Position numbers and translations under genes: made by a program. From NCBI RefSeq assembly GCF_024713945.1, contig NC_134686.1:768001-832000 (forward strand): DNA of 64,000 bases, read 5' to 3'. This DNA comes from Dermatophagoides farinae (taxonomy: Eukaryota > Arthropoda > Arachnida > Sarcoptiformes > Pyroglyphidae). Position 1 is the stretch's first letter; each line of letters starts with the position of its first letter. The notes under the pieces are model-generated. The model did not search any database. It was not told where the DNA came from and was given only the letters and a program-made list of their open reading frames with translations. Positions 1 through 64,000 of this stretch are shown piece after piece.

Positions 1-270
1 ATTGCAATCAAATCATACATTTGTCAATGACAACAACAACAACGATGATGATGATGATGATAATGAATATGATGATGAAAATTTTTTTGGAAATGATAAA
101 TCAATTCATTCATTCATCAGTGATGCTAAAAATGATGATCAAAATAAAATTATCATTCATTGGGCAAATCTCTTCGTGTGGTTATTTACAAATTTTTTCA
201 TCATCAATAATTTTATCATTACAGTGGTGATTGGAAAACTAAAAAAAAAAACTTGATCCACTAAAACTGG
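1..270 (+). other. Possible 3' coding piece of a plus-strand gene cut by the window edge
   Basis: A frame open from the window start reads QSNHTFVNDNNNN, a poly-Asp run, DNEYDDENFFGNDKSIHSFI and on to IIIHWANLFV. A possible 45-nt intron (178-222ish, GTGG to TTACAG) would join it to GDWKTKKKNLIH and a stop near 270. Without the intron the frame stops at 254-256. The composition resembles coding exons elsewhere in the window, but there is no domain and the splice is speculative. Confidence 0.2.
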
Positions 271-3200
271 ACCAAATACAAACACAACGACAAAAAAAAA
301 ATACATTGAGCTTCAAATTCAACGAAAAAAAAATTGATGTGATAAACAAACAACAACGACGATAAAATGTAAACAATTTTTTTTTCTTTTCAAAAATTGT
401 TGTAAATTAAAAAATTTGCAAATGTAAATAATAAAATTGATTTTTGAAAAAAATTTTTACAAATGAATTTTCGGTTGAAAGGTAAAACCATAACAGATAC
501 GGTATGAGATTATTTCAAGAATCTAAAGAATAACTAGAGTGAGAGAAAAAATATTTAGCCAATATTTGTGTGTGTGTGTGTGTGTTTATTCTGTTTGTTT
601 GTCGGGTTTTTCTATCTATAAAAGATTCTTGTGTCGAATTAATAGGAAATGAAACATGTCAGCAGCAGCAGCAGCAACAGTATTAATCGTATATATGAGC
701 CATAATGGAATGAAATAAAATACAAGCTTCAATGGTCCGGTAGAAACAAAACAAAAAATAAAATCAAAATCGAATGGAAATAAGTCTTGATGAGAAGAAA
801 AAGAAGAAGAATAAGAACCAGATATAACCAATGGAAAAAAAACATAGTATCCATTATGGAAAAGTAACAACAACAACAACAACAAAAAAGGTTTATCTCA
901 TGTACTATGTTCTCTCTCTTTTTTTTTGGGTAATAAATTAAAATAAATGGTAGCATTATATATACAAAATATAAATGACATATGTGTATGAATTAAATGT
1001 TTGCATTGATTGTTTGTGAATGGACCTTCTTTTTTGTTTTTGTTTTTCCATATATATTACACAAGACGATTTTCTCTAATTATTTAAGCGGCTTATCATC
1101 ATCATCATCATCATTATCATAATCAATCAAAACAAAACGAAAAATTCTACGATCAATTTCAATTCAATACCCGTGTGTTCAATATGAATTATCATTTAGA
1201 TTTGAAAGCAAAACTAATGAAAATGATAATGAATAAATCGATGATGAAAAATACACACACCAGATGTATTCAATATTGACGATTTGAAACAATGAAGAAA
1301 ATTGACGAAAAAAAATTCACAAATTGAGTGAAGAAGTGAAAATTTTTAATAATGAAATTAAAAAAAAAATCGAATCAAATTGATTGAGAAAAAAAAATTA
1401 AGCTATTCTCTGACATCTGGCATTTTAGAATGGTTGTTAGTATATAAATTCATTACACAGAAAGTCAAGAAAAAAAGAAACAAAATTGAACGGACCAAAA
1501 AAAAAATCGAAAAATCCCATGATGATATTCAATAGAAACAAAAAAAAAAACAAAATAATCACTAAAAACAATCAAAGAATGTAATGATGCACAGTGTGTG
1601 TGTGCAAATTTTTTTTTTACCAAGAAAAACCCAGAATTTGACCCAAGAAATATATTATTGGATCGAAGTAGGGGAGCCACATTTAAGAATAATTGTTGGT
1701 TGGTCTTATAACATTATTCTTATATGCAATATGAAATGAAAAACCAAAAAAAAAAGAAAAAAAAAAGAAAACGAAATATCCAAGCAAAATCATATCAACT
1801 GTGAAGTATTAGATAAAGAATTTCATCGAATTTTTTCCTCGCTTTCTCATTTCTTTTTCTTTCTTTTTTTTTCTTTGATTTTCAATACGAAAAAAAGCAA
1901 TGAATCACGAATAAGGGAAAAAAATTCCAAATACGAATATAGAAACATGATGAACAACATTCATGGTATGAAATGAAAAAATTTGTTTGCCCGTGTATGA
2001 AATGAAAAAAAAAATTCATTTTTCATATCATCAACGTTATCATCATCATTATCATTGAGTTAAATCTGAATAGTAATGGTTATGATCACTGTCATCACTC
2101 TCTGCGTGTGTGTGTGTATGTGTATGCACGGAGAAAACCCAATTGGGGATGGCCAATTTCATCATCATCATCATCATATATTAATCATTTTTGATGATGA
2201 GCAAAAAAAAAAAAATGAATTGAATTGATATGAAAGTGAGCATTTTCTGTTTTTTTGTTTTTTTTTTTTTTTTTTTTTTTTGATTGTTAACACAATAAAC
2301 TATAGATATTTTTTTTAGCATTATAGATATAAAAAGATTACAACATCAAAACATATTTTCACTAAAGAAAAAAAAAGATAAAAAAAATAGATTAAAGTCA
2401 ATTGATCTGTGATGTGTGTGTGTGTCTGGATGTTTGGTTGGTCGGCTGGTTGATGGCTAGCATGGTGTGAACGCAACACCCACACCCACACTCACTTACC
2501 GACACATGTTGGAAGTGAAAAATAACAAAAATTAAGATGATATAAATTGAAATAGAAATCCAACACACACACACACACACACCAAAAACCAAGAAGAAAA
2601 TTCTCAAACATAAAAAAAAGATATTGAATCCATGATGGTCACTCACTCACTCAGTCAGCCAGTCAGTCAATCATTCTAAGCACGTAACCTATATATATGC
2701 TTAGGATATATTTATATACAACCAGAACTAGACAAGAGAAACAAACAAAAAAAAAAAAAAAGACAATAAAGAACATCAACACCAAGAAAAGTAAGAGATT
2801 AAAATGGACATGTGGAACCAACTGAATGAATTGAATGGAATTGAATTGAATGATGATGATGATGGACAAGCGTGAATGAATGAAATAGAAAAAAAAGAAG
2901 CTTCTTCTTTGTTACATAATAATGGCTATATGTTGTGATATGATTCTATTGCCTTATTATTATTAAGTGAACCAAAAAAAAAAAAAAAAAAAGAAAGAAT
3001 AATGAACATCTACGTACACTAACGGTGTGTGATATCATCATCATCATCAACATTTTATTTTCTTTTGGGTATTAATCAAATTTCCTGTAAAAAGGATGGA
3101 CATCCAGGCTTTATTTATTTATTTATTTATTACGACAAAACAAAACAAAATCTTGGAAATGAATACGAAAGAAACTTCTTTTTTTATCCACGTTAATTGA

Positions 3201-3686
3201 TTGATGGATCTTATTGTGTATTATTGTATTTGAAAGTTGAAATTCATCAATTTAGGAAATAAAAAACAAACCGAATTGAAATGAGTGAAACAACGAAAAA
3301 AAAAACAGAATCTGACAAACAATATGACAATTTTAAATTATTGCTGCTAAAAATTCTTCATTTTTTTTTGTATTCTGATTTTTGGCCGACTGATGAATAA
3401 ATGAATGTCGACAACAACAACAGCAGAAGAAAAATTTCATTTAAAATTTGAATATTTTTCTGTTTCACACTCTCACGCGGAAGCTTAACTTTTCAACATA
3501 ATAAAAAAAATAATGAAGTTCATCATTCTAGCGCTTGCATTTCAACAACAGACAAGACAAAAAAAAATTCACAAAACTTTAAATGCAAATTAGTTAGTAT
3601 GTGTTTTTATACATAGAGAAAAAGCAAACTACTATATATATCAAACACAAATCTTTATGGATGAAGAATGAATATTTTTTTTTTTG

Positions 3687-3727
3687 TTTTTTTTCGCACA
3701 TCAATTTATTTGATGTGCGAAAAAAAA
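3687..3727. repeat. Perfect hairpin, 18-bp arms and 5-nt loop
   Basis: Arm 3687-3704 (eight T then CGCACATCAA) is the exact reverse complement of 3710-3727, around the loop TTTAT. The 11-bp non-homopolymer core TCGCACATCAA cannot be put down to simple repeats. Function is unknown; it lies in the dunce 3' flank. Confidence 0.9.
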
Positions 3728-6700
3728 ACCGTTCAAAGATTACTAATTTGATTTCATATATATATTCATTAATAACAACGAAGAAAAGAAGCAAAAGAAT
3801 CATAATCATCATCATCATTATTATTATGATAAAAGTCGTGTTATGTGTGCCGATAACGAAAAAAAAAATCATCATCATCTTCATCATCATCATCATCATT
3901 TATTAAGACTTTGTTTTTTTTTCTACCGATACAATGTTGTTACAATATCCAATGTTGATTGCTCATTACTTATGTGTGTGTGTGTGAAATGAAAAAAAAG
4001 TTTCGTATGAAAAATATCCATTTCATCATCATCATCATCATTGAAATTTAATTAATCAAATATACACGCACACACACACACATACAGTGTATATATATCT
4101 TGATGTTAATCTTGTCAGAATAATAAAAAAAAAGAATTTCAAACAAACCAAAAAAAAAAATTCTGGATAAATTTGTTTTTCTTTCTCTGATAGCGATATG
4201 GAATATATCCACTCTGGAAAAAAATGAATGTATGAATGAATGAATGAATAAATAAATATTGACCAATAAATGTAGCCAAAAGCAGAATTTCAATATCAGA
4301 ATCGTAACGGAAGTGAAAAAAAAATGAAGAATGATTGATTGATTCATGTTTGATAAACAACAACAACAGCAGCAGCAGCAGCAACAACAACAACAGATGA
4401 TGAATTTGTTTACCATATAAAAGAAATTGATTAGTACAAGTAGAATTTAAAAGAAAAAAAACTGAATTTTTTTTTCTCCACAGTGGTATGATCATTCATC
4501 AGAAAATGTTTTCATTTGGATATTTTCATTTGAAATAAATAAATAATTATGCTGGAAACGAAAATTTTTTATCTCTTTATGGATTCTGGTGAAAAAATCA
4601 ACAAAACAAACGAACCACTGGATGGATGATAAAGATGATCAATTTTGAAAAAAAAGATGACGGACCAAGGCCAGTGAACATTGAATTATCAGTGGAAATA
4701 ATTTCCATATATGGTCAAACTAAATAATTGGCTAATGGTTTGAATGTGTGGTGATGGTGATTTTTCAAAAAACTCTAAGACAATGAAATGTGTGAATGAT
4801 GGATTACAATTCAAATGTGTGACAGACAAAATAAAAGATGGCTATTATTACGATAAAAAATTTTTTTTTTGTGGTTTCAACTTGGTTATTTTGAATTCTC
4901 GTTCATTGACTCATTCTATTCTTACACACACACACTTGCAGACACTGATACAGTATCCAATTCTGTACAAAAAAAAATGAACAAATTGAATATTCAATTC
5001 TCTTGAAAGCTTTTTTTTTCTAAAAAATTTATCAAGAACAAAAAAAATATGGTTTAGTAAACACGGAGAAAAAAAAGGCGTCAGACAATAACAACAAAAA
5101 CCAGCAATAAAAAAAAATCAGAAATTAAATTAATCAAAATTGGTTACGACTATCCAAACAGGGCTCAAAAACAAATCGAAACACAGAAAAAAAAACTTTC
5201 AAATCTCATCATCGTTAACAATAGAACCAGTCGATTGTATGAGTGTGAATGACATTTGTGCATAAATCATTCCAAATGGATCAAAATCAAAGATTTCAAA
5301 AAAAAAAGAAAAAATAAAATCAAAAGAAAGGCGAAACTTTTTCCAATGTCTCTAGGGTCAAATCTGATAACTGACTGACTGACTGGCTGACGATTGAATT
5401 CAAATCCAGCAAAAAAAAAAGTTCATTGTGATTGTTAAAAAAAAAAATTTTTTCACAAAAACGAAAAACAAAACGTCAAATGAAATAATGATACAGTGTT
5501 TAAATTATTTATATTCTACGCTCAAAATTGGCTAAATTCCGGATAGAATTTTTGTCACTGAGATGCTGAAATTGAATCAAAAGTTTTTACACACAAACAC
5601 GTACCAAACAAAAAAAATGTAAACAATCTGATGAATTGAAAATTAATTTAAATTTTCAATTTCCGAAAAAAAACAATACAAAAAACTTTATCATCAGTTT
5701 TTTTTCCGCCGGTAATTTCAAAAAAAAAAAAAAAAAAACAAAACAAAACAATACCGACGGTTTTACAAATGGTTCGAACATGAATTTGATTGGCATTTCA
5801 TATTCAAAAACTTGGATAAAACATTATGACATGAATGGACCACCGAATCATCATCATCATCGTCATTTTTTTTGTTTGATTGAAATTCCTACGTTTAAAA
5901 AATATTTTTCCGTTAAATTAATGAAATGAAACCACAGGAACAACAGCAACAACAACAAAAAAACGGTTTGATTATTCTGATCATGAATATTTTGTAATTC
6001 TGTGAAATATTCTGTGTAAACTTTGTTTTTATTATATCAGAACAGGAATACAATAAAATCACACACACACACGATATTGATGATGACCATGACAAGAATC
6101 TGGCCACCAAAATAGATTGATTGGTGTATTATTACTCATGAATGATAAACGAAATCGAAAATCGAAAAATTAGAACAATGAAACAAATCAAATGTACCTA
6201 AAAACTAAACTAGCAAACTAGACAACAAAAAAAAACGAAAGAACAATAAAAAATACATGTTTGTCAAAAGAAAATGAAGAAAACCCACACACACACACAC
6301 ACACACTGTGTGATCAACAAAAACGGAACTAAAATCCAAAAAAAAACGACTAGTATTGGAGTAAAAATCAAAAATACTGAAATATATCCATATATATAGT
6401 GGTGGTGTTGTGTTAATTCTCATGTGGATTTATTTTCACTCATTCATTCATTCATTTTATCTCACAATGTTTTTTTAGTTGTGTCTTTCTGTTTAGTATC
6501 TATCTAGTCTAGTAGTAGTTTATTATTGTTGTTGTTAGTTAGTTAGTTTGATGTGTGTGTGTGTATGATGTTTTGTTCATCTTCTGGAAATATAAATAAA
6601 TTCTATTGTTATGAGAATGAGAATAAAATGCGAATTTATTCCAATGAAAAAAAAAATACTAATAAGTAGGTTTTTTGTTGTTGTTGTTGGATTTGATGTG

Positions 6701-9700
6701 CTAGCCAGAAATAAAAGCAAAAAACAACAACAACAACAACAACAATGACGACGACGACGACGACAATTAATAACAATTATAATTAGCCTAGTAATCTTGA
6801 ATGTGTGTGTGTGTGTCGGTGTGTATGTTTTTTGAATGAAAATGAGACAAAAGAAGATGAAAAAAAATCGGTTATAAAGACACACACATACACATAAGGG
6901 ATAATGGACAATTTCTATATAAACATGTCCACCGGAAATGACAATGTTTTTTTGGCCATAAACATGATAATTGTTTTTTTTGGGTTTGTTTGTTATTGTG
7001 TGTTTGTGGGGATTTTTTTTTTTTTTTTGGTGTAAAAATAAAACTGTTTTCCAGTTGTTTCAAGTTCACATATACATAAATGAATGCAAAAAAAAGGTGA
7101 AAAATTTAATTTCAAATTCTAGAACGAATCGAAAAAAATGACTGAATAAGAATAAGTGGTTCTCGAATATGTTTTTCATTTCTTATGTTCATATGCAAAA
7201 CAACAGGAATAATGATATTTTGTTTTTGTTTTTGTTTTTATTTTTCATTTCAAATGGCTCCTCATTTTTTTAAATTTTAAAATGCAAAAAATGAAACAAC
7301 AACAACAAACCAGTGAATGCAAAATTCCACCATCCTCAAGCAAATTCCCTATAGGCAATAAGAAATGAATAAGAATTTTCCAATGAATTTTTTTCTTCAA
7401 GAATTCAAAATACAATATTCTATTCTTTCAAACAATGATGATGATGATGATGGATAATTCATTCAAAAAAATGATAATATTGAATTTGATGATTTTTTCT
7501 AGCTAGTTATAATATAATATATAATAAAACTTATTAAACAAAAAAAAAAATGAAAATTTTCCACATCAATATACATAGTATACGAATGGGAGAAAAAAAA
7601 ATTTGTTTTGAAAGTTTGATTTTTAGGCAAACAAAATGGAAAAAATATTGATTCAATGATGATGATCTGGTGATCGATGGGGTTAACAGAATCAAAACGT
7701 CGATTTTTTTTTGTAGTCATTCATGGGAAGAAAAAATTCTAAATACAGGAATAATATGAAATAACGGAAACAACGGAATTCAAACATGTAAATGGCCATT
7801 TTTGAAATTGAAATTGGCTGATGAATCGTATTTATGAATTCTATCTAAATGCTCATTATGAATTTGTTTATTTCTTTGCTCATTTTTTTTTCTTATTCTC
7901 TTGTTATTATTATTATGATTCATTCGGCTTAAAGAAACAGAGAAGGGGCAAGAAAATTTGCATTGTTGGCAATATTTATCATCATGGAACAAAAAATGGC
8001 AATAATAAAATCCCAACAAAGAAAAATAAGCAAAAAAAAACATCATCATCGTGATCATATACGAACAACAACAACAACAACAACAACAACGGCAATGAAT
8101 TTAAGAATCTATATATGGGAAATAATGATGATTGTCTATTGTTGTTGTTGTTGTTGTTGTTGTCGTTCAAATCGAATTTTTGCATTTTTTTGCTTGATTC
8201 GATTGGTTTTTTTTATCGAATTGATTATTGTATATACAAGAATGGAAATCAACAACAACAACAAAAACAGCGACAATTCCCATTCTCGATTTTTTGGTTA
8301 TTATATATGGTAATTTATATATATATAGAGAGAGAGAGAGAGAATCGTTGACAATTCAATGGGGGGAACAAAAAAAAACTTTGACAAATGAATAAGAATT
8401 TTGTTTATTATTATGATTATGATTATTATTTGGATTTATTCAAGTCAAAATCAATCCTGTCTTTATTGATTGATTTAAAAAAAATGTTCCCATTTTTATG
8501 TATGTGTTTGGAGCGGAAAAATCTGAAATTCATGTTTTTTCTTCATGTATAAACTAGATTTTATTCATTTTTTTTTTAAAAAAACAGCGTGAGAGAGAAA
8601 GAATAAAATTCTGTAAATTTCATGAATATTCTGGCTATGAACAAACAACAAAACACAAACCATATAAATACACATAAACAACTTTCTTGACACATTCATG
8701 CAAAATATTTATGTAGGTCGCGTATAGCAACAAACAATGATGATGTTTCTTCTTTCTTTTTTTTTTTGGTTGAATGAATGAAATGAGAAAGTGAAAAAAA
8801 AAACTAAAATTCAACATTTTTTTTTCACACAATTCAAACATTGATCTACGAACGAAAAGAAAAGAAAATGAAATGAAAATGAAAAAAAAACAACCAGAAT
8901 GATAACAAACAAACAAACAAACAAACAAAACAGGAAACAATAATTGAACATTTAGTGTGTGAAAAAAAAGAAAGAAATGGTGGAACCAAATGCGAACAAT
9001 GAAAAACCAAACCACTTTAGATTCATTTCATTTCATTTTATTCATTCATATTTTTCATTCTTTTTTCCTTTTTTGTTCATTCATTTCGTAACTTTTCATT
9101 TTTTTTACTTCTTTTTCTTCAGAATATTCTTGGATTATTGCTTTGTGTATGGATGTGTGATCATCATCATCATCATCATCAAACGATTGGTACACAAATT
9201 CTTAATGGTCTGATGATGATGATGATGATGATGATCGTCATTGTATTCAACCATTTCAAGAGTATGAATATTTTTATATATACATAAACAACATTTACAT
9301 GGTTGAAAGTAAAAGACATACAGATTATAATGATGATGATGATGATGATGATAATGAAAATTTTTTTCGTTTTTAGTTTATCAAAATGGATGAAAAAATA
9401 GATGTTTAGAAATCAAAACTTGATTATGATGATGACAAAGTGATGATGATGATGATGATGGAGAGAATTACAATGATTACATCATATATATAGATTGACT
9501 AAATAAATCGATCAAGATTTTGAAATGGTAAAAAAAATGGCTACATTTGGCTAAACAAAAATAAATGAGTCTTTCAGCTCTGATGATGACTGTTGTGATT
9601 GGGTAATACAATTCTGATATAATTGTCGAAATTGAATTGAAAATGGAATTATCTGAGCCAAAAAAAAAGAGAAAAAAATCTGGTTTCTTTTCCCTGGTCA

Positions 9701-10828
9701 TTGAAAATGAAAATAGAAAAATCATAAAATTAAGTGTGCGGGAGAGAGAGAGAAGAGAACTTGAAGGTCAAAAAGAAAATAAACAAACAACGAGAATGGC
9801 AATGAAGTTGTCGATTATTTTATTTTTGACAAACTAAATTCAAGAATCAGAATGATAATGATAATGTCATTTGTTGTTTGTTGTTTATGTGTAACGAACG
9901 AAAAAAAAAAACAATAATGACTTTTTATAGATTCCATCGTTCAAAACCATTCTGATGATTCTGATTCTGATGATGAGAAGAATAATGGTGTTCAAGAATG
10001 AATGAGTGTGTGTGTGTGTGTGGGCTAGAACTTTGAAATGGTAAAAAACATAAAAAAAAGATTCTTGAATTTGAAAAAAATTTGAAAAAGAAAGAAAGAA
10101 ACAAAAACGAAAAAAACAAAATTCTTACACCTTATTAACTTTTGACTGTGACTAAACCGGGAACTATTATAATGACTTTTCGTAATTAACGACAAGAATC
10201 ATTTTCATTTTTTTTCTGTTGAAGCAGAAGAAAAAAAAATTTCATCATCATCATAATTATGCAAAATGAAAAAAAAAAATAAAGTTTCAGAATCCACACA
10301 CACACACACATACACACAATGAACAAACATGCCGTGAAATGGAATGTTGATTTGCTTTATACTTGAAAAAGGGGTTAGGGGTTTTCTTATTTTCTTCTCA
10401 TGTACCACCAACGCCACCACCACCACCACCACTACCAATGCCACTGCCATGTGAGAAACGAAAAAAAAAACATCATCATTATCTTGATCATTGGGTTGTG
10501 TGATCACGATCATCATCATCACATTATAAGATTTTTTTTTTTGAACGAATCCAGTAAAGAGAAAATTAGTGAAGAAAAAAAGTTAACGAGAATTTTTCCA
10601 TTTCTTTGTATACCCAAAATGGAATTGAGCCCCCAACCAAAGAGAAAAAAAAATAACCATCTAGCCGTCGTCTGAATGTATTCTCATATATGCAATGATG
10701 ATTTTCAAGATATATAAAATAAAAAAAAAAAATTCGAGAATGAAAAAAAAAGTTAAATAACACAAAATGAAATGTTGCTCATGATGATGGTTATACAAAC
10801 ATTCATATATAGCGTAATAATCGTGAAT

Positions 10829-10861
<33 letters not shown>

Positions 10862-11751
10862 TAATATAATTAAATTAGTTCTTAATTTTTTTTTTTACTT
10901 TGAAAGCAATCAAGCAATCATCATTGAAAATGATTTTTGGTAAGTAACAAAAATGATTTTTTTTTTTTGAAATGATGATGATGATGATGATGATGTGGAT
11001 GATAATGATCAGTTTGTAGTAACAGCCAACAAAATTATGATTATACATTCACACAGACACAAACACACATTTTTTTTGCACCATTCATAGAGTCTATACA
11101 CTTGTCACGTTGTCTATGAACGTAGTCTAGTTTTAATTCTTTTTTATTTATAATTGTGAAAAATTAGTTTTTTTCATTATAATTTACTTATACTTACTTT
11201 GTTTTGTTTATCTGTTTCGGTCCATTTAATTGTGAATAAATTGCATCACATTTACATTATTATTGTCTTTATTATCATTTCTTAATAATTGAACCAAAGA
11301 CGAATTCTTTACCAATTCTAGTAATGACGTGAAAAATCGATACAAAATACAACTACGAAAAGAAAAAAAAAACAAAATTGATCATGAATGATGTGAATGG
11401 AATGAATCAAAGAAAAAAAAATAGCTGATTCGAATTGGAATCAAGATCAAAAATAGATAGATAGAGAGAAAGGGAGAGAGACAAACAAACAAACATATAA
11501 TGAATGATTGAATGAATCAACAAAAATCGAAGAAATGAAACATTTTTTTTCTCTCTCAGACACACACACACACACACACACACGCATAGACAATGTACTA
11601 GAATGAAAAAAAGGAAAATTATTGACAATCGGCAATTAATAAATTAGTGGACAAACAAAGAATTAGCAACAGAAAAAAAAACAGAATGCGAAATACGACT
11701 AACGAGAGAAACAGAATTCTCAGTTCTTTATAAATTGATTGACAAATGAAC

Positions 11752-11788
<37 letters not shown>

Positions 11789-12010
11789 AGAGAGAAAAAA
11801 ATGCCACCAACAAATAACCAGCCAACCAAGATGAATTAAAAAAAGATGTGTGAAGAATTTTTTTTTGTCTCCACTGCTGCTTGTGGACAAACACAAACAG
11901 AGAATGAAACAAGTGCAAAAAAAACCAATTCAAAGTCTTTTTCTACTTTTTTTTTATTTCGAAATTTGGAAACGAAAATGAATTTCACAAGTGTCAAATG
12001 ATATGTGTCT

Positions 12011-12041
<31 letters not shown>

Positions 12042-12849
12042 AACAGTGTAATCTAATGGACATAAAGCGAGAAATGATAATAATAAAAAAAAAGACAATT
12101 TAGGTTCGATTATTTTTTATTTATTTTCTTCGGTCAATGGATATATAGTTTTTTTTTCTCATTCTTTTTTTTTCTACGTTTTTCTGCTCACTATAGACCA
12201 TGAATGATATTCAATTAGTATGTAAGGAGAATGGAAAAATGCGACAACATAGTTAAATGGACAGAAAATGGACACAAAACAAAATGAAAAGAAATGGGAA
12301 AAAAAATGCATCGTCATTAGAAACAAATGATGTGAATCAAACAAAACTAAAAAAAAAAAAAAAATAAAACCATACGATTGGTTGCATAAGCACAAACGAA
12401 TCAAAAATTTTTTTTCCAGTTGTTGTCGTTGTCGTTGTCGTTGTTGTTGTTGTTGTTGTTTATTTCATGTCCATCGGAATCAAAATAAAAAAAATTTTCG
12501 TTTTTTTTTCGTTGTTGTTTCATTCAATATATAAGTTTAGTGATTGATGATGATTTTTGTTTTTTTTTGTTTTTTGCTTATGATTAAAATGGTCATAATA
12601 ATCATGATGATGTTGGTGGCGCCATACATAATTCAATTATTGTCGATACGGTAACGACATCTGGTGATATGAAATCAAAATGAAAATAAAAAACAAAATA
12701 AATGTTGGCTTCACTACATTTATTCATCAACAGAATCGGAATCAGAATCAGGATCAGAATGAAATTGAAATTTTCTTTTTTTTTAATTGAATTTAATCAG
12801 AATTTCTCCATTTTATCTTCGTTTTTTTTGGTTGTCAATGGAAAAATTT

Positions 12850-12862
12850 TTTATTATTTATT
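12850..12862 (-). promoter_or_regulatory. Candidate polyadenylation signals for dunce
   Basis: Two AATAAA hexamers on the minus strand (12857-12862 and 12850-12855) are the first I see after the stop, about 590 nt into the 3' flank. In AT-rich DNA this hexamer is common, so the call rests on position only. Confidence 0.3.
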
Positions 12863-13447
12863 TATCTCACAACAGAAAAAAAATCGGAATAATAATAAAA
12901 ACAATAAAATCCACAAATCGATGATCGATGATCGATGATGATAAAACATTCACAATTCAAATAGTAAGTGTGACATATGTAAGCGAAATGATGAACAATT
13001 TATATAGATGTATAGAGAGAGACAGAGAGAGAGAGAGAGAAGGAAAGAGAATATATCACCATGAAAATTAACAAAATAATGATCAATAATCAATAATAAT
13101 AATAATAATAAAAACAGCAACAATTTAACAAATTCCGGTTTGTTTTTTTTTCATCTTAATTATCAGAATCAGAATAATTTTTTAATTTATAAAAAGTTTT
13201 TTTTTATCAGTTACAGAGACATAGTGTGTGTGTGTGAGTGAGTGAGTGAGTGAAAGAATCTTGTGTTCATAGAAATGTCAATTCTGCAGTTGATTGTTTG
13301 TTTTTTCTTTTCTTTCAAATGAAATAACACTGATGGTGATAATGAAAAGAAAAGAAAAATAAATGCAGCCCCAGGTAAATGTTTGTTTGGATGGTTGAAA
13401 AAGAGTGTTGAAAATTGTTATTTCAAAATCGATCCATATTTAATCAA

Positions 13448-13749
13448 TTAATCATCACCATGTTTACCACAATTATCATCATCATGATCATGACCATGAT
13501 CATGATGATTATTATTATCATCTTCATCTTCTGGTTCTTCAATTGTGACTTGAAATTTTATTTTTTCAGCAACAGCAGCCAATGATGATCGTCGACTATT
13601 ATGTTCATTACTATTATCATTTTCTTTTTCATTTGTTGGACTTGCTGGTATCATATTTTGATACCAATCACGATTCTCTTCCAATGTATCCAATATATCC
13701 TGTGCATCTGGATGTACAAGATCTGCCCATGTTTCCCATAATGGATGAA
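13448..13749 (-). CDS. dnc: dunce/PDE4 last coding exon: end of the catalytic domain and C-terminus
   Basis: After completing the split Val codon, it encodes [20 protein letters not shown] and [20 protein letters not shown], the highly conserved end of the PDE4 catalytic domain. The C-terminal region carries [12 protein letters not shown], a possible PKA-type site, then [16 protein letters not shown], equivalent to the KFQ-x-TLEEE motif in other PDE4 C-termini. It ends in a His/Asp-rich tail and GKHGDD before a TAA stop at 13448-13450. PASP sits where vertebrate forms have the Pro-Ser-Pro ERK site. The exon is 302 nt and the acceptor is TATAG. Confidence 0.96.
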
Positions 13750-13827
13750 CTATACAACCAAAAAAAAAGAAGAAAAATGAAAATTCAACTGAAATAACAA
13801 AAAAAAAATCAAATGTGGATCACATAC

Positions 13828-14410
13828 CAATATAATCGATAAAACCGACTTGTGATTTTTCAATAGTTGCATTATTACGATCACACATTGGTGAAATTTC
13901 TAGGCCCATTGAATGTTCTTTATCGCCTTGTTGAAAAAATTCTTCCATCAATAATGAACACCATTTTTGGTATAGTTCCAATTTTTTGGTTGGATTAGAT
14001 AAATCGGCACAATGTAACATATTTTGTAAAACTTGTATACGTTCAGTATAATTGTCTAAAAATAATACACCAGAACCGGCCACTTTTTTTGTTTCCACCA
14101 TTGTTTTCAAATCGGCCAATAGACTCATATGTTTGCTCATATCGGTGGCCAATACCATGTCTATTGTCATTCTACGTAATGTTTGACGCTGTTTTTTGCT
14201 TAAATTTATAAAAATGTCACAATCAGGATCTTGTAGCACTTTAAATGCAACGGCCAATGAATGTGCTTCCAATACAGATTCATCATTATACATTAATGCT
14301 AATTCAGAGCTTGAATTGATTAAAAATTGATTAGTAACACCAGGATGATCAACATCGTGTATGGCAGCGGCAAATAATGCCGTTAATATTTCAAGATCAG
14401 TAAATACAGA
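13828..14410 (-). CDS. dnc: dunce/PDE4 shared exon: main part of the catalytic domain
   Basis: It encodes 194 full codons (residues 455-648) plus the first base of a Val codon. It contains [20 protein letters not shown] followed by DHPG, with metal ligands His472 and Asp473. LHCADLSNP supplies the third acidic ligand, Asp590. EEFFQQGD follows, and then SQVGFIDYI with Gln641, the invariant glutamine that clamps the purine ring. All residues needed for zinc/magnesium binding and cAMP recognition are present, so the enzyme should be active. [20 protein letters not shown] also matches PDE4 closely. The donor is GTATGTG; a 78-bp intron follows. Confidence 0.97.
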
Positions 14411-14501
14411 CTAAATGAGATGTGATAAAATAAAATAAAATAAATATTTTTTTGTTTTCAATAATGAAAAATCATCAAAAATATGTAAAAAAAACACATA
14501 C

Positions 14502-14666
14502 ATCAAGTGCTGGTGATAATAATAACACATGTACAGATTGAGCAACATCAGCTGCATGTATGCTATTATGATATGGTACATCAATATGATAATGATCTTC
14601 CAATGTTAACATTAAACGAATGAAAGTTTGTGATGGTATTTGGAACGTTTTCATTAAATCACGTGA
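14502..14666 (-). CDS. dnc: dunce/PDE4 shared exon: catalytic core with the general-acid His
   Basis: It encodes exactly 55 codons (residues 400-454) in phase 0 at both ends. It reads [15 protein letters not shown], then [20 protein letters not shown] and [16 protein letters not shown]. His432 of YHNSIH corresponds to the general acid and His436 to the first metal-binding His of the PDE superfamily. The family usually reads ERDLLKTF at the start; here a Ser comes first. The acceptor is GACAG and the donor GTATGT; the flanking introns are 84 and 91 bp. Confidence 0.96.
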
Positions 14667-14750
14667 CTGTCCAAAAAAAAAAAAATGGAAAAATTTTTTT
14701 TAATTAATTTCTCAAATGATGATTATATAAAAAAAATTAATAATACATAC

Positions 14751-15202
14751 TCTAAAAATAGTATACATAACAGTAGTCAATGGATGATGATTAGAATATT
14801 CAGACACTTTGAATAGATCGATACCCCATTTATCCATATCGGAAAATATTCTAGATAATTCTTCTTCATTAGCTGCTTCAATACCGAATCTTGGCGTTTT
14901 TGTTAAACTATTTGCATGTGTTAATGTTGATTTACGTACACCAGATATATGTGACATTGTACGTGCTGGAGAATTTTTTCCTGATAATGGTTGTATGGCA
15001 GATGATGATGATGATGGTGGTGGTGATATCTTCATTATATCAGTACTAGTAGTAGTAGTAGTAGTTGCAGCAGCAGCAGCATTATCGGCAGGTGATGCAA
15101 CTGCAGTTGTATTACTAGAAGATCCAGATGAAATGGCCAATGATCCTTGTTTGGAACTTTCTTCCAATTGTAATATTGGTAAATCTAATTCTTCTTGTTT
15201 GT
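14751..15202 (-). CDS. dnc: dunce/PDE4 shared exon: UCR2-catalytic linker and start of the catalytic domain
   Basis: It encodes 150 full codons (residues 250-399). It begins KQEELDLPIL, then a Ser/Ala/Thr-rich insert, then MSHISGVRKSTLTHANSL, the equivalent of the MTQISGVKK block before the catalytic domain. The catalytic domain opens at RFGIEAANEEELSRIFSDMD and continues KWGIDLFKVSEYS. The exon ends MYTIFR in phase 0 at a GTATGT donor. The insert (poly-Ala and poly-Thr) is longer than I recall for vertebrate PDE4 and should be a disordered loop. Phase and splice sites agree with both neighbours. Confidence 0.94.
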
Positions 15203-15287
15203 CTACAAGAATTAATAATACAAAAAAAAAAATTTTTTTAATTAAATCAATTCAAAACATATGGAATCAACCAAGAGACTAACTAAC

Positions 15288-15610
15288 CTAAAAATGTACG
15301 AAAAATATATTCTGAAATTTGACTTCCAGATTTTGTTTCAGAAAAATGACTTAATTCTTTATTTAACATTCGTCTAAATTTACTGGTAGCCATATCACCA
15401 ACAGATCTATGTGATTGTATTGTTTCCAATTGATCCATACACCAATCAAGCTCTTCAAGGGTTTCCACAGCCAATCTAGACATTATATCGTCTATTGGCT
15501 GTTTAGTTGTTGTTGGCTGATTTGTATTAATTTGTTGTTGTTGTTGTTGTTGTGTTTGTTGTTGTTGAATTAATTGTGTATAACTAGGTCGACGTCCAAC
15601 TTCACGTGGA
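15288..15610 (-). CDS. dnc: dunce/PDE4 shared exon: linker and UCR2
   Basis: It encodes 107 full codons (residues 142-248 of the 748-aa form). The exon opens with a linker ([14 protein letters not shown]) and a Gln-rich insertion. From about residue 187 it carries UCR2: [20 protein letters not shown], then [20 protein letters not shown] and LSHFSE, ending [10 protein letters not shown] and a split Asp codon. UCR2 in PDE4 folds over the catalytic pocket and restrains activity. The core is strongly conserved; only the linker is expanded with polar repeats. The acceptor is AACAG and the donor GTTAGT. An 85-bp intron follows. Confidence 0.95.
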
Positions 15611-15682
15611 CTGTTTTTGTATACAGAAAAAAAAATTTTAATAATTAATGAAAGAAAAACAAACGAAAACAAACAGACATAC

Positions 15683-15790
15683 CGATTGGTTGGATATCGA
15701 ACATTTGTAATATGAATATAATTATTACGGACATTACGTAAGCTCGCAAGAATTTGTGCAAATGGTGTGACGATAAGATCTTCAGCATGG
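15683..15790 (-). CDS. dnc: dunce/PDE4 shared exon: second half of UCR1
   Basis: It encodes 35 full codons beginning [20 protein letters not shown] and ending in a split Arg codon CG+T. This matches the invariant [20 protein letters not shown] stretch of PDE4 UCR1 almost residue for residue. It is the first exon common to all six isoforms seen here, at residues 106-140 of the 748-aa form. UCR1 pairs with UCR2 to form the regulatory module that mediates dimerisation and autoinhibition in the family. The acceptor is CATAG and the donor GTATGT; the following intron is only 72 bp. Confidence 0.95.
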
Positions 15791-16051
15791 CTATGAAAAA
15801 AAAAAGATTAAAAAGAATGGAAAAGAATTTTAAAAATTTGAAATTTTTTTTTCAACAAAAAAAAACCAAACATATGCGAGAAAAATTTAAGCCGATTAGC
15901 CGAATTGAATATGCAAATATTGCGCAAAAAATAATAATAATAATGATGATGATGATGATGAAATGTCAAAAGTCAAAATTTTTTTTTGTCGAATGAAAAA
16001 TAAAACCAATTCATGTTCAAACCATCATCATCATCATCATCATGTGCCTAC

Positions 16052-17022
16052 CTTGGTGCAGCTTGTAAACGGTCCCAGAAAAAACTACGATTTTTCATAC
16101 GTAAAGCTGATGTACTGAATGTTCGTGGAATGTTAGCACCACCACCACCACCACCACCAGCACCACTACCGTTATTAGTACCACCACCAACAGTTGCACT
16201 AGTTGAACTTAAACCAGGTGAATCATCATCATAATCTTCTGAACGACGATAATGTCGACGTTGATGATGATCATCAATAATTGATTGGTTATTATTATCA
16301 TGACCAAAACAATCATTACCACTATATTGAGCACTAAGACGACGTTTATCTAATAATGAAGAATTGGTTGTATTGTTTGAAATACCATCATCATCTTCAT
16401 TTGAATGATGATGATGATGATAATTATTAAATTCATCATCATATCCATCTTCTTCTTTTATGCAACCAGCTGATGCTATTGATGTTAATGATATTTTCGG
16501 ATAAGTATGCTGATGTGCTAATTGATGTGGATGTGGTAGCGATTGTATTAATGGTGATGTTGTCGTTGTTGTTGTTGTCGCTGTCGCTGCTGTCGTTGTT
16601 GTTGTTGTTGTTGTTGATGTAGATTTTGAACGATAATTATGATGATCATGATGTTGATGTTGATGATGAGAATGTGAATGTTGATGTGGATGGTGGCTAT
16701 GACTCAAATGACATGTTTTATTTACATTATCATTATTCCATTTTGATTCAGGTTTAGATTTTGTACAAATTTTATTGTTGTTGTTGTTGTTGTTGTTATT
16801 TACACGATTTTTTGTGGTTGTTGTTGTTGTTGGCTTATTTAACAATATTGTTGTGACCTTAGCCGATTTTTTTGTAGAAAATGGCGTTGGCGTCAATGTG
16901 GTGCTGGCAGTAGTGGTGGTGGTGGCGGTGGTGGGGGTGTTGGCGACCACCAATGTTCCAGCCGCAATACAATGACCGCCTGCAGCATTTTCTTTTGGCT
17001 CTGGCCTTTTTGGAGCCGTCAT
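16052..17022 (-). CDS. dnc: Alternative first coding exon F of dunce/PDE4, proximal, bypasses the UCR1 exon (gives a 967-aa isoform)
   Basis: It encodes 323 residues plus two bases, starting MTAPKRPEPK at 17022 (A at -3) and ending at a GTAGGC donor. It holds poly-Thr, poly-Asn and His-rich runs, then an acidic/His middle (EDGYDDEFNN), a Gly run, and a conserved-looking end: PRTFSTSALRMKNRSFFWDR, then LQAAP. The NRSFFWDR block sits where RRESFLYR sits in the UCR1 exon. The split codon AG+C gives Ser before HAEDL; the intron to the next exon is 261 bp. The frame stays open above the ATG to about 17142 with a Cys-rich peptide (see findings). The annotated start is therefore the first in-frame ATG, not proof of the 5' end. 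Confidence 0.8.
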
Positions 17023-20000
17023 ACTGGTGCTGCTGCTGCTGCTGCTATTGCGGCTATTGCTGCTGCTGCTGCTTTCCTCTTCTTGCTTTTGCGAGAAGAG
17101 GCCGAAAAAACAATCACAAAATTTCGAACACAGCTTTACTGGCTATTTGAATCGAAAAATTTTATGAATGAAGAAAATTTTTTTTTGTTTGTTTGTTTGA
17201 AAAGAAAGATGTCGTTATTGTGATCAAGATGTTTGTGTTTAGTGTGTGTATGATTGATTGATTGATGAATTTGTAAGCCAAAGAAGAGAAAAACAAAAAC
17301 AAAACAAAAAATGATTGTTAACAAGGTTAATCAATGATGATTGATGATGAACCTTTTATGATTTCTTTTTATTTCTTTGTATTTTGGCTTTTGGTTTTTT
17401 TTCTTGTTATTTCGTGAATATGTTGGCACTATTATTCCAATCAATCATTGATCTTGTTTTTTCTTTTGCCTTTGTTCAGCTTGGTCGTTTTGTGTTTTTT
17501 TGTGTATATATGCGCAATGTTATTTACATTTGATTTGATTTCGATTGTTGTTGTTTTGGTTGTTTTGTTTGTTTTTGGTTGTTGTTGAGAATGAAAATTG
17601 AAACAAAACAAAAACAGAACCCAGAAAAAAACGTTAAGATTTGGCTATAAATAACGAGTAATTGTGAGTAATGAAATCACAATAAATAAATTGAATAAAT
17701 TCACACACACATATATAAAATCAAAGAATATTCATGAGACTATAGGACGGACAAGGAACCAAAAAAAAAACAACAGACAAACAAGTGAGAAAATCAATGA
17801 AAAATTGTCATATTTATATGGTCGAGCTATAAATTTTGTTTGTTTAAATAGTAAATATATACTGGATTTTCTGTGGAAGGAAATAAGAAATCATTCCATG
17901 AACAAACACACAAACACATGCACACACAGAAATATTAATGTATAATTTTTAAGCAAAGTAAAAAAAACAAATTCTTGTTCAATTCAAGAATATTCTGAAA
18001 GTTTGTGTGTCTGTGTGTGTGTGTGTGTTTGTGTGTTTGAGTGTTTGAATGTCTCAGGTGAATCGTTTTATTTTTCTTCAATAACAAAAAGAGCGAAGAG
18101 AGAGAAGAAGAGAGAAAAAAAAGATGATTTACAGAATTCACTGATTTTTTACACTTTTTGTTGATTCAAAATGGAGCAATATATTATAACATTATTATTA
18201 ATTCCCATTGGAAAAACATTGCCATTTGAGTTTGATATTTTTTTTTCCTATTTCATTCCGGACAAACGATGTAGTAGGGCATCTTAGTAATCATGATGAT
18301 TATCAAAACTAGTAGTAGTGGTAGTAGTAGCAATAGAATATTATCATCATAATTCTATGAATGTAGAATATCTCTTCTGGGCATTTTTCATCATCATCAT
18401 CATCATCATTTTTTTTTTTTTTTTGCTAAGAATCTTTATAGATTTAAATTCATAATTTTATCATCATATAATAATGATGAGAGAGAGAGAGAAAAAAAAT
18501 GTGGATGAGCAGAATGTTTTTTTTTTCTTTTGTCATTGATATAGTCGATGGTGGTGATGATATTTTTCAGATTTCCACCATTTTCATCATTGGTTTTGGC
18601 CATAAATTTCTTTTTTTATCTTTCTGAATTTTTGGCCACAACCACCACCACCACCACAACCATCATCGTTGTCGTCGTCTTCGTCGTTGAAAAAAATAAA
18701 ATAAAATGTCGAACGAATTAGCAAAGTGAAAAAATGGGAAATTTTTTTTTCTTGTTATTCGGGCGTTTTCACTCTCTCTCACTTTACACTTGTCAATGAT
18801 GATGATAATGATGATCTTTACGGTGGATAAAAAAAAATGTCAATGCTAATAAACCGATAGATGATGATGATGACAAACAAACAAAAAAAAAGAATCAAAA
18901 AGATGATGACGACGACGACGACAACGACATAGAATCTATTAACACAGTACAATTCTTCAAATTCTTCGTTTGTTTGTTTGTCGTTTTTATTGTTGTAAAT
19001 TCTGTAAAAAAATCATCGAAGCACAAACACTTTGATTCAAGACTTTGTCATTCAATTTCGTATCGACACCGTGATGATGATGATGATGATGATGAGGATG
19101 ATGCTCGTTTGTTGTTGTTGTTGTTGTTGTTTTTATTTTGGTTGTTCATATCGATCGTTTTTTTTCACATTCAATTCAATTCAATTTCAAGTTTTAATTC
19201 CACGTTAGTCAGTCAGTCATTTATTTATTATATATTTAAATGTCTAAATATAGCGATTATTTATTCATCATCTCATTGCAAATTCTCCGTTTGTATCTGT
19301 CGCTATTGATTTTAATGACAGCATTTTGATGACGAGTTTATAATGATGATATTAAATCAGCAAATAATAAAAAAAAGTTGGTTTTTTGGTAAAACAACCA
19401 CAGCGATATAACGATATTTTTAAACAAATCAGCCACCATCATCAACACAGTCATCATCATTATCATAAGATCATCATCACTTAAGAATTTTTTTTTCTCG
19501 TTACGATGATTATGATGATGATGAACCATCACTGGAAAAAAAAACACACACACACACACACGAAAATAAGAATAATATATGAATGTCATTTGTGAAATGT
19601 TGAAAAAAAAACATTGAAATGCGCATGTGAAACGATCCAAATTTTCCAAATGATGATGATGATGATAATGATAGTGATGAGAGGAGTTGTATTCACAGGA
19701 AAAAAAACCAAAACAAAACACCCAATCAAATTATCATTGTTTGTAGCAATGATTGAAACAATCGATTATCAATCAATGTGAAATGATTTAAATCTCGACC
19801 GAATTTTATTGTTTTTCACACACACACACACACACACAAACATGGTTGACATTTCAAATTTTTTTTTGTTTGGCTTTAAATCTTGGCTCGGTTCATATAT
19901 ACCATATATAACTATTAATCGTGATTTATATTCGTGGTGTATACCGGTTGAGAAAAAAGGTGGAGAATTTTTTATCACTGTAAAAATTGCAGCGGAAATT

Positions 20001-22351
20001 CTTATATAACCGAAACGGAGAAAAAAAATTAGAAAGATTAAAGCCAACAATGATTCAAGTGAAATGAAAACGGTAAAGATGATTTTATAATGAAAAATAC
20101 ACCTTAATTAACCTTAACCAGGTTTCTCTCTGTGTGTGTAAGTGTGTGTGTGCGAGAATGGTTAGTTCCAAAACAGAATGGGCAATGAGCAGAAACAAAA
20201 AAAAAATTTATTCTCACCATACGACGCATGGGTAGAATTCAGAATACAGAATTAAATTTTGGCTATTTTTTTTTCTTTATTCTTTGCTCTTTACTTTTTT
20301 GTTGCCCTTCGTTCATGTAAATAAATACATGGTTGATTCGTGTATTTAGTATGTATCACTCTATCTTATCTAACTTGATGATGGCTATATGATGTGTATG
20401 GAATAATCATCAAACGAAACAAAAACAAAGAAAAAAAAAGAATGCGAAAATTTCGATGATTCGGTTGATTTGAATTTGTGTAATCTCACTATGTGTAAAA
20501 TTCAGTAACCGTAAGAAAAAACAAATTTAATGAAGAAAATCAACAACAACAGCAACAACAACCGCAATTGTAAACGCTGTGAATGCTGACGGCAGAATTT
20601 TCGTCGTCGTTGTTGTTCTATTTATTCTTTGGTTTTTAGTCACTTTTTGTTGGTTTTTTTTTCGTTGTTGTTGTTGTTTAGTCAGATATTTATCAGTAAA
20701 AATTTTTAGGCGGTGTTCATCGTATTTTTCCAGATAAAAATTTCTCAGAATTTTCTTTATAAGATCTGAATTTGAAGATCTCTCTCCAAAAAAAAAAACA
20801 ATGTCGATATGATGATGATGATGATCAATATAAAGTTGAAATGATGATTGTTTTCTTTTGGATTTTTGTTTAAAGAATGTTGATATTTAAAGAATAAATT
20901 TATCCGGCAAATGTCATACAGTAATCATCATCATTATCATGATGATCATTATCATCATGGATAAAATAATAAAATTCTGCATGCATCTGTGTGTGTATGA
21001 TACACTTATTTGGCAAACATCATCATCATCATCATAATCAAAAAGATATGAATTCTGGCAACAACAAGAATTTCATCAACCCAAACCAGTCAGCCAGTTT
21101 TTTTTCAAATGAAAAAAAAAAATTTTTCTTCTTCTTCTTCACAATCTTATCACGAATTTCTTCCTATTTTCATCATCATCATAACTAAATAGCAGCAAAT
21201 AATGTTGTTGTTGTTGTTTTTATTCTTTCACTCTCAATGTTGATGTTTGCATGGAAAGAATTTTGTTGTTGTTGTTGTTGTCGATATTCGTGTCTTCTTC
21301 TTTTTGGATTCAAGTTAATTCTACAATTATTAACAACAACAATAACACACACAAAAAAAATATGAACAAAATGGGAAAAAAAATTGAACATCACTGTCGA
21401 TTATTATTCGATAATTTTCAACACTTTTAGGAACATTGTTCAAAACACACACACACACAGAATGGCAAAAAAAAAATTCAAATTTTAAAATTTAAAAAAA
21501 ACCAGCATTTTTTTTCGCTTGTTTTCATAAAGCCGTTTAATGTTTAATATAATGGAACAAAAACACACACACAGAATCGACAATAATAATCAGATCATCA
21601 TCATCAACAACAACAACAACAAATTCAAATAAATGATATCTGTAGTTGTCAATGTTTTTCTTCTCTCTCTCTCTCTCTCTCTTTGTTGATGAGTATGTTG
21701 AATTCTGTTGTTGTTGTTGTTGTTGTTGTTGTATGAGAATTTTTTTTTATTTCATTCATTTATTTGTTGTCAAAAAATTTGATGTTATTGAATGAATGAA
21801 ATGGAAATGGAAATGTTGTTGTTGATGTATTATGTGAACACAGTAATAATAATGGTCTATATTATTGACAACAAACAAACTAACGCATACATACACATAC
21901 AGAATAATGAATAGCATGGATAAAATGATTTACCAAAAATAATAATAAAAAAAAAGAAGAATATTCAACACACACACATACACACACTATTCAGAATTAG
22001 AATTGTTGTTGTTGTTGTTGTTGTTGTTGTTTTGTCGTATACACACAATACATACATACATACAAACACCGAGAACTTTTAGCGGAGAATTTTTTTTCTT
22101 TCTTTCTTTTCGACTTTGTGTATATACTGTCTGCGTTTGTGTGTGTGTGTTGTCAACTTATTTTGGAGCCACAGAACAATTTCTTTCTTCTTCTTCTTTT
22201 CTCATTCGTCTATATTTTCTTTGAGTATTTTTACTGGGGGTAAAATGACGAAACGAAGAAAAGAAACCGAATCATCATCTTCATCATAATCATCAGATGT
22301 GTATATATATATATAAAACTAGGCGAATCGTTCAGAAACAAACAAACAAAC

Positions 22352-22352
<1 letters not shown>

Positions 22353-22390
<38 letters not shown>
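22353..22390. repeat. 38-nt poly-A tract
   Basis: An uninterrupted run of A on the plus strand, the longest homopolymer in the window, preceded by an AAAC-type repeat. No retroposon body is recognisable next to it. Confidence 0.95.
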
Positions 22391-22393
<3 letters not shown>

Positions 22394-23939
22394 TCGTTAG
22401 CAATTGTAGTGCAAAAAAAAGACAAAAATTTTTTTTTTCGTCGTATAGAGTCCTGGAATGTAAAGTATGAATCATTGTGGTAGTGGTAATGACAATACAG
22501 TAGTAGCATACAGTAAGAATCTCCAAAAAAAAAAAAAAAATGTTTCGGGCGTTTGAAATTCTGGATTCTTTTCATATACACATAGTTTGTGAATGTGTGT
22601 GTGTGTGTATGCAGGATAAAAACAAACGAGACAACGATGAACATGCGAATACAAACCCGAATTGACTATGCTTTCTCTCTCATACTCTCTTTTCTTTCTT
22701 TCTTTCTTTTTCACTTGAATAATAACATAATTTCTAGTGTAACAAACAAGACATACACACACACAGAGAGATATAGAAAATCATTACAAGGAAGAGAATG
22801 TGGAATATATTCTCAATTGTCTATGACGCCATTATATGACATATATATACAAAACACATAAATAACGAAAAAATAAGCGCCACCTATTGTGAATACAGTA
22901 CTATTACTATAGTAGTGACATCTATAAATAAAGACATTCATTTATTGAAGAATATATATTCCATTGTCATGAATTTGCAAGGTGTTCAATTGTCATTAAT
23001 GTAAAGTATCAATACCCAATACAATGCACAACCATCACATCATCATCATCATCATCGTCATATATAATGAGAAAATAATAGAGTTGTATTACTTGAATCA
23101 AGAATAAAAGAAAAAAAAATCAAAATTTGAATTTAATTTGATTTTGTTGAGCCTTGAAAACAAATACCCTGTAGAATAATTAATTTCAAAACAAACAAAC
23201 AAGACAGACAGACAAAAATCTAGATTAGATTTCTAGATTAAAATTCAATCAAATCAAATCAGATTGAATTGAATTGAATTGAATATTGGAAATGTAAAGG
23301 AAATTCCAATTCCTTCCTGTGTTTTTGTAAGTGTGTGTGCGCGCGCGTTTGTGTGTGTGTGCGTTTGTTGTCCGGTGTGTTTGAAGAGTGAGAGAGAGAT
23401 AAAAACAAAAGCAGAAAAAAAACCCATCTCAATCTTAATAAGGAAAAAAAAATATATTCAGGAAGATGTTCAATGGAAAAATTTCACATTGATTTTCATC
23501 ATTTGAAAATTGACCGTTAGTTTCAAATCATCAACTAATGAAAAACATCAAGTACATACAATATATATAGTGGCATGTGTGTATGTGAATGTGACCACTA
23601 CTTTATTGTTGTTATTGGAACAAACCAAAAGATTTTTCTTGTTTTGTTTCACAATAAGTGTGAAACAAAAAAATCAAGACAAAAATAAAAATCAAAATCA
23701 AGATTTTCCTAATAACAACAACAACAACAAATCAATCGTCCTCTAATAATAACATAGCATTGATATTGGCCAATTGGTAGGGCAAAGTTTTGTGTGGAAA
23801 AAAAAATGTCGCTAGCATCCCATATCCATAGATGTGAATCTAGTGAAAGAAAAAAATTCATATATATAACCAATACGAATGAACCAAAAAATAAAAGACT
23901 CTATACACAGACATGCATGCATGTATGCATTATTGAGAA

Positions 23940-23975
23940 AAATTCTGAATTCTGAGCTTTCAGAATTCAGAATTT
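23940..23975. repeat. Inverted repeat with 15-bp perfect arms
   Basis: The arms 23940-23954 (AAATTCTGAATTCTG) and 23961-23975 are exact reverse complements around a 6-nt spacer. It lies directly upstream of the GAAA tetranucleotide tract. ATTCTG/CAGAAT words are common in this genome, so it may be a local duplication. Confidence 0.85.
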
Positions 23976-23990
23976 AAGGTTCCAGATAGT

Positions 23991-23991
23991 A

Positions 23992-24023
<32 letters not shown>

Positions 24024-24027
24024 AAAA
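23991..24027. repeat. GAAA tetranucleotide microsatellite
   Basis: About nine uninterrupted AAAG/GAAA units, starting just after the 15-bp-arm inverted repeat. Confidence 0.9.
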
Positions 24028-24999
24028 AATATATGTGGTTTCCATCCAACAACCCAAGTTTAATATGTGACCACCATTTTTTTCAGTGCTATATATATAA
24101 AAAATTCTATGCATTCTGTTCAAAATATGTAGGGAAAAAAATTCTTTTTATCCTATAGAATCGTTGGCATTGTATTCATATTTCCGATTCCATAGAATGT
24201 TGCTGTTGTTGCTGCTGTTGTTGTTATATTCTACATATATATAGTGAGATTTATTATGCATTTTTTTAAATAGCTAAGAGTGAAAAATGAAAGGAAATAC
24301 AATTGAAGAATGGAGATTTAATTGAATTTTTGTTTTTCACCACATAGATTCTGTATATTCATAATTGAAATAATAATGATGATGATAATGGTAATGAAAT
24401 CTCAGAATATTATTGATACCGACACACAGAATCAAACATTTTTTTTTTGCTTAAAATGACTTATCAAAATTCATTAATCGATATATAACTGTATTTCATA
24501 TACATTAATGAATTTGATATATATAATCTTTGCATCTCTAATTTAATCAACGAGAAAGAGAAACAAAAAAATTTTTGATCAAGTTTTGTTTATTTAGTCG
24601 GTTCATTCTTTTATGATCATCAAACAAACTTATTATTATTATTATACGTTCAATGACGTATATATATTAGTGTTGTTGTTGTTGTTGTAGAATTAATTGT
24701 TGTTGTCAACGAAAAAAAAAACAAAATGGAAAAAAACCGATCTTGACAAGTCATCATAAACGACAAATGTATGAGTCTGTGTGTTTAAATATAGATTAAA
24801 TATGGATTTTTTTTTGTTAAAAAAATGATGAATTTTGATAAATTGGATAAAAATAGAAAAAAAAATCAACACAATGGAAAGAGAGATTTTTTCTGTTTTT
24901 CTGTTTTAATTTTGGTAAATTGAAAACGAAACGACACGCTTTTTGTTGATGATTTTATAATCAACAACAAAAAAAAGTAAAGTTGTTGTCAACACTTAC

Positions 25000-25523
25000 C
25001 AATGATGATGATTATTATTTTTATAATGATGATGATGATGATTATGATGATGATCATGACCGTTGTAATGATGAAAACTATTTCTACGTTCAAATAAATT
25101 AGACATATGTGGATGTTCATATGATGATGATGATGATGTGGAATTTGTTGTTGATGATGATAAACTCATTGATGATGAATATGCACCAGAATCATAAAGA
25201 ATTGGTGAATTATTCTGTTCTTGTTGTCGATGTTGTCGTTGTTGATTTGATTGCAATGGTTTTATTCGATTATTATCATTTTTTATAATTGGTAATGGTA
25301 AACTTTTTCGAAGATTTTCTGGATGAATTGATTTAAATTTTGATCCATAATCACCACCATCATCATCGTTATCATTATCATTATGGATCAGTAATGTTAA
25401 AGACATTCTATTGGAAAAATTGGAATATTCTTGTACATGTGAATATGATGATGATGATGATGATGAATATCCATAGTTTGGTGCTGAACTTGAATAATAA
25501 CCACCAAAAGGAAACATTGCCAT
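25000..25523 (-). CDS. dnc: Alternative first coding exon E of dunce/PDE4, bypasses the UCR1 exon (gives a 818-aa isoform)
   Basis: It encodes 174 residues plus two bases, starting MAMFPFGGYY at 25523 with A at -3 and G at +4, a good start context. It ends at a GTAAGT donor at 24994-24999. The peptide is rich in Tyr/Ser, then Asp/Asn and Gln, and finishes in a His-rich tail. Shortly before the tail is LFERRNSFHHYNGHD, which resembles the RRESFLYRSDSDYD block of UCR1 and keeps an RRxS PKA consensus. Because it lies 3' of the UCR1 exon it must splice straight to 15683-15790. The split codon TG+C gives Cys before HAEDL. It therefore appears to supply its own version of the first half of UCR1. 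Confidence 0.78.
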
Positions 25524-28518
25524 TTTCGGTTCGGTTTGGTTTGTTTTTCTTCAATTTGTCAATTATTATGATTATTATATGATGATAATGATGATGATGA
25601 TAATTAGTGTTGAAATTTGAACTTTTCTCTCTCTCTCTCTCTCTTTCACTCTATAAAAATTCCTTCTAAGTTTGGAATAATAATCATCATCATCATCATA
25701 TAATGATAATCATCGTCGTCATCATTATCATCAATTAAAGAAAAAAAAAAACGAAAATTCTTATGCACGCAAATTTGATATAAAAACCAAAAAATAACAC
25801 ACACACACACATGCAAAAAAAAAACACGAGATATGCAAATAAAAATTATCACTAATTGCTTCCGTTATGCATTTATCGAGTGAAATAAAGATTTAAAGAT
25901 AATTATCTCTCTGTGTGTGTGTGTGCGATTTGTTTGTTTGTTTAAACAGGGCAAAAATCGATTTGAAATATGCAAACACATAATAATGATACGATTGGAT
26001 GATTCGATTTAATAAATCTCACGATGAATTGATCTTGAATAAATTTTTTTTATTGGCTCAAAGTTTACAAAAAAAAAAAACATCATAATAATTGTCAACG
26101 ACAATGGTGACGACATCAATGATGGCAATTTGTACCACACCTTTATTGTTGATGAAAATGTTTACAAGTAAAAAAAAAATGCTTGTTCATTTCAACAATG
26201 AAAATATTAACAACAACAACAACAAATTGATGATAATGGGCGGTAAAAAAAAAATAAATAAACATCACAGACACGAAATTTAGGAGAAAAAACATTCGTT
26301 TGTAACATTTCAACACACGATCTGAAATATTCAATTCAAAATTCAAATATTGATCTCTTTTTAAATACCCGAAAATGAAAAAAAAGCAAATATGATTTGT
26401 CTCATGTTATCATCATCGATCATAAATTAACAAAAAAAAAAAAAAAAGTAGAGACAAATTCAATTCAAGATAATCGATGCTTGTGCTTGTGATGATTGTG
26501 TTTGTATAATAAAAACCATATAACCTAACAGCTCAATTATATGTAAAGTGAGTGATTGAGAAAAAAAAGGCAGCACTTTCGTTTATTTTTTTTTTTTCAT
26601 TCGATATCACAGTGTGATGAGGCTCTCCAAAACAAAAAATATGAATAATGCACACCTACGATACCCCTTAACCAGCACACACACATGTACATATTATGAA
26701 CGGTATTATGTGTGTGTATGTGTGTGTGGGTGGTTGATGCTTACACAATCGTTTTAGCATCATCATCATACACATTGAATACAATTTCTTTTCGCTTTTT
26801 TTTCCATTTTTTTCTAGAATATGAAAATGATACATGGATCTACAATCATATCTACCACCAATACCACCATCAACTAATCAACCAAGATATCATTCATATT
26901 TTATCATCAATTATCGATGATTAGTTAGAATAAACAAAATGATGATGATGATGATGATAGTGATAATCATCATCATCATTTTTGTTGTCTTTTCATTAAT
27001 TCTGGTTAAATATTAATGCGCCTTGTGAATCAAAATTCAAGATTGTTAGCAACAAAGAAAAATCTTTGAAAAACAGAACAGAAAATCTAATCAAGACATG
27101 AAATAATATATAGACAGATTAAACAACAACAAATGAATTGAATCATGTTTTCAGTTCCAAAATCAAAATCCATGAATGAATGAAATCCTGTTTTTTTTGG
27201 ATTTTTCAAATAAAAAGCGTGAGTATCACCCTGTATCATATGCACGCACACACAGGCACGTATTTATATGGAAAGAGAGAGAGATTGTATCTTTAAACGA
27301 GACAAATTGAACAAATTTTTATGCATATGTAAAGTATAATAATGTTTTTTAAAGTCATTGATACCGTATGTGCATCCATCCATTCATTCATTCATTCATT
27401 GATGTTGATTGATTGATTGGTGTTTATCAGATTTTTCTCACTCTTTTACACTTTATTGAAAAGATGCAAGATATTTATCTTTTACTTTTTTTCAATTCGG
27501 CATTTCAATTATTTCATCCATCATCATCAATAATAATCAATCAATCATCAATTCAATGAATGATTATTTCATAAATGATAATGATTTGTGTATGTGTATG
27601 CGAGTGAAAACATGAGATAATTCATTAAAACAAACAATTTGATCATGATGATTGAAAAGTGATTGGAAAAAAACAAACAAAAAAATCAAAATCAAAAGTC
27701 AATCATTTATCAATAAATCGTCTCCACAATTCAATATACAAACATGTTTGATGTCTCTATTTAGATTAGATTAGACGGTTATTGGTGGATAAATATCTGA
27801 TATCTGATTAGTATGATGATTATTTATTCAAATTGAAAATTGAATAAATAAGTTTGAAATTGTAGCTGTAGTACGGTGAATATGTTTGTTTTCTGTACTA
27901 TGATCCCTCTGTGTGTGTGTGTTTGTGTGTTTGTAATTTGGAAATTATAATAATAATCATTTGGATGGATTCAAATGAAATGATAAAAAAAAATATATGT
28001 CCGGATGTGTGGGTAGATAGTGATAGAGACACATACACACACACACACATATACAGGGTGAATGGATCATTGTTATTGTTTGTTTATATGGTAATTTTCC
28101 ATCCATTATAATGATAAAAATACAAAATTTATTTGTCAGTTTGTTTTCATTATTTCCAAAATCGATTATTAAATATTCATGTGTGTATGTTTGTGTGTGA
28201 TTGAACAAATTAATAATAATCAAAACGATCTATATTAATGATTATTATTATTATTCATAACTCTATGGCCATGAAAATTTGCATTTTGGATTCTTGGTAA
28301 ATGCAATTTATTTTTTTGTTTTTATTCATAGTTAATCAGAATTGTTAATAGAGAATGATATTCTTTTTTTAAAAAAATTTTCTTGGAACATGATCGGCCA
28401 TCTAGTGGCCAAGAATCGAAACATAAAAAAGCGCTTGCATTTTTTTTTTTTGCTAATCGACTTTTTTTTAGAGTTCTCGCAACAAAAAATTATGAAAAAA
28501 AATTTGTTCAACACTTAC
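25524..28518. other. dunce intron upstream of first exon E
   Basis: About 3 kb between exon E and the UCR1 exon. It should contain the promoter and leader of exon E near 25524-25900, where there are TC and CA repeats but no clear core promoter. A plus-strand exon-like piece ends at 26924 (see findings) and a sequence perfectly matching the CTCF core lies at 28396-28410. The rest is low-complexity DNA. Confidence 0.6.
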
Positions 28519-28689
28519 GATTCACCACTACCAATGGATGAATGTCGTGATGCTGATTTTGGTGATATTTCATATTCAGAATCCGATCTATATAGAAATG
28601 ATTCACGTCGTACAGGTAAATTCTGTAACGTAAGACCCGATGCATTAACATTGCCGGCATTTGTTTGGCCACTTTCATCCACATCGAAA
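28519..28689 (-). CDS. dnc: dunce/PDE4 exon encoding the first half of UCR1, with the PKA site
   Basis: It encodes 56 full codons between two split codons. The peptide begins FDVDESG and contains RRESFLYRSDSEYE followed by ISPKSASRHSSIGS. This is the upstream conserved region 1 signature of long PDE4 enzymes. The Ser in RRES (residue 78 of the 748-aa isoform) corresponds to the PKA-phosphorylated Ser that activates vertebrate long forms. The acceptor is TTTTAG at 28690-28695 and the donor is GTAAGT at 28513-28518. The split Ser codon TC+C joins it to HAEDLIVTP of the next exon nearly 13 kb away. Isoforms starting at 25000-25523 or 16052-17022 cannot include it because those exons lie downstream. 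Confidence 0.92.
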
Positions 28690-28822
28690 CTAAAATGAAG
28701 TGAAGCAAAAAAAAAAAAACAAAAACAAAAAACAAAGTTAATCATTGTTAAAGGTTAAAATGAGATAAAAAAAAACAGAAAAAAATCACACACAGAACAA
28801 ACGAGAAAAAAAAATGTCACAC

Positions 28823-28965
28823 CTAAAACATTTACGTAATAAATTTCTTTTATTATTATTAGTATGAATATAAATACGACGATGGGTAGCAGAAGAATTT
28901 TTTTCAAAAAATTTTTGTATCAAATCTTTACGTTGATAATGATAATGTTGTTTGGTTTGTGACAT
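28823..28965 (-). CDS. dnc: Alternative first coding exon D of dunce/PDE4, short basic N-terminus (gives a 748-aa isoform)
   Basis: It encodes 47 residues plus two bases, starting MSQTKQHYHY at 28965 and ending LLRKCF at a GTGTGA donor. Residues 12-46 are rich in Lys/Arg and aromatic residues and contain no low-complexity run, unlike the other first exons. Only a 133-bp intron (28690-28822) separates it from the UCR1 exon. The junction reads KCF-S-FDVDESG, close to the Cys-Phe-Asp-Val junction of vertebrate long PDE4 forms. The exon is compact, so this is probably the basic isoform. The donor is not the strict consensus (GTGTGA for GTRAGT), but phase and context fit. Confidence 0.75.
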
Positions 28966-29976
28966 TTTTTCTATTATTATTGATTATTGATGATTGAAAG
29001 AAAAAAAAATTTTCAAAAATTTCACAGCAGCAAAGATACCAAGTTTACATCATGGCCACTGTGATCAAAGTGTTTTCGAATTTTGTTTTTTTTTTTTTTA
29101 TTTTTTTTTCAAAATGGTCATCTACTAACCCATTTTTTTATTGGCCATTTTTTTTCGCACACTCAACACACACACACATATACAAATATATACACATCAA
29201 ACAAACAAACAAACAAACAAATAAATGTAAAAAAAATGAACGAATGTGAATGAATAGAACAACAACAACGACAACAACAACAAATTCAAATAATCATCCA
29301 TTCATTCATCCTTTTATTTATACTACTACTGCTACTACTACTACTACTACTTCTATGGAAATGAATAATAACAACAACAACAACAATAACAACAACAACG
29401 GCGAAAAAACCCTGATGGATAGATAACGATAAAGATAACAACAACAACAACAACAACAACAACAATTGAAGAAAATAAAAAAAAGATGAATTGTCAATTT
29501 TGCGAATGACCAAAAAAATGTTGTTGTTGTTGTTATTGTTGTTGTTATTATTATTGTTATTGTTGTTGTTGTTATCGTTGATGGTCCTTCAAAATCATCT
29601 CAATGAATTTTTGTTCAATAAAATTGTCCAAAAGTAGTCCATAAGATGACGTTCATCAATTAAATATTAGTGTGTGTGTGTGTGTGTGTATTTGTATGTT
29701 TATGTTCGTCAGACAAAAATTTCTATTTAAATTCTAATTATGATAATCAAATAGCTTTAGGGGATGAATAACAATTCAATTTTTGGATGATGTACAAGAA
29801 ATAAAAACAAAAAAATCAATCGATTGTTTCTCTTTCACTCTCGCTGTTGATGATATTTTTATTTTCCATCGATTAATATTTTTTTTTCTCTGACATCCTG
29901 TTTGTGTGTGTGTGTGTTTTTTTTTATTTTATTCATACGCAAATAACAACAATGTACATGTGATTCATACAGACAT

Positions 29977-30009
<33 letters not shown>

Positions 30010-30473
30010 CAAATGGATCATCTCTATCGATCAAAAGAGAATCAATCGATATGAATAAATAATGAATGATGATCGATAAAAAGCCAGTAAGTCAGTTAGT
30101 CAGTCAGTCAGTCAAACATTCAAAATTGGGTAGCTATACACACTAGAATTGAAAATGAATTCATTTTGAAATGACGCATGTGTATTTTATTTTATTTTAT
30201 TTTTTCAAATCCGATCCACAGAGGTCGCTGGTAAAGCAAGTTTTATTTTATTTTTTTTTGATTTGATTTAAAAATTGAACAAAAAAAAAAAAAAAAAAAA
30301 ATTCAATCAGCGAATCTTTTTCATTTTTTTTATCTGATGTTTCCACATGGTTGATTAATGAATGAATAAATGAATGAAAAATGAGAAAATCAAATCAAAT
30401 TTGGAAATGAAGCAGAACAAAAAACGGAAAAATGAAGGAGACAAAAAAAAATTCGTCGAATGAATAAGCGAAC
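28966..30473. other. dunce intron between first exons D and C
   Basis: About 1.5 kb holding the presumed promoter of exon D. It contains CTA, AAC and TG/CA microsatellites, an ATTTT-type repeat near 30188-30205 and AGAGGTCGC at 30220-30228. No coding signal was seen. Confidence 0.6.
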
Positions 30474-31294
30474 CTTTGTGATGATCGACCCGGATAAAGT
30501 CTTGGACCGATACGTAATGGAATACCTGAAATAGAATTACGTATACTGTATGATGGATATGATGAACGATGTCTACGTGTTATTGGTATGCCAATACTAC
30601 CACCACCACCACCACCGCCGCCACCGGCATAACTACTACCACCACCACAACCATAAATAGAATTTGATGAAGAAATCTGTCCAGATATAGAAGACGAACA
30701 ATGATTCATAATGACAGCTGAAGATGAATGACGATGACGAGAATAATAAAGATTTCTATTTGGTGTAGTATTACCACCACTACGTGATGATATTTTATTG
30801 AAAAATTGTTGTTTTGATTTTGTTGTTGCCGTTGTGTTGGTGGTGGTGGTGGTGTTTGAAGTTGGCCGGGCAACCAATAATGTTCCACTAGATGCATGAC
30901 GAATATGTGGATGGCCAGTATAGCCACCGAAATCAGAAATACAATCTGAATTTAAATCAAATTCAATACTTGATTGATATGGTGATTGTGTATAATTACT
31001 ACTAGTCTGTGTTAATAAACTATTTGTCGAAACGGTAGTTGCATTTGATGGTGATTCACGCATTATAATGAATGGACAAAATGGTTCCGATATAATGGAT
31101 GATTGATCAATTGGATGATATTTATCGCAACAATGATGATGATGATTATTATTATTATTTGGATGATTATTTTGATTATTATCATCATCATCATTATTAT
31201 CCAACATATGATATGGTATATGACGTTGATGTTCATGATGATCACATTGTGAATTTAATGATTTATCATCATCAATTGATGATGTTTGTTGTAG

Positions 31295-31326
<32 letters not shown>

Positions 31327-32110
31327 GATTTTGATTATCACAAGAAATATTAGACATCATTTTGCTCTTATTATTGTTAGATTTGGCTGTCATTGTATGT
31401 ATCGTTGATGTTGTTACAAATTCCGTTGTCGTTGACGTTGTTGTTGTTGATGTAGTCATCGTTGTCGTCATCATAGTCATTTTTCGATCCATAAAATTCT
31501 GTACAGAATTCAAATGTTTATTCATATTGATCATTCCGATGGAATTTGTTATTGAATTAAATAAACGATTTAGGAAAATATTTTCCGATTTTTCCAATGA
31601 TGCTGATGTTGATGATTGTTGTTGTTGTTGTTGTTGTTGTTGTTCATGTTCATCGATGACATGAATTTTGTTTTTATTAGCTATTTTGCTATCGTTTGTA
31701 AAAATTTGTTGATTCTTATTTCGATTTCTATGAAGATGATGGTGATGTGAGTGAGAATGTTGATCAAAAATAAAAGAATCATCTGTTGTCGATGATTCTG
31801 TTATTGATTCATCAATTCTATTGCCGTTTTTGTTTATGTTATCCACATCAACATCAACATCGTCATCGTCATCGTCATCATCATCATCATCAACAACAAC
31901 AACATTAGACATGAATGGCTGTCGTACATTTGTTGTTGTTGTTGTTGGCAAATTATATTGTTGTTGACGAATATATTGCCAGAATGCGCCTAACGTATTC
32001 CAAAATAGCATGGTGATTACAATCATAACGATATATATGGAAAAAAATTTTAAAGAAATGAAAAAAAACAACAACAAAACTTCATCCATTGGATGAACAT
32101 TGAAATTCAT
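30474..32110 (-). CDS. dnc: Alternative first coding exon C of dunce/PDE4, with hydrophobic N-terminus (gives a 1246-aa isoform)
   Basis: It encodes 545 residues plus two bases, from the ATG at 32110. Residues ~11-43 form a nearly uninterrupted hydrophobic stretch (VLLLFFFISLKFFSIYIVMI and on to a Trp-rich end), which reads as a signal anchor or transmembrane helix. After it come long runs of Asp, Gln, Thr, Asn, His and Gly, and a basic Ser-rich end (TRRHRSSYPS, ISGIPLRIGP, GRSSQ). The split codon AG+T gives Ser before FDVDESG. The donor here is GTTCGC, a poor match to GTRAGT, but it gives the correct phase; better-looking nearby donors give the wrong phase. The start codon lacks a purine at -3, so initiation at Met8 is possible and would keep the hydrophobic segment. 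Confidence 0.72.
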
Positions 32111-34228
32111 TCACAAACAAACACACACACATGGATTATTGTTCATTTGTGTCAAATTGAATGAAGAAAAAAAAGAAAGAAATTTGATCCCGATACGGTA
32201 ACCAGAGGAAGAAATTATTAAATAAGATGACAATTCATCATCATCATCATCATCATGAATGTCACAATATGAATCATGATGACAAAAGAAAATAGAAATA
32301 GCAACAAATTTGTTGGCCATATAGACTTTGTGTCTTGTCATCATCATGGAAATATTTTTTTTTTTTTTTTGATTTGATTGATGAAAAAAAAACCACCACC
32401 ACCAATACTGAAATTATGAAAAATCATCACCATCATGATGGTGGCAAATAAACAAAAAAACAAAATGATCTCAAATGATGATAATTTGTGGCTGATGATG
32501 ATTGACGACAAAAATAAATGAATGAATGATGAATGGTGTGTAAACAAAAAAAAAAAAAACATTGAAAAATTTCAGAAAATTTTTCAAATATGAAATTTTG
32601 TAACCAAACACATCACAGATACACAAATTGAAATGGTAGTAATCCAGTACACACACACACACACACAGACAGTTTCTTTCAATGGATCATATTTTTTTTC
32701 CTTCATTTCATTTCAACAGAAAAAAAAATGAAATGGACGAATGTAGTAAACAAAAAAAAAAAAAACAAAAAACAAAAAACATTAAAAATAATAATCTTCA
32801 TCATCATCATTATCAGTTATATATATCTATATATATAAATGTTGCCCATTAATTACAACAAACAACAAATTGTACACACACACACACACACACAACAAAC
32901 ACCGAAAGAGAAAAAAGAGACGACGACGACGAAACTTTGTTACAAAATAATGCAATTCATAATATATATGGTTATGGTTATATATTCTTGTTGCTGTTGC
33001 TGTTGTTTTTTTTTTGAACATGTGGTTGAGAAACAACCAAACAAACAAACTTTGATATATAACTCAATAATGGTTATTAATGAGTTTGATGATGATGATG
33101 ATTATTATCGTGTGTGTGAGAGGAAGAGAATTGCTTTGTATGAAAAAAAAACCACTGGAGACTGTGTGTGTGTGTGTGTGTGTGTGTGTGCTCGTCAATC
33201 AAAGAATATGAAAGAATGCACTATTAGAAATGGGGTAAAAAAAACACAGAATAAAAAAAAGGAAAACAATGTCAAAAAAAAAAAAAATTATGATAACCGG
33301 ATGACGATTTCGATTGGTTTCATTTTTTTTCTGTGTGTGGAATCAAATTTAATCATGATACATATATTGTTTTCACAAATGACGTACAAGTTTTATTCTC
33401 ATTATCACTATAGAAATCAATGATAATAATCACCATCATTATAATAATAATAATAACAGCAATAATAATGATGATCAAAAAAAAAAAAGTTCATCATAAT
33501 TGGAACCAATCAAACAAACAGACTAGAATAAAAAACAGATGCAAAGAAACAAAAAAAAAAGATGATTTGTTCAAGTCACAAACACACACACACACAAACT
33601 TATAACCAGAGAGAAAGAGAAAAAAGATGATGATAAGAATCGATTTGATTGAATCAGATGTGCATCATCATTTTCATTATATGATGAATCATGTTGTTTA
33701 TCATATCTAGGTTTTTTTTTCTTTCTCATTTTATCAACACACACACATATATATCGATTGTCAATTGAGAAAAATTTTTTTTTCACATTTTCAAAAAAAA
33801 AAAAAAAAAAATGAAAAAATTTTCACAACACACACACAGACACATACAAGTATCATCCAACATGTGATTGTATCCAATTGTGTCTGCATGTGTGTGTGTG
33901 TTAGAATGAGAATGATCGACTAGAATGATACTGCACACACCATTGATGATGATGATGATGATGTTTTATAATGTTTGCGTGTGTGTGTGGTATCTGTATG
34001 CTAGAGAAAACAAAAAAAAAAAACAGAATCATGCACATGTACACAATAGCAGTATATGGTAGAAATATAATAAAAATGGAACATACATGAATGAATGGAG
34101 AGAGAGAGAATAAAACTCAAATAATAACATGTTGATGATGTTGAAATTTTTGGTTGTGTATATTTTTGTCAGTGCATCCACACACACACACACACACAAA
34201 TAATTGTGTTGCATCAAGTCTCTATATA

Positions 34229-34309
<81 letters not shown>

Positions 34310-34557
34310 TTGAAATTTATGTTTTTAAAATGAATTTGGAATAGCAAGACGACGACGATGAAGATGAAGAAGAAAAAAAAATTGGTCTGATTATCATCAT
34401 CATCATCATTATAATGGATACACCAGATGCATAGGTTTGCTAGCCTAGCCATGTGGCCAAAAAAAAAGCAAACAAACGAATTTGTTGGTGATTTGCATTT
34501 ATTATTTTTTTTTTGTAAACCATAAAAAAAATAAAGATGATGGTGAAGAAAAACAAC

Positions 34558-34591
<34 letters not shown>

Positions 34592-36935
34592 ACAACATTG
34601 AAATATATCTTAATTAAATTTTATGACAATCACAACTGTGTACTGCTTGAAAGTATGCTGCTACCCACTTGATGATGATAATGATGATGATGATGATGAT
34701 GATTTTGGTTAGAAAACCAGAAAAAAATTACACACATCTACATTCAATCAATAATCTTCAGATCAGATATAAAATGAATTTAACCTAATAAAAATCAATC
34801 AAATTGATTTTATGTCATTTTTTTCCATCATCATCATCATCATCAACCGATTGATTAATAAAGTTTTTTTTCGAGAATTTTGATTAAAATTGTCACCCAT
34901 TTTGGATTTAATTTTTTTCCACCATATCACCATCACTATCACCATTGCCACCAACTTGGCCATAAAAAAAACATGTAATCCATGATGACATTGAAAATGG
35001 CCAGTTTTTTTTGTGCTGTTGCTACAGCTTGATTGCAATAATAATAATAGTAGTATAATAATGAAAAAGTAGAAATCAAAATCAATCAATCGATATTAAT
35101 TAATCAAATAGATATTGAGATGTGTCATATATCGATTTGATTTGTTGTTGTTGACTGAAACGATTTTTTTTTATTTGCTTTTATCTCTCGTTCATTTTAT
35201 CATTATTTTTTGTTGTTTAAATATCAAGAAATTCGATTCTTAAGGCATCATAATGAATATTCTGGAACACAGACACATGCACACACACACACTGAATATC
35301 GTTGCCAAGGATTAGATAGTATTTTGTTCATATGCATCAAATGATGAAAACAACAACAACAACAAAAACACACACACACACATAAGATTATTCTTGTTTA
35401 CGATGTAAACAATTATGAAGAAGAGAAAAACGACAACAACAACAACAACAAAATCCAAGGCTATATTCTCATTACAATGAGAAAAGTACAGTAAACAAAC
35501 AAAAATTGACAATTTCATAAAAAAAAGTCTGATAAAAAAAAAATTTTTATTACCAAAAAAAAACAGGTAGATTAATGTGTCTACCTGTGTGTTTGTGTGT
35601 GTAAGTTTTGGAAATTTTCATTTATCAAATCCATCTAAAGCACAAAAGAAAAAAAAAACAGACACAGACATTGATCCGTAATATAATAATGATAAATAAA
35701 TTGAACCTAAAAAAAAAAAAAATGAAAAACAAAATTGATAACCACGCACCAAAAAAAAAAAGACCTCTAACCATCATTAGCATCATATTTACACACTCAC
35801 ACTCACAAAAAAAATAATTTACCTTCAGGCTAATGGATATTTAAATTATTCACCATCATCATCATCATCATTATAATGACATCAAAGTAGCAATGGAAAA
35901 ATGTCAAGACCAGATCTTCAGATATACAACAACAACAACAACAACGTATTAATGAATGCCATTGGTTGCCGCTGGTTTTGTATTTATCGCCAAGTAGAAA
36001 AAAAAATTAGAATACATGGAGAGAGAGAAACAATTGCAAAAAAAACCGATGAATCAATGAAAATGCAGCCGAGAATTCATTTTCCCAAAATAGATTGATT
36101 CAGGAATCCGAATAAATAAATAAATGAAAAATAAAATGAAATAACAAGCATATTCATCAGATGAAACTTTTTCTTTTCACTTCATCTTCAAATTTTTGCT
36201 TGTCGTAATATTCGTAAATTAATTTTGTCCAATATAAATTCATTAATTTCGAATCATTATTTCTGCAACCAATCAATTCTAATCAATTCAATTCAAACTT
36301 GGTACACTTGAACTGGTTACAATCTGTATATTTTTATTAGATATTCAAACTGGTCTGTCTGTGTGTGTGTGTGTGCATACAAAATTATGTCATGATAATT
36401 ATGTGATGGTGAAGAAGAAGTGGGAAACCCGGGAAAAAATGAACAACGAGAAAGAAAGAAAAAAAATTGTCAACATCAATCAACTAGCAAATAGGGTTAC
36501 CAGACGACAGGACGACAATAATATGCATCTCCTTTTCGGAAACTTTCTCACCTAGTGAAAGAAAAAAAAAATTCTGTCCTTTTTCTACAACCATTTGGCC
36601 GCCGATATGGTATCATTTCAATGGATTTTTTTTTTTGGTTGGATCCATGAAGAATTCTAGAAACATATTCATAGTGTGTGTGTGTGTGCGTGTGTACAGG
36701 TTGGCTGTTGATGATGATGATGTCATTTTGTTGTCAATAATAATCATATTCTTTTTTTTTTCTCTCTCTCTCTCCAAATCCAATCAAATTATATGACAAA
36801 TGAAAAAGAAAAAATTCAATCATCATCATCATATCATCTTTTTATTTCTTTTCATACATGTGGCGTGCACATTATCATGCATTTTGATTAGAAATTTTCC
36901 AGGTAATAATAATATTCTACACATTCATCATCACA

Positions 36936-36977
<42 letters not shown>

Positions 36978-39845
36978 CACACGTTTGATTGCATTCTATT
37001 ATTGAATAGGAAAAAAAAACAGATGAAAATGAAAATACATGAAGCATCCGTCCATTTGGGTTATTTGTGTATTTATTTATTTTTGTTTTCTATTTCATGT
37101 ATATTACAATGAAATTGATTTGAAATCATTTCATTTGATTTCATTTTTTTGTGTATGATAAATAATAATAATAATAATGAAAAATTCTGGTACATGGAAA
37201 AATGTTCATCATAGAATTATTTGCCATTCACAATATGTGTGTGTGTGTTCGTGCCAACCAATTGGATATTGTCAGCAACAGAATCGAACGTTTTTGTTTT
37301 CATTTCCTATTTTGGTATCATTTTGGAATCTAATCTCTTAAAATTAATCTTATTGTTAATTTGATATACAAAAGAGAAAAAAAAAACCAAAACGACCCTA
37401 AGTGATAATCAAATTTTTTTTTCTGTTTGATAATTCCATAGAAATTGTTAATTGTCCATGGATTTTATAATTAGAGCATCATCATCATCATCATCATCAT
37501 CATTATCAATTGCCAGGGCAACCCTTGTTTTACAGAGAAACAAAATTTCATCATCATCATCATCATCAGAAATTTAGATTGCAAAAACGAAATCAAAACA
37601 AACAAACAAACAAAATGCCGAACAAACAATCTATTCCAAAGAATTCCATTTTTATTATAGATTCAAATACACACACAAACACACTAGGAATCTCAATATA
37701 AGAATCATCATTTATTATATTCTCCATTCTCTCATTTGAGTGTTATTGTCAAAAAAAAAGAATGATGCTATTTATTTATGTGAACCAAGAAAAAAACCAA
37801 AAACAAATATGAAAATATCAAAATAGCCATTCACTGTGATTCATCATTGATGGATACGCGTTATTCAAATAAACAAACAGACAAACAAAACGTATTGCCA
37901 GACATGTTGCATTTATTTTCTATTTTTGGTAACAGAATAAAGAATAAAGAATTCATTCAATGAAAAAAAATATGACATTATCATATCGATATTTTAATAA
38001 CAATGAAAACGGAAAGAATTCATATGAATTCTGCACAGAATTTGTGTTTGGTGATGACTCATATTTTCTGAATCATCAGAAAATTGAATTTTTTTAAAAA
38101 AAACAGAAAAGAAAATGCACTCACACAAACACTGACTGACTGACTGACTGATTATTGACACAAGGTGATGATGTTCGTCTTTTTCTTTTCATTTTCGTTT
38201 CTATTTTATTTTTTTTTTCCTGAAGAATCCTTTCAAATGAGACAAACAATCGCCGTTATTGACATTATCGCAACCAAACACAGACACACACACACACACA
38301 CACACACTGAATATTGGCGGAAGCTCAAGAATAAAAGAAAGAAAAGAAAGCAAAAAAAAAATTCTTGACATTATGAAACATTATGGGCACAAATAAAAAA
38401 AAAGAAAAGAGAAATGAATGTTGCAGAATTTTTTTTTTCATCATCATTCGTTGTTGTTTGTTAAAAAAAATTGTCAAATTTCATGAAATTTATTGCAACA
38501 AAATATATGGATAGCGATTCTTTTATTTTCCATTTTTTTTTCGATTCCATTTTAATTTAATTCAAATACAAATGATCAAAGTGTAAATGTCAATATGGCC
38601 CATACACCACACCAAATATTGAATGAAAACGAGAATATTTTTTTTTCTCCATTTTTAGCCATTAAAATTCTTCAGTTCACTGGTTGATTATTAGTAAAAA
38701 TAATTTTTTCATTTGCTCATTATCATCATTGTGAACATGTGACCAAGTAGCAGTAGTAATAAAAAAAATTGCCAACATTTGCAGAAAAAAAATTCTGAAA
38801 AATTTTTCTCACCACCCCCCTCCCACCCCTCATCAATTCCACTTCACTCCACTCGACTTCAGTATAGGAAAAAAAACTTGAAAAACGATTGGAAAAAAGA
38901 AAGAAAGAAAAAAAAACTTTATATTTAGAAAAATTAAGAAAGTTTCCATTCACTTTGTCAACTTGTTTCGTTGGAACTTTTTTTTTCTCGTTGCCTCGCA
39001 AAAAAAAAAAAATTGGGACAAACGATGATCAGAAAAACAAAACAAAAAAAAACAAGCCGTAAAACGCAGCAAAAAAAAGAATTTTTTCGTTCTATTTACA
39101 CAAAAACCAATATTGATGGAATGAATGAATGAATGAATGGTCCAAAAAAAAAAAAACGAAAGAATCATTTTATACAAGCCAAATGATTGAAAAAAAAACT
39201 AATTCCAGAATTTTTTGCTCTCTTTATGCAGAATATATACAGAATACAGAATATAGAATAATAATAATAATGTGAGGCTAATATATATATAAACAAAAAG
39301 GGGATAGATGTGATCGTAAACCGTATTATCATATATGATCAAATGTGATTATATATATTATATACAGATGGAAAACGTATTAACTTTTTCGTTATCTTTT
39401 TTTTATTATTATCATCATCACGATGATCATCATGATCATGATCATCATTAAAGTATTCGAAAACAAATTGAGCAAATAAAAAAAACGATAATGATGATGT
39501 TGGTGAAAAAAAAAAAAATACAAATTCTGGATATTCTATAAACAAACAAACCAAACAACGAAAAAAAAACTATAAACACACAACGGAAATGAAGATTTTG
39601 TAGCTATAGAAATAAAAAATCAATAAATAATTTCGTTAATTTTGCTCGAAGCGTTCGATATATATATCGTGGTGCAAAAGTCAATCAATTTTCTTTTCTT
39701 TTCTTGTTTTTTTTTTTTGATTAAATTAGTACACACATACGCCATCTATGGTTGGATTTTTGAAATACAAATTTTTTTTTTGCAAAATCAAAAAAAAAAA
39801 AAAATTTTATCACACACACACACACTCATAGACACAAGCACTTAC
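32111..39845. other. dunce intron between first exons C and B
   Basis: About 7.7 kb with no recognisable coding exon. The segment just above 32110 should hold the leader of exon C. It contains the longest dinucleotide tract of the window (34231-34308), a TAGGGTTACCAG sequence at 36492-36503 that also occurs in the mobile element at 61.8 kb, and GCCATCT at 39741-39747. Confidence 0.6.
34231..34308. repeat. TG dinucleotide microsatellite, 39 units
   Basis: 78 bp of perfect alternating TG, the longest dinucleotide array in the window, with no interruption. Confidence 0.97.
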
Positions 39846-41065
39846 TCGCAAGAAATACTTGGCAATAATCGACGACCATCAAGACGTTGAAAAAGTAGAC
39901 CACGTGGACGTATTAATGATGATTGTTGATGGCCAGCCATAATATTTGATGATTGTAGCTGTGATGATAAAAAACGGCCATATGATGATGCTGATGCCGT
40001 TGTTGAACGTGTACCAGCAAAACTAATACTACGTGCATACATTCGACGTTGTATTGATGCTGTTGATTGTAGTGGTGATTGATGGTACAGAATATTCTTT
40101 TCATCATCATCATCACCATCATCATCATCACGATCATCATGGATTTTTTCCATTTCATCATCACCATCATTATCAAATTGTTTCATGTCTAAAATTTTTT
40201 GTTTTTCAAGACTTTTTTCCAATGCTTTCACTATGTTTATCGGATCAGATGAATCATCCATATTGATTTTGGTTGTTGTTGTTGTTGTAGTTTTATTTCC
40301 ATTATCCGCATCATCATCATCATCATCATCGGTTTCTTCATTAACCGTATCGAAAAAATTGATACTACCACTATTGGCACTTGAATTTGAATATGTTCGT
40401 CTTATTGTTGTTGTTGTTGATGTCGTTGATGGCGATGTTGGTGATGACATTTTATTTTTATTCAATTTTTTTGTTTTCATTTGATTTTTCAATAATTGTT
40501 GTTGTTGTTTTTGTTGTTGTTGTTGTTGTTGATCATCTTTTTCTTCAAAACTAACAGATTTTTGTTGCTTTATTATCGATTCATTTGTTGTTGTTGTTGT
40601 TGAATGCCACCAATCAACATCGATGGATGATTTTTTTTGCAGCTGCTGTGGTTGATATTTAATTATTGATGAGGTTGTGGTGGTAGAAGATGACAAATTT
40701 TTTGATTTTTCATTTAAATTAGATGATGATGAAACGATATCTGTGTCTGTATTTGTTTCTTGGCAACCAAAATCATCATCATCATTATTATTCTTCATTT
40801 CATCATCTTGATGAATGTAAGTAAAATTTGCATCATCATTATCTCCATTGCTTTTACCACTTTTCTTCTTCTGTTGCTGTGTATGATGATGATAATGTTG
40901 CCAATTTTGTCTATTTAAAATTGACGTTTTAAAAATTTCTTTTTCGTCATCATTATTATCATCATCATCATTGGCCACTTTAATGATTTCTTCTTCATCA
41001 ATTTCTTCGCTGTTGTTGTTGTTGTTGTTGTCGTTATCGTTTCGGTCTTTTCTTCCTTTAATCAT
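39846..41065 (-). CDS. dnc: Alternative first coding exon B of dunce/PDE4 (gives a 1107-aa isoform)
   Basis: It encodes 406 residues plus two bases. The start is the ATG at 41065 (MIKGRKDRND) and the exon ends in a strong GTAAGT donor at 39840-39845. The protein is highly charged and low in complexity: poly-Asn, Asp/Glu clusters, poly-Gln, poly-Thr and Ser runs. Its last ~50 residues are ordinary in composition (RSISFAGTRS, RGLLFQRLDGRR, LLPSISC), which suggests the functional part is near the splice junction. The split codon GA+T gives Asp, joining to FDVDESG of UCR1. No membrane segment is seen. It is unlikely to be a chance ORF: 1.2 kb stays open in an AT-rich genome and it ends in the right phase at a consensus donor. 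Its function beyond being an isoform-specific N-terminus cannot be read from sequence. Confidence 0.8.
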
Positions 41066-44000
41066 TAAATTAGTTTGTGTTTTTTTTTGGCTATTTAATC
41101 ACATTTGGAAAATACGTAAAAAAACCATACGCACACACACACACACACAGAGGATGGATAATTCAATTTTCAATAATGAAAAGTTCTTGTCAATAATAAG
41201 AAAAAGTTCCAGACATTTGAATATGTTTTTCTTTTTTCGTCTATTTAATAATAATAAACAATCGTCCTTGAATGTATTATGGATGTGAAATTGTAATTGA
41301 AATAATCAAATTTATTATCCACCACAGATCATCGGTTGTTGTTGTTGTTGTTGTTGTTGTTATTGATGGTTGTCGATTGTTGTCTGGTAGATCTCCGGTT
41401 CTTTTATTTCTGGTGTATAAATTAAATTGGAGAAAACATGGACACTTGACCATTACACTGGACACTGTACGTGTGTCAAGTGTTTGGTTTTCAGACCGAT
41501 CATAAAACAAAACAAAAAAAAATCCAATTCTCAAGCTTGAATAAATAAAAACAACTTGAAGAAAAAAAAAGAAGAAGAATTGTTTTCAATAAAATAAGAA
41601 TATTCTTGATTCTGTTCGGTATATATATATGTAAAAGTTTGTTGTGGTTTTTTTTTCACTGATTTTTTTTCGTTGATAATGATAATAAAAAAGTTTATCA
41701 ATGACACACGCACCAAACAACAAAATCGATATTTATAGATGTCAAATTCGGTAGTAGCAGTAATTCAATGGAATCCGGGTAATAATCGCGATCATCATCA
41801 TCCTACACACACACACACATACATAGGATCGTGATGGATTTTTCTATGTAATAATGAAACTTTTTAATTCTTTACATTTATTTTGGATTTATCGATTGTT
41901 TGATTGATTGATTGATTGATTTTTAATTGACTTTCAAAATATTTTTTCATTTTTCGTTTTTTTTTCTTGAAAAAAAAATCAATGATAATGATGACAAAAC
42001 AAGAATTGAAATGATTTGACACACACAGACGACAATGACATGGAATTTTTAAAAGTGCACAAAAAAAAAAAAAATTTCACACAACTCAAATTGATTCTTG
42101 GTTTTTTTTTGGTACCAACAGACAAACAAAACACATGAATAAAATTGTAAAGAAAAAAAAGAATTAAACGTGCACTCAGTCAGTTGAGTGAATGAATGAG
42201 TGAGTGAGAAAAAAAAATTCTCAACACTGAACAAAATGAGAATCAAGAAGAATTGAAAGTTCTGTGTGTGTGTGTGTGTGTTTGTGTGTATGTGTGTGTT
42301 TGGGTGATCATCAACACCAAATGTGTCTATTATAATTGTCGCAGTCGTCGTTGTCGTCGTCGTCGTTATTGTTGTTGTCACCACTGTTTCATTATTATGT
42401 ATTGTGTTGTCAACAACTACCATCAACACAGCTAATGCTATAAAGATGATGATGAAGATGAAAACAAAAAAAAACGTCAAGCCAAACAAATGGAATCAAG
42501 ATTCAAGAAAATGAAGAAAATTTTGATCATCACCATATTCATTTTAAATGATAAAATGACATGCAACATCTTTTTTTTTGCATTATTTATTCATCATTGT
42601 TCAGGCAGTTCAAATTCAATTCAATTCAATTACATTCTATTGTTGTTGCCAACAGACAAACGAAAATATGATGAACAACAATCGTGCGATAACACATAAG
42701 TGTGAAAAAAAAACGAAATTCACCATACACACACACACACACACAGAGAGAGAAAGTTTTTTTTTGAATATTCAAATAGTTAAGGTGTAATTCAATGTTT
42801 CAAAAAAAAAATACAAAATAAAACAAATAAAAAATTTTCATTTTAATTATCATTCTTCATTAATGAAAATTGAAAATTGTTAAAATGCACAAATGTACAC
42901 CCATCACACACCCATCACACCCATCACACACACACACGAACACTGAATGGAATTGAATTGAATTGCAGAATTCTGTCTATGTTTGTTTTCATTTCATTTC
43001 ATTTTATTTTATTTCATTTCATTGGAACAATCATTTCATGTTTTGGCGCATGCGCCTGTATACACACACTATTTAAATGATGATGATGATGATAAATATT
43101 GATGGAAGTAAAGATTCGAGAAAATTTTCAAAATTTAAAAAAAACCCAAGAGAGAGAATTCATGTTGATGATGATCAACAACAACAACAACAACAACACC
43201 GATGACAAACACAGAACACAAGAAACATAAACAGGAAAAAAAATTTGAAAATAAACAACAACAACAACAACAAAAACAGCAAAGAATTAACAAACAGATT
43301 CTAAATTGTTGACAATTGTTGTTGTTGTTGTTGACATCTTTCACACACATACACACACACAAACATCAAAAACAATTTTTTTATTTTCTTTAGAATTTCA
43401 TCATCATTTTGATCATTTTTTTAAGAGTTTTATCAGATCCTTAGATCCTTTTGCTGCTGCTGCTGTTTGATTCTTGTTTTTTTTAGCTTTTTATCTGGTT
43501 GGCTTGTTGGTTGTTGTTGTTGGTTGTTGGTTGCTGGTTGTTCATATATGGCAGCCATACATACACACAATATACCATAAGATATACTTATGCGCTGCAT
43601 TTTTGTTGTTGTTGTTGTTGCCTGCACCATATTATCATCATCATCATCATCATATACTTATTTGCTTTTGGGCATAGTTTTAAGAGAAAAGAAATACCAA
43701 AAAAAAAAAATTTCCTACAAACCCGTATTAGCAAAGTAGCAGAGTAGTAGTAAGTAGCCAAACACACACACACACATATAGACTGTTCAATTTCATCCAT
43801 CCATATAATAATACATTATTATAACGGTAAAAAAGTAGGAAATGCAAGCAAAAAATACCGACTATCAATGAGAGAGAGAGAGAGAAATGCAAGCAAAAAA
43901 TACCGACTATCAATGAGAGAGAGAGAGAGAAAAACTGTTATTATTTTTTCATCCCTGAAAATTTGAGAAAAGAAAGAAAAATAGAAGAAAAAAAAAATGA

Positions 44001-45014
44001 TGACAAAACAAAAACTGGGAAAAAAAACAAATGAGAAAATTTGAGAAATTTGAATTTCGGAAATTTTTTTTCTCTATACCATTCAACCATAATCTAAAGC
44101 CATTAATTTAACTTTTATTTAACAGTGTGTGTGCGTGTGCGGGTGTGTGTGCGTTTGTTAGAAAAAGTGGAAAAAATTTGGTTTTCTGCAAAAACAAAAA
44201 CATCAGAAAGCAAAAAAAAAACAAAACAACAAAATTTGCATTTGCAGCATTTGGTTGATTCATTCATCCATTCATTTTGTGTGTGAATTCAGTCTTTTCA
44301 TTTTGCATTAGATTGGATGTTGTTTTCAACCAATTTTTTTTTCATTTCATTTCATTCACATTGAATTTATCATTTGTTTTCTTTTTCACACACACACACA
44401 CACATAATATGATAATTTATCGATTAATCAATCAATCAATCAATCATAATTAGAGAATTGGAAACAAAAAAAAAAAAAAAAGATTCATCTAAATAACGAG
44501 CAAAAAAAAAAATGATGATGTGAATCGAGCAGGTGTGTTTGTTTGTGTGTGTGTGCTTTTTCTACATTTTCTTCAACCACATTCTTAATGTGCATTCAAA
44601 ATGTGGATCATTTATGTATGGTACAAATCATCCAAATCAATAGATAATAAATTTAGGTCAAACCAATTCATACATACACAAAAAAAATGAAACCGAATGA
44701 TGATGATGGTGAATAAAATGAAGGAATTTTCTTTTGTTCCATTTCAGTTCCTGGTACATCAAATGATCAAAAATCTTAATTAACGATTCGCCTCTTTGTG
44801 GCGGTGTACTCATCATCTAGCTCTCATCATCATCATCATCATTTTGTCAAATAAAAAAAAAACAAGCAAAACAGGACACACACGCACACACACACACTTG
44901 TGAGTGAGAAAAACAAACACTTGAAATGAAGATCAAAAAACAAAAAAGAAAAAGAAAAATTTGTTTTTAACGATTTCAATAATCATCAATTTCAGAAAAA
45001 AAAATCATCATCAT
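41066..45014. other. dunce intron upstream of first exon B
   Basis: About 3.9 kb between exon B and the composite inverted-repeat element. The interval 41300-41520 is less repetitive than its surroundings and holds a small inverted repeat (ACACTTGAC at 41442-41450 with GTCAAGTGT at 41475-41483). It sits 380-420 bp above the exon B ATG, where a promoter or leader would lie. A 45-bp tandem duplication is at 43839-43928. Confidence 0.55.
43839..43928. repeat. Tandem duplication, two copies of 45 bp
   Basis: Two adjacent identical copies, each running from GAAATGCAAGC through ATACCGACTATCAATG into a GA dinucleotide run. Identity over the unique part shows a recent duplication, probably by slippage or unequal exchange at the GA runs. 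Confidence 0.95.
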
Positions 45015-45023
45015 CATCATAAT

Positions 45024-45254
45024 GGTTGTAGGTCAAAATCCCGAAAACAAAAACCCCGAAAACCGAAACGCCGAAACCAAATGACCGAAAAAAAATTATC
45101 CCGAAAACAAAAACCCCGAAAACAAAAACCCCGAAAAAAAATTATCCCGAAAAAAAATTATCCCGAAAACAAAAACCCCGAAAAAAAATTACCCCGAAAA
45201 CAAAAACCCCGAAAACAAAAACGTAGAAAATGGCTTGTTCCCTTAAACTTTAAA
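45024..45254 (+). repeat. Left terminal inverted repeat with CCCGAAAA minisatellite
   Basis: After a ~55-bp unique end it consists of two alternating units: A (15 bp, CCCGAAAACAAAAAC) and B (16 bp, CCCGAAAAAAAATTAT). Read inward, the order is B A A B B A B A A. It ends with an 11-bp-plus unique stretch containing ATGGCTTGTTCCCTTAAAC. Confidence 0.93.
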
Positions 45255-45369
45255 TGAACGGAGATTAACACTATTACTGTGAGAAATTTCATGTACCGGA
45301 TTCTACGAAAAGAAGTCATTAGATCTAGTTTATTCATCATACAATCACCACAAGTTTTAAATTTTAAAT

Positions 45370-46203
45370 TAATATCTAGATATTCATGATGATATTTTTT
45401 AATTTGTTGTCAATAATCCATAGATTAAATGAAATTTCATTTTTTGTTATTTGGGCCAAATTTTCTTCAAAATTTATCTTAAAACCGCCTTCAATCAATT
45501 TTCGAACAGATATCAAATTTGAACTGAAACCTCCATAGGCCACATCTTTCAATTTGGTTTTGGTTCAATAACAACATTACCAATTTTTCTCTGATGTAAT
45601 TGTATTACCATTAGCCAATTCAAATTCAATCTGTTTATCTTCTTGATCCATAAGTAAATTTTTATCAATCGTTGTATGAGAAGTACATCCAGAATCAAGT
45701 ATCCAGATATCTGATAATTTTTCAGCACATTTCAACAACAACGATTTTGCAGCTTTCTTCTCTTTTTTGTTATTTGATTTCGTGAAAATGATGAGCTAGA
45801 AGAAGATTTATCATTAGATGATGTTGATGGAGAAACTTCTGTTTTATTGGAATCAATTTTTCGTTTCATCCAACATCCTTCAACTTTATGTCCAATTTTA
45901 TGGCAAAATGGGCATTTTATATTATTTTTAAACTTTTTCTTAAGATTGAGATTTGGCCTTTTCATCATATACAATGAATTCATTCATGATGTTGTTCATT
46001 GTACCATTCTGGTTCATCATAATTCGATCAGCCAGTTGTTCAAATTTTGAATTTGATCGTAACATGCTCATAATAATCACGCAACGATGTTTATCAGTGT
46101 ATTTACACGATTCTGATTCAATCGATTCAAATTTGACAATAACTGTTTCTAGCCTTGTTCTCAAAGAACTACTTTTATATGAACATGTTGTAGTGAGAAT
46201 CAA
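45370..46203 (-). pseudogene. Broken Ty1/copia-type Gag-protease remnant
   Basis: Read on the minus strand from 46203 down, a Gag-like segment (LRTRLETVIVKFESIESESC, SNSKFEQLADRIMMNQNG) leads in another frame to a CCHC zinc knuckle at about 45860-45915: CPFCHKIGHKVEGCW, spaced C-X2-C-X4-H-X4-C. A third frame below 45730 carries the protease signature WILDSGCTSHTT, then ELANGNTITS. After another shift comes LKDVAYGGFSSNLISVRKLI, the usual copia block after the protease. Integrase and reverse transcriptase are absent. At least three frame changes make it non-functional. It ends about 115 bp inside the left inverted repeat. Confidence 0.75.
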
Positions 46204-46389
46204 ACGAATGCAAAATGAACAATATTTAATAATAAATAAATGTTAATCGTAGCTGAATAACGCTACTCTTATAAATATTACACAAACATAATTGTTAAGT
46301 AATTACATTACTACAACAGAACATTGGCTGGCTTCAGTAAAATCAGCATTTCGAAGTTGTGGTAAATAGATCAACAGATTTCAAACTAT

Positions 46390-46740
46390 GTTGTAAATTT
46401 TGAACCGGAATTTTAGTTTGTCTTTGCTCAATATCCATAATCGATGTGGTTATGATAATGTTCGGTTGCTAGCTTATATTGTGGACATTCTTCACAGAAA
46501 ACTGAATAATTGACATTTAATTCAGAACTAGACTAATTTTTCCTGTGTTGATTCCACCACAAACAATAAGCACAACTAAATAATTGACTAGATGAAGTGT
46601 ATGTTCTTGATTCATGATTACCATGGCATTTTGAGCAGACTAGAGCATTTTTACATTTTCCAGTTTATGGTCAAAACGTAGGCATTTGTGACATTGTCCT
46701 ACAGAAATATTGTTCTTTGACGTGCAATATTTAATTGGGT
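46390..46740 (-). pseudogene. Degenerate CCHC-knuckle Gag/ORF1 fragment, LINE (Jockey-like) type
   Basis: On the minus strand the sequence reads VGQCHKCLRFDHKLEN. After a frameshift it continues CKNALVCSKCHGNHES, then FSCAYCLWWNQHRK and VFCEECPQYKLATEHYHNHI. Repeated Cys-X2-Cys-X4-His spacings ending in CPxYK are typical of the ORF1 nucleocapsid of Jockey/I-type non-LTR retrotransposons. Stops and frameshifts disrupt it. The class is an inference from motif order. Confidence 0.5.
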
Positions 46741-47152
46741 ACCATTTTTTCGGTCAGTAAAATGAGGGGTTGGTCAGTAATTTTTTAAAAGTTTTGGTCA
46801 GTTGAAAACGATCGGTAAATATATCAATTTTGGTCAGTTTTTCATGTGAATAATCAGTTAATTTAATAAATTGTCCGTTATCAAACTTGAGGTGAAACAT
46901 CCAAAATTACAAATTTCGCTCCAACACGATCTTTTTTGAGAAGGCAAATTGATGTCAATTTATCGTCAATACGATTCATTGACCGAATCAATTAGGATTC
47001 GAATTATATAATTTATATTACATTATATTATTATATTATTCATTTATATTATATAATTATCACCATTTGTTCGTTTAAAATTGGAAATTTAAATCCAAAT
47101 TTCACTTATTTATCTTTGATTCTATTCAGTTTGGTCGAATAATTCTTTAAGC
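46741..47152. other. Unassigned interior of the composite element
   Basis: AT-rich and not built from triplet repeats, with GGTCAGT recurring four times in 46754-46838 and a run of TTATAT words near 47010-47060. No protein was recognised. Confidence 0.5.
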
Positions 47153-47383
47153 TTTAAAGTTTAAGGGAACAAGCCATTTTCTACGTTTTTGTTTTCGGGG
47201 TTTTTGTTTTCGGGATAATTTTTTTTCGGGATAATTTTTTTTCGGGGTTTTTGTTTTCGGGGTTTTTGTTTTCGGGATAATTTTTTTTCGGGATAATTTT
47301 TTTTCGGGGTTTTTGTTTTCGGTCATTTGGTTTCGGTGTTTCGGTTTTCGGGGTTTTTGTTTTCGGGATTTTGACCTACAACC
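47153..47383 (-). repeat. Right terminal inverted repeat with CCCGAAAA minisatellite
   Basis: It is the inverted partner of the left repeat, the same length, with the same outer and inner unique ends. Read inward, the unit order is A B B A A B B A A. It has the same totals (five A, four B) as the left repeat but in a different order. Confidence 0.93.
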
Positions 47384-47392
47384 CATCATAAT

Positions 47393-50300
47393 TGCACATG
47401 TGACAATAATATCCGGATTTTTTTTTCTTTTATTTCTTTCAGTCGGAAAAAACCCAGATAATAAAACACCGGTAATAATAATGATAATAAAAAAAAACAC
47501 ACACACAAATGGAGGATAATCCTGTCGGTTTTTATTTTCATTTTGTATTTAATTCTTTCATCTCATCAAAATATAGATGTAGCTTTTTTTCACCTGAACA
47601 AAAAAAAAGAATAGACTAAACACACGCAAACAATTTGCACACTGAGCAGACAATGTAATATATACACACAGACAGACAAACAATTGTCACTTTCAGACCT
47701 AAATTGAACATTGGCTACATGTACAAAAATGTGTGTGTGTGTTTGTGTGTGTCCAGAATGGGGATGGCGAGAAAGGAAGAAAGATAAAGAAAAAGGTCAA
47801 ACATTTGTTTGTATTGAAAATGAAAGTTCCTGTTTCTGTGTCTATGTGTGTCTGTCGGTGTGTGCATTTTCGAGTTTTATTCCATATATCTACTTGACAG
47901 GTCTATTTTTTTCCGTTTCTTGGATATATTTCATTCATGTAACCAGAAGAAGAAGAAGATGATGAAGAAGAAGAAGACGAAGAAGTAGAAGTAGAATATG
48001 TAGAATAATGATAATAAAGAAAAAATTTTATCCAAATTCTGGCTTACAATCAACTAAGTGTTTTACAACAACAACAACAACAAAAAACGGTGTTTGTCAA
48101 AAGGAATATTAACACATAACATACACACACACACACACACAGACACTGACGGACATCATTGTCAACTTATATATTTTGGTTCGTTGACAACCAATAAGAA
48201 AATAATAATAATCATCTGAAGTGACGTGGAAAAAAAACAACAACAAAAAAAAAATTGAAACTTAATATTTATAGGCTAAATATTGACAATGTTTCTAGCG
48301 TGTGTGTGTCTGTCTGTGTGTGACATTTGTGTTTACAAAAGAAAAAAAAACCAATATAAAAAGAGTAAAATAAAACAAATAATTTACATGAAAATTTTTC
48401 ATATTATTCATATATTCTAATATATAATCCAAAATGAAAAAAAAACATTTGATGATTCTACCATTTCATTTAGCTTTCGGTTACATTTTTTTTTGTTTTG
48501 TTGGAATTCCTATCACACACACACGAATACATGTATATGTATTAATTCCACAGAATAAAAGATTTGCCACCAAAAAAAAAAAAGAATATTCTCTACAAAT
48601 GCAAATGACATATTCCATTTTCCAATAAAAAAAAGAAAAAGAAAAAATCATTAGATTGTAATCATTTTCTTATGATCAAGAAACAGGCAAAAAAAAAGCT
48701 ACATTTCGATTAATCACAAATGAATGAAATAAACGAATTCTCTGTGTGTGTGTGTGTGTTGCGAATGTGAATAATGAAAAAAAAACCTTAATGGCTGAAA
48801 AGCACAACACAGAATTTGTTTTTTTCTTGCCATCAATATATCATCACGATGATGTTTTTTTCGTCTTTGAATATGATATGATATGATTAGTGTACACGGA
48901 ACAAAAAAAAACGACAAGATATTTAGTAGTAGCAGCTGTTTTGATTGTTTTTTATTCAGTTTTAATTACACACATAATACATACACACACACATAATGCA
49001 AACACACAGATGTAAAATGTTCATTTTCACCATATAACACTATAGTGGATGACTGATGTCAATCATTCATTCAGTCAGTCAGCCAGCGAGCCAGTTATAA
49101 AAAAAAGAAATTTGTTTTTTATGTCTTCGTTCATACAACAACAACAACAAAAAAACATTAATCTAAAAATAAAAAAAATTCTTCTTGTTTTGCTGTGTTT
49201 TCTCTCTCTAGAATCTTTCGTCGGAATTTTATTTTATTTTTTTTTTTTTTGATATTCAAAAGTTAACTCTTTTTTAATGTTTTTTCTTTCTCATTTTTCG
49301 AATAAAATTTTTATTGAATGGATGATTTCTTTTTTTTTTGGGATTTGTGTCGACATTTGATTTTTCTTTTTTTCTTTTTTTGTTTGCCGTTAATGTTTTA
49401 TGGTGGTTCTGGTGTAAACACGAACGATGGAAACAGAATTCTGGTCGTTAACAGAATTTATAAGCCAGAAACTAAAAAAAACTTTTTTTTTGTTTTTTTT
49501 CCAGAATTTCATAATTGAATAATGGCCTTTTGTTTGTTTTCACTTTAGAATTTCATCATTTTTTTCTTCTCTTTCTCTTTTTTTTGAACAAAAAAAAAAA
49601 AAAAAAAACAAAAATCCTAATTGATCGATTGTAAGAGGAAAAAAACAATGCACAAAATATGTTGTCTGATGAAAGGTAAAAGATTCATAAATCGATAACC
49701 AACGGAAGTTTGTCATACCGCACACGCACATATAATGAAAAACCCAAAAAACAGAGACAATTTTTTTTTTAAAATGTTTCGATCCAACCAAATTCTAACT
49801 TGTCGGGTGTGTATGCGTGTGTGTGTGTGTGTGTGTGTTGGATTTGTTTGAATGTTAAATAGGCCACATTTTCTAGTCATGGAAAGAGCAAAAGAAAAAA
49901 AAGGAAAAATCCCAAGTAATAATCCCAAATAACTTGGCGCTTGTTTAATTCATTCATTCATTCATTTTATGGATTTTTGCGTGTACCATAATCATCATTG
50001 GTATATGTATTCATTATTAATTATGGCTGTCAATACGGATGATGACGATAATAATGAGTATTCACTATACATATACACATACACTAGCCTAGGTACTGGT
50101 ATCAAACAAGAAACAGAATCCAGAATCATAATCATAAACCTCGCCCTAATTTTTAATGTAGTAGTAGTATTAACAGTAGTAGTGGTAACAGTAGAAAGAA
50201 TTTATCGAAATTCTGTTCATGAGATGTACATTATATCATTATCATCATCATCATCATCATCGTTATATTATTGACCAATCAACCATTAAAAAAATATGAA

Positions 50301-51574
50301 AACAAGACAACGACAACAACAACAACAACAACGGAATCATAAATGATTGTGTATCGAATTACAAAAACAAATAAATATAACTCCAACCAAACGAATTCGA
50401 TTATTGGAAATCAAAATAACAACAACAACAACAAAAAACCAGATAACAACAACAAAAACAACAAAAAACAAATGAATGATGATGAGAATAATAATAAAAA
50501 CAAACATAAAGAATCTGTGCATTTATAACTCATCCGAATGAATATGATTCAGGTGGTATGACAAACAAAATTATATCGATAAACATGGTAAACAATAAAA
50601 AAAACAATAGAAACGACAATGCCAGTAAAACGATAAGCAGCAGCAGCAGCAGCAGCAATAACAACATTTGCCGCTGACATGATAATAAATGTGAGAGATA
50701 GAAAAAAAACAAGAATCGAAACCCGATCCAAATAAAGGCCCAGAATCTAGATCATTGGATGATGATAATCAACTGAAAAAATAACCCTGATAGAAAAAGA
50801 GAGAGGGAGAAAAACCGATTATTTTCATTTATGGATGATTTAAATGTTCGGCTGTTGTTGTTGTTGTTGTTGTTGTAGTTTTTATTTAATAAAACAAACA
50901 AACAAAAAAAACTTTGATTCATGAATTTTTTATCGAAAAAATGTCAAGAGAATATCCGAATAATAATAATGATGGCGTATAGAAATTCCCAAGAAAGCAG
51001 ATTTTTTCGTTTTTCGGGAATTATAAAACAAAAAATATTTTATGACGATGATGAAATTTCATTGTTTCACATTCGATTAAATTTGTCATTTATTTTTAAT
51101 GTACATTTTCACCATGAACAGAAAAAAAAAGGTAATAATCTTCTTCATCATCATCGTCGTCGTCGTCGTTTTTTTTCATTTAAAAAAAATTCGTGGAACC
51201 ATTTATTTATCCGAAACAGACTGGATAAAGTGAAAAAAGAATATCAAGTTTTTTTTCCTGTTCAATAACATCATAAACAAAAAAAAAACTGAAAAAACAA
51301 CAAGAATCACAGAATCAGCCAGTCGTAATTCAATATCTAAATGTCAGTGAAAGAAAAAAAAAATTATTAAATGAAATGAAACAAACAAACGAAAAAAAAA
51401 TTCCAAGAATAATTTTTTTTGTTTGTTCAATCAAAATCATCATTAACTAATAATAACCAAACCATTTCAAGAATAAAGAATTTTAAAATTTAAAAAACAA
51501 AAAAAAAGAATAACGATGCGCCATCTGCTGTCCAGAATTCAAACAAAAAGTTGATATTTTTTTTTCTTAATGTT

Positions 51575-51606
<32 letters not shown>

Positions 51607-54600
51607 CGATTTGTTACCGATTATTTTACGGTTAGTTGATTATTTTTTTTTCTCATTCTACCATCATCATAACCAATTTTCATTCAAGCGATTTATATGA
51701 TTTTTAATCACAATCAATTATAATCATCATCATCATCATCATAAAAAACATTTTTCATCGTCAAAAAGGAATCGATTCAATGAATGAATGGATGAATGGA
51801 TGGATGAAAAACCAAAATAATTGGAAAGCATCCATTCATAACAAAACAAAACGAAGCAAATCGTTCATTTAATTTCGTTCAAGAAAAAAAAAATTTTCTA
51901 ATATGAATCATCATCATCATCATCATCATAATTGATGATGATAACTAGAAGAAAAAAAAATGAAAAAAAACTGGTTGATTAAACCGGCAAATTATTACGA
52001 TGATTATTGCTGACTGAATTGTAAATGAGAATGAAAGAATCCGTGAAACATAAATAATTCCATTTCATGTGAAGAGAGCGAGAGAAAGCAATTCCAAAAT
52101 TTTTCTTTTATTTTCCAAATTTCCAGAAAAAAAATTGAAACGGAATGAATGAATGGTTTAAACATCTGGAACAAATGTTAATGATGATGATGATGATCAA
52201 AAAGTGATGTGATTTTCACGTCAAAATGGTGTAAATTTCATTTTTCATTTCAAAATTACTGTTTTTTTTACCACCTAACTACAGCCAGCAAAAAAAAAGT
52301 TTCATTCAATTGGGTTTCATTCAGGTCATCATCATCATCATCATCGTTATAGAATGGCAACAGCAAGAAAACTATTTTCATATATATGAATGGTTACTGT
52401 GCGGGTATTTTGTTTGTTTTTTTTCTGGAAGTTTATTTATCCAAAACATTATAATTTCTCCCCGGAAACTAGCCGGTAATTTATATGAAAATATTTTTTC
52501 TCTCTCAGTGTGTTTGCGTGTATGTACAGATAGGTACCAAATTGGAAGCCAAACAACAAAAAAAAACTCTAGGCACAAAGTTGACCATTATACCAGCCTC
52601 GTACATTTTGACGAAACGAGAAAAAAAATAGAAAAATTTCCAGTATTTAAGCATCAAAAACAACGTGAAAATGAAATGGGAAAAACTTTTTTCCATTCAC
52701 AACACACTTGCACACAGGCCAGACAGACAGAAACCGGAATTAATTTGTTTGTTTTTTTTCATTTTTTTCAAAAAAATTCTCCCCACTCATTTTTCATAAT
52801 TCTGGTTATCGTTGTTGTTGTTGTTGTTGTTGTACAGTGGCAAAAATGAGAAAAAAAAATCTGTAATGGCCGGAAGTTTGAAACATGAGTTTCAACGGTA
52901 ACGAAACAACGGTAATGGAATGATAAAATTGTGTAATACACACACACACACACACATTTCGTTTATTCGTTTTCGTAGTGTGAAAAAAAAGAAATTTGAA
53001 ACAAGAGAAAAAAAAATTGAAATTGAAAAAAAAGAAAAGAAAATCCAACCAAGAATGGTTAAAAAAAACCCAAATAAAAAGAAAGCAAAAAGAAAACAAC
53101 GGAAATATCGTTGCATTCTGAATGGAAATGTAGTATGTGATGTTTTATTTTTTTTTTCTTCGAAATGATGAAAATGTGTAATACAAATACATTAATGATA
53201 ATAATGATGATGATGATGATGATGATTCAAACACCACAAAATGGATTCTCATTTCATTTGAATCAAGTGAATAAAAAAAAGTTTGCAAATGGTTTTCTAT
53301 TTTCAGATTCAAATGTGTATCATATGTAACATTGCTGATCAAAAACCCTAGAGGGCATTTATAATATTTTCAATCGATTTTCGATACAAATACAAAACCA
53401 AACCAAGTTGAAAACCAAAAAAAAAAAATAAAGTTTCAATTTGATTGAATGTGAAATAAAAATCCAATAGAGGTCGCGCTTTTTCAAATGAAATTTTTAT
53501 TTTTTTTTTGACAAATAAAAAAGTTGACGATGACAAGAAACAATGTGTTAATTAACAAAATGAAATACTGCAGTAGTATATCAATCAATGATGAAAACCA
53601 AAAAAAAAAAAAGCAAAAGGAGGACCAAATGAAAATGAACTTTCAAATCAAAACCAATTATTGTTATACAAATATTATTAAATGCGGGGAAAAAAAATAA
53701 TTCCATATATATGAAGAAACAAGAATCATATAAATTGTATTTTTATTTTTTTTTTGACCACAAATTGGTCAGTATAGTAGCCACTATAAAATGACCCAAA
53801 TTTTTATTTTCTGTTCCAATCTGATCTCTGTGTGTGTGTGTGTGTGTCTGGTAGTTGATAACATAAAACCTACACATGTAGACAGACAGATAGACGTCAC
53901 CGTTTGAGTATTGAAATGGCAAAAAAAAAAAAAGTTTTTCTTTGCCCGATCATCATCATCATCATCATTGTGATGGTGATCATAAACCGAGTCAAACCAA
54001 CCTAATAATAATGGTTTTGGAAACTAATCATCTCATATCATTTCTTTTCGTTTCGTTTTGGTTTTTTTTGTAGGTTAAAGCTTTCATTTTGTCAAGGATT
54101 AACCAACCAGTCAACCAATATCAAGGGAATGATGAAAAAAAAATAACTAACTAAATATAAAAAAAACATGTACATCCAAGAATCACAAATGGCTAGCTGC
54201 TTTATTTCTGGTGGATCCAAAATATATTCTGGTTATATATCGTTTAATAATAAATCGAACAAACAATCAAAAAGAAAAAAAAATCAACTAGAATATTCTA
54301 TGTTCTTTACCTAGATACACAAAGTGGAATAAATAAAAAAAAAGTTTATATATAAGAGTACACAGGATAATAATAAAAATCCAATGACCATCATGTGCAA
54401 TGGAGAATAAATACACCAAGGAATAATAATAACAACAACATGTAGATAAAATTCTGAAAAGAATTTTTTTTTCAACAACATGAATGTAATACAACAACAA
54501 CAACAACAACAACAACAGCAAAAATTACACTCAATCAATCAACGAATCTTTTCAATTTTCACATTGAATTTTTAGTTTGTTTTGTGAATCAAATGGAAAA

Positions 54601-57600
54601 CAAAAATTTTTTTTCAATTTTCTGCCACATTCATTTTGTGTTTTCATCATCATCATCATCATCATTTCATTTCATGTCTGTATAATGATGATTCGATGAC
54701 CATGAAAGGAAAAAAATGGCAAATATTTCTCTGGTGTGTGTGAAAAGAATAAGAAATGGAAAAAGTGAGAAAGCGTTTTTTTTGATAAATTGATGATTGG
54801 TTGACGTTGTGTATGGATCGGATTGGTCGATCAATCAAAAATAAACAAACAAACAAAACAAAACTAGAAAAAAAACAGCGCATAACAACAACAAACATTA
54901 GAACAAAAGAACGAAAAAAAAAATGAGAAAAATTTCGCTGTCTCACATGTTGAATATTGTTGTTGTTGTTGTTGAACTGACCAACGAAATGAAAAAAAAA
55001 TAACATGCCAACGTATTCATCATCATCATCATCAATTTTTTTTTGGATTCTACCTAAAATTCATTGTTTCGTAATGTGAATAATAATGAATTGAATTATG
55101 GAATAATAAAAAAAAACGCACACAATCGCGTGTGTGTGTGTGTGTGTGAATGTCAATTTGCAAATTGCAAAATACAAAAATGCAAATCAATTTGATTAAA
55201 GCCAAAAAAAAAAAATGATAATAATAAATGATTCTTTAATACTGCCACTACGGTAACCGGATAAAACAGAGGGAAAAAAATCAATAAATAAATTCTGTTG
55301 GCTTTATATAACGTCATTTGATGATGAGCCTGTGAAAAAAAAATTTTTTTTTTTTTGATTACTAGGAATCCAGAATCCAGATGAATAATCATGATAATCA
55401 GAAAACAAAACAGATGAGATTGAAAAATTGTCTGAATTTTCATTCATTTTTTATTATTGTTGGCTGGTTATTTGCAAATGGTTGATATCGACATTTTTCT
55501 CTCTGATGACGTCGATCGTCATAATTGTTGCATGTGTACATTGTTCATGGTGTATGGTAGTGTGCGTGTCTATGCATAATTTTCGCTGCTGTTGTCCTCT
55601 CTAATATACCATCATCAAACAACAACAACAACAACAACAACAACAAAAAACAACAAAGAATAAAAATATCCGAATGGATGAAAAATACCAATTTTCATTC
55701 AACTATAACCATATATAATATAGGTGGCCATTGTTCTTGAATTCATTCATTCATTCATTGTTTATTCTTTCAACTTGATTATTTATTTATTTATTCAACG
55801 TTTAAAATAAGACAACGACACACACATACACACACAGAGTGAGAGAGAGCGAGAGATATCCCTGTGAATTAATGAATAAATGAACAGAGAATGGCCAGAG
55901 AAACAAACAAAAAAAAACCTGAATAAAAAAAAGGTCAGGCTAAAATTGAAAAACAAAAAAATAAAAATAATTTTGCGACAACTCCCAAAAGAATGAAAAA
56001 AAAGGAGAAGAAAAACAACCAACGACAAACTCTCCGGTTTAGTTTGCTCGTTTTTTTATCGTTGTTGTTGTTGTTGTTTCTTTTCATTTCACAACAACAA
56101 CAACAACAACACCACAACAATAACAAATTCAAATTAATAATAACCTACGACCAAAAAAACACAGACACAAACAAAAACGCATCACATTTGTTTAATAGAA
56201 AAAAATCAAGGTATTCAAGTTAAAAAAAAATGAATCCAGAACATCATAAATCGATCCAAAATAATGAGAGTCAAAATAACAACAACAACGAATACAATAA
56301 AAATACAAGACAAAACAAAAAATGAAAATTTGAAACCAGAAACCAGAATTCCATTCATAGTATGGCTCATTATTTTAGACAATGAATTTGAATTTCAATC
56401 CAGAATCGCAAACAGTGCACACTATATCAACCAACTAATAATGAAATTGCAAAAACACTCATTCATGGAAAAAAACACTGACATTTGTAATAATGAAAAA
56501 AACTTGCTACTGTGACATAATGATGATGATGATGATGATAATGAGTAGGATGGAAAATAAAAAATACCAGACACAAAACTAAAAAAAAAAAAATGAAACA
56601 CAACAACAACAACAACAACCAAATCGGTCATTATCCAGAATAAGCTTCTTGACCTTGAATATTTATATATATTATATTCACAGCATTCATATCCAAGTTG
56701 GTTGTTTATATTTATTTAAAATGGATGCGAAAAAAAAGTTTTACATTCATCATTTACGAATGATAATGAAAATCCTCACGATGCAAATGATGATGAAACA
56801 TTTCAAAATCTGTCTTTTTTTTTCTTTCTACCTCCATTTGATGATAAAAATGAATGAATGAATGAATCCAAATCTAAATTTCCAATGAATAATGGCCATG
56901 TCGCAATACAATCATCATCATCATCATGATCATTATAAACATGAAAAAAACCATTTTAAATTCAATAAAATTCAGAAGAGAAAAAAAACAGAAAAAAAAT
57001 TCTTAGAGGCTATTATGATGAAGAATAATTCTCTATGTTCTGCTGTCTCTTTATTTTTTATTCAATAATTGATTCTGTTCTTTCATTTGTTACCAGTAAT
57101 AAGAATCTTGTGTTGTGGAATCTTCTTAAAAATTCTGAATGTAAAGAAAAACGGATACTCATTTTGCTTGGTAATCATTCAAGTTTTTTTTTCTCAAATT
57201 CCAGATAAAAAATTTTCAGAAAAAAAAGATAAATATGTACCTAATAACAACCATTCGAATCAACAACAACAACGACAACAACAACAACAATGGATGAATA
57301 ATTTAACGATTCATCATCATCATCATCATCATCATTTTGAATAAGAATCGAGAGAAAAAAAAATTTTTTTATTCAAAAAAGAAAAAGAAACCAGAATTTT
57401 AATCGAATTTGAATGGAGCAGAAGAATAAAAAAAAACATGGTAAATTGAAAATTTCATTACAAATCGATTATATCACAAGATATGGAAATGGAAAACTTT
57501 TGAAAAAAAAATAAAAAAATTTCGTTAGTATGTCACATACTTGAAAAGTTTTCAAGCAATCGAAAATCAGAAAGATTACCACAAAAAAACACAGACATAC

Positions 57601-60600
57601 ACAGATACACATTGCCATTTTTAATTAATCGTTTCGTTCATTCCTCGCATTCCTCGCATCAATATGATGATGGCCAAATGTTAAATTTTCAACAACAACA
57701 ACAACAACTGCAGATGAATATGACAGATTTCAGAAATTTAAATTTTATTGAAAAAATGTTTGTTGACATTAGTATGTCATCAACATTGGAATGTAAAAAA
57801 TAAATAAAACACACACACACACGAGCACGCGCACGTGCACAAAATGCAATGACCATGTATTTTTTTTCCGGTTTCTTACTATTTACCAAACAATCAATCA
57901 ATAATATATTATTATCGATAAAGAGAGAGAGAGAGAGAGGAAGAAAAAACGACAACGACAACCACGACGAAAATGATCTTGACAGAACTTGATGATTATT
58001 AAATTGAATTAATACATATTGAATATGAATAAATCAAAGACGATTCAATTTGTTTTAAATTATTGAGCATTAAATGGAAAATTATTATTATTATTAGTAC
58101 TACTAATCAGTATCAATCTTGAAACATTGCAAACATACACACACACACATGCATACAAAACATCAAAGATTGACATTGAAAGAATAATTTATAATACATG
58201 ATGATGATCATCATCATCATCAAACCAGAGAGATACATAAGAATTTAATAAGAAAATTCCATACAGCTTAATTTTATGTTATTATATTGGTGGTCAACAG
58301 TCAAAAAAATGTTCAACATATATAATATCAAAGAATATTCTGTCATCACCATCGTCATCATCATGTGTATGTTTTTTCTTCTGTTTGCTTACAAATCATT
58401 TGGCATAAATTAATTTGTCGAAATGTCATTTTCGTATTCTGTTGTCGTTGTCGTCGTCGTTGTTGTTGTTGTTGTCAAACAACGAGGAATATTGACTAAA
58501 TATCATCCAAAATAGAATTGATCCAACATAGACAGTGGACAACATAACTTTCTTTTTTTTCTATTCGTCAAGAATCGATTTCATTTTGATTTCAAAATGT
58601 TTCAAAAGAACAAACAAACGAACGTGATCTTATCAAATTCAACATCCATCATCATCATGATGATGGCCAACATTGACTTTTTCATTGACAACAACAACAA
58701 CAACAACAACCATGGACCAATATCGTATGTTTAATGTTGCAAAAATTGATCAAATTGAATCATTTAGAGCTATAGATAGATAGATAGAGTGTCCATTTTG
58801 AAAAGAATTTTTCCACTGTGTTTTAATTCCAAATGTAATCAATCTTTGTTCGTTTTGTTTACATTTCAAAAAAAAATAAATAAATAAAAAATAAAATAAT
58901 TCCACCATATACGTTTTTTTTCAAATTCTCGAATTCTTTGTCGTCGTTGTTGAAATTTTCAAGAATTTTCTTTTTTTTCAATACAATGACTTTTTTTTAC
59001 TAGTCATGGTGCCTCTGTGTATGTGACGACAGTGAATATTGAATTTTTTTTCTGATCCAAACCAGTAGAAAAAAAAGCTAACAACAACAACAACAACAAT
59101 AAAACTTGATTGAGAATGTTGAAATGATGGAATATTGTGGAGAAAAAAAATCCAACAACAACAACAACAACGACGACAACGACAACATTGAGCAAACAAT
59201 GCAATGGATTTTTTTGTTGTTGTTGTTGTTGTTGGAAATGTCAATTGTGTGAATTCGGTATATGCAATGATGGAATGAAAATGAACAACAACAACAACAA
59301 GATGATGATGAACAGTAAATAGTGAAATAGAAAATAAAATTGAAAACATACACACACAGACACAGAATATATTCAGTTTGTTGTTGAATTGTGAAATCAA
59401 ATGATTGAGAATTGGATTTTTTTTTTGGTTTGGTTTAGTTTAGTTAGGTTATTATTCGTGCCATACACAACAAGAATTTATATATGAATATTCAACAAGA
59501 TAGAGAGAAAAAAAAACATAACAAAAACGTTATAGTTGATTGAATTCGACAGATAGTTAATCGGTTTTTTTTTGTGTGTGTGTGTGGCTTTTTTTGCTTT
59601 TCTCATCAATTGATATATATATATAGATCATTATGGAGAGAAAGAATAAAAAAAATACCAGAATACAGAATTATTATTCTGATGATTTAATATTGTGTTC
59701 GTTTGTTTGTTGTTTGTTGTTGTTGTTTCCCCACCAACAATGCAATTATTCTATGGACACAGAATGTGAATAAATATAAACCTTATAGCAATCAAACACA
59801 CACACACGCACACGGCTAATGTAACAGATTGATCTTTGAAAATGTCATTTAAACATAGATGAAATGTGAATTTAAGAAAGTAGAAAAAAAAGAAGAAAAA
59901 TGAGCCAATATCATTACGATTCTTTTTACTACACACACACACATAACAAACTAACTAACTATAAAAAAAGTGTCCCAATGGAGCACGTATATAACGAGAA
60001 TAAATTTTCACCAATATACATTGGCCAAAACCAATTGGAAACTAAAACCATCAATTGAGAATTTACAATTCTCAATTTGCAGCTGCATTTGAATCGATTC
60101 ATTTGATGATGATGATGATTATCCAGAAAAAAATAACGATGAATAGAAAAAAAATGGCTAGAATTTGTTACCAGACCAAATTGAACATTCACATAGATGT
60201 GACATTCACACACACACACACACACACACACATTAACCGAAGAAATCAAATGTAACCATTTGTGATTGTATTAAATGGAAAAACAACAAAAGGAAAAAAA
60301 AATTCAATTTCAAATGACCATCATCATGAATGAAAAAAAAGCATCAAATGTCTTATCAGGTTATGCACAACAACAACAAAAACAAGACAGCAGACGAATA
60401 ATGGAAAATTCTGGACACCTACATTTTATGGTATTCTTTCGAATTAATGTGTGTTTTTTTGGTTATGCAAAACAGAATGATGATGATGATGAGATGAGAT
60501 GAATGTTAAATTGGAAATCGATTTGTTTCCATGAATATATAATAAATCGATTATAATCGAAAGAACAGAAAAAAAAAGATTTGAAACCATCACTTTCACA

Positions 60601-61223
60601 CTGTGTGTGTGTGTGTGTGTGTTTATGTGTTCAAGTGTGGTAAAAATGGAATGGAATATAATTCTTTAATTAACTTGACTATTGATAATGATTAAATCAT
60701 CCAATTATCATCATCATCATCATAAGAATGGATCGATATTTTTTTGGATTCCATCAACCAGACATTCCCTGATTAAGTTTTTTTTTGTTTGTCTGTTGTT
60801 GCTAGGCGAATGACAAAAAAAAAAAAAAAAAAATAAACAACTTTCACAGTATGGACAATGTATTGAAAATCAATACAATCCAAGACAATCAGAAAAAAGA
60901 CAACAAAAAGCAATGAAAAAAGTGAGTGACTGACTGAGTGAGATAAAGATAATCAATAGAAATGAAAAGAAAATTGAAACTGATGAAATTTGATCACTTA
61001 GACACATCAGCATTCAATTTCTTTTGATACAACGAAAAAAAATTAACGAAAATGAAGATGAAATAATAAATGATAATCATCATCATCATCATAATCATCA
61101 CGAGTGTAGAGAACCAAAAAAAAAAAAAAAAAAAAAAGGAAAAAAGGAACTTGAAAACAAAAATTCTGGTGTTTGAATGTATGGGTTGGACAAGTTTAAG
61201 AATTTTTTTTCTATTTCATTCAA
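47393..61223. other. Large dunce intron between the composite element and the piggyBac-like element
   Basis: About 13.8 kb of low-complexity DNA. The short ORFs follow microsatellites and I call none. Items seen: a GAA/GAT run ending in a stop near 47947-47999, three sequences resembling the CTCF core (51520-51531, 53345-53356, 53464-53475), and foldbacks formed by opposed CAA and TTG runs (56061-56111, 59152-59235). Confidence 0.55.
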
Positions 61224-61243
61224 TTAACCCATTAATGCCCATC

Positions 61244-61259
61244 ATCCTATATATAGGAT
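61244..61259. repeat. 16-bp palindrome, copy 1, next to the left end
   Basis: ATCCTATATATAGGAT, a perfect palindrome two bases inside the 14-bp terminal repeat. It may be a transposase-binding site, judged from its terminal position. Confidence 0.9.
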
Positions 61260-61583
61260 ATTTACTTTAAGATGAATAATTTCAAAACTATTCATCCAAT
61301 TTTTATAAAATTAAAAACGTTTTATTTCACGTTTATTTAGCTTCAAAATGATATATAACTCATATGTATTATCTTTATCTAAGTACAGTTAATTTGATCT
61401 TGATTGTCGAAAAGTCGGATTTTCTGAATGACTAGAATTCAAAGTGTTGTAAGACCATTTTATAATCCGAAAGTGATAACAATTTATATTAGAAAAATGT
61501 AAAATGATCTTCAAATAACATTTTTAATTAGGAGTTATCAAATTAAAATTAGATCTAATTACCGCAATGATGATTTTCCGGTG

Positions 61584-61599
61584 ATCCTATATATAGGAT
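61584..61599. repeat. 16-bp palindrome, copy 2, internal
   Basis: Identical palindrome ATCCTATATATAGGAT, followed by CATGGGCATT, which echoes part of the terminal repeat. Confidence 0.9.
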
Positions 61600-61730
61600 C
61601 ATGGGCATTCAAAGTACTAAAATATCAACTTCTGTTATTATTGAAACCTATGTATTACATCGTAGTATCTCTTGTTTTCTATGTCGGACTAGCATATTTT
61701 TCCAAACAAAAATCTGGTTAATCTATTTAT

Positions 61731-61842
61731 CAGTGTTTCTCAACCATAGGGTCACCATCAATACAAGACAAGACAATCAATACAAGATTATTACAGAAAT
61801 TCCGGATATTTCCGGACTAAATCCAGACGTATGGTAACCCTA
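61731..61842. repeat. hAT-like end and short inverted repeat inside the piggyBac-like element
   Basis: CAGTGTTTCTCAACC at 61731-61745 is close to the CAGTGGTTCTCAACC ends of many hAT transposons. Next to it TAGGGTCACCAT (61747-61758) pairs with ATGGTAACCCTA (61831-61842), 11 of 12 bases. No second hAT end was found, so this is at most a fragment. Confidence 0.35.
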
Positions 61843-62075
61843 AGAATTTCTATGCCAAATTGTTAGAGTGCTATTCTTTTTATTAGTGAGAGAAACAAAT
61901 TATTCAAACTCCACACCAGCAATAAGAATCGCATTTTATTCTGAATCTGGCCATTGAAGATCGACAAAGAAAGGGAAAAATTAGATTATAGTTTTGATAA
62001 GAAAAATGAACTGTTTCTCTTAGGTAGAAAAGATAATAAAACAGTATATGTTATTTCGAACAAGAGGATTATTCC

Positions 62076-62255
62076 GAACACAGAATTGACGAACTGCTGG
62101 CCAACGAACTGAAATCTATGTATGGAAGTAAGGTGACCACAGTGCTAATTGTATTGATGTGGGATGGTTTGGTCACAAGATACTTCAAGAAGGCCTGGGG
62201 TTTACAGAGAAAATCCAAACGTATATCCAGGGTCAGGTGTAGAAGAGGACCATGA
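62076..62255 (+). pseudogene. Possible C-terminal tail of a non-LTR retrotransposon polyprotein
   Basis: A 59-codon plus-strand stretch reads EHRIDELLANELKSMYGSKV, then TTVLIVLMWDGLVTRYFKKA and WGLQRK before a stop. An amphipathic lead followed by a hydrophobic strand recalls the tail after the reverse transcriptase domain of some LINE-type or RT-bearing elements, but I recognise it only by general pattern. Its GC content is higher than its surroundings. It lies inside the piggyBac-like ends and may be part of that element's own cargo. Confidence 0.25.
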
Positions 62256-62910
62256 ATAGCTCCCAGGAATAAACATGATAAAATAAACTGAATGTGTATT
62301 GGACCAAACTCAAAAAACATGACCATCAAACAGCCAAAGTTGATTGAGGATTATTTGAGTAATATGAAATATTTTGTTTAGTAAAATATTTCTAATTACC
62401 ATTTATCAATAAAATCGAGGAAGTAGTATTTTTTGCTATTCACTAATTCGATTGATTTAACCAGTCATTCACCAATTCATACATTTTATTGTATTGTAGA
62501 CCCAAGAGAAAAAAATTTCTTGAATATAAAAGGTCAATTTCGAAAATTTATTTATCATTGGACTCATTTTCAAAATTAAAAATCTTGGTCGACCAAGACA
62601 TTTTAGCCTCGGTGATGAATTATTAAATACAGGGAATCATTTCATCATCAAGATACAAGATCACAAACAATGGACATGCCATGTTTGTAAAAAAAAAATC
62701 ACCGTATCAATGGATCTTGTACAATAAAAGTTTCTGCTTAAATGATTTTAAATAATATCATAGTAAATTATAAAATAAATACACTACAAATTGATGTATT
62801 GTTAATTTGTAAAATGATTTCGAAGAGAAAAACCGAATATATCAATTGTATTTGATAAAATAACAATAATATCCAATATATCCAATATATGCAATTTTTG
62901 TTGTCTGTGT

Positions 62911-62933
62911 GCCCATCATCCTATATATAGGAT
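62911..62933. repeat. 16-bp palindrome, copy 3, with extended left-end sequence near the right end
   Basis: GCCCATC plus the palindrome repeats 23 bp of the left end (61237-61259) in the same orientation, about 130 bp from the right end of the element. Confidence 0.9.
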
Positions 62934-63069
62934 GGAAGTTCAAAGTTCAATTTCTCGAAATATAAAAATTTTAAAAATAAATAAATGTCATATTTATTAC
63001 TTGTAGCCATCAAATTTTTATAATTGATAACTTTTTTTCAAAAAAAAAATTTGGGCATTAATGGGTTAA

Positions 63070-63361
63070 TCGATTCTTATTTCGAATGATTATATGATTG
63101 AATGATGACGATGCCAAAAAGGCAATTGAAATCATCATTAACTACCATTACTATTACTATTTACAAGGAAACTAAATTGATAATACGATCAACCAAGAGA
63201 GACATGAAAGTTTTTTGAACATTGACATTTACCGTTTGTAGAGTTTGATATTTTTTTTTTTTACCATTTTCAAGTCACATACATACAGAATTCTAATGAA
63301 GAATAATGGTATTTTTTTTCTTTCAATTCTTTGCTGCCAATGTAATATCAACCAAACTTAC
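63070..63361. other. dunce intron start, downstream of first exon A
   Basis: Short ordinary intron sequence between the piggyBac-like element and the donor of exon A. Nothing else was seen. Confidence 0.7.
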
Positions 63362-63936
63362 CCACAAATCCATGAATGACGACGTCTTGGTGGACCACCA
63401 TTAGCTGTTGTTGGTACTGATAATAATATTGGTGCACCACCACCACCACCACCACCACTACTACCAGAATTATTGGTAGCTAATAAATGATTACGAGATT
63501 TAATCATCATTGAACGATTATTTATCGATGATGATGATTGTGGTTGTAGTTGTGTTGTTGTTGTTGTTGTTGTCGGTGATGCCAGATTTTTATTATTATT
63601 ATTATCAAAACAATCATCATTTATTAATACTGTTGTAGTGGGTGGCGATGTTGTCAAAGTAGACGATAATGAAGATGTCATTGTAATATTCGGTATCATA
63701 ATAGTTCTATCATGATTATGATAAACATTGAATGAAGAATTTTTAGCCATATTTTTCATTAATATTTTACGATTTGGTGATGGTGAACGATGGTTATGAT
63801 TATGATTTTGATTTGTATGATGATATGATGATGATGATAAAGTTGTTGTTGTTGTTGTTGTTGGGGTGGTGGTGGTGGTGGTTGTAATTATCGTTTGTTG
63901 TTGTTGTTGTTGTTGTTGTGTTTCAATTTGATCCAT
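63362..63936 (-). CDS. dnc: Alternative first coding exon A of dunce/PDE4 (gives a 892-aa isoform)
   Basis: It encodes 191 residues plus two bases of a split codon, starting at the ATG at 63936-63934 and ending at a GTAAGT donor just below 63362. The peptide opens MDQIET, then runs through poly-Gln, poly-Thr and Ser-rich stretches and a glycine run. It ends in RRRHSWIC, followed by a split Gly codon. The Arg/His-rich lead-in to a Cys just before FDV resembles the long PDE4 forms, so this looks like the classical long-form N-terminus. It should splice to the UCR1 exon about 34.7 kb downstream, giving SWICG-FDVDESG. The low-complexity part is poorly conserved and the start codon is only the first available ATG. 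An upstream non-coding exon or promoter would lie past the window edge. Confidence 0.82.
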
Positions 63937-64000
63937 TTGATGATAATGATTGGTAGTAGATGTTAGTGGATGGCAAAAATGTTTTTTATTACCATCATGA
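63937..64000 (-). other. 5' leader of first exon A, cut by the window edge
   Basis: 64 bp upstream of the exon A ATG. There is no splice acceptor I trust, so the transcript start lies further up or beyond the window. Confidence 0.5.

Follow-up and report, generated by a model that had tools for sequence, protein, structure and literature searches.

The window, by which we mean the whole stretch of 64,000 nucleotides that was analysed, carries a PDE4 (dunce-type) gene on the minus strand and, well upstream of it, a mobile element of about 2.4 kb. The gene is recognised by PF00233 at 13823–14410 (E 3.8e-76) and PF18100 at 15286–15807 (E 4.3e-45), the region 13823–15807 containing the catalytic and UCR domains. 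The original prediction had placed the element in a dunce intron; the gene is indeed there, but some 29 kb separate these exons from the element upstream of them, the one long frame scanned beyond it gave no Pfam match, and no proof of an intronic position was obtained. Minus-strand frames at 24999–25550, 30398–32110, 39845–41098 and 63361–63999, the last being the long frame beyond the element, gave no Pfam match at E ≤ 0.01. The seven proteins scanned against Pfam were two PDE4 exons, one from L076 (a copia relative on contig C3), and four without a match.

The mobile unit occupies 45024–47383; its inverted ends are 231 nt long, and the 9-bp target duplication beside it is perfect. Its features, including those nested within it, are as follows:

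45015..45023, no strand: target-site duplication, left copy, CATCATAAT, identical to the right copy at 9/9 bp
45024..45254, plus strand: left terminal inverted repeat; opens with the 17-nt motif GGTTGTAGGTCAAAATC, followed by 13 CCGAAA units and a short inner unique stretch
45250..45253, no strand: TTAA site that carries a nested 708-bp inverted-repeat element in copy L030, placed by alignment
45320..46185, minus strand: copia-like gag/protease/pre-integrase fragment, decayed; element positions 297–1162; recognised by a Pol_BBD match and likeness to L076
46181..46185, no strand: left copy of the 5-bp GAACA duplication around the nested LTR
46186..46318, minus strand: nested solo LTR, 133 bp, TGTTGTAGT...ACTACAACA; GAACA on both sides, site empty in sister copies
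46319..46323, no strand: right copy of the 5-bp GAACA duplication around the nested LTR
46320..46362, plus strand: short inverted copia gag piece, 84% identical to L076 over 43 columns
46428..46732, resumed at 46882–46950, minus strand: zinc-knuckle open-frame fragment, putatively retroelement ORF1-like; collinear with C3:2429387–2429802
46727..46885, no strand: dispersed repeat of about 150 bp interrupting the zinc-knuckle fragment; matches C3:6846290, C10:1933684, C4:1054597 and C5:228562
47153..47383, minus strand: right terminal inverted repeat; its 13 units follow an order partly unlike that of the left arm
47384..47392, no strand: target-site duplication, right copy, CATCATAAT

The two arms (45024–45254 and 47153–47383, 231 nt each) are 85% complementary in an ungapped alignment. 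Their units, 13 per arm, are mostly 15–16 bp long, and Tandem Repeats Finder gives a period of 15 bp with about 12.3 copies per arm. The end sequence of this foldback family reads GGTTGTAGGTCAAAA.

Eleven two-ended copies in the genome

The left arm was used as query against the element's own assembly (62.4 Mb, 22 contigs) and returned 27 matches: 22 pair up into 11 two-ended elements of 2,052–3,136 bp, and the remaining five are a single-ended piece (L038), a diverged piece (L039), and three short arm fragments (L040–L042). An exact 9-bp target duplication flanks ten of the eleven two-ended elements and an exact 8-bp duplication, AAAAAAAT, flanks the other (L029), and GGTTGTAGG is present at 22/22 element ends. 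As controls, 44 of 438,900 comparisons at the remaining flank offsets gave an exact 9-mer match, and none of the 110 pairings of flanks from two separate elements did so; when the 1-kb flanks were compared between elements, a single 30-bp match was obtained at E ≤ 1e-5. The genome contains 21 exact occurrences of the 15-nt end motif, one in L038 and the others at 20 of the 22 element ends; exact and one-mismatch matches to this motif were used, those with two mismatches being discarded because their total of 170 does not exceed the 214 of the reversed-pattern control.

Ends, duplications and the eleven copies thus agree that the ends and everything between them form one mobile unit, inserted at 11 places with unlike flanks. 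The window element is a real mobile unit, as the original prediction had read it from the 231-bp inverted repeats and the 9-bp direct repeat outside them. That prediction had proposed a genome search with the repeat for further copies and their duplications, and had named the lack of a consistent 9-bp duplication as an outcome that would speak against it; the counts above went the other way. The family's low copy number and the repetitive nature of its arms might suggest an inverted segmental duplication or an assembly artefact in place of a transposon, but the eleven sites combine unlike flanks with exact duplications and identical end nucleotides, and we give this reading virtually no credence.

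Divergence was calculated from an alignment of nine copies (L034 and L036 left out), gap columns and 25-column blocks with more than 25% mismatch being dropped. Six copies, namely the window copy, L028, L030, L032, L033 and L035, differ from one another by 0.13–0.74%, and therefore moved recently; these six near-identical copies arose recently. L029 and L031 differ from the six by 0.68–1.62%, and L037 differs from the other eight aligned copies by 2.4–3.2%. Separately, L041 contains at positions 3238–3285 (C1:5935737–5935784) a 48-bp arm piece, 100% identical, which lies within a GA microsatellite, has neither ends nor neighbours, and looks like templated filler DNA.

Superfamily and mobilising enzyme

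Several structural features bear on the classification of the family. Its target duplications (9 bp in 10/11, 8 bp in 1/11) fall in the 8–10-bp range of MULEs, and its inverted ends (231 nt in the window copy) exceed the 100 bp of that group. The family's long inverted ends, assembled from tandem repeats, are those typical of foldback elements, and the 17-nt motif followed by 13 units corresponds to the short terminal motif and 9–15-bp subterminal tandem repeats of the Phantom/Muta type. The 9-bp duplication and the end length also fit Rehavkus. The TTAA duplication of piggyBac ends is absent, the family's duplications being 8–9 bp long and of varied sequence, and no MULE-type DDE transposase was found in the family. 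The ends, the duplications and the set of copies give good support to the Mutator-like or foldback nature that had been predicted.

The prediction had also stated that the interior holds no transposase, and this agrees with our searches: the PF10551 (MULE) profile gave no match in the 11 elements among the best candidates scored, and the proteins of the two MULE-like relics on contig C3 described next gave no tblastn match to the 11 elements at E ≤ 1. Across the genome, PF10551 gave three weak matches among the best candidates scored, with none above the cut-off. A FLYWCH+MULE relic lies at C3:1392964–1397227 (L077, L073), in two direct copies 98% alike and about 3.4 kb apart; taken as protein, its FLYWCH domain scores above cut-off and its MULE domain reaches 27.7 bits against a cut-off of 27.6. 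A MULE-like gene at C3:5144858 stays below cut-off. A FLYWCH (or SWIM) MULE transposase is a feature of the Phantom/Muta group (PMC6446971). The PF10551 match at C10:1047727 contains two stops and overlaps a 524-aa open frame in antisense, and looks like a chance match. For the PF20700 “Mutator” profile, a single match exceeds the cut-off, in a 134-aa frame with one stop at C6:720843. No exact or one-mismatch end motif occurs within 10 kb of C3:1392964–1397227, C3:5144858 or C6:720843, none lies near C10:1047727 either, and no partner with the family's ends appeared in the stretches covered when L077 and L073 were scanned for family ends and inverted repeats, and L073 and L074 for inverted repeats. 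The full-length copy with a MULE transposase that the prediction had proposed to look for was not found in these searches. Because a Mutator transposase was detected in none of the copies and the Mutator-type genes of the assembly that were found did not show these ends, the superfamily is assigned from structure, and the family would be Mutator-like by structure only.

A first close parallel in end anatomy comes from mosquitoes. Excerpts of PMC5225508 describe Muta1 of Aedes aegypti as having a 10-bp terminal motif, nine 12-bp repeats and duplications of 8 or 9 bp, and Muta5 as having an 8-bp motif with nine 15-bp repeats; 10 of the 12 long-ended Aedes Muta families there carry repeats of 9–15 bp, and the derivatives share mainly their ends, with heterogeneous interiors. 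Our family resembles Muta1 and Muta5 (Phantom group), as excerpted, in its ends of more than 100 bp composed of a motif and tandem repeats, in its 8/9-bp duplications, and in its varied interiors. The likeness concerns end anatomy, and the family differs in that no autonomous copy or transposase was found and in that its cargo consists mainly of pieces of mobile elements.

A second parallel is the Mutator/Foldback family Tm1 of Meloidogyne (root-knot nematodes), for which parts of PMC3169594 report composite ends with a variable number of approximately 14-bp repeats, 9-bp duplications, and a Phantom-like transposase in some copies; M. incognita has transposase-bearing copies. Tm1, so described, shares with our family the composite repeat ends, the 9-bp duplications, and a nested element within a copy; its terminal motifs, however, are CGGTTAA and CCTACCC, whereas GGTTGTAGG stands at both ends here. 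Finally, the foldback element Tetris of Drosophila virilis, with repeats of about 220 bp in the portion of PMC4079207 used, is comparable in its long, internally repeated inverted ends, apparent non-autonomy, and modular, rearranged copies, although the repeat length differs and the mobilising superfamily may differ.

We believe that a relationship to Muta/Phantom is the better reading. Membership of another superfamily with 8–9-bp duplications, or of Rehavkus, an outgroup of Mutator, is in our estimation rather improbable, even though no transposase is linked to the family ends, the PF20700 match at C6:720843 exceeds its cut-off, and Rehavkus, as outlined in sections of PMC6446971, has a PHD-finger transposase, 9-bp duplications, inverted ends of 26–400 bp, and minisatellites. 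Against it, repeat-bearing ends with 8/9-bp duplications characterise most Aedes Muta families (PMC5225508, same excerpts), and the genome also holds a FLYWCH-MULE relic of Muta type. The element behaves like a non-autonomous Muta/Phantom foldback element, and is a good new example of a kind known from mosquitoes and nematodes; in kind, such a foldback element is ordinary. For mites and Mutator elements, no title among the literature matches listed describes such a family, and the main text of a paper on house dust mite small RNAs (PMC5805368), in the form available, does not contain the words Mutator, MULE, piggyBac or copia. Transduplication in a C. elegans element is described in PMC2572040.

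Origin of the cargo

The clearest part of the cargo is the LTR, which is present in 7 of the 9 copies retaining the region, with GAACA on both sides in six of these seven. Its site is empty in L031 (CATATGAACATTGGCT) and L037 (TATATGAACATTGGCT), and L034 and L036 do not have the region. Since GAACA is duplicated around it and two sister copies show the site without it, the LTR is a nested insertion that was later carried along, and part of the cargo came by ordinary nested insertion. L029 has the same left LTR junction, leading into a 318-bp LTR and then a purine tract, TCTCCCCCCC, a polypurine tract when read on the opposite strand; a full LTR element therefore most likely inserted and then shrank to a solo LTR, the spread of the loaded element following that reduction. 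The copies thus form a series, from the empty site (L031, L037) through the LTR with purine tract (L029) to the solo LTR and the six close copies, which shows a non-autonomous foldback element filling with other elements while still mobile. We considered whether the LTR belongs to the copia-like fragment; this is unsupported, the genomic LTR matches (the best 40 of 59) not lying near L076. Relatives of the LTR are located at C3:755557 and C6:4737106.

Additional nested elements are found in sister copies. The insert of L030, 708 bp long and 85% self-complementary along its whole length, is bounded by two copies of TTAA, and a related insert occurs in L036, about 10 bp or less from the equivalent TTAA place. 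Inside the L036 insert, TTAA-CCC leads into sequence with DDE_Tnp_1_7 matches (E 7.6e-26, 1.4e-13 and 3.6e-13), giving three levels of nesting. In L037, a TTAA-CCC junction within the copia part is likewise followed by a DDE_Tnp_1_7 piece (E 5.1e-10). TTAA junctions are therefore seen at both ends in L030, at one end in L037, and at one end of the insert-within-insert of L036; together with the LTR, four inserts in the family have diagnostic ends, two of them (LTR, L030) at both ends and two (L037, L036) at one.

The DDE_Tnp_1_7 matches within L036 and L037 might be taken for the family's own, piggyBac-like transposase. These pieces, however, lie behind TTAA-CCC junctions, are truncated and scattered over several frames, and were found in 2 of 11 copies, those of L036 in an insert that L030 has without them. 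piggyBac elements duplicate TTAA, not 9 bp. On the junctions, the truncation and the copy count we reject this enzyme as that of the family, its chance of being right appearing very slight. The related inserts of L030 and L036 occupy one place in copies that are otherwise distant (arms 91–95% alike), the nearest relatives of L030 being without the insert; independent insertion, transfer by recombination and precise excision are all possible. Elsewhere in the window, 62312–63066 resembles the piggyBac-like part of L036 at 78% and constitutes a further piggyBac-type relic.

The interior had been predicted to hold Ty1/copia Gag-protease and CCHC ORF1 remnants, with differing results for the two. 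The copia part stands: PF22936 (Pol_BBD) matches at E 5.8e-6 with 27 bits, exactly the cut-off, and the fragment is collinear with L076, at about 70% nucleotide identity over 812 columns and 80% over 59. L076 itself is an open 920-aa frame at C3:6854300–6857600, with SH3_retrovirus, rve and Pol_BBD above their cut-offs and gag_pre-integrs below. No LTR of the fragment's own was seen at either end. A longer version in L037 includes integrase sequence absent from the window copy (84% over 295 bp; PF00665, rve, E 2.1e-4, its 21.9 bits lying below the cut-off of 32.6), and because L037 retains this sequence the window-type fragment looks trimmed by internal deletion. At C7:1202308–1202500, three pieces of the element's copia part, 96–100% identical, abut one another with the intervening stretches missing.

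The zinc-knuckle reading is plausible, the fragment's relative at C3:2429569 lying within a 398-aa open frame and its Pfam scan giving no match above cut-off. C3:2429387–2429802 has about 40 bp at the place corresponding to the dispersed repeat of about 150 bp, which suggests that the repeat inserted into the fragment; a deletion at C3 would look alike. No function was found for the cargo, which we read as a passive passenger.

Taking these observations together, we think it probable that this is a low-copy, non-autonomous cut-and-paste family with foldback ends, the cargo of which is mostly debris of nested insertions. A Mutator-like (Muta/Phantom-type) transposase would most likely act in trans by binding the repeated end units. 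An LTR retrotransposon would have inserted into an ancestral copy and been reduced to a solo LTR, after which the LTR-loaded element would have multiplied. The older copia-like and zinc-knuckle pieces would for the most part be remains of nested insertions that internal deletions have shortened, some pieces perhaps having been added by template switching in gap repair, and all of this cargo would have been carried passively.

The original prediction had likened the element to the Pack-MULEs of plants, in which host-gene fragments are captured between Mutator-type ends. Mutator-type ends around carried foreign sequence are common to both, but the cargo here is transposon debris, partly nested: what can be identified in the window copy consists of mobile elements or dispersed repeats, and no host-gene fragment was identified there. 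As an account of retroelement capture, the analogy is supported in part: it is not the best reading of the nested LTR, with its GAACA duplications and empty sites, nor of the TTAA inserts; for the copia and zinc-knuckle pieces it is neither shown nor excluded. In the form that remains, the ends would have copied these two pieces by gap repair with template switching, and the LTR alone would have nested later. The copia fragment begins and ends within coding sequence, lacks LTRs of its own and has the inverted 43-bp gag piece after it, an arrangement that also fits templated repair and to that extent counts against debris of nested insertions. Furthermore, the excerpts of PMC5225508 report pieces of host genes in Muta1 derivatives, about 20% of which align with host genes. 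On the other hand, the copia relative compared is 69–84% identical and is not a direct donor, the retroelement pieces have dispersed relatives, making them also the likeliest nested insertions, and four inserts of the family bear diagnostic ends. We accordingly consider capture of these pieces unlikely, though well worth keeping in mind, and favour nested insertion for most of the cargo. Foreign fragments between Mutator-type ends should be read with caution, as not all are captured; four inserts here bear the marks of nested insertion.

One copy, L034, is a better candidate for capture than the window copy. Its first 425 bp (window orientation) are 99.8% identical to the window, its far end is diverged (74.5% over 522 columns), and its interior is different. 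Locus positions 3132–4139 of L034 are a direct match to the copy's own right flank at 5903–6851 (C4:3104902–3105850 overall), with 90% identity across 1,017 columns; the flank match begins 427 bp past the element end. The first part of this match is interrupted by gaps; across the tight block (3351–4139 against 6060–6851, about 790 bp), 775 bases align with 4 mismatches, and 20 columns are gaps. No short duplication was seen around the block, in element or flank, which leads us to reject a jumped repeat with its own duplication; such near-exact flank DNA also speaks for capture and is not readily explained by nested insertion.

A 43-aa reading frame from the block occurs genome-wide at these two places alone (E ≤ 0.1), and no gene was identified in the flank-derived DNA. 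The block is not simply single-copy host DNA, since parts of it have diverged relatives at C3:6846188, C10:1933683, C4:1054533 and C5:228555 (74–82% over about 240 bp) and at C5:4786874 (77% over 145 bp). The sequences point to recent local copying between element interior and flank. Either direction is possible; copying from flank to element appears slightly likelier, if weakly so, because the dispersed repeat in the element has 4 extra bases absent from the flank and from the other copies. L034 may, quite tentatively, represent a very recent capture beside its donor, in which about 0.8 kb would have been copied from about 0.6 kb past the element's own end, probably by gap repair primed from a repeat shared by element and flank, with the 9-bp duplication kept. 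Were this so, such elements would gain cargo in two ways, through nested insertion and through copies made of adjacent DNA, and donor and copy would be visible side by side at one locus. L034 lends itself to a test of the capture model, with the putative donor next to the copy.
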